Assembly (NCBI GenBank): GCA_021014325.1
Contig: JAJGQC010000631.1
Location: 186,001-250,000, forward strand
DNA from: Plazaster borealis
Lineage: Eukaryota > Echinodermata > Asteroidea > Forcipulatida > Labidiasteridae
Direction of reading: 5' to 3'
DNA: 64,000 nucleotides
The notes below the pieces were generated by a model. That model did not search any database. It had not been told where the DNA came from and saw nothing but the letters and a program-made list of their open reading frames with translations. The position numbers were made by a program, and so were the translations under genes. The number at the start of each line of letters is the position of its first letter. Position 1 is the first letter of the stretch. Shown piece after piece: positions 1 to 64,000 of the stretch.

Positions 1-10
1 ATGCCTTTAA

Positions 11-389
11 AGACAGTGGACACTATTGGTAATTGTCAAAGACCAGTCTTCTCACTTGGTGTATCTCAACATATGCATAAAATAACAAGCCTGTGAAAAC
101 TTGAGCTCAATTGGTCATCGAGGTTGCGAGATAACAATGAAAGGAAAAAACAAACTTGTCACACGGAGTTCTGTGCTTTTAGATGCAAGTTGATTTCGAG
201 ACCTCATCTAATTTTGAGGTCTCGAAATCAAATTCGTGGAAAATTACTTCTTTCTCGAAAATTACTCCACTTCAGAGGGAGCCGTTTCTCACAATGTTTT
301 ATACTATCAACCTCTCCCCAATACTTGTTACCAAGTTAGGTTTTATGCTAATAAATATTTTGAGTAATTACCAATAGTGTCCACTACCT
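11..389. mobile_element. M1-family MITE, TTAA-flanked
   Basis: TTAA at 7-10 and 390-393. Termini AGACAGTGGACACTATTGG and its inverse ACCAATAGTGTCCACTACCT. Internal inverted-repeat structure, non-coding. This subfamily has CACTATTGG ends; others have CACGTTTGG. Confidence 0.85.
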
Positions 390-396
390 TTAAGTA

Positions 397-1755
397 GTAA
401 TATTTAGTGGTTATTCATTTTCGATTTGTATTTTTTATACTGGTTACTAATAATATTACAATTGCTTTCCTAGTGAATGGATTGAGTCAAAATGTTGCAT
501 TTTTCATATAATTAGTTTTCACAACGTATGTGATCTTCAGTTTGGGACATCTCGTTCTCTGGTATTTTGATAATGATAGTTTTACCTCGTTGCTTTAGAA
601 ATTAGTTTTGGGGTTTATAGTTCAAGACGAGTTTAATGTTCAATCTTGAGAGTTTGTTGGTTATTTTTTTATGGTTACAAATCATAAATGTATTTGTAAG
701 AGCTTGATATAAATTTTAGCCAAGTGCTGGTGAGTTTCCTTCTATCGATTGTTTTGATATTTACTAACATTTTATTGAATTTAATTTCGTTCAGTTTTTA
801 GAGTTATAGATCAAAATTATAGCCGATATAGATATGCTCATATTTATTATTTTTTTCGTTGGTAACATGCTGAATTTAAATTGGTAATACAGAGTGATTA
901 TTTAATTTGTGAGAGTTATAATTATGATTTAATATTGCTTAAAAATTTTTTTCTAGTTTTTTCTTGAGAAAACTACCGTCAAAGACAAGTTGACCAGTTA
1001 TTTTGTATATTTTGTTATATTGTTATGGTTCATATGTAATAATGTTGGTTTATTTATTATTTAATTGCATTCTGACTTGAGCTGTCCTTTTGCTAAGACA
1101 TACAGTTAGAATCGCCACCGTTGATGTGCTGAGACAAACAGCTCTAGTGTAACAAGAATTTGTCCTCAGATTCTTCCCGGCAGAAGACCACAAAAACACA
1201 CAGCAGGAAGCGATTTTCTCGGTCTATTTTCACCTGGTTTACTCAACACGTCTTTACACCAAAACTTACATATTAACAAGAAGAACCTTTAGGCTACGTT
1301 TCCCCAACGAGACGGGTGTCCCAACCCGTCAGCAGGGGCTCGTTACGACACAGCTCCACAACGGTGCCGTGCCATAGCGCCCTCTCGCTGACGGCTGGGC
1401 CAATCGCTACACTATTATTTGAACCATGGGCTGCTTTGCTAAATCTTTAACTAGTTTGGGTTAATGTAGTTTTCCAACTGGCTGTTACAAACAAGATTAC
1501 AAATCATAATGGGATTTTCGCGAATCCAAGGAATAATAATTAGAAGAAAACAAAATACAAATGTTGACGAAAACAATAGCTTGTCGGACAACTATGGAAC
1601 AACTATATAAATTTGCCTCTACATCATCAATACGAAGACAAAACCAATTTATGAAGCCCGCGCGGATAAAGGAACCTATCTTAATCTGTTCAGACATGTC
1701 AAAACACACTTTTGAATTGACTTAGTTTGAAAACCCCGACATATAATGTCTGTTT
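397..1755. other. AT-rich intergenic DNA, no gene seen
   Basis: No conserved frame or splice-linked coding seen. 1080-1420 is more GC-rich (CCCTCTCGCTGACGG) and could be part of a promoter or leader of a gene to the left, but nothing shows this. Confidence 0.5.
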
Positions 1756-1771
1756 CTAATAACTTTCTTAC

Positions 1772-1847
1772 CTTGTTTCAGCTATTTCTTCTTCTCGTTC
1801 TATAAGGAAAGTGGCAAGTATATTTCCGAACAATTAATTAAAGCCAT
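1772..1847 (-). pseudogene. Inverted, broken copy of IGHMBP2 exon 1 with its donor
   Basis: Read on the minus strand, ATGGCT at 1847 is followed by a diverged version of exon 1 (5627-5703). It ends AGCTGAAACAAG|GTAAGAAAG exactly like the real exon. It has 76 nt rather than 77 and an in-frame TAG after about 15 codons, so it cannot encode the same N-terminus. Homology stretches about 12-15 bp into the following intron. It points to a head-to-head duplicate whose remaining exons, if any, lie to the left of the window. Confidence 0.72.
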
Positions 1848-1849
1848 TT

Positions 1850-2740
1850 ATTATACACATACACACACACACACATGTTTGTAAATCCCGCTTACCGAGG
1901 ACTGTTCTTTGTTCTCCCATCGTTTGGACATAGTTTTCTTTTAGCGACGTCCCCATTGGGTTTGTACACGAAAACGAAGCGAGGACGTCCTCGCTCTGTC
2001 AAACACCCGGATCCCTTTTGTTAAAGTCCTCGGTTTGAATGGATAGACACACTCACACACACGGACGTGTGTAAACACCAGCAATCGTGGACCCTCCTTT
2101 GTTCTACTCTTTGTGGTAGCAACCGTGCACCACAATGTTTTCCTTTGTGATTGCAGCCGTGGACCCACCCCTTTTGTTATAAGTCCACGGTTTGAATGTG
2201 GTTACCTACCCACACACACGCGTTTGTGAATCCCGAAAATCGAGGACTTCTTTTTGTTCTCCCATTGTTTGGACTTTTTTTTTTTTTTTGAGCGACGTCC
2301 CCATTTTTTCCATTATATAAATTCAACTCCCGGTTCGAATTGTAAGTCAAGGTCAAACGGGTTCACACTTTGTGCAGCGTTTGTTGACTTTTTGAGGACC
2401 TTAACAATGATGTATAGATTTTAAAAACCAATGTCTGGTTATTAAGGAGTTTTTGGTTAATTAAAATAATAAACTTCAACTTCCAATTTGAACCGAAAGT
2501 CAAGATCAAAAGGTCACAATTTTGTGAAGCGCTTGTTGGGATTATAAAGACCTTTCTAATGATGTAACTTAATCATAAAAATTCAATGTGTGCCGAATGA
2601 TTTATGGGTTTTTTTCAAGTAATAAAATGGTCAAATGGGGTCACATTCTGTGTATATTTTTCTAAGTTGTTACATAATTTCCTAATGATGTATAGATTGT
2701 AAAAAAAACCAACGTGTGATTTAGCAGTTATGGTTTTTAA
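1850..2740. repeat. CA microsatellites and degenerate tandem repeats
   Basis: CA runs at about 1857-1877 and 2208-2220. A segment of ~100 bp with TGTTCTCCCAT and GAGCGACGTCCCCATT occurs at 1877-1960 and again at 2218-2310. From 2325 a ~150-bp unit with CCGGTTTGAA...AAGTCAAGGTCAAA repeats at least three times, with another at 3106. Confidence 0.7.
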
Positions 2741-2748
2741 AACATTAA

Positions 2749-3098
2749 AGGAATATTACAGAATTGGTTTTTGCTCACAAAACAGTGTAAGCACTTTAAT
2801 ATAATCCACCATATACATAAACTGACAAACCTGTAGAAGTTTGAGATCCATCGGCCATCTGGGTCACGAGAAAATAGTGAAAAACCGATTTGCATGTGTT
2901 ATACAATGCATGAATAAAATGCTCATGAGCGATAAACTCCAATCGGAAATTAGTTTTATTTATTTCTCATCAAATATGGCATTTCAGACAAAAATATTTC
3001 TAGGGATGTTTTCTACTATCATCATCATTAGACCGTATAAGTTTTATGTAATTCTGTGATCTTAAAGAAAATTTTAATACCAGTTCTGTAACGTTCCT
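2749..3098. mobile_element. M2-family MITE, TTAA-flanked
   Basis: TTAA on both sides; ends AGGAATATTACAGAATTGG and its inverse CAGTTCTGTAACGTTCCT. A second copy in inverse orientation lies at 6499-6856. Confidence 0.85.
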
Positions 3099-3101
3099 TT
3101 A

Positions 3102-3942
3102 AATTTCATCTTCCGGTTTGAACCAGAAGTAAAGGTCAATTGGGGTCACATTCTTTATATCGTTTATTAAACATCCAATGTGTGGTTCAGGAGTTATGAC
3201 ATTTTCAAATAATCAATTGAGTTTTTCAAATATTTGAGTTTGCAATGATGATGAAATAACGAACGACGCCAAACCTACATGTAGCTGTACAGTACACTTG
3301 TCTTCAGCTGGAGCGTCTTGGAACCAAGACTATAATATACACACACACACACACACACGGTTTGAATGTGGATACCTACCCACGCACACACACACACGTG
3401 CGTGTGCATGTAAGGTTCAGCGTGTGCATAGGGCTTACATGTCATAATACACTATCGTGCGTTGTCAACAAAGGTAAAGAGACACGTGCGCTTTAACGTC
3501 CGGTTTTGACCAGATGTAAAAGACACTAAATATGTTGTTATTAGGCCACATAAAAAAAATATATTGTTGATCGTCCTTTTTTATGGGAAGTGGGGGAGGG
3601 AGGGCGTTTTTTTTTTGGTTTTGGGGGTCTTTTTTTGACATGGCAAAATATGAAATAAAGAATAAAGATATCATCATAATCACTATAAAACAAAGGGTTT
3701 CTGTGATTTTGATGTTTTTAATTGTTTTGTTAAACCCTTTCAAATACTAGATGACTTTTTCTGTAAACATTTTCAAAAAAACGCAGCCTAAGTAAATATT
3801 TGAAGAATTTTTCTTGTTTTGCCAACATGAATAATTTTTCTTCAATCATCTATTCTCCGACCTATGGATTTTGAAAAAATATCAGCTGAAAAATCTGGGA
3901 GCCAAATTTGACTGAAATGATCATTAAAAATACCGTTTTTTA

Positions 3943-3973
<31 letters not shown>

Positions 3974-4062
3974 TGGGGTCGGGGGTTTTGTAGGGTCGGG
4001 CGGGGACGATCAACAATTTTATTTGTTTATGTGGCCTTATGTGCAAAGGTTTGAGCAGGCTC
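3102..4062. other. Low-complexity intergenic stretch
   Basis: One more copy of the ~150-bp degenerate unit (3106-3235), CA microsatellites at about 3338-3358 and 3384-3400, T/G-rich 3590-3640 and a poly-A run at about 3948-3973. No coding evidence. Confidence 0.6.
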
Positions 4063-4069
4063 ACTCATT

Positions 4070-5445
4070 TATATAACCTGATGCAATTCATGTTGATTAT
4101 CATAATTTGTAGGCCTTCAAAATCTTTGAATAATAACGTTTTGGGGTCATGCAATTAATAGATTGTGTAATTATTTAAAAAATACCAGATCCTGGGGGTT
4201 CGCAGTGCTTTAACTTCTGAAGAGATTTGATAAATTTAGGCTTTAAAGTTGGTCCTATTTGACTTACGAATAATTGGAAGAGTGCCTCATGAAAACTGAC
4301 AGCAAGGGTGTTTGTTTTTCCATGGTAATTAGCAACAATTCCAAACGGCTGACCTGCTTATATTGAAGAAAAACGTAAGTTTAATTGTCTGAAAATAATT
4401 TTGATTGGTTTTCAAGAGGCGGGAGAGACTTTAAACATTGTTTGAGTATTTTTGAATATTTTTAGCATTTTAGCATTGGTTGCAATGGGAGTTTATTTAG
4501 TGCGGTGCACCCCTAAAGGCACGACATGCCTCCGGCCGTACGTAGTCGTATCCTTTAAATGTTAAAGGCAGTGGACACTATTGGTAATTACTCAAAATAA
4601 TTATTAGCACAAAACCTTACTTGGTATCAAGTAATGGGGAGAGATTGTAGTCATTGTGAGAAACGGCTCCCTCTGAAGTGGAGTAGTTTTCGAGAAAGAA
4701 GTAATTTTCCCCGAATTTGATTTCGAGACCTCAAGTTTAGAACTTGAGGTCTCGAAATCAAGCATCTGAGAGCACACAACTTCGTGTGACAAGGGTGTTT
4801 TTTCTTTCATAGTTATCTTGCAACTACGACGACCGATCGAGCTCAAATTTTCACAGGTTTGTTATTTTATGCATATGTTGAGATACACCAAGTGAGAAGA
4901 CTGGTCTTTGACAATTACCAATAGTGTACACTGTCTTTAAAGAGCGCCCTTTATCAGATTTAAAGGTCCATTTCAACATGCCAGCGCCCGTCACTGGGTG
5001 CACCACACTAATAAACTCCCATGGCAATGCTAAAGGCTAAATATTCAAAAATACTCAAAAAATACTTTTAAGTCTCTCAGCCTCTTGAAAACCAATCAGA
5101 TATGTTCGGACAACTAAACTTCAGATTTCTTTTCATTGTTGTGGCAGGTCAGCCGTTTGGAATTTTTTCTAAATTACCCCAGAAAAAAACACCCCGAATT
5201 AATGTGTTTTTTCCCAAACCGACTTGCCAGTTTTCACTTGCCTCCAATTCCCAAGCCAAATAGGACCAACTTTAAAGCCTAAATTTATTAAAAGCACAGA
5301 ACCCCCAGTTTCTGGTATTGTATTATAATTACACAATCTATTAATTGCATTTACCCCTAAAACGTTGTTATTCAAAAGCCTACAAATTATGATAATCAGC
5401 TTGGCGCATGAATTTTGTCCTTTAATTGATAGTGCACCCCCGTCG
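4070..5445. repeat. Fold-back: two ~440-bp inverted arms just upstream of IGHMBP2
   Basis: The left arm, about 4070-4515, reappears inverted at about 4996-5445. Shared blocks include GATTATCATAATTTGTAGGC, AATTTAGGCTTTAAAGTTGG and TCCAAACGGCTGACCTGC. The centre holds an M1 MITE (4566-4936) and a GAGCGCCCT...CAGCGCCC segment (4942-4990) that is repeated directly at 5463-5510 in the IGHMBP2 leader. Confidence 0.85.
4566..4936. mobile_element. M1-family MITE inside the fold-back spacer
   Basis: TTAA at 4562-4565 and 4937-4940; ends AGGCAGTGGACACTATTGG and CCAATAGTGTACACTGTCT. Opposite orientation to the 11-389 copy. Confidence 0.85.
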
Positions 5446-5498
5446 TATCCGTCAATGTCAGAGAGCGCCCTCTATCAGATTTAAAGGTCCATTTCAAT

Positions 5499-5582
5499 AT
5501 GGCAGCGCCCATGCAGCTGTCAGCAGCAATGACACCGTTTGTGTGTGCACAAAACTGTTTAGATAGCCAAGTTTTTCAGTGA
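5499..5582 (+). promoter_or_regulatory. Possible upstream ORF in the IGHMBP2 5' leader
   Basis: An ATG at 5499 opens a 27-codon frame beginning MAAPMQLSAAMTPF, closed by TGA at 5580-5582, 44 bp before the IGHMBP2 ATG and in another frame. It matters only if transcription starts upstream of 5499, which the sequence does not show. Confidence 0.35.
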
Positions 5583-5626
5583 TCCACTCTCTATGATTGA
5601 TCAATTGATCAAAAGCATCATAAGAA

Positions 5627-5703
5627 ATGGCTGTAAGAAATTTTGTTCAGAAACATACTGAGCTACTTTCCTTAGAAAGAGAAGCAGAAATAGCTGAAAC
5701 AAG
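5627..5703 (+). CDS. IGHMBP2: IGHMBP2 exon 1 (start codon)
   Basis: The ATG at 5627 has an AAG-ATGG context. The peptide begins [19 protein letters not shown] and aligns with the helical N-terminus of animal IGHMBP2. It ends AAG|GTAAGA, leaving two bases of a split codon. It was missed as an open frame because it is short. A mutated inverted copy of this exon lies at 1772-1847. Confidence 0.9.
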
Positions 5704-8700
5704 GTAAGAAAGTTATTAATTAACCCTGCATGCCCTGCGCTGCGAGACGAGGCTTCCAAAAGATTTCGCTCATCCCATGCCCCACCAGCCTCATTATAGG
5801 AAGGCACTTTTAATTATAGGGTAATTAAGTCTGTTTGGGGGTGGTGGGGTTGGGGTGTGTGGGGGGAAGCGGGGGACTTTTAATTATAGGGTAATTAAGT
5901 CTGTTTGGGGTTGGTGAGGTTGTGGGGGGAAGTGGGGGAGTGGGCAGTGGGCAGTGGGTGGTGTGCAAACAGCTTCAAATCCTTGAAAGCTGCAAACAGA
6001 TCAGCAGGGCCACTTCAGAGCTGTATATAAGAACACACTGGTGAAGAGGGATTGTTTAACAAAGGGAAATATAGTCCACACACCAAGTGGCCCTGCATTC
6101 TATAGTTACTCCCTTATCCCATGTACGCATGTCAAGGGGGGGTGCCACAAGCAAACTTCAAAGGGTCATGGACATGGTGACCCAATAGTGAAACTCAACC
6201 CATGGATGACTTTACTATCCTAAAAGGGGGGACCTAAAAATTAAGGTTGATAAAAGTTGCACTAAGATACTGCATTTTTGCAAACAAAACAGAATTGTAA
6301 AAAAAAAATTAACAAACATGCAATACCCAACAATGCATTTTTTGAAAATTATTTCGAACTTAATAGAAATGTTTAAGCCCTTAACAATTTTAGGGCAGGG
6401 AACTGCATGAGCTTGAATCCGTAATCTTAGCAAAACCCCAATTTAGGGGCCCCCAAAAAAAAAAAAAAAAAAACACACTCCTTCTCCCAGTCCTTTAAAG
6501 GAACGTTACAGAACTGGTAATTAAAATTTTCTTTAAGATCACAGATTTACATAAAACTTACACGGTCTAATGATGATGATAGTAGAAAACATTCCTAGAA
6601 ATATTTCTGTCTGAAATGCCATATTTGATGAGAAATAAATAAAACTAATTTCCGATTGGAGTTTATCGCTCATGAGCGTTTTATTCATGCATTGTATAAC
6701 ACATGCAAATGTGTAATCGGTTTTTCACTATTTTACTAGTGACCCAGATGGCCGATCGATCTCAAACTTCTACAGGTTTGTCAGTTTATGTATATGGTGG
6801 ATTATATAGAGTGCTTACACTGTTTTGTGAGCAAAAACCAATTCTGTAATGTTCCTTTAAATATACTTAATAACTTCTTCCCTGTTCTCACAAGAAACTT
6901 GTTGTACATGTTGTAAAATTAACTATAAAACTATGTTACAACTTTACAGTTACACTATCTACAGGGCCCAACTTTCAAGTGAGAACAGGGAACAAGTTAT
7001 TAATTATTTAAAGGAGTAGTAGAGGGCATACTTTGTATATGGTTGGGGGTTTTTATGATTTTGTTTTTAAGCTTTTGCAGAAAACTGTGACGGCTTCTTC
7101 ATCCATTGCCAGCATCCTTCCTTTGGCAGAGATGCCACTTTTCTGGATTTACCCAGATTTCCAGTTTTTAAAAAACTTTTTTCTTTTTCTTTTTAAATCA
7201 AGCTTGAATAAAATTTTAATTGTTTCGCCTCTCTAGCAAGTCCGCTTTGCAATAAGCGATTTTCGCCAAAAATATTAGTTTATATCGTAAATGTCGTAAT
7301 TTTCCTCTTTTTACGGCTCGGTGAGTTGTATGCCTGATTTGAACTTAAAGGCACTGAACACATTTGGAAATTGTCAAAGACTAGTGTTCTCATTTGGTGT
7401 AGGCCTATCCCAACATATGCATAAAATAACAAGCCTGTGAAAATTTGGGCTCAATTGGTCATCGAAGTTGCAAGAAAATGATGAAAGAAAAAACACCCTT
7501 GTTGTACAAATTTGTGTGCTTTCAGATAGGAATCAAAACTTCTTGCAAGAAGTTTTTATTATTTTAGTGAGAAATTACCTCTTTCTCAAAAACTATGTTA
7601 CTTCAGAGGGAGTCGTTTCCTACAATGTTTTATACTATCAACAGCTCTCCGTTGCTTGTTACCAAGTAAGTTTTTATGCTAATACTTGTTTTGAGTCATT
7701 ACCAAACGTGTACGATACCTTTAAGTGCTCGGTGCTACTCTTTTGGAAATTCAATGTTGGCATCTCTGCGATGATTGCTCTGCGATAATTTGTCACAATG
7801 GTTACCACTCGCTGCATTCATTCAGTGGCTTTCTGCTTTTGTCTAAGGAAAAATAATGTTCAGGGTATCTCTGTTTTGGGGCACAGGGAGATGTACACTC
7901 CTTGGTGATTGATTATTTATTCTACATTTTTGTTCTTCTTTTTAGTGTGTTGATTGAAAACACACCGTTGAAGGAGCTACAGAGGCGAGGGGTTTGTCTT
8001 CTTAAGCTTCGCCTAGTCAACCGATCCACAGGGCTCTATGGGAGAACGCTGGTCAAGTTTGCACCCAACAAGGGGCATGGTGATGGTAATCTCCCTGCTC
8101 ATAAGCTAAGCCCAGGTAAAGTAAAGTCTGTCCCCAGCCATAGGCCCCCTATAGATCATCAGGCCGGTATTTTTAAAACTGAGAATATTTATATTCCCCC
8201 CTGGGGAAGGATGCCAGTCCATCACAGGTTACTCCCCTTGTACCCCTGGGTGAAGAGAAGCAATAATGGTTCAGTGTCTTGTTTAAAGGGCACAAGTGTC
8301 ATGACCGGGACTCGAACCAATACGCTGCTGATCAGAAACACCAGAGCTCGAGTCCAGTGCTTTTATCCGCTCGGCCATGACACGCCATTAAGCCCAGGTA
8401 CCTACTATATATTGCTGTGAGATTTTTAAATTTTTGTTTTTATGAGAGATCACCTAACATCACAAGGCCGGACGGCCACTTTTTTTTTTATCCACCCTTT
8501 TTTTGTTCCTCCGATTATTATTTTTAAAGGTATCGTACACGTTTGGTAATGACTCAAAACAAATATTAGCTTAAAAACTTACTTGGTAACGAGCAACGGA
8601 GAGCTGTTGATAGTATAAAACATTGTAGGAAACGACTCCCTCTGAAGTAACGTAGTTTTTGAGAAAGAGGTAATTTCTCACTAAAATAATGAAAACTTCT

Positions 8701-11700
8701 TGCAATAAATTTTTATTCCATCTGAAAGCACACAAATTTGTACAACAAGGGTGTTTTTTCTTTCATCATTTTCTTGTAACTTCGATGACCAATTGAGCCC
8801 AAATTTTCACAGGCTTGTTATTTGATGCATATGTTGGGATACACCAAGTGAGAACACTGGTCTTTGACAAGTTCCAAACGTGTTCGGTGCCATTAAATAA
8901 ATAAATAATAGTACTGGGTTCTTATATAGCGCTTTATCACACCCCTAGGGGCGTATCAAAGCGCTCAGTATTTTGTCCTGCAAGTTTTTTTTTAGCTACG
9001 TTTTGAAGTGTGAGACCTTTTTCCTTTATAGCACCATGTAATAGTTTACAAGGTGCTGTGGCGCAATATGCTGTCGATCAAACCAGGAACACCGGAGCGA
9101 ACCCCTTCACTTATCGATAAGTGCATTGGGTTCTTTTACGTGCATTACACAACACACGGGACCAACGGCTTTACGTCCCATCTGAAGGACGCAGCAATAA
9201 TGGTTAAGTGTTTTGCTTAAGGACACAAGTGTCACGACCGGGACTCAAATCCACACTCTGATGATTAGAAACAACTGTTCTTGTATTTCATATCCCCATC
9301 AATTCAACTACCACCAGAGGCACAATGCCACCTACTCCTAGGGTTGAAACAGGGTTACCCCCTTCACAGTCCGTAAAGATGTAGGCATGGGTATCATCCA
9401 CTAGGAGCCTGGCTGGTATAGCAGAATGCAATTATGCAATACCTTCCCAACTTTTTACAAAGCAATTATGGTTAAGTGCCTTTTTCAAGGGCACAAGTTT
9501 CATGACCGGGATTTGAACCCAAACTCTAGAAACACCAGAGCTTGGGTCCGGTGATCTCGACACGACACAATCATACCAAAGATTAATATAATTCTACGGT
9601 CAACCTAAAACTTTTCACAGTCTTATTTTTTGAGAATTCTAAGCTGCTGGAATTATTGAAATGCGCAGTCAAGCTTATTATCTGCAGAGCTGACATTTTT
9701 CACAACTTCCACTGAATGCTTTAACAAGACATAAATTGTTAAATTACTTACAGGTTTTACCCTTGTTTTGGCTGAGGTGATGAGGCAAGACTATCAATCA
9801 GCTTTTCAGTAGTTTACCCTGAGATTTTTTTATCTTTTCAGTTGTACTACATGTATTTCCCCACCCCTTCCCCAGTTAAAATATCACCAGTGGAAATAAT
9901 CCAGCACAGTTACCATATTTGGATTTGTATTGTCACAAATTACAACAAGCCAACCGATACAGCATCACTGGATGGGATAGCATCAACATTTATTATTTTA
10001 AAAATGTTGAATCTAATTTTACGTTCTTCTAATAGGAGACATCGTTGGAGTTGGCCTATCCCATGGGGGCGGAGCCTCCTCAACAGATGATCCATCAGGC
10101 ATTGTGTCAAAGGTCAGCCAGACGTCCATCACCGTCGCCTTCGACCATAAAGATACTGAGGATGGACCTGTGACCTTTGACCATGAAGGACTGTACAGAT
10201 TGACCAAGTTGGCCAATGATGTCACGTATAGACGTCTGAAAAAGTAAGTAGCTCACCATTTTACAGTCCTGTTGCTTCATTTTTATATATTTTGTTAAAT
10301 GCAAGTTTGCCCCAAACAAGGCTTACAGGCACTGTACACGTTTGGTAATTACTCAAAATATATATTAGCATAAAAACTGACTTGGTAACGAGCAACAGAG
10401 AGCTGTTGATAGTATAAAACATTGTGAGAAACGACTCCCTCTGAAGTAACGTAGTTTTTGAGAAAGAGGTCATTTCTCACTAAAATAAAATAATAACAGC
10501 ACCTTGTAAACCATTACATGGTGCTATGTAAAGGAATAGGTCTCATACTTCAAAATTGTAGCCCCGCATACCTTGCGGGAAAACTTACTGTTTGTCTGTT
10601 CAAGCGCCTTGAGTACCTTCTTGGTAGATACGTGCGCTATATAAGACTATATTATTATTATTATTATTAAAACTTCTTGCAAGAAGTTTTTATTCCTATC
10701 TGAAAGCACACAAATTTGTACAACAAGGCTGTTTTTTCTTTCATCATTTTCTTGCAACTTCGATGACCAATTGAGCCCAAACTTTCACAGGCTTGTTATT
10801 TTATGCATAATGTTGGGATGCACCAAATGAGAACACTGGTTTTTGACAATTACCAAACGTGTACGATGCCTTTAAAGCCACTCTACGTAAGGGGCTATGC
10901 AATTAAGAAAGTATTTAAAGTGGAAATAACTCAGGGGAGCTGAAGGTAGGAATTGATATTCCTCTTAAAAACAGTCTAGATTGTAGGATGGAGGGAAACA
11001 TGCACCAGGCAAGGAGTTCCAAAGAGATGCAGTACATGGAATAAAGCTGTTTGAATGGCTCTTTGTTCTACATCTCAGCAGAGCTAGAGTGTATGGGTGA
11101 GAAGAAGCAGAAAGCCTGGTTTCACGCTCAAACATCCTGATAGGAGGAACCAGGTCGGACACACTGGTGGCACATTTACCATGAAAATATCTGTAGAAAA
11201 GACAAGAGGCTGGCTACAGACCTACAGTGGGAAAGAGGTTGTATTGCTCATCCCAACCCTTCACAAACAAGATTAACAATACGCTTCTGCACTCTGTCTA
11301 ATAAAGATAAATGAAAGGCAGAAGCTTTATGAAGGCGATACGAGCGATAAACAATACTGTGCGCCCTCTATAGTTCCATGAGAGGCCATGTTTCCAAAAA
11401 GTAAAACTAAAAAACAAAACCACACTTGCAACTTTGCACAAACTGTAAAATTACCAAGTGTTAGATTTGTTCAGCTAAAATTTTCTTTTAAAAAATAGGG
11501 ACCAATGCAAAACATTTAAAACAAAATGTTTTTCCGTGGTTGTTACTATTATTAGTTAACTTGGCCATAGATACGAGATACCAATATACAGAAAATCAAA
11601 TTAAGATGAACAGTAATTATGGCTCTTTTTCATGGGCTTGGGCTTGAGCTTAGGTTTCTTCAGTTAAAGGTACACTTTGTTTCAGATGGCAGTTTGGGCT

Positions 11701-14700
11701 AAAAAAAATGTTTGTTATTTATAAATTTAACAGTCAGTTTTCCTTGTGGTTTATTAGCCTACTTGATATTTGAAATAAAAAGTCGCATCCCCTAAAGGTG
11801 ATCCCTCTGCGGCCGCTTCCCAGGTTGCATCGTAAACTTGGGGTGATCCCTGGCTATACTGCAGTTACAGGTTGTATGGCTTCTGACTGGCACCCTCGAA
11901 CAAAGATATTGACAAAATAGGGAGACTGCCAACATTAGGGCTATATAGCTCAGTTGGGAGAGCGCCGGCTTGTTAATGGAGCTTCTCAAAAGCGGGAACG
12001 GAAGGAACGTTCTAATTGGATCGGATGAGTATTGTTGTGAAATTACACATAGTTATATAATAATTGATTATAGATTGATCAGCTATTGATCACCAATAAT
12101 TGGCATTAGGTATATGCAACGATAGGCTCACTCATGCAGCGCGCCGCACCTGCTACATGTATGTGATTATTGATATGTGTGCGCGATGTATGTAAAGAAC
12201 GTTGTGTTTACATCGCGCAAATGCACCTTCTACGCTAGCGCCCTCTTTGCCACGCTACACGCTAAAACGCTACCATATTAATTAATGGATCTTATCGTAA
12301 TTGTTTTGGATCGAATGTTATGTTCAGTATTCCTTGTAAAAACATTGTTGTGTTAATATAAAAGGCTGTGGAACATAATATATATTAGTTCTTGCTCGGA
12401 TTCTGAAGTAGTCGGACCTGTCCGTCCGATGTTGTTGGAAATAAATAGTTGAACCACACAGATCTGTCCGTGTTTGCTTATTTCTGGTTCTCAAGTTGCG
12501 TCTCCCGCGGACGAACTCACGACAGTATTCCAGCGCGTGCTCATGTACCGTTCCGCCGGAACGTTTGATTGGGTTGCTCAAAATACTAATGCGTGTTTTC
12601 ACTCATGTGGGATTGCTCCTGTACTTCTGCACAAGGATGCAGTCCATCAGAACATTCTGGCGGTCCAATGGATTGTGGGCGAGTGCCCATGGGAATGTTC
12701 TTTTGCACCTAACACTTGCCCGACTTTTGAGACGCTCCCTAATCCGGAGGTCACAGGTTCATGTCCCGCTCTAGTCAATTTGTCTTTGTTTTTACAGAGC
12801 TCTAGGAAGCCTGGATTCTTACACCACCGGTCCAGCAAGTCACCTCATTGATGTCTTATTTGGTGAGGCTGATGTCAGACCTCCAACAAGACCAGAGCAG
12901 CCTCCTTTGGATCAGGCAGGTAAGGTTCTCCTGACTGAACACTGGACACTTGTTGCCGTTACTTCTCAATTATCTAATGTCGTGCTTACGTTAACCTGAT
13001 ATATGTAACAGTCTCCCGACAATGACTAGAGCAAGCTAGTCGAAATGTTGAGACCAATTAAGAACTCACTCCGCGGCAGTGAAGTTAATAACGAGAAGTC
13101 CCCCCGATCCACTAAGCAAAGTAGTATAGTCCCGACCGATTTTCCTACCTCCCGCCCAGGTAGTAGTTAAGAAGCAGGACAGTTCTTTTCAGAACTTGGT
13201 AGTTTCCCGAATTCCCAAAATCTACTCCGCGGCAGTAGAATACAGCAAGACAAGTTCTCAAAGAACAAAAATCTACACAGCAAAGTAACACATGGTGTTA
13301 CCACAAGCCAAACATACATTGATACCCACCATGCAATGCCTCAAATCCTGATATATTGTTATCTCTAAACTGTATATCTAAACTGTATGTAACAGTCTCC
13401 TGACGATGACTAGAGCAAGCTAGTCGAAATGTTGAGACCAATTAAGAACTCACTCCGCGGCAGTGAAGTTAATAACGAGAAGACCCCCCGATCCACTAAG
13501 CGAAAGTAGTAGTCCCGACCGATTTCCTACCTCCCCGCCCAGGTAGTAGTTAAGAAGCAGGACAGTTCTTTTCAGAACTTGGTAGTCTCCCGAATTCCCA
13601 AAATCTACTCCGCGGCAGTAGAATACAGCAAGACAAGTTCTCAAAGAACAAAAATCTACACAGCAAAGTAACACTTGGTGTTACCACAAGCCAAACATAC
13701 ATTGATACCCACCATGCAATGCCTCAAATCCTGATATATGTACATATTGTTATCTCTAAACTGTATAGTTTGTATCGTTTGTCCCTTTGTCTACTGTGTT
13801 CTACTGTTATTCATTTAATTATTGCCATTATTTCCTAATTCTATAATTGGTGTTGTTTGTCTATCTGTCTACTTTGTTTAACTGTTGTATATTTAATTAC
13901 TGTTATTATTTCTTAATTCTACAATTATTGTTGTCTATCTTGTTTTGTTTTGTATTGTTGTAACGGGCACATCCATCACAAGCCTCGGCTTTTAGGATGA
14001 TGCCTCCATGTGCAAATGTGGAAATAAATGTTCTATTGAATTGAAAAGAAGAAAAAAAAGGACCCACATCCTCCAACGTCAGTTATGAACAAAAACATAC
14101 CCGTACCAAAATGTAGAGACCCATTTTTGTCTGAATGATGTCATCGGGTATTTTGGATGTTGACAAATTTTGTGCTGGAAGGGTATCGAATGCAATGGCA
14201 ATTTACACCATTTTAACATGAGGTTAGAGACTTGTCATTTTTATCCCTAATCACATGAGGACTCTATCTATTGGAAAATGAGTATATCAAAAAATTGAAT
14301 TGGTCATTTCCCTTCCTCTTTAAGAAATATCAATGATGATTGAATAACAATGATGATTGTTTTGATTTTTTTCGTTCTAGGTTCATCTGACTTTCAGTTG
14401 TTCAACGAAAACCTGGACCAATCGCAGCAAGAGGCGATGACCTTTGCCCTCTCCCAACGAGATGTTGCCGTTATTCATGGACCCCCTGGTACTGGTAAAA
14501 CGACGACAGTGGTTGAAATTATCAGACAAGCAGTGAAGCAGAAATTGAAGGTAAGGATGATTGTAGTTTGGGAGGCTAATCATCTTCACTCGCAGCTGAG
14601 AAGCTGGATTGTGAAGGACGCGAATTATTGAACGATCCAACGGAACGCTCGCCATTACGGGAAAGCTCCATTAAAGAAAGAGGCCAGAATAATACATCCT

Positions 14701-17700
14701 TTTTGTCTTTACCAACTCACACCTGTTATCCCCATGTACATGTACTTCCTTTTCCAGACAAAGGACCCCAGTCTTTTAAATGGATCAAGAACAAGCCAGT
14801 AGTGCTGCTGACTGCCCCAGGCAGATTAACTGCTCATCCATTAAGTTTAATGACCCAAACTAATGACAATGTAAACACACTCACTCACTGAAAAGGATGT
14901 ATAGTTTCCGAGTTTTTGTGGCCAAACTTAAAATTCTTTAATGGAGCTTTCCTGTAATGTGCAGGCAGTCCAATGGACCGGTCCATGTACGGTACGCCAA
15001 TTGGAACACTCTATCGACCCAAAAAGAATGTTCCAACTTTTGAGACGCTCCCTTACATAGTTCTTGTGACGTTTTATCTGACGTGTGTTTTTCTTTGTTG
15101 TAAAAACCAAGTATGAATTGAGTGGTTTCTCACAAGTTTGCAGTTGATGGATATAAGAAAAGAAAATCTTGACCTATGTGAGGGACATTCCGCTAAACCT
15201 CTGCTGTAGGATTTCTGATGCAAGTTGCTCTGAACCAATGACATACTGGGGTCGGTACCCAGTACCCCAGAACTGCCAACTCTCCCTGATTCTGCAGAAA
15301 GTTCCCTGCAAATAAACCAATCTGTCCATGTTCTGATGAACAAATTTGAAAATCTCCCTGATTATAGAAACCTTTCCCTCTTATGTTGACTGTAGGCCTA
15401 ATTCTAAATATCTCCCTGACTGTTGTACAAAATCTCCCTGATTATGGAAACTTTGTTCCTATCATGTTGAATGTAATGCTAAATATCTCCCTGATTGTTG
15501 TACAAAAATCTCCCTGATTGCAAGATGCAAGTGTTGGCAGCTCTGGTACCCATCGGATTGGGATGGAGCAATTTTCAACACGATCTCTCTTATCTGATCG
15601 TAAGTAATCGAGGCATGAACAGGCAGTTTTTTGTGCCACTGCCGGTCTGTTTACTGACAGAATATATTCATTCATTCATTTGGGTTTTATTAAAAAATAC
15701 CAAACAACAAGTCCGAGGACTAAAAATATTCAGTTTACAAAGAGTGACATCAAAATAAGTCAAAAAAATAAGATAAATTAGAAATAAAACATTAGGCACT
15801 ATATCTACAAATTTCTACCAGATTCTTGTTTGTACTCTAAAAGTATTGGGAAAAGTGTCTAAAGTTAATATGAAAACAACTTTGAATCATCAAAAGCAAC
15901 TAAAGTTATCTCTGGAAATCGAATAAGAAACAGTAGGCCTTTCTCCCTGCTCTTCACCTTTTCTCTTCAGCTTTTATTTGACAGCAGCAGTAGGCCTGTG
16001 GGTCAGGATCACTGGCTTTGGGGAAGTGGGTTCCAGCGTTAATGTTCATCCTTTTCCTGATAACTGCTGAGGTTTGTTAAGGCTATCAATTGCATTGGTA
16101 ATCTGTAAAGAGACTTTGGATTTATCCAACCCAACTGCTCTAGAAACCGAGATTTATGAATGGTTGGTCATGGTCACCATGTTCACTGGTATTCAGCAAT
16201 GTAGTTCTTGAGCAAGGCACTTTATCATAATTGCTTCTCTCCACCCAGGAGTACAAATGGGTACCGGCGAGACTTGTTGCAATGCTTTGTTAACTTCTGA
16301 TGCAGGTTCTAGTGTGTGCACCATCCAACATAGCTGTCGACAACCTTGTTGAGAGGCTGGCTACCAGCAAGGTCCGCATCGTGCGTATCGGCCACCCGGC
16401 GAGACTCCTGCAGAGCATTCAGAAGTACGCCCTTGACGCCATCGTCGCGTCCAGTGATGAGGCAAGAATCGTTCAAGATGTGCGCAAAGAGATTGACCAA
16501 ACAAGGGTAAGTTAAGATTTGCAGAAAAGAGAAAATTATCAGTTGATTCTGTGTTGGTAATAAACATTTGTTGAAGATGGACTTCAGCTTAAAAAATGTG
16601 TACATTATTGTTGTTTTGAAGACTATTCCCATCCTCTAGATTTCAATCAATCATTTCATCAGTGCCACAAGGTCATATGCCACAATTTTTGTGAAATTGA
16701 GTAAAACTAAAGGGGCTGCATTACGGGTTGTTCTCATTAGCCACCAACCTGAGTCAAACATGGGTTCACTCGGGTTGGAAACTGCAGTTTCAAGTCAGAG
16801 TGACCCAAGAGATACAGATCCTTATCAGCTCTAATCATATAACAACCTGATAAGAATAATAGCCTTGGTGTGGCACTGCTGGGATGCCTGAATGAACCAT
16901 GGTTATTAGTAGTAATGGACAACATTTGTATAAGTTATTAGAGACTGAAGACAAATAATACATGTAAGGTTAAGTTGATACCACTTTAAACTGAAAAAAC
17001 CCGATAAAGAAACAGCTGAGAAACCCTTTTTTCACCAACCCCATTTCCCCTCTTGCAGTTCCTTGCTCTATGATCAGATCAGTCCAGTGGAGCTTAATTG
17101 CTAAATGTCTTATCAGGATTAACTCAGTGGGGAGTTTGTTTACTTTTGAATGCCCTGGGGAAGACCTTGAAAGCAAAAGTGCAGTTTACAGCAGCCCAAA
17201 ACTTCTAATGGAGCAAACCCGTCATGGGATTGGGCGTTTGAAAGTGTTTGCTATAAAATGAATATGGTTGGAAAGATGTTTTTAAAGTAGAATACAATGA
17301 TCCACACAAATATGCCCGCAATTGTATGGTTTTCCTTTTACTTCGTGAACTAACGCATTCCGCCATTTTGTGGAGACAAAAATTTGATTCTACAAAATGG
17401 TGGACTGTGTTACATGTAGTTCACGAAGTAAAATGAAAACCACACAATTTCGAGGCATATTTGTGTGGATCATTATATTCTACTTTTAAAACATCTGTCC
17501 AACCGTATTCATTTCATAACAAACGCTTTTAAACGCTTTGTTATAGCCCCAAATCGCCCAATCCAAGGCAATGTGTCCCTTTAATATGAAAAAGGTGCAT
17601 TATTTTTGTGTGATTAAACGGTGACAGTTAGTATTTTGTCCAATAAGTAATTAAATAGATACAGGTTATTATTGTTCTTCTTATTATTATATATTTCTGG

Positions 17701-20700
17701 CAATGAAACCAAGGATGCCTCATTAGTGAACCTTAATCACTTTAGCTCGCAAGCCTGAGGAAACCTGTAAACAAGGGTGCTTGCAATGTGAACCAGAAAC
17801 ACCGGGTTAACCCCTACTCTTCCACAATTAGTGTTCTGGGTTCTTTAACGTGCACTACCAATCCTAGTACACGGGACCTACGACTTAATGTCCCATCCGA
17901 AGGACAAAGCAATTATGGTAAAGCATCTTGCTTAAGGATACAAGTGTCATGACTGGGACTCGAACCCACACTCTGCTGATCAGAAACACCAGAGCTTGAG
18001 TCCCGTGCTCTTAACCACTCGGCCACGACATTCTGATAAACGATAAATGACGTCATAATTTATTAATGTGGTCTGAGCAACAAAGTAATATCTAAAAAGA
18101 TACGACGTTATTGAATTAAGAACTATGACGTTATTCCCCATCAACTACACACGGTGCAGATTAGTGCAACAAATTCGTATCTTCAAGATACGACCTCTTG
18201 ACCGCATGTATATTGTTATTGCAGAAAGGTTGTATCAACAATTATCATGGTAAATTAGGCATCAAACCTGCTTTATAGATAATTAAAGGGTCTGTACACT
18301 TTTGGTAATGACTCTGAAAATGAATGGCAATAAAAACTTGCTTGGTAAGAAGTACAGCAGCTTTGGAATGCATTTTGAGAACCTTTTCACTTCGAAGAAC
18401 TGCGGTTATGGAAAAAGATATCACTTTTTATCCCCAAAAATTTGAATCTGAGAAGCGTTACTGCAGTAAAGTTTCTCAGATAGTGTATTCCAAATGCAGA
18501 TTATTCTTGCGTAGACATAACCGCTCCAGATTTTCGGCAATATCACAAAAAACGCTACCACCTTTTGAAATGAAATTTGTACTGGTTAGTTTTATGGTAT
18601 ACAACTATATAGGATTGAAACAAACAGTGGATTTCAATTAACAAACGTATACAACATGTACATTCCCTTTAAGTGTTGATATAACTTTTAATGTTTTTAT
18701 TTTAAATTTCTTCATAATTCTTTTAAGCAATCCTGTATCATGCCTATAAAACTCAATATATAACCCACCGTTGTCCAAAACAGATCCAGTTATCCAAGTC
18801 TAAACAAGGCAAGGAGAAACGCCACCTCCGGGACGAGGCCAAGATCCTCCGCAAGGAGCTTCGAGAGCGGGAACGGCACGCCATCCGAGAGATCCTCCAG
18901 CGCGCCGACGTCGTCTTAGCAACCAACACCAGTGCCTCGCTGTCGGGACCTCTAAGTTACCTCCCCAAGGATCATTTTGATCTGGTGGTTATTGATGAGT
19001 GTGCTCAGGCTGTGGAGGCGAGCTGCTGGATCCCACTCCAGTACGCTCCTCGCTGTATCCTCGCTGGAGATCATCAACAGCTACCGCCAACTATTCTCTC
19101 AGACAAGTGAGATAGCTTTCTGATATTAGAGGTTTCCACTGCTCTCATTTCATCCTGTGTGTTTTACATGTAGTTTATAATAAGGGACTAAAACTCCTTG
19201 CCTGGTGCATGTTTCCCTCCATCCTACAATCTGGACTGTTTTAAGAGGAATATCAATTCCTACCTTCAGCTCCCCTGAGTTAATTTCATCTTACATATTT
19301 TTCCTTTTGTAGCCCCTTACCAAGAGTGGCTTTTAGCCTTGTTTGGGGCAAATTTGAATTAGGCTGGGACTACTACTTTAGCTTATAGGATCGTAATTAA
19401 CTGTACTACCGCGGAGTCAGTTCTTGGATTGGTCTCAACGTTTCGACTAGCTTGCTCTAGTCATCGTCAGGAGACCAGACAAGTCCAGCAGTCTCCTGAC
19501 GATGACTAGAGCAAGCTAGTCGAAACGTTGAGACCAATCCAAGAACTGACTCCGCGGTAGTACAGTTAATTACGATCCTATAAGCTAAAGTAGTAGTCCC
19601 AGCCTAATTCTATACCTTCCGCCCAGGTAATAGTTAATAAACAAGACAGTTCTTTTCAGAACTGAGAAGTCTCCCGAACACCCGAACAATCTACTCCGCG
19701 GTAGTAGAATTAAGCAAGACAGTTCTCTAAGAACAAACTCTACCTGGCAAGTAGATACACACATGGTGTTACCGCAAACCAAATAATATATTGATAATAA
19801 TAATACTAATAAAGCCGAACACAACCAAAGTGTTTCTATTTATGAAGCCCTCAACAGGGAAAAGGTCTAGAATCGGGGGTTACACAATAACCCCCCAAAA
19901 AGGTGTATTAAGAAGAATGTTTTCCAATACCTGGTGTCCTTCTTTGTATGGGTGGATATTTCCGTCAGTCAAAAGAGTGATCAGCAGAGTCGACCCAAAT
20001 CAACTGCCACTAGGGGCACGTTGCCACACCTACTCCTGGGGCTGAAACAGGGTTAACCCATTCACAGCCAGGGCTCGATTTTTACACTCGACCGCAGGCC
20101 CGAGGCCAGTGGTTTTAGTGTCGGGCCTGTAAACCTTTGACCAGACAAGTCCAGCAGTCTTGTGTTTTACAATTGAATAACAATACATCACAGTGTAATA
20201 TCTTTAACGGAAACAAATTATGTTCAAATGTTGACCTTGAGTCTGGAAAAGACCTTTCAATTCTGTTGAGTAATGAAGTATACTAACCCCAAAAGACAGA
20301 TGAGATCAATCTTCTCTTACATGTCTTAGTGCTTAATTGTTCAAGTAAAAACAGTTGAATCTATATAATAAACTGTATTAGGACTCAGGAAGTTTTTTCT
20401 CATTTCGATTCTGGTCTTGTTCACAAATTTCTGGTCCAGTAAAAATGTTGAGCTACAAGCCCTGCAGTCTTGTGGATTTTTTTCCCAAACTCGAGCCCTG
20501 ACAGCCCGTAAGGATGAAGGCATGGGTACCGTCAACTAGGAGCCTGGCTGGTAGAGCAGAATGCACTACCTTCCCAACTTTTTACGAAGCAATTATGGTT
20601 GAGTGACTTGCTCAAGGAAACAACAAGTGTCAAGACAGTTCTCTAAGAACAAACTCTACCTGGCAAGTAGATACACACATGGTGTTACCGCAAACCAAAT

Positions 20701-23700
20701 AATATATTGATAATAATAATACTAATAAAGCCGAACACAACCAAAGTGTTTCTATTTATGAAGCCCTCAACAGGGAAAAGGTCTAGAATCGGGGGTTACA
20801 CAATAACCCCCCAAAAAGGTGTATTAAGAAGAATGTTTTCCAATACCTGGTGTCCTTCTTTGTATGGGTGGATATTTCCGTCAGTCAAAAGAGTGATCAG
20901 CAGAGTCGACCCAAATCAACTGCCACTAGGGGCACGTTGCCACACCTACTCCTGGGGCTGAAACAGGGTTAACCCATTCACAGCCAGGGCTCGATTTTTA
21001 CACTCGACCGCAGGCCCGAGGCCAGTGGTTTTAGTGTCGGGCCTGTAAACCTTTGACCAGACAAGTCCAGCAGTCTTGTGTTTTACAATTGAATAACAAT
21101 ACATCACTGTGTAATATCTTTAACGGAAACAAATTATGTTCAAATGTTGACCTTGAGTCTGGAAAAGACCTTTCAATTCTGTTGAGTAATGAAGTATACT
21201 AACCCCAAAAGACAGATGAGATCAATCTTCTCTTACATGTCTTAGTGCTTAATTGTTCAAGTAAAAACAGTTAAATCTATATAATAAACTGTATTAGGAC
21301 TCAGGAAGTTTTTTCTCATTTTGATTCTGGTCTTGTTCACAAATTTCTGGTCCAGTAAAAATGTTGAGCTACAAGCCCTGCAGTCTTGTGGATTTTTTTC
21401 CCAAACTCGAGCCCTGACAGCCCGTAAGGATGAAGGCATGGGTACCGTCAACTAGGAGCCTGGCTGGTAGAGCAGAATGCACTACCTTCCCAACTTTTTA
21501 CGAAGCAATTATGGTTGAGTGACTTGCTCAAGGAAACAACAAGTGTCATGACAGGGTATCGAACCCACCCTGGGCTGCTGACAACAAAAGTAGGTCAGCT
21601 CTACAAAGGGGTCTATTGTTAGAAGCTATTGTTAGGAACCACAATTGGTTCTTAAGGGTTTAACTTATTAGAAACCCTAGACTTGTAATCAATCAAATTA
21701 ATCATTTACAAATGAAAGCATGGGTCTGCTTTGTGTAAACCTTGAGGTTTTTATGATAACTGTCAAGTGCTAAGCTAAGAAGTCCTATATTACTAGTGAA
21801 GTGGGTACAATCGGTGCGATAGAAAGAGCCTCTGTTATGGTATTGACATTTCGAACAGTGCACTCTGCTGCCCATCCACTCATCCACACCATGTACAGCT
21901 GCAAACAACACTTAAAGGTACAGGGTTTGTCCTTAACTTTGTCATGACACACCACACCTCTGGTTGGCTGAAACACCGTCACTTGGGGTAAACTAATATA
22001 GGCTAGTGCATGAGATTTGCGCCACCGTGAACTAGATGCGCGTAGACATTGCGCAATTTGCGTAATTCCTGAAGCGGGCAATATACTTCACATTTTTTAC
22101 TGGTTACAGCGCCCTCTCAGATGTGAACAGTTAACAGCATCTTAAAAAACTGAATCTGGGGAAACTAGAAGTTTTCCTTTAATTGTTGAATTGCTTATAA
22201 GATATAATTGCTCATGATCATTGAGTTAACTGTTGAATCATAACAGTTCAGTTATAAAACCTGAAAAGTTTATTTTCTTATTTCATATATTTTAGACCGA
22301 GGTGTGTTATAAAACACATATATGGACGGGCATAATTCAGTCACTAGTGCACGTCTCCCCCCCCCCCTCGGGAAATAGGTCTCTCTTCTGGTCACTCAAA
22401 TTCCCTCGGGGGGGATACACGTGCTCTAGTGACCTCATTGCCAGTCCATTTGTGTATAATATAAGAACCCATTATTCTTATTATACAGAGCTGCAGCAGA
22501 CGGCCTGTCTGTGTCCCTCATGGAGCGTGCCGTCAATCTCCACTCGGATCAAATCATCAAGATGCTAACCACCCAGTACCGCATGAACGCTGCCATCATG
22601 CAGTGGAGCTCAGACGAGCTCTACGAGAGCAGGCTGACCGCCGCCGACTCCGTCTCTAGACACCTCCTGGCAGACCTCCCCGGGGTGGAGGAGACAGAGG
22701 ACACCTTGGTTCCACTGGTTCTCATCGATACGACAGGCTGCGATATGTACGAGCTTCAGTTAGAGTCGGAGCAGTCTAAGGGTAATGAGGGCGAGGCGGA
22801 CCTCGTTGTGGTTCACGTAGAGAGACTTCTATCCAGTGGATTACGGGCATCGGAGATTGCTGTTATTGCTCCATATAACCTACAGGTACAACATAAATAT
22901 ACTTTTATCCTCATTATCATTCTCCCTGTCACACAGGGCAACTTTTACAGGCAACTTGGAGGCAACCAACTGCAGTGCATGCTACAGGACTACTTTGGTA
23001 GCACATGTGGGTGGCATGGTTGGCTTGTGCGTAAAGCGCTCGCCTCTCACCAAGGTGACCCAGGTTCGATACCCGGCCAGGGCCATATGTGAGTTGAGTT
23101 GTGTGTTGGTTCTCTGCTGTGCCACGAGTGTTTTCCAGACCATCCGGTTTTCCTCCCTCGGAAAAAATCAAACACTTTCGATCTCTGGCTGTGATCCGTG
23201 GTCATAAAGGGTTGATGTGGCTGGCTGCCAAAGGCGCCCTTGCATGCCTGCTTCTCGAACACGTTGTAGCCGCGTCCTTCGCAATTCAGCTCTTAGCTGC
23301 CAGTAAGGATGATTAGCCTCCAAAATTATTATTATTATTATTACATGAGTAATTTTTCAAACAGTGTCTTACGATCTCTAAGAAAAGGTGGTGGGTTCGA
23401 ATCCCACCCGAGTAACGTGCCTTTGGATGTCTTTAACAGGACTCCGGGAAAGTACTGAGTATACAGTAGTTTACACACATCAATGTAAGGTTAAAACCAA
23501 AAGAAATAGTATTCTTTATCCCCAATGCAAATTTAAAGGGACTGTACACATTTGGTAATTACTCAAAATATATATTAGCATCAAAACTTACTTGGTAACA
23601 AGCAACAGAGAGCTGTTGATAGTATAAAACATTGTGAGAAACGACTCCCTCTGAAGTAATGCAGTTTTTGAGAAAGAGGTAATTTCTCACTAAAATAATA

Positions 23701-26700
23701 AAAACTTCTTGCAAGAAGTTTGTATTCCTATCTGAAAGCACACAAATTTGTAAAACAAGGGTGTTTTCTCTTTCATCATTTTCTTGCAACTTCGATGACC
23801 AATTAAGCCCAAATGTTCACAGGCTTGTTATTTTATGCATATGTTGGGATACACCAAGTGAGAACAATGGTCTTTGACAATTTCCAAACGTGTTCAGTGC
23901 CTTTAAAGGGTCTGTATTCGTTTGGTAATGACTCTGAAAAGCAATTATGGTAAAGTATCTTGCTCATGGATACATATATCATGACCGGGACTTGAACCCA
24001 CAACTCTACTGATCAGAAACAGTGGTAATTGAGACATAAACTTGCTTTATAGCTGAGACATAAACTTGCTTTATAGCTAATTAAAGGGTCTGTATACGTT
24101 TGGTTATGACTCTTAAAATTAATGGCAATAAAAACTTACTTGGTTAGAAGTACAGCAGCTTTGGGTAGTATAATGCATTTTGAGAAACTTTTCACTTTGA
24201 AGTACTGCAGTTATGGAAAAGATATTACTTGTTATCCCCAAATATTTGAATCTGAGAAGCGTCACTGCAGTAACGTTTCTCAGATTGTGTATTCAATTTC
24301 AGAATATTCTACCTGCGTGGAAAAAACCGCTCCAGATTTTTTGGCAATATTTCAAAAACGCGACTACCTTTTGAAATGAAATTTTCACAGGTTAGTTTTA
24401 TGGTAAATATCTACATAGGATTTAAACAAAGAGTTGGTTCCAATTACCAAACGTATACAATCCCTTTAACCCTTAGTCTACAGTCCCAATTATGTCTAAT
24501 TTTAAAGGTAGAGTCATAGATTGGTAACTACTCCAAAAATGTATAACCATAAAAACTTACTTGGTGAGAAGCACCGCAGCTGTTTATAGTATAAATTATT
24601 TTGTGAAAGGATTCCCTTGAAGTAATATAGTTTTCATCCCAAACATTTGAAGCGTTTCTCAGATTTCTGAGGGTTGGTGTTCGATCGCGAAGGCTGCGGC
24701 CAGATATGCGGTTTGTACCCGCTGCCACCTCGCTAAACGTGGATGGATTCATTCAATGTTCTTTTGAAAATACTATGACAGTTTGTTGCTGTTTTCTCAG
24801 CAAGAAGACACTGTATTCAGCTGAAACTTTCACATGTGACTTTTATTGTATCTGTCTTTCTAATTTTGCTGATAAACCCACATGCATGAATCCTTTCTCA
24901 GAATTAAATGTTTTGGTGTGAAATAATATCCAAACCATATTACTTCAAAGGGAATCCTTTCTCAAAATAGATTATACTATCAACAGCTGCAGTGCTTCTC
25001 ACCAAGTAGAGTTTTATAGTCATGAATTTTTGGAGTAGTTACCAATCTATGACCCTACCTTTAGAGGATGTGCATAAAATTGGTAAGAGTAAAAAATATA
25101 AATGTTCACTGATTTGCACACAACTTACATGGTATAAAGATGGTCATAGTGGGAAACTCCCTTTGAAATATTGTTTCCTCGAAATCCAATAGTTTTTGAG
25201 AAATGAGTAAAACAACTAGTTTTGATCTTAGTCCAAAACTCAATATTTGAAAACAGTTTAAGGTTTTTTCCCACTTATATCTTGTGACTCCAATGACCAA
25301 TTGAGCTTAAACGTTCACAGGTTTGCTATTTCATGTATATGTTGGGTCACATCAAGTGTGGATACTGGTCTTTGACAATTACCAATGTTACACATGTTCT
25401 TTAAAGACACTGGACACTATTGGTAATTGTCAAAGACCAGTTTTCTCACTTGGTGTATCTCAACATATGCATAAAATAACAAACCTGTGAAAATTTGAGC
25501 TCAATTGGTCGTCGAAGTTGCGAGATAATAATGGAAGAAAAAACACCCTTGTCACACGAAGTTGTGTGCTTTCAGACGCTTGATTTCGAGACCTCAAAAT
25601 CTAAATCCGAGGTCTCGAAATCAAATTCGTGGAAACTTACTTCTTTCTCGAAAACTACATTACTTCAGAAGGAGCCGTTTCTCACAATGTTTTATACTAT
25701 CAACAGCTCCCCATTACTTGTTACCAAGTAAGGTTTTATGCCAATAATATTTTGAGTAATTACCAATAGTGTCCACTGCCTTTAAAAAGCACAATTCATA
25801 TATATTGCTCTCTCTCTGATGATTATTTTTGTTTGTCTTGTGAGATCAGGTGGAGCTGTTGAGATTGCGACTGAGCAGCAGGTATCCCAGTCTAGAGATC
25901 AAGTCAGTTGATGGCTTCCAGGGTAGGGAGAAAGAAGCCGTGGTCATTTCCCTCGTCAGGTCAAACAGCAGAGGTAATAATAATAATAAAACAGTATTTA
26001 TATAGCGCAATATGAATACAACATTCCTCAAAGCGCTTAACAGCAAAATGAAAAGCATTAAAGGCATCGTACATGCTTGGTAATTGTTAAAGACCAGTGT
26101 TCTCATTTCAGGTGTTTCCCAACATATGCATAAAATAACAAGCCTGTGAAAATTTGGGCTCAATTGGTCATCGAAGTTGCAAGAAAATGATGAATGAAAA
26201 AACACCCTTGTTGTACAAATTTGTGTGCTTTCCGATAGGAATAAAAACTTCTTGCAAGAAGTTTTTATTATTTTAGTGAGAAATTACCTCTTTCTCAAAA
26301 ACTACGTTCTTTCAGAGGGAGTCGTTTCTCACAATGTTTTATACTATCAACAGCTCTCCGTTGCTTGTTACCAAGTCAGTTTTTATGCTAATATATATTT
26401 TGAGTAATAACCAAACGTGTACAGTGCCTTTAAGGAACAAAACATAGAGTATAATTCCCAATTTAAGCCCACCAACAAAACTATATAAACTTAGGCCAGA
26501 CCAGCTGTTACCAAAATGAAACCATACTACAAACAACTAAAAGGAACTGCTGTGGCTACAAAAGCCATTGAACTTTAAAATACAATTCCACAGATTATTG
26601 GTTGCAGGAATGGGACCCTACTTTCTGGCTAATGTCAGGTAGGGTAGTTGCCTCTCTTTAGGGTTCTCCCCATGCACAAGCTAGCGTATCGGGTCCGATA

Positions 26701-29700
26701 GGCGCCATTTGCTTGCCGATACGCGCAAATTTTTGCCGGTAATTTCACACAAAACATCAAGGGAAAACCATACAGAATGCTCCAGATTGCACAGTAGGGC
26801 TTTTAGAACCAAGATAAACACCAAGTAGAAAACATTCCGAAGACCTTGTTTCAATTCAGCGTGCTTCGGCAAAACATCCAACAATTAAGTAGCTTTGAAT
26901 CGCCCGCTCATGTTCGGAGATATTGAGTCATGAAATGGTCTATACACAGGTGTAGAATGGGTACCTGTGAAGGCAGAGATTGTTTGTGATTAAGTTAGAT
27001 TGGTGTGCTACAAATCATTTAGCGTGTCATTGCCGCGGGGTTTAGTTCATCGGCTTCAAGTTTTGGTGTCTGAGTCATGAGGGTATGGTAAGGGAAAAGT
27101 CAAATTTAATTTTGTGATGTACTCATTTTCCAATAGGTATAATCCTTATGTGAGTGTGGAAAAAAAATTACAAGTCTCTAGCCCCACGTTAAAATGGTGT
27201 AAATTTCTATTGCATTCGATACCCTTCCAGTGCAAAATTTGCAACATCCAATACATCTGATGACATCATTCTTAGAAAAATGGGTCTGTACATTTTGTCT
27301 GTAGGGGGATGTTTTGGTTCATAACTGACTTTTCAGAGCGAAGTTTGAAACATGACGCCATTGGATTTCAACAACTAATGGGTCTTTACATTCCAAGGAG
27401 GAATATTTCGCCAGACAAAATATCGAATTCAAGGCCGTAGAGACCCATTTTTCTCAGAATTATGTCATCCGATATTTTGGATGTTGACAAATTTTGAGAC
27501 CATAGCGGCCAGTAACGGTTTGTACCAAATTGCCCATAGCGGCTGCAAGATGTGACCTACTTCAACTCAAAAGACAAATTGTACTGATCTGCTGAGAACA
27601 GATTTATCTTTTGCTTATTAAGTACTTTCTTTTTAAAGTAGATATGTACACATCGTGTTACCGCAAACTGAATAAATATTGTACATTGTTTCTATTTAGG
27701 GGAAGTTGGTTTCTTAGCTGAAGATCGTCGGATCAACGTTGCAGTCACACGAGCCCGCCGTCACGTCGCAGTCATCTGCGACTCGGAGACAGTCAGCCAT
27801 CATGGATTCCTGAAGAATCTGGTGGAGTACATGTCGGCAAACGGGGAGGTCAGGAGTGCGTTTCAGTATCAAGAAGGTGAGATTTGTTGCAATATTGCTG
27901 AGCATTTCATCGTCATTACGTGAAACTCTCATTAGCCAAAAACTCTAAATTCTAAACACCAGGTTACTTACTCTTTTCAGCTGTTATTATAAGATAAACA
28001 CTGCACCCTGGCACCTTCGCACAGCTACACAGTTTTCAGAATGGGAAGGAGGCCTCTTGAGGGTGCTATTGTGCAAAAAACAAGTAAACAATAAATGTGT
28101 CCACATGATCAATTTATCACTAAAATTAATGGTGCATGAAAGGGTTAAGCAGATTCTAGTGCTGAACATTTTTCTGCTCAGCAAAAAAAAAGGAAACCAG
28201 TTGCAAATGGTACATACGACATGGTATTTTAGCTGGTAACCTTTTTCTGGTTAGTAACATTATTTTGTGCTTAGCTAATTTTTGTGCTTAAGTATCTTTA
28301 CGAAACTGGGCCCTGCCACTTGTCTTGTTTTTGCCGGAACTTTCCCAATTTCCGAGTTTAAGTATTCCACCATGACCATCTTTATACCATGTAAGTTATG
28401 TGCAAATCTGTGAACATTAAATTTTAAGTTGTAAACCACAAGGGAAACTGACTGGGTAAATTTGAAATAATTTTGGGTTGAACAAAGACAAATTTTCTTT
28501 GTTTATTTCAAGTCATTTCAAATTTACCCAGTCAGTTTCCCTTGTGGTTTACAACTTGATATTTGAAATTAAAAAGTCGCATCCCCTTAAGGTGATCCCC
28601 TGGCTGCCGCTTCCCAGTTTGTATCTTAAACTTGGGTGTGATCCCTGGCTACACAGCAGTTAACGGTTGTATGGCTTCTGACTGGCACCCCCGAACAAAG
28701 ATATTGACAAAATAGGGAGACCGCCAACACAAGGCTAGATAGCTCAGTTGGTAGAGTGCCGGCATGTTTAACCAGAGGTCGTTGGTTCAAATCCCGCTCC
28801 AGTCAATTTTTCCTTGTTCAACCCAAAATTAACATTAAATTTTGTATTTTCAATTTCACCATGTGATGGCTCACTTTAAATTCTGTGCAGCGCATCAAGT
28901 TTTCCTGCAGTTGTACTGTGCTACATAAAATTGGCTCATCATTAGTGTTAAAAAAGTCATGTATGAGTTATGGAACAAGAAAAAGAGCGGGGGGGGGTCC
29001 ATAATTAGGACCCCTCATCATCTGCATTCTACCATTCATCACACAAAGGAAAAATCTTAACATTAACACAACTTTGAACTTCGACTACAGAAATTGACAT
29101 CAACGGAAGTGATACAGCAAGACCAGGTCATCTCATCTTGAGACAAAGCAAGCAATCCTCAGGTACCGAGAAGGGTACCAGACCGAAGCAACCTCGACCC
29201 CAGGCAAAGCATTACAACATCCCTGGGAACAAGGAAAGGTTTGTCTGACCATAAAATCGAAAACCATGAGTATGTTAGTTGTCCCTCGTCCCTCAACCTT
29301 CTACTGACCCCACTCCACCCTCCCTAAATGCCCTTTGAAAATTTTCTTATAATTTGGAAACCATCATGACTTGCTTGTTCACAGCCACATGTATGATTTC
29401 ACTCTTCCCTCTATACATATTTAAACTTTAGGACTAGTCTTAAGTGCTGGTCCTAACTTAAGACTAGTCCTATCTCTTAGCATTGCCTAGGATTAATCCT
29501 AAGTTAGGAAGAGTTTGGTGAAATCGACGGCTGGTCCCTCGATGCAGGTTTAGAATTTACAATAAATATCTTTCTATTCATCCCCAGGACCTTTGACGCC
29601 GAAGCTTCTGCCAAGAAGGAGATTGAGTTGACAGAACAGGTGCAGTGCTTCTTCCAAGACCGGACTAGAGATCAAATCCAGTTTCCTCTACCCTTAACTC

Positions 29701-31790
29701 CCATGATCGACTTGTCGTTCATCAGGTCAGTCAGGCACAAGTAGAAGTAAAGATAAATAATCACGTTAGCTCATCAAAATTATACAGCTCGTTTTTGCCC
29801 GTGTTTTGAATCACTGTCCGTTTCACCGTGGTTGCGCGACCAGGCTAGCAAACTCTGCAATTTACTTGCCCCCAGGAAGTTTAAATTAGCCCAAATTTCA
29901 AACATGTATTGTCAAAACTTTATCTTTCTGATGTTTTAATGGTAGCGCTCACAGTCAGTTTATTGGTAAATAGAAACTACATGCACTCACTCAAAAGTCA
30001 GGCGTCAGGCCATTAACTATTTTTGCTTGTATACCATAGGTCCTTTTGGTTGGTAAGCAGTTTGCAACAGCTAATTCTATTTTATCAAAAGTATATTGAA
30101 TCACTTTTAAAATTTCTTATTCACATTTGAAAAAGAAAAAATATGATCATTGGGTGAAGACAAGTAGGTTTGACTTTTTAGTAGCCCACAGGGCAAGTTG
30201 AGAAGTGGCGTTTACCTGCCCACAATAGTTTTTACTAGACAATGTACGCCGGGCTAGTGTTAAGCAAGAGCCCTGATGACCCTTCATTTGATTATGACCT
30301 CTGTGTTGCAAAGACCCAATGACCATTCTTTTGATTTGGCAGTCTCCTATTTTGTCAGTCTTTCTTTTATGTGGCAAAGTTTTGTCTTGTTGTTTTGTTG
30401 GCTTTTCTGTTTTGCCTGATGGTCGCCAATAATGAGCACAAATCGAGGGAAAACAAGATGGAGGAAAACAAGATGGAAGGAAAACAAGATGGAGGGAAAA
30501 CAAGATGGAGAGGAAAACAAGATGGAAGGAAAACAAGATGGAGGAAACAAAATGGAAGGAAAACAAGATGGAGGGAAAACAAGATGGAGGGAAAACAAGA
30601 TGGAGGGAAAACAAGATGGAGGGAAAACAAGATGGAGGGAAAACAAGATGGAGGGAAAACAAGATGGAGGGCAAACAATATGGAGAGAAAACAAGATGGA
30701 GGGAAAACAAGACGGAGGGAAAACAAGATGGAGGGAAAACAAGACGGAGGGCAATTTTTTTGCATCTGCCATTTTGTTTTATATAGTTTGTTTTTGTTTA
30801 CATAATAACTCAGAATTGTTTTGCTTCAAATGTTACAGGTTGCGGAGAAACTTGGACTACACCATATCAGTGTGGGGGAGGGTAAAGATAGGCACATCAC
30901 CATCAGCAAAGAGCCAATCGCAGCCAAGGAGTCCAAAGCTGACCCATCCCATGATGCATTGGAGGAGAAGTCTCTCGACGATGCAACCACGGGGTCGACT
31001 GGAGCAGATTCAAGTGTTGATGCCGTCGTTGAAGAATTGAGAACCAAAAATCCGATGGAAGTCATCGGTGATTTGGGTCTGGACGATCAAGAAGTTTTAA
31101 CTCATAATGCTGAGGAAAGTTTTGTAGAATGCGACCGCGACACACACTTGAACCCCAGCCCAGATTTATCCAATGTGGACCGTGGGAACAACCTCAAAGT
31201 ATCTACAAAAGCCCCAGAACAATCTTCAAAAACGACGAAAGTTCGAAACCTGAGGTGAATGTGCCCAGTGAGAAGATAGATCTTTACAAGTGTAAGTTTT
31301 GTAAGAAGAAACTCCCGGCCGGTAATGTCTTCCTCCACGAAATACACTGCGAGAAAGTCAACGAGGATAAGCAACGCCTTAAGGAGACGTCTGGAGCCAA
31401 GAAGAAGATGGACAAGAGCAAACAGCGCAACCTCCTCGAGAAGACCACGGAGGAGGACTTTGACACTCTGATTGCCATGGCCATCAAGTCCGACACCAGA
31501 TGCAATTATGTCAAATGCAAGGAGAAGATCTCGCTGATGGGAGTGCTGTGTCAATTCTGTAACCGCAGATACTGCTTCGGCCACAACATGCCGGAGGTGC
31601 ACGGATGCGGGAGATGGCAAGAGCGCACGCCCGGAAGGTGGTCCACAGAGAGAAGGTCGTCAGGGCGGGAAGTGGGGTCAAGGAACGCAAGGTGGACCCA
31701 AATCTCCGGGCTCACCTGGAGCGTCAGTTGGACAAGAAACGAAACGAGATGGCAGAGAAACGGACGAGAAAATCTTCTAAGAAGAAATAG
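5627..31790 (+). CDS. IGHMBP2: IGHMBP2 (SMUBP-2) ATP-dependent 5'-3' helicase, 13 coding exons
   Basis: UPF1-like SF1B DNA/RNA helicase; the family is linked to ribosomes and translation, and human loss causes motor neuron disease (established knowledge). Seen here, with residue numbers from the spliced reading: N-terminal helix (1-26), domain 1B beta-barrel (about 27-150), Walker [10 protein letters not shown] (226-234), DECA (387-390), GDHQQLPPT (411-419), QYRM (453-456), [11 protein letters not shown] (575-585), NVAVTRARR (610-618), an R3H-like segment (about 740-785), an extra C2HC finger (905-924), an AN1 finger (about 970-1010) and a basic C-terminus. Predicted length is about 1070 aa against 993 in human. 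Exon phases agree throughout except at exon 12/13 (two possible donors) and at two one-base losses in exon 13. Introns run from 349 bp to 3.4 kb and are packed with repeats. The start is the ATG at 5627, whose peptide matches the family N-terminus. Confidence 0.96.
5712..6240. repeat. Dispersed repeat (IGHMBP2 intron 1) with an inverse copy at about 41350-41805
   Basis: GGCACTTTTAATTATAGGGT and a GTCTGTTTGGGG-rich G tract, duplicated within itself at 5810-5875 and 5876-5935. The 41350-41805 region is the reverse complement, down to the CATGGGTTGAGTTT edge. Confidence 0.7.
6499..6856. mobile_element. M2-family MITE, TTAA-flanked
   Basis: TTAA at 6495-6498 and 6857-6860; AGGAACGTTACAGAACTGG start and AATTCTGTAATGTTCCT end. 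Inverse of 2749-3098. Confidence 0.85.
6865..7010. mobile_element. Short hairpin MITE
   Basis: AATAACTTCTTCCCTGTTCT near 6868 is mirrored by AGAACAGGGAACAAGTTATT near 6983. No coding content. Confidence 0.6.
7030..7860. repeat. Dispersed repeat, split by an M1 MITE; unsplit inverse copy at 38605-38960
   Basis: Blocks such as AATCAAGCTTGAATAAA, AGCAAGTCCGCTT, GTCGTAATTTTCCTCTTTTT and CATTCATTCAGTGGC occur inverted at 38605-38960. That copy has a single TTAA (38754-38757) where this one carries the MITE. Confidence 0.8.
7349..7720. mobile_element. M1-family MITE with a local empty site
   Basis: TTAA at 7345-7348 and 7721-7724; ends AGGCACTGAACACATTTGG and ACCAAACGTGTACGATACCT. The unoccupied version, GAAC-TTAA-GTGC, is present (inverted) at 38750-38761, proving TTAA duplication. 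Confidence 0.92.
7946..8115 (+). CDS. IGHMBP2: IGHMBP2 exon 2 (domain 1[14 protein letters not shown])
   Basis: The acceptor is TTTTTAG|TGTG. The peptide includes [13 protein letters not shown] and [10 protein letters not shown], diagnostic of the IGHMBP2 beta-barrel. The donor is CCCAG|GTAAAG at 8115/8116. Twelve bases spanning this donor (8107-8118) recur at 8389-8400 as the target-site duplication of an antisense SINE, so a second donor, CCCAG|GTACCT, lies exactly 282 nt downstream in the same phase. Confidence 0.93.
8107..8400 (-). mobile_element. tRNA-derived SINE (family S1) inserted at the exon 2 donor, with 12-bp target duplication
   Basis: Read on the minus strand, the head has a box-A-like GGCCGAGCGGATAAAAGC and a box-B-like GGTTCGAGTCC, resembling tRNA-Ser/Leu. 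The body carries CTTGTGCCCTTTAAACAAG and the tail is an ACTTT run abutting 8119. The flanks are perfect 12-bp duplications, TAAGCCCAGGTA, at 8107-8118 and 8389-8400. The SINE tail now supplies donor positions +4 to +6 of exon 2. The element contains no stop codon in the gene's frame. Confidence 0.85.
8528..8892. mobile_element. M1-family MITE, inverse orientation to 7349-7720
   Basis: TTAA 8524-8527 and 8893-8896. Termini AGGTATCGTACACGTTTGG and CCAAACGTGTTCGGTGCCA. With the 7349 copy it brackets IGHMBP2 exon 2 as a long inverted pair. Confidence 0.85.
8900..9275 (-). mobile_element. S1-family SINE, long variant
   Basis: Minus-strand tRNA-like head remnant (GAGTCCCGGTCGTGACACTT), body with GGGACGTAAAGCC, CACCTTGTAAAC and a terminal GCGCTATATAAGAACCCAGT. 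Confidence 0.7.
9295..9575 (-). mobile_element. S1-family SINE, body variant with AGGAGTAGGTGGCAT
   Basis: Minus strand: TCATGAAACTTGTGCCC, CATAATTGCTTTG, CAGCCAGGCTCCTAGTGGAT, GGGGGTAACCCTGTTTC. Head degraded. Confidence 0.65.
10036..10243 (+). CDS. IGHMBP2: IGHMBP2 exon 3 (end of domain 1B)
   Basis: The acceptor is TCTAATAG|GAGACATC and the donor AAAAA|GTAAGT. The peptide has GDIVGVGL near its start and [15 protein letters not shown] at its end, matching the strongly conserved [15 protein letters not shown] of the human protein. Phase agrees with exons 2 and 4. Confidence 0.95.
10327..10871. mobile_element. M1 MITE interrupted by a repeat insertion
   Basis: Ends AGGCACTGTACACGTTTGG and CCAAACGTGTACGATGCCT|TTAA. 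About 10489-10668 is an inserted S1 tail (CACCTTGTAAACC, GTGCGCTATATAAGACTA, ATT run). Confidence 0.75.
11725..11976 (+). mobile_element. S2 composite repeat: ~230-bp body plus tRNA-like head, 5' part
   Basis: AAAAAGTCGCATCCCC... body, then TATAGCTCAGTTGGGAGAGC and GCCGGCTTGTTAA, a tRNA-like D arm and GTT anticodon region. Cut at 11976 by the next element; the rest resumes at 12741. Confidence 0.65.
11977..12740. mobile_element. ~765-bp non-autonomous DNA element inserted in the S2 SINE
   Basis: Terminal inverted repeats: GGAGCTTCTCAAAAG at the left and CTTTTGAGACGCTCC at the right. A TAA on both sides suggests a 3-bp TWA target (PIF/Harbinger-like, inference). No transposase frame. A related ~120-bp deletion derivative is at 14938-15054. 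Confidence 0.6.
12741..12790 (+). mobile_element. S2 SINE 3' part, up to the exon 4 acceptor
   Basis: TAATCCGGAGGTCACAGGTT then CATGTCCCGCTCTAGTC and AATTTGTCTTTGTT, matching the tail of the copy at 28733-28815. It supplies the pyrimidine tract of the exon 4 acceptor. Confidence 0.65.
12798..12919 (+). CDS. IGHMBP2: IGHMBP2 exon 4 (linker to RecA1)
   Basis: The acceptor is TTTTTACAG|AGCTC and the donor GGCAG|GTAAGG. The peptide contains [16 protein letters not shown], aligning with GPASSLIEVLFG in human. The pyrimidine tract before the acceptor looks like the 3' part of an S2 SINE. Confidence 0.93.
13005..13790 (+). repeat. Two tandem ~384-bp units, each with a hammerhead-like motif
   Basis: Unit 1 starts at 13005 and unit 2 at 13389, highly similar through CATGCAATGCCTCAAATCC. 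Both carry CTCACTCCGCGGCAGTG and GACAGTTCTTTTCAGAAC. A third unit of the family begins at 19491. Tandem units of this size with a hammerhead motif recall animal retrozymes and Penelope-like terminal repeats (established for those groups; membership here is inference). Confidence 0.75.
13395..13438 (+). ncRNA. Hammerhead-ribozyme-like motif
   Basis: GTCTC stem I / CTGACGA core / GACTAG...CTAGTC stem II / GAAA / TGTT / GAGAC stem I. One unpaired T lies between the core and stem II. Stem III would be two pairs, the last a U-G wobble, so a dimer would be needed. The sister motif at 13011-13054 has a damaged core (CCGACAA). Confidence 0.5.
13800..14050 (+). mobile_element. 3' end of a non-LTR retrotransposon (CR1/L2-like)
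   Basis: T-rich region, then GGGCACATCCATCACAAGC, GGATGATGCCTCCATGTGC and AATAAATGTTCTATTGAATT ending in TTGAATTGAA, the kind of short tandem tail CR1-like elements have. No ORF remains. Confidence 0.5.
14062..14330. repeat. Dispersed repeat M4, inverse of about 27110-27500
   Basis: Blocks TCGAATGCAATGGCAATTTA, ACCATTTTAACATGAGGTTA and AGAGACCCATTTTTGTCTGA recur inverted around 27170-27460. Confidence 0.65.
14381..14550 (+). CDS. IGHMBP2: IGHMBP2 exon 5 (Q motif and Walker A)
   Basis: The acceptor is CGTTCTAG|GTTC and the donor TTGAAG|GTAAGG. It encodes the Q-motif region [16 protein letters not shown] and Walker [17 protein letters not shown]. The catalytic lysine of GKT is near residue 232. 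Phase 0 at its 3' end. Confidence 0.97.
14653..14959. repeat. 24-bp inverted repeat flanking ~260 bp
   Basis: CATTACGGGAAAGCTCCATT(AAAG) at 14653-14676 and its near-perfect inverse at 14936-14959. Confidence 0.7.
15330..15540. repeat. Short tandem AAATCTCCCTGATT repeat
   Basis: AAATCTCCCTGATTATAGAAAC-type unit (about 45-65 bp spacing) repeated five or six times. Confidence 0.7.
16306..16506 (+). CDS. IGHMBP2: IGHMBP2 exon 6 (motif Ia)
   Basis: Acceptor GATGCAG|GTTC, donor ACAAGG|GTAAGT, 67 whole codons. It encodes [19 protein letters not shown] (motif Ia), [11 protein letters not shown] and VRKEIDQTR, all conserved in IGHMBP2. Confidence 0.97.
17226..17564. mobile_element. Hairpin MITE, ~165-bp arms
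   Basis: Left arm (GGGATTGGGCG, TGATCCACACAAATATGCC, TTTTACTTCGTGAACT) is mirrored on the right to CGCCCAATCC. Tip CAAAATGGTGG / CCGCCATTTTG. Confidence 0.8.
17690..18035 (-). mobile_element. S1-family SINE, long variant
   Basis: Minus-strand head: GTGGCCGAGTGGTTAAGAGC and GGTTCGAGTCCCAGTCATG; body with GACATTAAGTCGTAGGTCCC. Head well preserved (tRNA-Ser-like). Confidence 0.75.
18287..18668. mobile_element. M1 MITE, TCTGTACACTTTTGG subfamily
   Basis: TTAA 18283-18286 and 18669-18672. Carries CGCTCCAGATTTTCGGCAAT, the marker of this subfamily (others at 24085, 47395, 52226). Confidence 0.8.
18784..19106 (+). CDS. IGHMBP2: IGHMBP2 exon 7 (motifs II and III)
   Basis: Acceptor CAAAACAG|ATCC, donor AGACAA|GTGAGA. 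It encodes the basic domain 1C segment ([13 protein letters not shown]), [27 protein letters not shown] (Walker B) and [11 protein letters not shown] (motif III). Noticeably more GC-rich than the surrounding intron. Confidence 0.97.
19432..19475 (-). ncRNA. Hammerhead-like motif, palindrome left arm, minus strand
   Basis: Exact inverse of 19491-19534. Confidence 0.55.
19491..19534 (+). ncRNA. Hammerhead-like motif, intact core (palindrome right arm)
   Basis: GTCTC-CTGACGA-T-GACTAG-AGCAAG-CTAGTC-GAAA-CGTT-GAGAC. Predicted cleavage after the GTT triplet; AACGTT is self-complementary, as in dimer-dependent hammerheads. Confidence 0.55.
19716..21547. repeat. Tandem duplication, 916-bp period, two copies
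   Basis: 19716-20631 and 20632-21547 differ at about three positions (e.g. CATCACAG/CATCACTG, AGTTGAATC/AGTTAAATC, CATTTCGATT/CATTTTGATT). Each copy holds an S1 SINE fragment (minus) split by a CAGGGCTCGA...TCGAGCCCTG MITE. Junction sequence AGACAG is shared by both ends. Confidence 0.95.
20077..20502. mobile_element. MITE with CAGGGCTCGA ends inside an S1 SINE (duplicated at 20993-21418)
   Basis: Begins CAGGGCTCGATTTTTAC and ends AAACTCGAGCCCTG. It separates the SINE's TTAACCCATTCACAGCC from CAGCCCGTAAGGATG. A partial relative is at 40117-40250. Confidence 0.65.
22489..22885 (+). CDS. IGHMBP2: IGHMBP2 exon 8 (motif IV, start of RecA2)
   Basis: Acceptor TTATACAG|AGCT, donor CTACAG|GTACAA, phase 0 at the end. 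It encodes [29 protein letters not shown]-like [29 protein letters not shown] and [10 protein letters not shown]. All are family landmarks in the right order. A Deu-like SINE lies about 110 bp downstream. Confidence 0.97.
22996..23342 (+). mobile_element. tRNA-derived SINE (S3), Deu-like body, TTA tail
   Basis: Head GCGCTCGCCTCTCACCAAGG and GGTTCGATACCCGGCCAGGG; body GTTGGTTCTCTGCTGTGCC, CCGGTTTTCCTCCCTCGG; tail ATTATTATTATTATTAC. In IGHMBP2 intron 8. Confidence 0.7.
23537..25781. mobile_element. Cluster of head-to-tail TTAA elements (M1 family)
   Basis: Elements 23537-23902, 23907-~23938 (truncated), 24085-24465, 24506-25060, 25065-25400 and 25405-25781. Several neighbours share a single TTAA (23903-23906; 25401-25404) or TTAG (25061-25064). 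An S1 SINE fragment is at about 23939-24025. The cluster ends 68 bp before exon 9. Confidence 0.8.
25850..25973 (+). CDS. IGHMBP2: IGHMBP2 exon 9 (motif V)
   Basis: Acceptor TGAGATCAG|GTGG, donor AGCAGAG|GTAATA. It encodes [20 protein letters not shown] (motif V) and [10 protein letters not shown]. The exon sits between dense M1 MITE clusters, the nearest copies ending at 25781 and starting at 26062. At 124 nt, skipping it would shift frame. Confidence 0.97.
26062..26429. mobile_element. M1 MITE downstream of exon 9
   Basis: TTAA 26058-26061 and 26430-26433; AGGCATCGTACATGCTTGG start. Opposite orientation to 23537-23902. Confidence 0.85.
27110..27510. repeat. Dispersed repeat M4
   Basis: Inverse of 14062-14330; contains two internal inverted GGGTCTNTACATT segments. 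Confidence 0.6.
27700..27876 (+). CDS. IGHMBP2: IGHMBP2 exon 10 (motif VI)
   Basis: Acceptor CTATTTAG|GGGA, donor GAAG|GTGAGA. It encodes [20 protein letters not shown] and then [12 protein letters not shown], motif VI with the arginine finger region, then [17 protein letters not shown]. The sequence just upstream resembles the tail of the hammerhead-bearing repeat at 19750. Confidence 0.97.
28017..28447. repeat. Dispersed repeat, donor of the copy in the IGHMBP2 3' flank
   Basis: 28108-28447 recurs almost unchanged at 31947-32285. Its first part (ACACAGTTTTCAGAATGGGA to ATGGTGCATGAAAGGGTTAA) also occurs at 58255-58422, so it is a genomic repeat. Confidence 0.85.
28426..28557. repeat. 43-bp inverted repeat with 46-nt loop
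   Basis: AAGTTGTAAACCACAAGGGA... at 28426-28468 is mirrored at 28515-28557. Confidence 0.9.
28560..28815 (+). mobile_element. S2 composite repeat with tRNA-like head
   Basis: Body AAAAAGTCGCATCCCC, then GCTAGATAGCTCAGTTGGTA, GCCGGCATGTTTAACC, TTGGTTCAAATCCCGC and CAGTCAATTTTTCCTTG. The most complete S2 copy here; a body-only copy is at 62260-62420 and a head copy (minus) at 35930-36020. Confidence 0.7.
29091..29238 (+). CDS. IGHMBP2: IGHMBP2 exon 11 (low-complexity linker)
   Basis: Acceptor CGACTACAG|AAAT, donor GAAAG|GTTTGT. It encodes a polar, basic linker ([18 protein letters not shown]) between the helicase core and R3H, where the human protein is also poorly conserved. It is assigned by phase continuity and an open frame in the right place, so it is less certain than the motif-bearing exons. 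Confidence 0.75.
29385..29535. mobile_element. Short MITE with TTTCAC...GTGAAA ends
   Basis: GATTTCACTCTTCC near the left, GAGTTTGGTGAAATCG at the right, with inner TTAGGACTAGTCTTAAG-like palindromes. Confidence 0.5.
29588..29729 (+). CDS. IGHMBP2: IGHMBP2 exon 12 (start of R3H-like region)
   Basis: The acceptor is ATCCCCAG|GACC. The peptide has [20 protein letters not shown] and FPLPL, matching the beginning of the IGHMBP2 R3H domain. Two donors are possible: 29725|GTCAGT has the better consensus but the wrong phase for exon 13; 29729|GTCAGG gives phase 0 and an alignment without gaps. The second is used here. Confidence 0.8.
30446..30750. repeat. 16-bp minisatellite GGGAAAACAAGATGGA, ~19 copies
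   Basis: Lies in intron 12, ending about 90 bp before the exon 13 acceptor. Strong purine bias on the sense strand. Because 16 is not a multiple of 3, all three frames run through it and give repetitive false ORFs on both strands. Confidence 0.97.
30839..31790 (+). CDS. IGHMBP2: IGHMBP2 exon 13 (R3H end, C2HC finger, AN1 finger, stop), two frame breaks
   Basis: Acceptor TGTTACAG|GTTG. It begins [18 protein letters not shown] and continues HITISK, the end of an R3H-like fold. Next come an acidic linker and, in another frame after the A5 run at 31228-31232, [14 protein letters not shown]...HEIHC and [15 protein letters not shown]. The AN1 finger follows ([34 protein letters not shown]). After the GGG at 31609-31611 the conserved tail [10 protein letters not shown]...[12 protein letters not shown] continues in a third frame to TAG at 31788. 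Each break is what losing one base from a homopolymer would produce. Conservation on both sides argues for an assembly error or a very recent lesion. The segment from 31713 is duplicated at 32286. Confidence 0.88.
31228..31232 (+). other. IGHMBP2: Apparent one-base loss in an A run (IGHMBP2 exon 13)
   Basis: Upstream reading ends at a stop at 31256. The frame encoding [15 protein letters not shown] and the C2HC finger is one base back. One additional A in this run of five would join them. Confidence 0.65.
31609..31611 (+). other. IGHMBP2: Apparent one-base loss in a G run (IGHMBP2 exon 13)
   Basis: After HGCG of the AN1 finger the conserved ARAHARK tail continues one base back. One extra G would restore a colinear match to the family, with no room for an intron. 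Confidence 0.75.
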
Positions 31791-32519
31791 TTATAAGAAA
31801 AACTATAATAGTATAAACTTGTGGGTACAACCATGTATAAAACTCTTTTGGGAGAAGTGTTCTCAGTGCGGTCTTGACGTTTTGAACAGTATACCCTGCT
31901 CGTCTTGAGGAGAAATAGTTAGGATTACTGAAGCAACTCTGCCATGATCAATTTATCACTAAAATTAATGGTGCATGAAAGGGTTAAGCAGATTCTAGTG
32001 CTGAACATTTGTCTGCTCAGCAAAAAAAAGGAAACCAGTTGCAAATGGTACATACGACATGGTATTTTAGCTGGTAACCTTTTTCTGGTTAGCAACATTA
32101 TTTTGTGCTTAGCTAATTTTTGTGCTTAAGTATCTTTACGAAACTGGGCCCTGCCACTTGTCTTGTTTTTGCCGGAACTGTCCCAATTTCCGAGTTTAAG
32201 TATTCCACCATGACCATCTTTATACCATGTAAGTTATGTGCAAATCTGTGAACATTAAATTTTAAGTTGTAAACCACAAGGGAAACACCTGGAGCGTCAG
32301 TTGGACAAGAAACGAAACGAGATGGCAGAGAAACGGACGAGAAAATCTTCTAAGAAGAAATAGTTATAAGAAAAACTATAATAGTATAAACTTGTGGGTA
32401 CAACCATGTATAAAACTCTTTTGGGAGAAGTGTTCTCAGTGCGGTCTTGACGTTTTGAACAGTATACCCTGCTCGTCTTGAGGAGAAATAGTTAGGATTA
32501 CTGAAGCAACTCTGCCATG
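31713..32519 (+). repeat. Duplicated IGHMBP2 3' terminus with a templated 339-bp insert
   Basis: 31713-31946 (last 25 codons, stop and start of 3' UTR) is repeated exactly at 32286-32519. Between them, 31947-32285 is a copy of intron sequence 28108-28447 with only a few changes. Confidence 0.95.
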
Positions 32520-32936
32520 TCAAGGAGTGCAAGGTGAGAGAAACAGACAAGAAAATCATCCAAGAAGAAATAGTTATACAAAAAACTATATTAGTATAAA
32601 CTTGGGGGTAAGTTGACTCTCGTTATAACAAGATCGCTGGGACTGGCCAAATAACCTCTTTATAATAGGAACGTTGTTATAAGAGGACAGCAAAACAAAG
32701 AAACACAAAGCAGAAATGAGATTCAGGACTTCAGAATGTACTCTTTATAAGCAGAACCTTTTTATAACGTGCTCTTTATAACGAGGGTTGACTGTATAAA
32801 ACTATTTTGGGAGTGTTGGTTCTGAGAAGGGTCTTGACGTTTCGAACAGTATATTTTGCTCGTCTTCAGGAGAAATAGTTAGGATTACTCAAGCAACTCC
32901 GCCATGTCAAGGAGTGCAAGATGGACCCGGTCACCC
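32520..32936 (+). pseudogene. Older decayed copy of the IGHMBP2 terminal exon/3' UTR, split by a MITE
   Basis: GAAAATCATCCAAGAAGAAA to AGTATAAACTTGGGGG and then ATAAAACTATTTTGGGAG to GCAACTCCGCCATG repeat the 31770-31946 layout with about 10-15% change. A further start (TCAAGGAGTGCAAG) at 32910 is cut by a SINE. Confidence 0.75.
32605..32797. mobile_element. MITE with GTTGACTCTCGTTATAAC ends (Tc1/pogo-like)
   Basis: AGTTGACTCTCGTTATAAC start and TTATAACGAGGGTTGACTGT end, TA-flanked. A sister copy (CAGTCAACTCTTGTTAAAAC) is at about 34540-34730. Superfamily from the ends only. Confidence 0.65.
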
Positions 32937-33305
32937 CATTCGTGGCGTGTCATGGCCGAGCAGTCTAGTTCACCGGATCCAAGCTCTGATATTGTCAGCA
33001 GCAGAGTGTTGGTTCAAATCCCGGTCATGACACTTGTGCCCTTGAGCAAGGCACCTTACCATAATTGCTTCGTAAAAAGTTAAGGAGTGCATTCTGCTCT
33101 ACCAGCCAGGCTCCTAGTTGATGATACCCATGCCTACATCCCTACGGACTGTGAAGGGGGTAACCCCGTTTCAGCCCCAGGAGTAGGTGGCATAGTGCCC
33201 CGGGTGGCAGTTGATTTGGGACGATAGCCCAAATCGTTAATTGTAGCCCTCACCTTGAAGTGGCCGACCGGCCTTGTGATGTTAGGCGATCTCTCACAAA
33301 CATTA
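32937..33305 (+). mobile_element. S1 SINE, near full length
   Basis: Head GTGTCATGGCCGAGCAGTCT, GGTTCAAATCCCGGTCATG; CTTGAGCAAGGCACCTTACC; CCAGGCTCCTAGTTGATGAT; GGAGTAGGTGGCAT; tail region GGCCGACCGGCCTTGTGATG. The best local template for S1. Confidence 0.8.
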
Positions 33306-33894
33306 AAAAAAGGCACTTCACACTCTATGTCCTTGATAATATAAGAGAACAGATTATTTTTGATTCAATGAGTTCAATTCGAGACACTCGTCGAAAAATT
33401 GTCGTACATGGACGGGCATTCTTTGAATTTTTCCAAAAATGGTCTGAAGAATAGATACTGGAATAATTAAATGCAAGACGCTTTGGAAAGCAAACAAAAG
33501 GCGGAAATTAAACAAGCCTCGTGCGTGCAACAAAAATACCGGCAAAGGAAAACTCATAAATTCTGATGATTTTTTGTAAACAAATTTTTTTAAAGGTATT
33601 TATTAGTGAGAGTAACAGTGTGATGACCCGGTCTTCACTGCGTGGTAATGACCAGGTTGGTGGCTGGCTGCTGTTAATGGACCGAGGCGAAGGTGAAGTC
33701 TATTAATTTTTTAACAGCGGCCAGCCACCAACCAAGGTCATTACTACGCAGTGAAGACTGGGTCATCACACTGTTATTCCCATGCTTCACATGTCATCCT
33801 TCATTTTGCCATGTATACTGCCGCGACGCTCCAAAATTTAATATAGGAGTCCAATATGGATAATTATAGGACGCTGTCAATGATGATCATTTCC

Positions 33895-34436
33895 CACCCG
33901 TTTGTCCAAATGAGGCAAGGTTGTGTCATTACAGACAAGGTTTGGTGTCTACATGGAGTCATTCACATCGATTAGAAAAGGTTTCAAGAATGTTCAGAGT
34001 GAGGTTTGGACTAGTTTCCAAGTGTACTTTAGGAAAAGGATTTCAAATGATGGGGATCTATGTACGATTTATATAAAACAAATAGTGAATGCATTTCTTT
34101 CGTGCATTGTCGGAGAATACAATCACAAGGTGAAATCTGGCTATTCCATTTCACTGGGCGTTGCCCACCCGTTTGTCCAAATGAGGCAAGGTTGTGTCAT
34201 TACAGACAAGGTTTGGTGTCTACATGGAGTCATTCACATCGATTAGAAAAGGTTTCAAGAATGTTCAGAGTGAGGTTTGGACTAGTTTCCAAGTGTACTT
34301 TAGGAAAAGGATTTCAAATGATGGGGATCTATGTACGATTTATATAAAACAAATAGTGAATGCATTTCTTTCGTGCATTGTCGGAGAATACAATCACAAG
34401 GTGAAATCTGGCTATTCCATTTCACTGGGCGTTGCC
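33895..34436. repeat. Perfect 271-bp tandem duplication
   Basis: 33895-34165 and 34166-34436 read the same. No recognised coding content; the short frames inside it are copied with it. Confidence 0.95.
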
Positions 34437-34539
34437 TCGTGAAATGGTATAGACTAGATCTCTCCTCATGACTATATTCTGCGACAATACACTCAAATAT
34501 TTGTTTAATATTCTTTAGATTAGAAAATAAAGTACTACA

Positions 34540-34730
34540 GTCAACTCTTGTTAAAACAAGATCGCTGGGACTGGCGAAATTACCTCTTAGTAACAGAAAC
34601 ATTGGTATAAGAGGACAGCAAAACAAAGAAACACAAAGCAGAGATGAGAGATGAGATTTGGGACTTCACAAAGTACTCTTTATGAGCAAACTTCTTTATA
34701 ATAATGCTCTTTATAACGAAGTTTGCTCGT
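34540..34730. mobile_element. MITE, sister of 32605-32797
   Basis: Shares AAGATCGCTGGGACTGGC and GAGGACAGCAAAACAAAG with it. Confidence 0.65.
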
Positions 34731-34739
34731 AGTTAATTT

Positions 34740-35410
34740 TTAAAAATACTTGTACTCAACAAATTTGACAACCCAAATAAAAAAATCCTTAAATTAGAAT
34801 CAGTTTTTGTTAAATGAGAATGTTTTATTTGCAAAATACAATTACATACATGTACTAAAAAGGAACATAACTCCCTGAACATCCAGGATGTAAGCCTGGT
34901 TCATACTTCAAGCGAATTACGAAAGTGAACTTCCTTCACAATTAGGAATAGTTTGCGATAGTACGCTTCGCACTTGCTTTCGCATAAAGTTATGAACTGG
35001 TTCAGTTAGTTAAAATAGAAGGCAAACTAAGATCTATGTAAACATAAATCAGGGGAAAGACAGACAAGTTACAGACATATGTTAAGGGTCAATAAAGTCA
35101 CTGTGTGTACAAAAAGTACATGTAGCTCTACAAGTTAATATTGTCCAGAAAGCTTGAAGGCAAAGGAACAGAATGGAAACATTTTTCGGTACATGTATAC
35201 AGTATTCTTGAACATGACTTCATTTCAGAGGGAAATATCTCACAGAAAAATGGTTCTTGTGTGAACTTTATAATCAGTAAGCTTTCAGACTAAAATAAAT
35301 CAAAGATGTTTTTTATTCTTGCCAATCCTTTATAATAACCTTTAACCCTTCAGAGACCATTGATCTCTGTACAATCCTCACAATATAAACAGACATAACT
35401 ACTATGTATA
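34740..35410. other. Intergenic, between the convergent IGHMBP2 and SNRPC ends
   Basis: No conserved coding seen. AT-rich and unique-looking. Confidence 0.5.
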
Positions 35411-35411
35411 A

Positions 35412-35777
35412 AGGTATCGTACACGTTTGGTAATGACTCAAAACAAATATTAGCATAAAAAGTTACTTGGTAACAAGCAACGGAGAGCTGTTGATAGTAC
35501 AAAACATTGTGAGAAACAACTCCCTCTGAAGTAACCTAGTTTTTGAGAAAGAGGTAATTTCTCACTAAAATAATAAAAACTTCTTGCAAGAAGTTTTTAT
35601 TCCTATCTGAAAGCACACAAATTTGTACAACAAGGGTGTTTTTTCTTTCACCATTTTCTTGCAACTTCAATAACCAATTGAGCCCAAATTTTCACAGGCT
35701 TGTTATTTTATGCATATGTTGGGATACACCAAGTGAGAACACTGGTCTTTGACAATTACCAAACGTGTTCAGTGCCT
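35412..35777. mobile_element. M1 MITE
   Basis: AGGTATCGTACACGTTTGG start; CCAAACGTGTTCAGTGCCT|TTAA end; left target TATA rather than TTAA. Confidence 0.8.
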
Positions 35778-35929
35778 TTAAGGTCCTGAAAACTTGATGG
35801 AAATGTTAACAGCAAGGAGTATGCCAAGAATTAGTACAAAAGTTGATTTACCAAATTTTATGATTTTTGACACATTCGTCAGTACGTGAAAACGGTGACA
35901 AATTCTGATTTTGATTTTTGGGTTGAACA

Positions 35930-36020
35930 ATGAAAAATGGACTAGAGCAGGATTTGAACCAACGACCTCCGGATTAACGTGCTGGCGCTCTACCAACTGA
36001 GCTCCCTAGCCCTATGTTGG
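35930..36020 (-). mobile_element. S2 SINE tRNA-like head
   Basis: Minus strand: GGGCTAGGGAGCTCAGTTGG, TAGAGCGCCAGCACGTTAA, GGTTCAAATCCTGCTCTAG. The acceptor arms pair, but the anticodon stem does not, and the S2 tail (TTGTTCAACCC) follows, so it is a SINE and not a tRNA gene. Confidence 0.7.
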
Positions 36021-36160
36021 AATTATGATTTTGTGAGTGGGGGAAAAGTTTAGGACACCTGAAGAAAAAAAAGCACAGGCAGACAGAAAAGAATTTGAAA
36101 ACATTTACAAAAAACACTTGGAAAATTTACTTTTAAAAACTGAAAACAATTTGTAAAATG

Positions 36161-36258
36161 TTATGAGGGTCTGTTTGCAACTGAGATTCCAGGTCTTGGT
36201 AGTAATCCTCCAGGAGGTGGCATTGAACCTGGCTGCATCGGTCCCATCGCTCCCATCA
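36161..36258 (-). CDS. SNRPC: SNRPC exon 5 (C-terminus, stop)
   Basis: Acceptor TGTCACACAG|TGATGG on the minus strand. The split codon with exon 4 makes Met. Encodes [17 protein letters not shown] then [14 protein letters not shown] and TAA at 36163-36161. Assigned by composition, phase and position. The acceptor and first 17 exon bases are duplicated inside the adjacent minisatellite (about 37270-37310). Confidence 0.85.
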
Positions 36259-39200
36259 CTGTGTGACAATCAACACATACAATAGCATTAGATCAAGACA
36301 TGAAATAGCGTTAGATCAAGACATACAATAGCGTTACATCAAGACATGAAATAGCGTTAGATCAAGACATGAAATAGCGTTACATCACGACATGAAATAG
36401 CGTTAGATCAAGACATGAAATAGCATAGATCAAGACATACAATAGCATTAGATCAAGACATGAAATAGCGTTAGATCAACACATACAATAGCGTTAGTTC
36501 AAGACATACAATAGCGTTAGATCAAGACATACAATAGCGTTAGATCAAGACATACAATAGCGTTAGATCAAGACATACAATAGCGTTAGATCAAGACATA
36601 CAATAGCGTTAGATCAAGATATACAATAGCGTTAGATCAAGACATACAATAGCGTTAGATCAAGACATACAATAGCGTAGATCAAGACATGAAATAGCGT
36701 TAGATCAAGACATACAATAGCATTAGATCAAGACATACAACAGCATTAGATCAAGACATGAAATAGCGTTAGATCAAGACATACAATAGCTTTAGATCAA
36801 GACATGAAATAGCGTTAGATCAAGACATGAAATAGCGTTAGATCAAGACATACAATAGCTTTAGATCAAGACATGAAATAGCGTTAGATCAAGACATGAA
36901 ATAGCGTTAGATCAAGACATACAATAGCGTAGATCAAGACATACAATAGCATTAGATCAAGACATGAAATAGCGTTAGATCAAGACATACAAAAGCGTAG
37001 ATCAAGACATGAAATAGCGTTAGATCAAGACATACAATAGCGTAGATCAAGACATGAAATAGCGTTAGATCAAGACATACAATAGAGTAGATCAAGACAT
37101 GAAATAGCGTTAGATCAAGACATACAATAGCGTAGATCAAGTAATGAAATAGCGTTAGATCAAGACATGAAATAGCGTTAGATCAAGACATGAAATAGCG
37201 TTAGATCAAGACATACAATAGCATTAGATCAAGACATACAATAGCGTTAGATCAAGACATGAAATAACATCGTTCTCCCATCGCTCCCATCACTGTGTGA
37301 CAATCAACACATACAATAGCATTAGATCAAGACATGAAATAGCGTTAGATCAAGACATACAATAGCGTTACATCAAGACATGAAATAGCGTTAGATCAAG
37401 ACATGAAATAGCGTTAGATCACGACATGAAATAGCGTTAGATCAAGACATGAAATAGCGTTAGATCAAGACATACAATAGCGTAGATCAAGACATGAAAT
37501 AGCGTTAGATCAAGACATACAATAGAGTAGATCAAGACATGAAATAGCGTTAGATCAAGACATACAATAGCGTAGATCAAGTAATGAAATAGCGTTAGAT
37601 CAAGACATGAAATAGCGTTAGATCAAGACATGAAATAGCGTTAGATCAAGACATACAATAGCATTAGATCAAGACATACAATAGCGTTAGATCAAGACAT
37701 GAAATAGCATTAGATCAAGACATGAAATAGCGTTACATCAAGACATGAACAGTCAGGATGAGATTCAACAAACTTGAACAACATTCCTGAAAAGATAAAA
37801 AGCTATGGGTCTTGGTTCTCCTTTTGTTTGAGACACTGACTTTCAAAGATGTTATAGAGGCGTGTCGTGGCCGAGTGGTTAAGCACACTAAACATAAGCT
37901 CTGGGCCAAATTTCATAGCGCTACTTAATGGTAAGAAGACAAATTTGCTTAAGTGTAAGCATATTTCACAGGTTAGCAAGAAAATTAGGCGGCCAGCTTG
38001 CGCGTTCTCAATGGATTTGCATTGTTGCGTTATTCATTTTCATACAGTAAGCATCGGAAGGTTAGCTGGCCTTTTCGTGTGCTTACGGTTAGCAGTGCTC
38101 TGAAATGAAAACTCGTACAGGGAGGGTTAGCACAAAATCAGCCGTTAAGCAGCTATATGAAATTGGACCCTGGTCTTTCCGATCAGCAAAGCAGAGTGTG
38201 GGTTCGAGTCCCGGTCTTGACACTTGGGTTCCTTAAGGAAGATACCAAACCATAATTGCTTCGCTCCTTGGATGGGACGTAAAGCCTTCGGTTCCATGTG
38301 TTGTGTAATGCACATAAAATAACCCAGTGACACTTATCGCTGAAGGGTTTGCCTTGGAGTTTCTAGCAGTGGCTGCTGAATGCGCCGCAGCACCTTGTAA
38401 ACCCCTACAAGGTGCTGCATATATGGGTCTCATAATTCAAAAACCTGTCTGGAAATATATAATGATAAGCACTTTGAGACGCCCATAGATAAAGCACTAC
38501 ATAAAAACTAATTATTACAGTTCAGGAGGTTTACAGAATACATTTTTGTATTCTTAAAACTATTGTATTGTTTGTTCTTCACAGATGCCACTGTGGTAAC
38601 GAAAACAAACCTGAAAATTATTTTTCCTTAGACAAAAGCAAAAAGCCACTGAATGAATGTCGCGAGTGGTAACTATTTTGACAAATTATCGCAGAGCAAT
38701 CATCGCAGAGATGCACACATTGAATTCCCAAAAAGAGTAGCACCGCCAAGCACTTAAGTTCAAGTCAGGCATATAACTCACTGAGCCGTAAAAAGAGGAA
38801 AATTACGACATTTACGATATAAACTAATATTTTCAGCAAATCGCTTATTGTTAAGCGGACTTGCTTAAAAGAGGCCAAACAATTTTAACTTTATTCAGGC
38901 TTGATTTTAAAAAAAAAATTTTCTTAAAAATCAGAAATCCGGTTAAGTGCCATCTCTGGTTCTTGTAGATCCTTTATTTCTGCAATTTTTTTTTAATTTA
39001 ACTTAAATGTTTTGCTGTCAAATAAAATTAAGTGATTCTGATCAGTAACACCAGAGATTGAGTTCAGTTCACTTGACCGCTCGGCCACGACACCCCACCT
39101 CTTCCTCACCGCTTGAGGACAACAAAAGTGAAGAAAACAAAAATTTAGCTACTCACTTGGCGGTCTGGGCCCCATTCCCATCAGACCCGGTGGGTTCTGG

Positions 39201-42200
39201 ATCAGTGGTCTTGGACCCCCCGGTGGCCCACCCATCACTGGCCCACCCATAGGCCCCCTGGGGGGCATGGGAGGCCCCCTCGGTCCGCCGTAGTTCTGTG
39301 GGGGCGGGACGGTAGCCCCGCCTGGAGGGGGTGGCCCACCGCCCTCATTGAATGGGTTGTGCTGGATTTTACCGGACTGGAACGCTGCGGCTGTTGGCAA
39401 AGAGAAAAAAAAATTGATAACATTTTTATAATTTGTAATATTTTTATAAATATCCGATTTGATTAATAATTAATTGCTTATATGGCCCAAAACACAGTTC
39501 TGCTACCAGTTGCCAGACCAACCCCAATGTTATGAAATTACACGCAGGCCATTGCCTCTGTTGCCCTGGTCTTGGCCTTGGCGCCCCTTCAGAAAATTCC
39601 CATAGACTTTAAGATTTTCCAATGGAAGTGCCTTTGCAAAAATGAAAATGGCCTTGCTCTTTCAAAGATGAAATTCTGGGCATGGCAACTTGGGTGTGAA
39701 ATCAAGTAAAAGGGACCAACTAGTGTGTCTCGTTCAAGATGGCTACATACAATGTACATGTACTTTAAAAGATGTTAAATTTGCATCGGGATTGGGGTTG
39801 CCCATACACCGATGTGTGTGAAGCACTGTTTAGTCACTGTACTTTTCCAGAGTCCTTGAAAACATCCACAGGCATATTTAAGATGGTTAATAGGTGTTAA
39901 ATTTGCATCAGGGATAAAGAATATTATTTGGTTTTACCCATACACCGATGTGTGTAAAACACTGTATGGTCAGTACTTTCCTAGAGTCTTGTTTGAAAAC
40001 ATCCACAGGCATATTCAAGATAGTTAATACATGTAGGTGTTAAATTTGCATCAGAGATAAAGAATATTATTTGGTTTTACCCATACACCGATGTGTGTAA
40101 AGCACTGTATACTCAGCAGGGCTCATTTTTTTTGGGGGGGGGCGGGGGAATCTACATGACTGCAGGGCTTGTAGCAAAAAAAATTACTGGACCAGAAATT
40201 TTCTTACAAGACCAGAAATAAAATGAGAAAAAAATTCCCGACACCTGGACACTGTTGCATTTAACATGTTTAACTTTTTTTATATTTGAACAAGCACTAA
40301 GGCATGTTTGGGAGGTTTTATCACATTTTGTCTTTATTGGTATTAAGTGCTCCGCCACGACACGTGCTTGACACACATCGATGTATGGGTAAAAACCAAA
40401 TACAACGGCTACTTACTTGTTCTGTCGATGAGACTCTGAGCTTGCTCCTCCATCCACTTCTGGTAGTAGATTCTGACATTCTCTTTGTGTTTCCTGCCGT
40501 TGCAGTGTGTTTTTCTCACCGACGGCTGCAAATTAAATTGAGAATATAGTGACCAATTTGATGCAATGCTTTACACTCTTAATGGGAAATACTCTCCAAT
40601 ACTTTAGGTAGAGTCATACTTTTGTACGGACCCCGACAAAAAATTGTGTAATCTCTATCCGAAAGCTTACTTGTTATAAAGATGGTAATGGCAGTAAGCT
40701 TTCTGTGATATTATTAATCGTTTCTCAGATTTCTGAGGGTTGGTGTCCGCTCGTGAATGCTGCTGACAGCTGACACCTCACTAAGCCTAGATGAATTCGA
40801 CGTTCTTGTGAAAATACCCTGACAGTTTTTTGTCTGTTTTCTCAGTATTCAACTGAAACATTCACAAATGAATTTTGTTTTATCTTTCTTGAAATTTCAC
40901 CTTTAAATCAGTATTTCATGTACATTGACAAAAACCAACAGATGACCCTACTTTTAAAAGGTATAAACATTTTTTTTTTTTTAACTGGTCTAAACTGTGT
41001 CACATGTAGAACTGGGCCCAATTTCATAGAGCTGCTGAAGCACAAAAAGTAGCTAAGCACAACAAAATTTTGCTCACCAGAATAAGGTTACCAGCCAAAC
41101 TACCATATCACATGTACAATTTGTGACTGGTATCCTGCTCAATTCTGCTTAGCAGAAAATTGTTAACAATATTTTCAGCTTGGGCAGCTCTATGAAATTG
41201 GGCCCAGGTTGCATGTAATATTTCGGCTGAAAATTGACAATTTATTTAAATCTAATACTCGTTCAGCCTTGGCGACAAGCGTGACTAGTAATCGGGACTT
41301 CTCATTACAACGAATAGTCGTGCTAGTCACGTTGTCACTTAACTTCATTAACCCTGCTCCTAGCCAAGTGGCTGTAGCAGAAGGCACAATTTGGGGGGTT
41401 TTCAATAACATAAGAACCGTTCGGCCAAATCCGGTCAAACTTTTTGTAATCCTGTATTAGAACCACCCCTTTTAGATAGTAAATTTTCCATGGGTTGAGT
41501 TTCAGTAATGGGTCACCATCGTCCTTTGAAGTTTGCTGGTGGCAGCCCCCCATTGACATGCGTACATGAAATAAGATCCGCAGCCAACACAATGTAATTA
41601 TCTATCATCGGGCTAATACAATGTACGCCCCAACACACTCCCTGCCCCCACCCACTCCCCGCCCATTCTAACAACGATCCCCCCCAACCCCACCACCCCA
41701 AAACAGACCTCATTACCATATAATTAAAAGTGCCTTCTAATGAGGCTGGATGGATGAGCGATATATTTTTTGGGAGCCTTGTGACGCAGGGTTAATCGTA
41801 CTGCAGCGTATACTTAATAAAAGTAATCGTTAATGCTATGAAGTGAACTGATGACAATTTTACTGTCTGTAACGTACGTGAATACCACAGCACTCTGAAG
41901 TGACACCAGGCCTGGAATTACACCGGGGCCACGGAGGCCATGGCCTCTGTTGCCCTGGTCTTGGCCTGGTGCCCCTTCAAAAGTTGCTCACAGACTTAAA
42001 GATTTTTCAATGGAAGTGCCCCTTTGCAAAATGAAAATGGCCTTGCCCTCTCAAACATGAAATTCCAAGCCTGTGACACACACACCACTGGCACTGCAAG
42101 AAGTAAACAATGTTAGCGGGCATTTAGAATAATCAACGTTTTAAAAAAAACGAAATTGTGGGTCAAAAGAAAAAACTGACAATCAAAATTCAGTGTACAA

Positions 42201-45200
42201 CTAAAGTAAGAGAAGAAAAACAAAGTAATTTTTTTAAGGGGAAAAATGCAAAATCGTCTCCCCGAGTTCTTCTGTAATGTCTGTGCTGTCTATTGTTATC
42301 GGTCAACCTTGTTTCAATAGCCAACCTCCGTGCATGCTGGAAGCCAGGAAAAGCCATTGAAAAACTTATGAGCTAAGAGAACATTGATCTAAAAATATCT
42401 GCTTCATATACAGTATGAGGCATTAATTTATTCTTCAGTAAGTTTTTGTTCCGTTTTTTTCTGCCAAAATTTCTCAATGATGTTTTAAGTGTTTTACATT
42501 AATTCACTACACAATGAAGATCAAACCTGTGTTCTTAGAATGAGTGTCATGATTTTTGAAAGTGGTAAAAATTTTGCAAATCTGGTCACTTGTCGGACAA
42601 AAAGGGTTGAAATTCCACATGTATGTGATTTGTTACAGGGGTAGTCTCGTAACCCTGCGGTCTGCGACCATCGGGAGGATGGAGGGTTACGATTACCGCA
42701 ACTATTGCTTGGTGTGTACTTTCATTATCAAGCATTGCGCACAACGCATGATGGACACATTCTGGCCGTACGAGTCATTTGCACATGTGTCTATCTACAA
42801 AAATGTGTCTATTTGCATGTGTCTATACAACTTAAAGACTCACCCGTGAGCACATTTTGGGCCACCGTAACGCTATACATTTTCATTGTCTTTGAACTTT
42901 TATGGTCTTTAGCCAGCACTTACTTCAGTTTCCTTTGTACTGCTCACCTAAAACTTTCTCAACACACTGTACATTCACAATGCTAGCAGTAGCACATAAC
43001 TTTTGCCAAATTATATACAACAAATGAAATTTCGAACAAAACATCTTTCGCGCACAGGCACCGCTGTTCACCAGGCTTAGTGCAAAAATAAAGACAACGC
43101 CGTGTGCTCGGACAGCTCTTGTAACACCCCTTTCACAGAATGGTTGGTCCGCGCATTCTTATTCAAGCCTTGAGTGTGCTTCGTTGACAGCACAACAACC
43201 GTGAGTATTGAGTACAAACTTTCATTTTTTGAGCAGGTTTTTGAATAATTCGGGAAAAGTTATGTGCTAGCATTGTGAATGTATGTATGGTGTGTTCAGA
43301 AAGTTTTAGGTTAGTACAAAGGAAACTGAAGTTAGTGCTGGCTAAAGACCATAAAAGTTAGAACTATCACGGACCATTTTGAAAACTGTGACTCCTATAA
43401 CTAAGGCTCACAGGTGAGTCTTATAGTTCTAGAAGTAGTGTCTATCCTGATCAAATAAAACCATTGGGTTTGTAAGACCAGTGCTTATCAGTATCCTTGT
43501 GGACAAAGACAGGAGACCAGTCTAGGCTTTGTCCAACAGGTGGATGAACTAAAGCCGTGATGATAAACAATGATGTCAAAGATCAGACAACACTTGGTTA
43601 TGACTAATCAAAGTCATCACAAAGACTTACCGAATCATGTGTAAGGTATGTATCGCAGTAGTCACAGTAATACCTGTCAAAGAAAAAAACCAAGAAAATA
43701 CTACTTGTTTATTTATGATTTCTCATTTGATATTTTATAGTTGAAGATCAGTCAGCCCAGGTATTGTCAAGGATTTTTGAAGTAAATTATGTAAATGTAC
43801 AATTAGTACACAAATTCAACAAGTCACACAAGTTCCATCCCTTTCTTCAGTTTCAGTTCAGCCCAAATCATTGGGGCTAAAAGTCACCGGTTGCTCTAGC
43901 CCCACTTCTGTCGCCAAGAATCCCCTATTGGCCACACGTCACAACCATCTTGTCTTCAGCTTACCTCTTACTAAGTCTTAGCTTGACTTCTGTGTTTTGG
44001 ATGTTTAAATAAATAACCTTTTAAAAAGATAATTGAAGAATAATGTTTTCAATTTCTTCCGAATTACTTCCCCCGATGTACACTGAGCGCTACCATTTAG
44101 GAATCACAAAAATAAAATTATGACGTCATCGGCCGGCCGGGCTGTGGGCGGAGCGATGGTGCGAACACAATTTTACGGCTATTTTATGTGACACATGCAA
44201 TATACGGAGCAGGTACCACTTGTACTGTACACAGACTGGAGTCTTACTCAACGATCACCCTCCGCTGATTTGCGTGTATTGACAATGGAGTGAGCCATCT
44301 TGGGTTTTTTCACATCCAACCCCCTGAAACTGTTTGAAACATTTTTTCTTTTTTTCTTTTTTTAACAAAATAGCCTAGTTTTCTGGATTTGTTTCCACTT
44401 TTGAAAAAATAAATGATTTAAGTGATTATGGAAACATAAACAAATTATGTATGTGCTACCCGAACCATATATGTAACGTTTTATTGTAATGGTATTGTCC
44501 AACTTTCTTGTGTTGATGAGAGCACTTTGTTTGTAAGACTCCAGTCTGTGTACAGTACGTGCATGACGTGTGGGATTGTCGGTCACTTCGTACCCAAGTC
44601 ACTTCGTACCCAAGTCACTTCGTACCCAAGTCACTTCGTACCCATGTCAAGTCATACGCATATGACGTGACTTGGGTATGATTGTTAAAACCAACCTCCG
44701 TGTAAAGTGTCCTGTCGGTTTTTTGGTTTGGTTTTTCTAACAAATTTATTGGATCGGGTTTAATTTTTATATTATGATCAGAAAAGATGCATAGAAAAGG
44801 AAAAAATAGTGCAGCGAGAGCGATGTGTTTATGAGTACGATGTTATAATTTTGCATAAAATATAACCGGAACTCCACGCATCCCCCCGCGTCAGCATCAC
44901 CCTGAAAATTTGAGTTTTGTGTTGCCCGGCCATCATCGGGGCATTTCAACGATGATATTTCCACATTTCTTTAACAAAAACCATCACCCTAGACCACCTC
45001 CCTTCCCCTACCCCCCAAATTTTAAACCGGATTCACATTGAACTCGGAGAGGTCTTTTGTCCAGTTCAACTGCCGGACGCGGCGGGCCGGCCACATGACT
45101 CAGACAATTGAGGTACGAAGTGACTTGAGTACGAGGTGACTTGGGTACGAAGTGACCTGGGTATGATATTTTGGGTGCGGTGACTTGGGTACGAAGTGAC

Positions 45201-46662
45201 TTGGGTACGAAGTGACCGGCTGTGACGTGTGGTATTCGCCTAGCCTCCATATATGTATGTATGTGTCACATGAAATAAATAGCCATAAAATTGTGTTCGC
45301 ACCATCGCTCCACCCACAGCCCGGCCGGCCGACAACGTCATGATTTTATTTTTATGATTATAAAATGGCCGCGCTCAGTGTACGTCAGGGGAAGTAGTTG
45401 AAATTGAAATTGAAAACATTATTATTCAAATATCTTTTTAAAAGGTTATTTATTTAAACATCAAAAACACAGAAGTCAAACTAAGAGATAAGTGAACACA
45501 TTTATCTGGTTTAAACCGCCGACCCGCCTGTTGGGAAAGCGGAAGCGCCTTGAAGTTTTTTTCGCGAAGCAGTTTTTAAGCTGAAGACAAGATGGTCGCG
45601 ATGTGTGGCCAACATGACAAGGTTTCTTGACTTTTTAGTCGACCAACTGACCATACCCCATGGGAAGAAATTTTCGTATCTGGCCACCACTTTTTCATTC
45701 ATTATGAATTAAAAATAAAATAGTAATCTTATATAGTCTAGGACTAGGACTAGCGCTACATTCAGGTACCACCATTAAACACACGTGAAAGACCGTGTGC
45801 GCCTAGTCTTGGCTCAAGGTGTTGGCTTTTTAATACATTTTTTAGTAAACGGGACGACGACATGGGTAAGTATAATGGGATATCGCGTTTATTATTCTAA
45901 AAATGAACAACAATCAATGGCTTTAATTAAAGACTAACGCGGAGCATTTTACCGGGTCTAGCCCCAGACTCGCGTGTCAAAATCAAATCAAGTGCTTCCC
46001 GATGCCAGGTTCCTCTTCTCTGTGTGAGTGTTGTGCAGTAAAATTACTTGCTGCTCGATGGTGGAGGTAAAAAAAAAAAAAAAAGCGGGCCGACCATTCA
46101 CGGCGGAGACGGGAAAAAAGCAGAGCCGGATACAGCAGAGTCTCACATGCCTGGGACTTATTTAATCAAATGAGATATATTGGGGTTTTTGCTAAACACT
46201 GAATGACTGACAGATGACTGAGACTCAGCTGAGACTGCTGAGCAGTTGAGTGCTGGAAGTGGAAGTGGAAGGAGAGTCTGAAAAAGTGGTGGCCACAAAG
46301 TATAACAACAGATACGAAACATTTTTCCATTAATTCATTGTCATGATCATGGCAAGATAGACACTAGGGATAGAGCCAGTGAGTAGGAGGGAATTTCAGT
46401 GTATTGACTTCCTACAGTTATTATAGATTACATTAACAAACTTAACACCGCGTACATTGAACATTCCACTCGACCGAATCGTATCGTACACGTACAATCT
46501 GATGCAAATATCAATAGCCAGCAAAACCATCCCAAAAAAACGCCACAAAGACCCAAAGTTTAAACCCGTTCCTGCTAAAATTTTGGTTGTAATTACTATG
46601 AAATAAGCATAAACTCTACCTTATATCTCATATCTGACATTATTAAAAACTTACTTTGGCAT
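36161..46662 (-). CDS. SNRPC: SNRPC, U1 small nuclear ribonucleoprotein C, complete, five coding exons
   Basis: U1-C is the U1 snRNP subunit that stabilises pairing of U1 snRNA with 5' splice sites in the nucleus (established knowledge). Spliced protein is about 163 aa (human 159): [17 protein letters not shown], then [35 protein letters not shown] and a Gly/Pro/Met-rich tail. The matrin-type C2H2 finger is intact: Cys6, Cys9, His24 and His30 by count. Phases fit across all four introns. Introns are 5.0, 3.1, 1.0 and 2.9 kb, large for such a small protein. The last intron holds a 23-bp minisatellite and the first a 1.7-kb fold-back element. It is convergent with IGHMBP2. Confidence 0.96.
36268..37745. 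repeat. 23-bp minisatellite, about 60 copies, in the SNRPC last intron
   Basis: The unit on the + strand is AGATCAAGACAT then either GAAATAGCGTT or ACAATAGCGTT, with occasional 21-bp copies lacking TT. The array is broken at about 37265-37315 by a copy of the exon 5 edge (CCCATCGCTCCCATCACTG) and its acceptor, so the array seems to have grown by duplicating a block that included the exon boundary. On the SNRPC sense strand most units carry CTAAC, a good animal branch-point sequence. Confidence 0.97.
37860..38520 (+). mobile_element. S1 SINE, split by a ~260-bp MITE
   Basis: Head GTGTCGTGGCCGAGTGGTTA at 37862; MITE from about 37908 (GGGCCAAATTTCATAGCGCT) to about 38171 (GAAATTGGACCCTGG); SINE resumes CAGAGTGTGGGTTCGAGTCC and runs to GCACTACATAAAAACTAATT. 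Confidence 0.75.
38605..38960. repeat. Dispersed repeat with an empty M1 site
   Basis: Inverse of 7030-7860 without the MITE; TTAA at 38754-38757. Confidence 0.8.
39157..39390 (-). CDS. SNRPC: SNRPC exon 4 (Gly/Pro-rich)
   Basis: Acceptor GCCAACAG|CCGC, donor CCAA|GTGAGT on the minus strand. Encodes [13 protein letters not shown] then [28 protein letters not shown] and LMGMGPRPP, the low-complexity tail typical of U1-C. Markedly GC-rich. Confidence 0.95.
39768..40125. repeat. Tandem repeat, ~140-bp unit, about 2.5 copies
   Basis: CCATACACCGATGTGTGT recurs near 39803, 39939 and 40082, each followed by AGCACTGTA-like and CATCCACAGGCATATT. Confidence 0.8.
40417..40525 (-). CDS. SNRPC: SNRPC exon 3 (zinc finger, second half)
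   Basis: 109 nt, acceptor TAATTTGCAG, donor ACAA|GTAAGT on the minus strand. Encodes [20 protein letters not shown] and [15 protein letters not shown], almost identical to human U1-C. Confidence 0.96.
40605..40955. mobile_element. TTAA-type MITE related to 24506-25060
   Basis: AGGTAGAGTCATACTTTTG start and GATGACCCTACTTTTAAA end; carries AGATTTCTGAGGGTTGGTGT. Confidence 0.65.
41020..41212. mobile_element. MITE with GGGCCCAATTTCATAGAGCT ends
   Basis: Left CTGGGCCCAATTTCATAGAG, right CTCTATGAAATTGGGCCCAG: a near-perfect 22-bp inverted repeat. Members also at 37908-38171 and 58690. Confidence 0.85.
43631..43673 (-). CDS. SNRPC: SNRPC exon 2 (zinc finger, first half)
   Basis: 43 nt flanked by TTTGACAG and GTAAGTC on the minus strand. 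Encodes [14 protein letters not shown], the first Cys pair of the U1-C finger. Too short to appear as an open reading frame. Confidence 0.95.
43920..45620. mobile_element. 1.7-kb fold-back element in SNRPC intron 1
   Basis: TTGGCCACACGTCACAACCA at 43929 is mirrored near 45593-45612; AATAACCTTTTAAAAAGATA and CCGGCCGGGCTGTGGGCGGA are also mirrored. Sub-terminal 16-bp AAGTCACTTCGTACCC tandem repeats are at 44586-44645 and, inverted, at 45113-45222. An inner pair AGACTGGAGTCTTAC/GTAAGACTCCAGTCT is at 44231 and 44534. No transposase frame. Confidence 0.8.
46655..46662 (-). CDS. SNRPC: SNRPC exon 1, coding part (MPK)
   Basis: The minus strand reads ATGCCAAA followed by a donor of the GTAAGT type. 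Only eight coding bases (Met, Pro, two bases of Lys) are present, exactly what exon 2 needs. The 5' UTR must extend above 46662. Confidence 0.88.
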
Positions 46663-46762
46663 TTTTGTCGGTGAAAAGGACAGATTTTCCTCGTCAGTCA
46701 CTTACGCACAATTCGTTTTAGACACGCTTTCTTTCGTTTTGTTTGTGCGTTTCGGGTAGCAT

Positions 46763-46820
46763 TTTCTTCGGATACGTGTTGATTGTAAACCCCTTACACA
46801 AGAAAACGTATCCGAAGAAA
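46763..46820. promoter_or_regulatory. 15-bp inverted repeat near the SNRPC 5' end
   Basis: TTTCTTCGGATACGT at about 46763-46777 is mirrored as ACGTATCCGAAGAAA at about 46806-46820, spacer near 28 bp, roughly 100 bp upstream of the SNRPC ATG. It could be a paired protein site in the promoter or a 5' UTR hairpin. Confidence 0.5.
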
Positions 46821-47394
46821 TTCTGCTGTATCCTGCCGCGAGAGGGCGTTTCATCAAAAGGGTCATTAATTATTACCAAACTTCAAGTACAGTAATAAAC
46901 CGCAAAAACACACTGGAAACTGACAGCTTTGGGTAATAATATTATTTTGGGTTGAACAAAGAAAAATTGACTGGAGAGGATATTGAACCAGCAGCCTCCG
47001 GAACGTTATTTTTGAGGTCGCAGTTCAAGTCCCGCTCAGTCAATAATTTGTCTTTGTTCAACCAAAAATTATTATTAAACTTCCCCCGGAAGGGGCCTAA
47101 AGTCTGCTCTCATCAGTTTAGTTGATGACCGCCCGTCTATTATTATTACTATTTTTTATTTTGTTTATTGAGCCTTCGCAACGAAACAAGACAATACAAA
47201 AATACTTCTAGATGGGATTGGAGGGAAAAAATGCAAAGTAATTACTATGATCCGTAGACCTGCTGCCCCACACCTGGTGGTAAAACAAGGAGAAGTTAAA
47301 AAAATATTAAAAATTATTTTAAAATTATAAAGATGAGAAAATGAACTACAAAAAACATGTAGGCCTACATGTCCATTAAAGGTTAACAATTTAA

Positions 47395-47795
47395 AGATAT
47401 CATACACGTTTGGTAATGACTCTGATAATTAATGGCACTAAAAACTTACTTGGTAAGAAGTACAGCAGCTTTGGATAGTATAATGCATATTTTGTTTTGA
47501 TAAACTTTTCACTTCGAAGTAGGCTACTGCGGTAATGGAAAAATATATCATTTTTTATCCCCCAAAACATTTGAATCTGAGAAGCGTTTAACGCGTAACG
47601 CTTCTAAGAGTGTGTATTTCAATTGCAGATTGTTCTTCCTACGTGGACATAACCTCTCCAGATTTTCGGCAATTTCTCAAAAACGCAACCACCTTTTGAA
47701 GTGAAATTTTCACAGGTATAGTTTTATGGTATAACTACAACTCTATAGGTTTAAAACAAACAATAGGCTCCAATTACCAAACGTGTACGATGCCT
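47395..47795. mobile_element. M1 MITE
   Basis: TTAA 47391-47394 and 47796-47799; ACGTTTGGTAATGACTCTG start. Confidence 0.8.
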
Positions 47796-47799
47796 TTAA

Positions 47800-48925
47800 G
47801 TAGGCCTATGAACATTTTTTTAAAGCATGCAATTGAGAGTAAAACCAGTTTATGAGAGTGGAAAATGGGGCTAAAGGGGAAAAAGAAAACTGAAGAACCT
47901 TGCAGGCACGTAGGAAGATGACTTTAACAGGGGGTGGGGCCAGGTTATATCTGTGAAATTTGCCTGGTCACTCACCTTAATTATTAAACACTTTACCCAC
48001 ATCCCCAGATCACCAGAATTGCATAAAATCGTTGTATGTACTATCAGTTAAAATCCGCGTGTAAAACATGAAGTTAAAATATTTTAAAAAATAAAACTGA
48101 CACGGTGTAAAGTTGATAATGGTAGAAACATCCCTCGAAATATTGATGCTAAAATACTGTTGGATGCTATCTTTTTTAAGAAATGAGCATGCGCGGACCC
48201 AGGATTTTTTGAACCGGGGGTCATAACAGCGCACACAGGCTTCTCCATTTATGGCTCAAATAGATTTCAGGTTTGGGGTCCAGGGCCGGGCTCACGGCCC
48301 CTGGTGGGGTCCAGGGGCGAAGCCCCGGTGGGGGGTCCATCAGGGGGCGAGTGGAGCTCTGAGCTTTTGGCATTTCGGGGTCGAAAAATCAAGCTTCCGT
48401 GTGCCTAAATACAGAGCACTTCTGATCAATATCAATCGTCTAATTTTACAGGAAAATTTCCTGTAACATCAACGAAGGACTCCTAGAAAATGTTAATCCC
48501 ACGCTGGCTTTTGTATACACGCATAAGGAATGGGCGCCTCCTAGGATCCCTTCACTGTTGACCCCATACACATACAGTGTGGTACACATACAAAAAAATG
48601 GGGGCTGGGCGTTTCTGCGCACAATGTTCAATTTGCGTCTGTTGCATGGGCGGAAGCACCGACGAAGAAACTTCAAGATTCCGTAAGCAAATGTATTCAA
48701 ATAGCCACTTTGTCAATGTGATCTGATTAAATGGCCTACAGACTGCAGTACTATTCCCTCAGAACATATGAACAAGCCAATTTTATCATCTGGACAACAT
48801 TTTTTTAGGGGGGCCCGGCCCCCCTCATATTTTCAGCATGTTTTCAGCGGGGGCCAGTGGCCTCCCGCCCCCCCCCGGTTCCTACGTGCCTGCCTTGTGA
48901 TGTGAAATTAAAATGCACGAGGGTG
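47800..48925. other. Intergenic, G/C-tract-rich repeat
   Basis: 48260-48350 (GGGGTCCAGGGCCGGGCTC, CCAGGGGCGAAGCCCC) and 48800-48890 (GGGGCCCGGCCCCCC) look like repeat ends. No gene seen. Confidence 0.5.
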
Positions 48926-49340
48926 ATGCGATCAAGCCAAATGAGTCGTTTGTCGACCCAGGTAATTTTTCATTGTTTTATACATTTGAAAAGAACATAA
49001 TCTATGCTTTAATACTGTTAAAACCCCATGTTGATACCACCTTTGGTTCAAAAGTTGTGAAAGTATAGAAACACCAAGAGATGCGAGAGAATGAAACCGA
49101 GAAACGGGGGTTTACAGTCGAGTTGTTTATTGAAATTACATCGGCACATATTTTTCTTCAATGCTAATTTTAACCCCTTTTGAGGTTATTTATCAGGAAG
49201 GAAGTTGCCAAATAAAATAAGATATATTTTGGCAATTAAAATTTACAACAGAAATATTTTGAAAGTTTCACCCGTTGGCCTGTTTTGGCTTGTTTCTTCA
49301 CACTGCTCCGACAAACGACTCATTTAGCTTGATCGCATAA
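48926..49340. mobile_element. MITE with ~29-bp inverted ends
   Basis: TGCGATCAAGCCAAATGAGT(CGTTTGTCG) at the left is mirrored at 49312-49340 with one change. Confidence 0.75.
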
Positions 49341-50715
49341 GATAAACATTAATTTGAAAAGAATCGACGAAACCATAGGCATAATAGCATTGAAAATGAA
49401 TCAAATTATTAATTAATACTAATCACTTATGTAAATAAGCGAATAATGAGCAAGATAGGTAAAAGAATTAAAAATAAAGCATTACAAAAATTAAGTACGT
49501 CCCACCGCGAGGGGAGTAGGTCCATCACGAGGAGTGGTGTTTCGTCGGGTCCTTTGATATTGACGTAGGCTAGGCCTAAACGCTATTCTTTTCTTGAATA
49601 ACACACGGAAACTTAAAATAATGTAGGCCTACCAACCCGGTTGATTAGATCTTCTAACAAACGATTTTCTTTCAGCCACAAGAGGGCGCTGTAGTCCAGG
49701 CAGTTTCAGTTTGCACCACAGACATAATACCTGTGGTTTGCGCAGATTCCCTGCCCCCCGTCCCTCCACCACAACAACAATGCAAACCCAATTATTATGA
49801 AAGTCTCATCAGGCCAAATGATAATACGCTAAAGATCAAAGGCCTATTAGTAATGGTCAGGTCTCAGAAGAAACCGCAAAATGAAGAACGTTTGTTCATG
49901 GAGGTAGAATTGTTTCATCGACTGGACCGCTCGGAGATCCTTGTTGGGAAAACAGAAACCACTTGCCAAGCGTATTGGGGAATTGAATTTGTATTCAACT
50001 TGGCAATTCTAAACTGTGAACCTTTTTATGCTCACACACGTAGGGCCTATTGACTGAGAAACATTGTTATACCAAAAGAAATAACATGAAACTCCTTGTT
50101 CCATCCACCCGCACAAACTTACTGAAATGATCAGACACCATTCGCCACCGTGGTGGAATTCACTGCCCAAGCAAGTTTTCATGAATTACTAACCTGCTAT
50201 TTCGCCCGGACGAATATAGGCCTAGTAATTTGCCCGGTTGGCATAATTATATTAATTTTGCCTGGGCGAAAAAGTAATGCGGACATTGTTTTTGTTTTTG
50301 TCATGTCCTAAATAATGTTAAATACTGTTATGTAACCCGTTCAAAAACTATGGAATCATCTCTGGAGGCTAGGCAAAACATTCTTGTTATGGCCATTGTA
50401 CTTTGCAATAATATAGCTTCCAGCATAGAGAAAGGACAGAGATTATACAAACTGCAGGACACGAGTTATATTTTTTTCTGACGACCAACAACTATACATC
50501 AACTTTCATAAAGGGAACGGGAAATCAGATCACAAACAAATAAAAATAATGATCTTTAGCATTTACTGAGGTGGCCTTCCAACGATGAATTTTCTACTAT
50601 GTAACGGCCAGATCCAAAGATTTTCTTTTATGTGCTACCATGCATTAGAATTGAGGGTGTCACGGAGCTGGCCGATGAAGAGAAACACAAATGAAACTCA
50701 AACAAATTTCTAATT
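49341..50715. other. Intergenic; a 106-codon frame at 49733-50053 not supported as a gene
   Basis: The + frame beginning at 49733 contains PPVPPPQQQCKPNYYE but matches no family I recognise and shows no splice context. Confidence 0.4.
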
Positions 50716-51400
50716 AATGATATAAAATGGCCGATATTGTTTGAGAGTGTGTCCCCCCAAAAAAGTTCCAATGATTTAACCATGATTTAAAGGTATCGTA
50801 CACGTTTGGTATTTACTCAAAATATATATTAGCATAAAAACTGACTTGGTAACGAGCAACAGAGAGCTGTTGATAATATAAAACATTGTGAGAAACGACT
50901 CCCTCTGAAGTAACGTAGTTTTTGAGAAAGAGGTAATTTCTCACTAAAATAATAAAAGACTTCTAGCTAGAAGCCTTTTATTCCTATCTGAAAGCACACA
51001 AATTTGTACAACAAGGGTGTTTTTTCTTTCATCATTTTCTTGCAACTTCGATGACCAATTGAGCCCAAATTTTCACAGGCTTGTTGTTTTATGCATATGT
51101 TGGGATACACCAAATGAGAACACTGGTTGACAATTACCAAACGTGTACGATGCCTTTAACACAGTCACTCTTTCCCTTACAGAATAATATAATAATATAA
51201 AATGGCCGATAATGTTTGAGAGTGTGCCCCCCAAAAATAAAAGTTCCCATGATTTAACCATGATATAACACAGTCACTCTTTCCCTTTACAGAAGAATAT
51301 AATAATATATGACCGAGAGTGTGTCCTCCCCCCCCCCCCAAAAAAAAGTTCCTGAGTGATTTAACACAGTCACTCTTTCCCTTAAAGAAGAACCCCCCCC
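50715..51400. repeat. ~100-bp tandem repeat holding an M1 MITE (50791-51155)
   Basis: TTAACACAGTCACTCTTTCC starts units at about 51157, 51265 and 51362; AAAATGGCCGATA...GTTTGAGAGTGTG precedes. The MITE sits at the TTAA of one unit (TTAA 50787-50790 and 51156-51159); the unit at 51360 shows it empty. Confidence 0.85.
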
Positions 51401-51570
51401 CCCCCCCACCCGACCCCAGCCTGCCACCCTTGAATCGTCCATGGAGGAAGCTTCCTCCATGAATCGTCTAAAGAACTCCTGAGATTTCGAAAACACAATG
51501 AAGACACAATGTGGGGGGGGGGGGACACAATACAACGAGCGCCAAATGCCCTCAAAAGTGCCGGCCTCCC
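51330..51570. repeat. Homopolymer C and G tracts
   Basis: C runs at 51330-51341 and 51393-51407, G run at 51512-51522. Likely polymorphic and error-prone. Confidence 0.8.
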
Positions 51571-52225
51571 CCCCCAAAACAGCGGCACACAAACAGAGAG
51601 CGTAATAATTGGCGGCACATCACACACAGCTCCTGTCGGTTGTTGCTTTGCCGGATTATCTTCATAGTGGAAAGCAAAACAATACTGTGGCGATTTGTTA
51701 CTATAATGAATACATTAAAAGCGGATGATGTGTTCCAATTAGCTGGTGGTTTCAGTGGGCTTTATAATGCTTTCAGTGTTTGATTGCTTCTACATAGTAA
51801 TGGTGAATAGTGACCGTTCTTGGATAGACCATAATACTGGTGGGGCCGCACATTATGCCTTTTTATAAGAATGAGCAAATTTTCCACATTAAACAACACT
51901 GTCGCGTGTACAGTGGCGTTTATGACAAAATAATACATTTTCAGTTAGGGGGAAAGCGGGGAAAAAATGATTTGGTGATGGTAGGGGGGGGGGGCTATTT
52001 AATGTATTGAACCATTATGTGCATTAATTCGATCCCATTGGGAGCAAGAGCGGAAGTGTGGTAAACGTTCGGGGTGGGGGTCCTCCACACCCCCCACCCC
52101 CACCCCCCACCCCCCTCTCTGGTCACGCCACTGTTCGTTGTTGGGAATGTAATACTGAGTGATTAACAATAATGAGAGTAAACTAAATTCAACAAAATAA
52201 CGAAGAAAACCTGAGAATAAGACTT

Positions 52226-53575
52226 GACCTCCGTACGTTTGGTAATGACTCTGAAAATTAATGACGGTTAATGCTTACTTGGTAAGAAGTAGGGCCTACA
52301 GCAGTTTTGGGTAATGCATTTTGAGAAACTTTTCACTTCGAAGCGTAGTAACGCTTCTCAGATTGTGTATAGGGCTCCAATAATTGCAGATTATTCTTCC
52401 TGCGTTTTTAAAAATATTTTTTATTTGTTTTATATAATTATATTTTTATGAGATATCGCCTAATATCACAAGGCCGGTCGGCCACTTCAAGGCGAGGGCT
52501 ATGACACTTAACCCTGCGTGACAGCATAAAAAAAAATCACACACGAACACCAACAGGTACTTTTTAAGTGTACGTTTTTATATTGCGTGTAATACATGTT
52601 TTTGGAGAACACAATCACGTTTAAATCGCCCAAACTGTTAGATATATACCCTTGTGACTAAATAAAACAAATTCAAGCCAAATTTCCTTTGAGATCGGCC
52701 CACATGAGTCTCTAAACCATTTGTTTGAATGAAACCCTCGTTTTTGCTGAGTCAGCAAAAACATCATAATTTCTTACATTTCCCAAGGGAATACCGGGAG
52801 AACTGGTCATTGGTGGAATTTTTTTGGTGTGAAAACAACCCCGATGGTAAAAAGACAATTGGCATGCTATTTGGCTAGGTGTATAGTTGAGGAACCTGAA
52901 AATATTTAGATAAAAAAAAAATGGCTGAGTAATGACTTTTTAATTAAAAACAGACACTTAAAAGGTACCTGATGGCACTCCGACATGCCAATTTGGGCTG
53001 TTGACCCAAATCAACTACCACCAGGGGCACTATATGCCACCTACTCCTGGGGCTGAAACAGGGTTACCCCCTTTACAGTCCGTAAGGATGTAGGCATGGG
53101 TATCATCTACTATAGGAGCAAGGTTTTAGCCAGAATTTGGTAAAAGGGTGTCCAAATTTGCTGGAAATTTAAAAACTGGGTGTCCAAATTGTTTGTTTAC
53201 AATACATTTACATGTAAATGACAGATAAAACTGGGTGTCCAAATTTAAAACAGGGTGTCCAAAAGACACCCAAACACCCCTCTGGCTAACACTATGTATA
53301 GGAGCCTGGCAATGGTTAAGTGCCTTGCTCATGGGCACAAGTGCCATGACTGGGATTCGAACCCACACTCTGCTGCTGACAACACCAGAGCTCGGGTCCT
53401 AGAACTAGACCCGCGACACGCAACATAACCGCTCCAGATTTTCGGCAATATCTGAAAAACGCTACCACCTTTGAAATGAAATTTTCACAGGTTATAGTTT
53501 TGGTATACAACATTATTTAAAATAGGATTGAAACAAACAGTGGGTTCCAATTACCAAACGCACACAATACATTCA
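52226..53575. mobile_element. Nested stack: M1 MITE, S1 SINE, and two later insertions
   Basis: M1 halves 52226-52404 and 53420-53575 (CGCTCCAGATTTTCGG resumes). Between them an S1 SINE (minus) with parts at 52450-52512, 52976-53118 and 53300-53418, itself split by unknown DNA (52513-52975) and by a GTTTTAGCCAG...CTGGCTAACAC element (53120-53296), which has a sister at 59500-59670. Confidence 0.7.
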
Positions 53576-54863
53576 AGTCCCCGTTATTATTACACATAAT
53601 AATTACACATAGTTATTCTCCTCGTCACCAACCGGGTTATAAACATTATTGGCCTTTGTACTCTAATTAGAATATCGGGATATAACAATGATCTCTCATA
53701 TCAACATGATTAATTATGTAATGTAATTTCTATATTATTATCGGCTTTAGAGAGATAATACGGCGCAGGAGTACAGAGTACACACAGAAAATTGTTAGTA
53801 TTGTAGTTATCAATTTAGTTCAGCGACGAAGGCATGACAAAACTATTTAGACCCCTGTCTGTTTCGTCAATTTTTGAGGGGTGGTGCCCGTCCCCGGGAG
53901 TTCATAAAACGTTGTGCTTCAGTTACCGTGCTGGATGCAGCCACACCCAAACCCCGCCCCTATAGCAAATAAACATCCCTCTCTCTCTACCACCCCACTT
54001 CCAACTTAATGAACCCATCGATTGGCCGACCTATCGATAAGGGGCGGTGCCATGATACTGTTTCTTCCATCAGCCATCGCTGTTTTTGGGAGCAGATAAA
54101 AGCAAACCCATCCACACTTTTGTCATCCACCATTGTGAATACAACGAAAATCTACCTAAAAAAATATATATGTTATTTTCAGGAATCCCAGGTGTGTATA
54201 GGCCTAATGTTTAACCCACTCCCAAGTGATCGCTGCATTCGAATGCTTGTTTTGGTGGTGGTGGAGGGGGGGGGGGGTTCACGCTAATTTTGTTGGTTCA
54301 GAGTGAGCTATTTGCAACCAAAACCCTTACTTGTTATCGAGGTCGAAATCGGTTATCTCTGTCGCCCATTAAAATTTGTTTGGTTTAACAGAATGGTGTA
54401 ATCCATTTAAAAATGCGGTTCAAACAATAAGCTTTTATCAAAATGTCAACATTTTAATACTTAAGTCGTATACAAATTCTTCCAAAATTTACAAGTATGG
54501 AGGGGCGGATTCGCCCTTTTGGCCTCCTGCCCCAGATTTTCAAAATTCCGTTCCGTACTGTTCCATTCAAACCCCTTCAGTTCCGTTCTGTTCACTAACG
54601 GTTCTGTTTCGTTTCGTTCACTGATCTTTCTTTATATAAAAAGAAAGAAAGAAAGTATAGGCTCACATGATTAAGTGGGCTCTAGAATTAAGTATCATTC
54701 TACAGGATTGATGGAGCTGCCAAAGAAGACACAGAGACAGGGGAGCATGTTTTGTATGATCAACCATAAGCTTCGATCCTGTGAAAAATATTGGGCTTAA
54801 TCCGTTGTGTGTTAATAGTGAAAAACTATGCACAACTTCCAGCATGTAAACACATTGTCCTTA

Positions 54864-54864
<1 letters not shown>

Positions 54865-54946
<82 letters not shown>
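54865..54946. repeat. (AAT)n microsatellite, ~27 repeats
   Basis: Uninterrupted AAT. Produces an asparagine-run false frame. Confidence 0.97.
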
Positions 54947-54948
<2 letters not shown>

Positions 54949-55052
54949 TTTTGGCTGTAACAACCGAAATCAACTGTTGCGTTTTTCGGTTACACCCATA
55001 TAAGTTCCGACAACCCTATGTTCCGACAACCCTGGTGTATTTTCTTATTCCT

Positions 55053-55073
55053 AACCCTAACCCTAACCCTATG
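55053..55073. repeat. Short interstitial telomere-like tract
   Basis: CCTAACCCTAACCCTAACCC, complement of TTAGGG, three and a half units. Confidence 0.8.
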
Positions 55074-55973
55074 TAAATCATGAGGGGTTTTCGGAACATA
55101 GGGGTGTCGGAATATAGAGCAGTCACCCGTTTTTCAGAGGTTTTCAGATAGCTACAGTTTTCACGAATACGACTTCATTTCAGACTCGGGAAATATTTCA
55201 CAGAAAAAAAATGGTTTTAGAGGCCTATAGATAAACTTCATAATCAGTAAGCTTTCAGACTAAAATTAAACAATAAGTTTGTTTTACATTCTTATACCAA
55301 TAATTATCATTTATTTTGCCGCTAGCCGCACTCGTCATTCTTTTAATTAAAAATGATAAAATTCGTGACTATTGAATATCGTCTTAATAAAAATGACACA
55401 CAACTGGTTCTGGAGGAGTAAAATAATTAATTTCCATCCTAATATTTTAAACAAACGCATCGTAAAATAAACTTGTGAAATTAATATCATCGCATTTGGA
55501 CGTCCCCTTTCGATGCGAAACAACGAGTCACTCGCTTGAACTTCAGCCGAGGCAAACATGCATCACTATTTTTTTCGCATCCCTGCTGTGTGGAGACTTC
55601 TGTTCTTCTTTCCTGCAGTATCCCGTACTTATTGTAGGCCTACACCAAATTCCTTGTGGAAAATCTCTCTCTTTTTATAATGTTCCTATCGTCTTTGGTC
55701 TGTAGGTAGCGATAAAGCAACACGCCAAGCATTGCGAAATAATAAGGTGTGCGTGAGAAAACTTACGTGTAGGCCTGTTGCAAAAAAACAACAACTTGTG
55801 ACTAGCAGTGAATATCCTTATTGGCTTTACTTAAAAATAACACACTCTTGCCTCCAATATTGCAGTTTATGTAAAGGACAACTTTGAGCCAATAAGAACT
55901 TTGACATCTGACCCGCTAACACAATCAATATTGACTTTGCGTGAGCAGCCGACATCGCCGACATCTCAGAGAA

Positions 55974-55985
55974 TGCGCATGCGCT
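55974..55985. promoter_or_regulatory. NRF1-type palindrome upstream of the RBM47-like gene
   Basis: TGCGCATGCGCT fits the NRF1 consensus in an otherwise CpG-poor region, about 450 bp before the ATG. A CRE-like TGACGCC half-site is about 17 bp further on. Likely promoter; the transcription start is unknown. Confidence 0.5.
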
Positions 55986-56433
55986 GGATCACTTGAGGCG
56001 ATGACGCCAGAGGTGATATTTTTTATTAGTAGCGGTCAATAATTACCAATTGGCAATTGTGTAAAGATCGTAAAAGCAAATCGTAGACAGTCAAAAATTA
56101 CTCTAAAGTGATTTACTTCCTTAAATGGATAATCTTTTCAAGAATTTGAGCAAAAGTTTGTAAAAAATCAAAGAAATATTGTTTTTGGATGAAACTTAAA
56201 ATTGGTTTCGATAGATCGATACTTTGGTTTTTTATCGATAGGGGGGAGTTTAGCAAGCTCACATTTTGCACACACAGATTAATCTGACGCACGCTGTTGG
56301 CAAGGTACATGTGACATCGACACCACCGATTAAACTCGAGTAATTATTCAACCATCAAGATATGAAGTGATTTTTCTGATCATTCCTTGGCCAACCTTAG
56401 CCCTAATCACACCGAATCAAATAGGAACGAATC

Positions 56434-57126
56434 ATGGAGAACTCAATCGGAAAGCCTGCCACCGAGGGAATTGCTGGGGCGCGGAATGAGGCAGCCCTTC
56501 TGGCACTCATGGAGAAGACCGGCTACGACATTGTCCAGGAGAACGGCCAGAGAAAGTACGGCGGGCCGTGCCCTGGCTGGGAGGGACCGCCACCGAGCAG
56601 AGGCTGCGAGGTCTTCGTCGGGAAAATACCCCGTGATCTTTTCGAAGACGAGCTCGTGCCGGTCTTCTTGAAAATTGGCAAAATTTACGAACTGAGACTG
56701 ATGATGGATTTTAGTGGGAACAACAGGGGGTATGCATTCGTGATGTTCACGAGCAGGGAAGATGGCAAGAAAGCGGTGAAACAACTCAACAACTACGAAA
56801 TCCGAAAAGGGCGATACCTTGGCGTCTGCCCAAGTGTCGACAACTGCCGCCTTTTTGTTGGAGGGATTCCCAAGAACAAGAAGCGAAATGAGATTCTTGA
56901 AGAAATGTCCAAAGTTACTGAGCAGGTGACCGATGTGATTGTCTACCCGTCGGCGACGGATAAGTCGAAAAACAGAGGCTTTGCTTTTGTCGAATTTGAG
57001 AACCACCGAGCGGCAGCCATGGCGAGACGAAAACTCATCCCCGGTAGAATCCAGCTGTGGGGACATCAGATCATGGTGGACTGGGCTGAACCAGAAAGAG
57101 ATGTCGACGAGGACATCATGAAGACC
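56434..57126 (+). CDS. RBM47: RBM47-like (RBM46/RBM47/A1CF family) first coding exon, RRM1 and RRM2
   Basis: The ATG at 56434 opens 231 codons ending ATGAAGACC|GTAAGT, phase 0. [20 protein letters not shown] (19-38) and [20 protein letters not shown] are the family N-terminal signature. RRM1 has RNP2 VFVGKI (60-65) and RNP1 RGYAFVMF (98-105). RRM2 has RNP2 LFVGGI (140-145) and RNP1 RGFAFVEF (181-188), followed by [17 protein letters not shown]. Family members bind mRNA in 3' UTRs and serve in RNA editing or splicing (established knowledge). RRM3 and the C-terminus are missing: no continuation is visible to 64000, so the first intron is over 6.8 kb. RBM47 is preferred because of [17 protein letters not shown] and DVDEDIM. 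RBM46 is nearly as close and A1CF less so; an unsplit ancestor is possible. Confidence 0.93.
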
Positions 57127-60100
57127 GTAAGTTTGGTTCCTCACCTTTTTTGAAACATGAATACAGATTTAAAAACAAGTAGGCCTAGGCCCCCCCTAAT
57201 ACAAAATGGCAGCCAATACAATTTAAAATATTTCAAATCAATTATTAAATTAATAAAATGAATGAAGACGATCAAAAATAAAAGAACTTTGTTTTTTTCC
57301 TGAATTACCAATTGCTATAATTTGACTTAAAATTATCAACAAAAAACTGAATAGGCTAGGAAGGGTCGACATGAATGATTGTGTTTTTTCAAATTATGAA
57401 ATTGTCAGATTGTGTAAAGAGTTGTTGTAGACCAGCTTTTGTTGACAGCTTTTTTTCCCAATCCAATTGTTTTATTATAAATTAAACGATTGTGAGAAAA
57501 AAAAAAGTAAATTATTGATATTAATATTGTCGATTATGACACAAAGTATGGCAAAGATTTTTCAAGTTAATGTAGGTTTTTGCTTTGTAATTCCACATTA
57601 TTTGTGCAGGTAGAAACAATCGAAGATCATTAGTCTGATTAAACATGTTTTTTAGAGGGAAATTCCTTCTGCATCCAGCAGCTTTCAATGATTGTTTTTT
57701 AGTGAGGTTTTCCGGTACATGTGTAGGGCCCCTATCAAATTTTCATTTATTATTTTTTTCCAAACAAAGTCAAGTTAGTTGGCCCATAGGGCCTACCACA
57801 AAACAGAACCTACGTCCAGGTTGTTCAACTTTAATAAAATGTGACCATCAATCAAAGGAGAGTTTCAAATGCTTGTGAAAATCAACAACTGGTGGTTGGT
57901 CTATTTAGAAAACATTCTTGAATTACATACTCCGGCCCCAGGCTTATTAAATCAAAACACTTCTGTTTTTTCAAACAGCACTATTTTAGAAGGCAACTTG
58001 TCAAAATGGATGCAATACTTTTGCCAAAGAACGGAGAAAGACAATTTACTGTTGAAAAAGTTATTGTATTGGAATCTGGATAACATCAAAATCTTTAATA
58101 TTAAAGTTAAACCTCTCAGTCTCACCCACAAAACCAAGAAAACTCTCATTTTTTTAGCTCACATATTTAACTCTTTCAACTATATACTATAGCGACCGGG
58201 TTAAATCCCTTCAGAAAAATAGTTGTAAAATGAAAAATAAAGATCGCACAGCCACACAGTTTTCAGAATGGGAAAGAGGACTCTTGAGGGTGCTAATTTT
58301 TTTTTTTTTTTTTGGGGGGGGGGGTCACCATTTCCCCAAAACCCTAAGTAAACAATTAATGTGTCCATATGATACATTTTTGGTGATTGTTCACTAAAAT
58401 GAATGGTGCATGAAAGGGTTAATATGCCTAATTTATGATTTAATGACCTGATGACCAGGATCCATACGTAGTAAAAGTTTGTGTACTAATGTGGTATAAA
58501 ATCACCAAATCATCATTTGCTAACTCAATAGTATCATTATACAATCGTTCCCTGGAACTACATAGATGTACAGTGACTTATTTCCCTTTTTAGCACAGCA
58601 AAATGCTCCACAAAATATATCAGTTGCTCGTTAAAAACCTTCATTTGCTAACTCAATGGAGAATCTTTCCCTGAACTTTGATGACATAGGGGTCAAATTT
58701 CATAGCTGCTTCAAAAGCTGAAAATAATGTTCAACATTTTTCTGCTAATCAAAAATAAGTAGGATCAGTCACATATGCCACATGTGGCATAATATTTGGC
58801 TGGGGTAAATTTCACAAAGCACTAAGATTCATCTTAACATAGTACCTTATTCTGGTAAGCATGATTTTGTTGTGATTAGCTACTTTTTGTGCCTAAGTCC
58901 GATTTCATAATCATACAGGCCTACGGAGCTGCAAATTCGCCAACCAGAAAAGGGTTACCAGCCCAAAAAAACATGTAATTAAGTACCATTTGCAACTGGT
59001 TTCCTACTCCGTGAATTTGAAGCCTGGACAGTGACCTCCATTGAAACCACAATCACGCAAAATGTCTGTAAACATTACTTTTGTGGGTTAACTCTGCATT
59101 TTCAAGGAAATAAACATGACCACTTTTTCAACAAAGTAAATTTTGTGAACCACAAAAGGAAAATATTCAAATTGGTGTTTTAGGTAAACAAAACTTCAAA
59201 ATTGTCAACTCTATGTCAAGGTAGAGTGTATTTGTATTGTGGGACTGAAACCCCCAATAAATTGTCAGTTAAAGATGCCATAAAGACCCACATCCAACAC
59301 TAATTATTAAATGTAGTCCATGTAATAACGCCACACGCATTCTGTCACTATTTGAAGTCAACTTCTTCTTTCTTAAACAAAGAATAAAAAAGTTCAAAAA
59401 TAACTTACATGACACAATGTATGTAATTCATGCTGGATTCTGATTTGGCAATTGAAAGCAATCTGTTGAAAAACAACCAATTATTTATATTGGACCAAGG
59501 TTTTAGCCAGGATTTGGTAAAAGGGTGTCGACATTTGCTGGAAATTTCAAAACTGTATGTCCAAATTGTTCACTTACAATACATGTAAATGACAAGATAA
59601 AACAGGGTGTCCTGCCAAATATAAAACGGGGTGTTCAAAAGACACCCAGAGACCCTTCTGGCTAACACTATGTATTGGACACAGGGATGGACACATGGAG
59701 ACTTTGATCAATGGGTTCTGGACTTTCTGCTGTATGAAAAAGTCACTTTTTGTGGTACACATTTAAAAAGAAATTACAGCAAAACTTCATTTTAGCAAAA
59801 CTCATACAAAACTCTAGAACTTTTGCTCATCTTCTAGTAGAAGATGAGCAAAGTACAGCATTTGAAATGTTAATAACAACCTGACAAAATTATCGGCTCT
59901 TCTGAGACCCAACACTCCGTCCAAAAGAGGTACTTTAACGTCACCTGGAAATAGTTTTTTTTTTTTTTTAACAGAAGAGTATATGTATGTTAACAATAAA
60001 ACAATTTTTTGAGTAATTGTTTGTCACGATTTATATGTTAAAAAAATTGATAAAGTTGTTGGAGTGTGACTCCGCCCATCCCTCGAACTTGCCTGCATTT

Positions 60101-61160
60101 ACGTGCAAGTAGTGAGCTTGTACGTTTCGTTTGGTTATCCCCAAAAAAGGATTTTTAGCCGGCAATGCCGACCATGTGTATTGCTGCTGGATGCAGCAAA
60201 ACGACTAAAGATGGGGTCAGTTAGAATAAATTTGTTTCCTGCAGATCCCTAATATAGGCAGTTACGGGCATCGAAAGTCAGGCTAACCAGGGCAAAGTGG
60301 TCCGGTCCGACATCGTTTTCAGGGCTGCAGCGAACATGTTTCTGGTGTTCGGATCGACTTGAGCTGTATGCCATGCCGCGGCGTGCCGATCCGATTTGTC
60401 ATCATGGGGCCGCTAAATTACCTCGTAGTATCCGTGTTCTCATTATGATCATGCTCGTGTCTTCCGTTTTTTAAGACATAGAAACGCGCATGGACAGTTC
60501 GGGACCGGTGAAAAACCTTGTATAAACGTCGACTGTACACTGTCCGAGGATTGCATTGGGTGACGTCCAAATACGAAAACGCATCATACTGATCAGGTAC
60601 CCAGACGTAATGTACAGGGCCAGACTACACATTTTCTCTTCAAATATCCCGCGCCTTGATTGACGTCACGAACAGCGCCATGTAAACGGGGGCCTATTTT
60701 TAAATTTGTAATTAAAATAAAAACACAATTTTTTAACCTTAGTTAATTGTTTATTCACATTCCACTCATAAAAATGTATATATTAACATCAAAAGCTTTA
60801 ATTTGACAAAATACCACTGCCAGGTGCCTTTAAGATTTACCAATGGAAGTGCTCTTTGCAAATTGAACTTGGCCTTACCCTCTCAAAGATGAAATTAAGG
60901 CCTGAAACGTCACTTACAACTTACAAAACTGCAATTATGTTGCCTAGATGTGTAAAGGCCGCCAGTGCAGGGCTAGTCCTTTCAACCCCTTCTAACTTTC
61001 TATGTCTTAAACAAATCCAGATAAATCAATTAAATTAAAAATCAATTGAATACATTTTTTTAAACAATCAATGAGTAACTATGAATGAAAACAAGACATT
61101 TTTCTCATAAGAAAAGCGAGCTACCATTTGAAAGCCATTATAAATTACAAGTTGTACAAT
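57127..61160. other. First intron of the RBM47-like gene (5' part)
   Basis: No exon continuing RRM2 into RRM3 seen. Holds a copy of the 28017 repeat (58255-58422), a GGGCCC-type MITE remnant from 58690, and the element sister at 59500-59670. Confidence 0.6.
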
Positions 61161-61170
61161 TTAAAGGTAA

Positions 61171-61538
61171 AGGCATCATACACGTTTGGTAATTACTCAA
61201 AATATCTATTAGCATAAAAAGTTACTTGGTAACGAGCAACGGAGAGCTGTTGATAGTATAAAACATTGTGAGAAACGACTCCCTTTGAAGTAACGTAGTT
61301 TTTGAGAAAGAGGTAATTTCTCACTAAAATAATAAAAAAATTATTGCAAGAAGTTTTTATTCCTAACTGAAAGCACACAAACTTGTACAACAAGGGTGTT
61401 TTTCCTTTCATCATTTTCTTGCAACTTCGATGACCAATTGAGCCCAAATTTTCACAGGCTGATTATTTTATGCATATGTTGGGATACACCAAGTGAGAAC
61501 ACTCTGGTCTGTGACAATTACCAAATGTGTACGATGCC
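61171..61538. mobile_element. M1 MITE in the RBM47-like intron
   Basis: AGGCATCATACACGTTTGG start and CCAAATGTGTACGATGCC end; target site degraded. Confidence 0.75.
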
Positions 61539-61539
61539 A

Positions 61540-64000
61540 AAGGGGCACCAATGAAAAACCAGAGCAACATTCAATCATAGGCAATTGCCCCTGTACACTT
61601 TGTCAGTATCCAGGGGTGACAATTTTTTAAATTGAGAACATTTCCGAGGAATTCAATAATTTTCAAAAACGAATAGAAATCAATCAGGTAGTTTTACAAG
61701 GGGAACGAATGTCATGATTGTAGTAGAGTACCACACTCACACAAACCACAGAAAGGATCTTCCCAAACCCTCTATAGCTCCATGCAAACAAAAATGACTT
61801 GTACCAACATTACTAGCCAAACAAACACAACCTCTTTAGCTTGTATTCTTCTTAACTGTATGAATAGGTTCTGTCTTCCTTCAAATTTGTCCAAGGGTTT
61901 TAAGCCTCTAACCAGGGTCATTTACCATCATAAATCAGACCAGAGACTTATTTACAGAGTGAGCCAGGGCTTTCCCGTGTTTTATTGCACGCTTTTTATT
62001 TCATTTTATTGTTGGCCGCCATCTTGTTTTGTCTCTCGTGGTCGTGTACATTTCAGATTTGTGTCTACGTGTGAGTGCAGTGTACACACAATATAGATGT
62101 ACTGATGGGAAGCATGTATGCCATGTGGATTTTACAAACAAGATGTGGGGTCAGTGGATGCTGTAGATCTACAACTTTACTCCTCTAAATTAATCTGTAA
62201 ACCACAGCGGAAACCAAATTATAAAAAAATTACCCAGTCAGTTTCCTGTGTGGTTTATTATTTGATATTTGAAATAAAAAGTTGCATCCCCATAATTAAG
62301 GTGATCCATCTGCTGCCGCTTCCTGTGTTGTAACGTAAACTCGGGTGTGATCCCATATGGCAGTTACAGGTTGAATGGCTTCTGACTGGCACCCTGAACA
62401 AAGATATTGACAAAATAGCGTGGAAATGTTAAAAACTTGTTTGGCCCAATAACTTGAAATTCTTGTGATGTTGCTAAATTCAACAGTGTTTTAAATCAAC
62501 TCTGGTGCACATGTTATCCAAATTTACCGGCTTCACCTACATTATACATACATGCTATGGAGGTTAAGTTACCTACGTTTACCAGGGGGTTCCTGGGGGT
62601 TGCCCTCAACTTTTCCAGTGACTAACAGGCAGGACCAGTTATCATTTTATTTCACTGGTCCCAAGCTTTCTCACTGGTCCCCCAGCTTTCTCACTGGTCC
62701 TTATTTTGAGGTTTCCTTTCAACATTGCATGGGACTTGTAATTTGAAGTAATATCAGTGATGTAGCGGTGGGTAGCAATAAACTAGCCAGCTCCACTACT
62801 TAGACAGAATTTTGGCTGGTCCTCAGTTGTTTTTAACTGGCATTTGATCAGCGAACCAATGTTAAGGGAGAACCATGTATAGGCTCTAACTAATGAAACA
62901 ATTAAGGACTTGTTTAAATTCAGTACCGTTTTCCAAAATTAACAATTTGACAAGAGTGTTTTCAATCTTGAGACAAATCAAGCAACAGTGTATAGTATGT
63001 CAATCATTGATTTAGTAAGCCATGCTGCAAATCATCTGATTGGGACACTCCCCCTCAAACTGCAGCAACTGATAACATATTTTTTATGTATGCTAAAAGT
63101 GCAGGCACCATTTTTCCATTTTCCTCTTTCAAGTTTCAAACAAACATAATGACCAAATTGATGCTCGAATGGTGATTAGTCTGGCCCCTCTTTGGTGGTG
63201 AGAATCACTTTTCATGGTTGCTACTCATCACACACTGGGAACATGACAAAAACAATGCATTGTGCATCCAAAATACTTATGTGGGTGGAAAAAGAAATGC
63301 ATTCATGATCATTCCTGCAAAGTGTACCACAAAATCATATGCTTTGCGTTATCATTGTCAGGACTTTAGCCTCCCTATTAATACATGTACGCTCTGAGTC
63401 ATTAAGTAACACGAGTCTGGTTAATTTTAAACTGTAACAGAACCTGGGGCTTGAGCCATTCTGTAAATTACTGAATAGGCTATATCATACAGGACTGAAA
63501 CTTTGTTCTTTTACATGTAGTTAGGATGAAGCAGGCGTAGAATGTTGTTATTTTTAGGGCAAGGCCACACTTGCAATTGATGTTTTGAAGGGCACCAAGG
63601 ACAAATTAATGTGTAACCATCCCCTAAACCTAGTGTTTGGTGGTTCTTGCCTGTAGTGTAGCATTCAAAGAATGCAAGATAACCAAGACTAGGCCTACCA
63701 ATCATACATTTTTGGAAATGATGTGACTGCAAGTTTTGCGTGTTGCTCGGATGCATACAATGTGTTGCGTTTTGTACATCGTGATTGCAATGTGGTCTTC
63801 GATTTGCAGTACGTTTACGGTGGATCTTGGCATAAAAGGGCATGACGGCCATGGGGGAAAAAGGCCTGGCAAAAGTGGACGAACGTAATATTGGCCAACT
63901 TGCAAGGGGCATCACTCCCACTTGAAGGGCAATGGCTATCGTGGCTGCCGTAAAAATCTAGGCCTGGTGAGGCAAGTTCATTTAGGGAAGCATACTTCCA
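61540..64000. other. Intron of the RBM47-like gene, no exon seen
   Basis: Contains an S2 body copy (62210-62420). 61990-62045 has GGCCGCCATCTTGTTTTGTC, promoter-like in style, but no coding frame follows. Confidence 0.5.

Follow-up and report, generated by a model that had tools for sequence, protein, structure and literature searches.

What happens to a gene when a SINE lands across one of its splice donors and leaves two copies of that donor behind? IGHMBP2 (SMUBP-2) of the starfish Plazaster borealis raises this question at the end of exon 2, within the 64-kb stretch of DNA analyzed here (the window, part of contig C534). We modeled the gene by homology, which also served to position its splice donors, and exons 1 to 10 of the window contig join as one open frame of 656 residues. 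The modeled product is 93% identical to SMUBP-2 of Asterias amurensis and 78% identical to that of Acanthaster planci. Exon 2 (7946..8115, plus strand, 170 nt, placed by homology) follows the acceptor TTTTTAG|TG, ends at the upstream of the two donors (donor 1), and codes for part of SMUBP-2/IGHMBP2 domain 1B, based on matches to Pfam PF21138 (4.4e-17) and PDB 4b3f/4b3g (2.7e-10). Exon 3 (10036..10243, plus strand) joins in phase to donor 1 or to the downstream donor (donor 2), and skipping of exon 2 shifts the IGHMBP2 frame. The open reading frame entering exon 3 (9776-10087) had no match in a Pfam search.

Other repeats and tRNA matches were seen in the window. One IGHMBP2 intron contains a 924-nt direct tandem duplication (19715-20638 and 20631-21554, 99.6%). 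The end of the last IGHMBP2 exon (31713-31951) has a direct duplicate downstream at 32286-32523 (99.6%), adjoined by a 345-nt repeat (31943-32286) with a 98.8% copy at 28104-28448, in an upstream intron of the gene. Directly 5' of the last exon lies a 16-nt tandem repeat, GAGGGAAAACAAGATG, of about 19 copies (30445-30751) with several frames open, and at 36269-37749 about 65 copies of a 23-nt unit stand in tandem. Rfam matched tRNAs at 28733-28805 (plus strand) and 35939-36011 (minus strand); the first sits within an IGHMBP2 intron and was called as tRNA-Asn by ARAGORN too.

The insertion site was read directly from the sequence. The 12-mer TAAGCCCAGGTA occurs twice in the window on the plus strand (8107..8118 and 8389..8400), with no copy on the opposite strand, and this duplication is more than chance. 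The upstream duplicate spans the end of exon 2 and the GT of donor 1 (CAG|GTAAAG, 8113..8121, cut at 8115|8116), and the downstream duplicate spans the AG|GT of donor 2 (CAG|GTACCT, 8395..8403, cut at 8397|8398), on the original intron side. A first-pass annotation had described a SINE insertion whose target duplication covers the exon end and the GT, and the sequence agrees; its coordinates for both duplicates and its sequences for both donors are exact in the window. It had also presumed the downstream copy to be the original donor, and the empty site reconstructed by joining the flanks does read CAG|GTACCT. A genome search with exon 2 and its flank for an allele lacking the insertion returned two exon 2 copies, both carrying the SINE, so the pre-insertion donor is reconstructed from the joined flanks.

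The tail of the SINE accounts for the rest of donor 1. SINEs of this family end in a CTTTA-type tail, which reads as TAAAG in antisense, and donor 1 is thus composed of duplicate plus tail, with positions +4 to +6, and possibly +2 and +3, contributed by the SINE. The first-pass annotation had assigned +4 to +6 to the tail, as the family comparison bears out. It had given the target duplication as 12 bp; the two 12-nt copies are indeed identical, but the final TA of the upstream copy may itself be SINE tail, so that the true duplication is 10-12 bp. The two donors are 282 nt apart (94 x 3), and the gene frame from 8115 to 8397 contains no stop, just as had been annotated for the window contig.

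The insert is a 270-nt antisense SINE, probably of tRNA type (8119..8388, minus strand), recognized by a family search, with its 3' tail at the low coordinate. It is repeated in the genome, with at least 41 matches on many contigs when the best 40 of 4058 first-look candidates were scored. Several full-length copies share the 5' start TGGCGTGTC and the CTTTA-type 3' tail. Two copies, L013 and L021, each have their own 13-bp target duplication; these are clear cases, and such cases alone were used, as an automatic duplication finder returned short doubtful matches for many family copies and none for others. The B-box pattern was matched, with a B-box-like motif, GTTCGAGTC, at 8309..8317 (minus strand), and the A-box pattern used here was unmatched. 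Neither ARAGORN nor Rfam called a tRNA within the insert; the head of the SINE presumably resembles a tRNA, as judged by eye and by motif. An Rfam match to SNORA41 was rejected as sub-threshold (19.8 bits against a gathering score of 80). The window SINE differs by 9.6% from the majority sequence of 38 other copies (249 columns), and those copies differ from that majority by 0.4-8.9%, figures biased by the choice of the 38 as the closest-scored to the window SINE rather than at random.

A second copy of the locus allowed the insertion to be compared between alleles. Exon 2 with its upstream flank had two matches in the genome, on the window contig and on C518, each 100% over 259 nt, and the same search found no copy on any other contig, chromosome-scale contigs included. 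C518 (136 kb) aligns to C534 near both of its own ends (98.4% and 97.6%) and matches the window over about 42 kb, split into five colinear blocks (97.8-99.5%), in a comparison covering C518 outside 8,001-58,000 and 98,001-128,192. These alignments are as expected for a haplotig, and on this evidence C518 is the other haplotype of the window locus, both haplotypes coming from one individual. The C518 pieces retrieved (L002, L009-L012, L051, and L052) and C534 have the look of two small contigs that are haplotigs of one locus.

C518 carries the SINE, both duplicates (again 12/12 identical), and both donors, and its exon 2 is identical to that of the window (170/170). The SINE itself differs by four substitutions (1.5% over 265 columns) and by a 5-nt deletion in C518 that overlaps the B-box-like motif. 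Because the window copy is 9.6% from the family majority and the haplotype copies differ by 1.5%, the insertion, by sequence comparison, predates the divergence of the haplotypes. The deletion places the C518 donors 277 nt apart, so that splicing from donor 2 would give a stop inside the extension followed by a frameshift (window position 8397 corresponds to C518:65807). From donor 1, the protein encoded by exons 1-3 is the same on both haplotypes.

We considered whether this deletion could be an assembly error. Over the aligned stretches, exons 1-5 and 8-10 show no haplotype difference and exon 6 has one mismatch. Three single-base haplotype differences shift the frame, two in the last IGHMBP2 exon on the window contig (~31243 and ~31609) and one in exon 7 of C518. 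These may be assembly errors, as they are scattered and the assembly, of which ~42 Mb is unanchored, was built from Nanopore reads at a stated error rate of 0.00023 (PMC9270726). The same paper lists 25.63 Gb of Illumina and 7.28 Gb of Nanopore RNA data for this starfish. Both contigs thus carry error-like changes, and the 5-nt deletion could be one more; this is less likely, given the four substitutions nearby and the stated error rate.

We compared the two donors by the energy of their duplex with U1, under a general model trained on no starfish. Donor 1 pairs at -9.4 kcal/mol and donor 2 at -7.1 kcal/mol; among 1500 sampled GTs, 0.27% are as strong as donor 1 and 2.7% as strong as donor 2. 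Donor 1 ranks sixth among the ten donors of the gene model. Each donor matches the consensus at 7/9 positions, and donor 1 has A rather than G at +5. Donor 2 is not incompetent, since the exon 8 donor (CAG|GTACAA), whose use is supported by homology, has the same energy of -7.1 kcal/mol.

We consider it likely, reading from the sequence, that donor 1, rebuilt from the duplicate and the SINE tail, does the normal splicing and that the SINE has become intron. Several results point to donor 1 as the main site: it pairs better with U1; exon 2 and donor 1 have stayed constant between haplotypes while the SINE has changed; and the donor 1 product has no insert separating the exon 2 part from the exon 3 part, like all 16 homologues aligned there (from the best 120 of 7694 matches listed). 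The SINE is probably harmless in its present position, and donor 2 may be used at a low level.

The sequence of events would be as follows. Before the two sampled haplotypes separated, a tRNA-type SINE would have inserted in antisense across the donor that ends IGHMBP2 exon 2. On the upstream side, the final exon bases and the donor's G(T) would have survived in the target duplicate, and the remainder would have come from the CTTTA-type tail, as antisense TAAAG, so that CAG|GTAAAG was present at once; this anatomy is read from the sequence, and the competence of the new donor is what we infer from it. Splicing from donor 1 to exon 3 would then yield the normal protein, with the SINE as the first 282 nt of intron 2. 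Donor 2 would be a leftover: spliced from it, the C534 allele would encode a 94-residue loop insertion and the C518 allele a truncated frame. At the time of insertion, splicing from donor 2 would probably have truncated the protein, judging by majority-like family copies L014, L016, and L017, which have three to five stops in the gene frame when placed at the site, and donor 1 would have served from the start.

Besides its GT, the second duplicate brings an AG, a point that the first-pass annotation did not mention. The 282 nt from 8116 to 8397 begin with GT and end with AG, and their excision restores the original sequence to the base. In principle the SINE could thus be spliced out separately, between the GT at 8116 and the AG at 8397, regenerating CAG|GTACCT, which would then be spliced to exon 3. 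We regard this as unlikely, and the same applies when the second duplicate is viewed as a site of recursive splicing around a zero-length exon. The base-exact GT and AG given by a duplication that spans AG|GT are in its favor, as are precedents: introners take splice sites from target duplications (PMC9860276), and fungi have introns nested at a donor, called stwintrons (PMC12403724). The candidate acceptor is poor. It (TGACACGCCATTAAGCCCAG, 8378..8397, plus strand) has a weak pyrimidine tract, with a pyrimidine fraction of 0.47 against 0.60-0.87 in the nine acceptors of the gene model, a value that equals the median for the window's 1713 YAGs. Nor is any such step needed if donor 1 is spliced straight to exon 3. 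The final mRNA would be identical by either route, so that conservation of the protein is no argument against prior excision, and splicing intermediates alone would distinguish the two.

A rival reading is that both donors are used, the second yielding a genuine isoform in which domain 1B is longer by 94 residues. The spacing of 282 nt (94 x 3) and the absence of stops are what suggested it, and the first-pass annotation had called the extension optional. We measured how unusual this frame is in three ways. In 4000 dinucleotide shuffles of the insert, the given frame was open in 1.05% and any of the three frames in 3.4%. Among sampled 282-nt stretches of the window, 260 of 18,206 (1.4%) were free of stops. 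When the 38 other family copies were placed in silico between the window duplicates, two were stop-free, ten were in phase, and one was both, with lengths and phases approximate because copies were trimmed by local alignment plus six bases; the remaining 36 had a stop in the gene frame. The open frame is thus only mildly unusual, a coincidence of the order of a few per cent.

Comparison with homologues gave no sign of the extension. At the junction, the Gly (G83 of sequence P0001) and I85 are invariant and D84 is nearly so in 25 aligned homologues, drawn, like the 16 lacking an insert, from the best 120 of 7694 matches listed. When the extension was used as query within the whole protein, none of the 16 candidates reached E 0.001. 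These protein searches are weak for Plazaster, with no Plazaster entry among the best 120 of 7694 matches listed. The 94 residues alone, used as query, returned nothing usable and one weak match covering 29% of the query (P0121). P0121 is a 139-residue unnamed ENA open reading frame, with 81% identity over that 29%, which corresponds to the antisense SINE head. It is probably another chance frame through the same repeat head.

In the structure that AlphaFold2 predicts for A. amurensis SMUBP-2 (mean pLDDT 68.6), the junction lies at the end of a loop (residues 67-84), before a strand (85-90), and an insert there would not be structurally absurd. The insertion point (Gly83/Asp84 of P0001) falls where 10-residue blocks of the model have pLDDT 68-80. 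The downstream duplicate also re-encodes LSPG, so that the GDIVG motif would be retained in the long form. These points favor a two-donor isoform, as does the match in strength between donor 2 and one homology-supported donor of the gene.

The strongest result against a maintained isoform is the frame break between haplotypes. The alternative frame is open on C534, while the 277 nt of C518 put it out of frame with a stop, and it is therefore not kept on both. Together with the homologues lacking an insert, the empty search for an extension protein, the openness compatible with chance, and the better U1 pairing of donor 1, this makes a real isoform quite unlikely, and the option put forward in the first-pass annotation is not supported. 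The 94-residue extension could arise from the window's allele only and is probably incidental.

The surroundings of exon 2 suggest one further possibility. Self-comparison of the window revealed a pair of inverted MITE-like arms, upstream at 7345..7725 (minus strand) and downstream at 8524..8896 (plus strand), which together enclose exon 2 and the SINE. The arms are 94% identical over 380 columns, have TTAA-like ends, and have a predicted duplex energy of -602 kcal/mol; one arm compared with the window gave 13 matches in all, partial ones included. Inverted repeat pairs favor exon looping and circular RNAs. This pair could form a long hairpin, give rise to an exon 2 circular RNA (170 or 452 nt), or be subject to A-to-I editing. 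That the insertion damages the gene, with donor choice disturbed, exon 2 skipped or read through, and the locus declining, is nonetheless highly improbable: near-complementary arms could loop out the 170-nt exon and so shift the frame, and single-base frame differences are present on both contigs, but the ten exons form an open frame 93% identical to A. amurensis, nearly all aligned exons are the same between haplotypes, and the scattered differences are possibly assembly errors.

Literature searches on duplicated splice sites, introners, recursive splicing, exonization, and starfish SINEs provided precedents, and none of the titles listed concerns this locus. In canine merle, a reverse-orientation SINE lies at a PMEL exon boundary, and a target duplication of 15 bp surrounds the splice site that was there before (PMC7349775). 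The likeness is of a reversed SINE at an exon boundary that offers alternative splice choices; merle involves an acceptor and a phenotype, whereas in the starfish a donor is involved, the upstream duplicate is a good donor, and the protein is apparently unchanged. Introners resemble the starfish insertion in that a duplicate gives GT upstream and AG downstream and excision would restore the original sequence, but they form families, most with signs of DNA transposition, that create new introns across many genes (PMC9860276). The starfish element is instead a retroposon that landed on a donor already present, and its removal as a separate intron is hypothetical here.

Stwintrons and recursive splicing are alike in having an inner intron that abuts an outer donor and is removed in two consecutive steps. 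They differ in that [D1,2] stwintrons split the donor between nucleotides 1 and 2, with the fungal ones described as lacking a target duplication (PMC12403724), whereas the starfish donor is abutted and unsplit. Exonization of antisense SINEs such as Alu is similar in that coding sequence from an antisense SINE could enter an mRNA. Alu exons use splice sites within the element, while both starfish donors lie in the target duplicates. Cryptic splice sites in Alu are mentioned in PMC7349775.

More speculatively, and with only a small chance of being right in our view, a retroposon whose target duplication spans the AG|GT of an existing donor might make for a self-effacing insertion. The upstream copy, together with the tail, would serve as donor and the downstream copy as a joined acceptor and donor. 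The element would become the start of an intron or else a nested one with a zero-length exon, and from one haplotype it could be read as a coding extension too. The same choice of splice site would in that case have two outcomes in one animal, extension from one haplotype and truncation from the other.

Returning to the reading in which donor 1 does the normal splicing, this locus carries a caution: a repeat that can be read without a stop in a single assembly contig says little for the existence of an isoform. The heterozygous animal provides an internal control for use of donor 2, since its two haplotypes differ by a frame-breaking deletion and donor 2 would yield extension reads from one and decay from the other. 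IGHMBP2 of this starfish would be a base-exact example of a tolerated insertion into a splice donor, in which the donor is remade from the target duplication that the insertion created and from the tail of the element.
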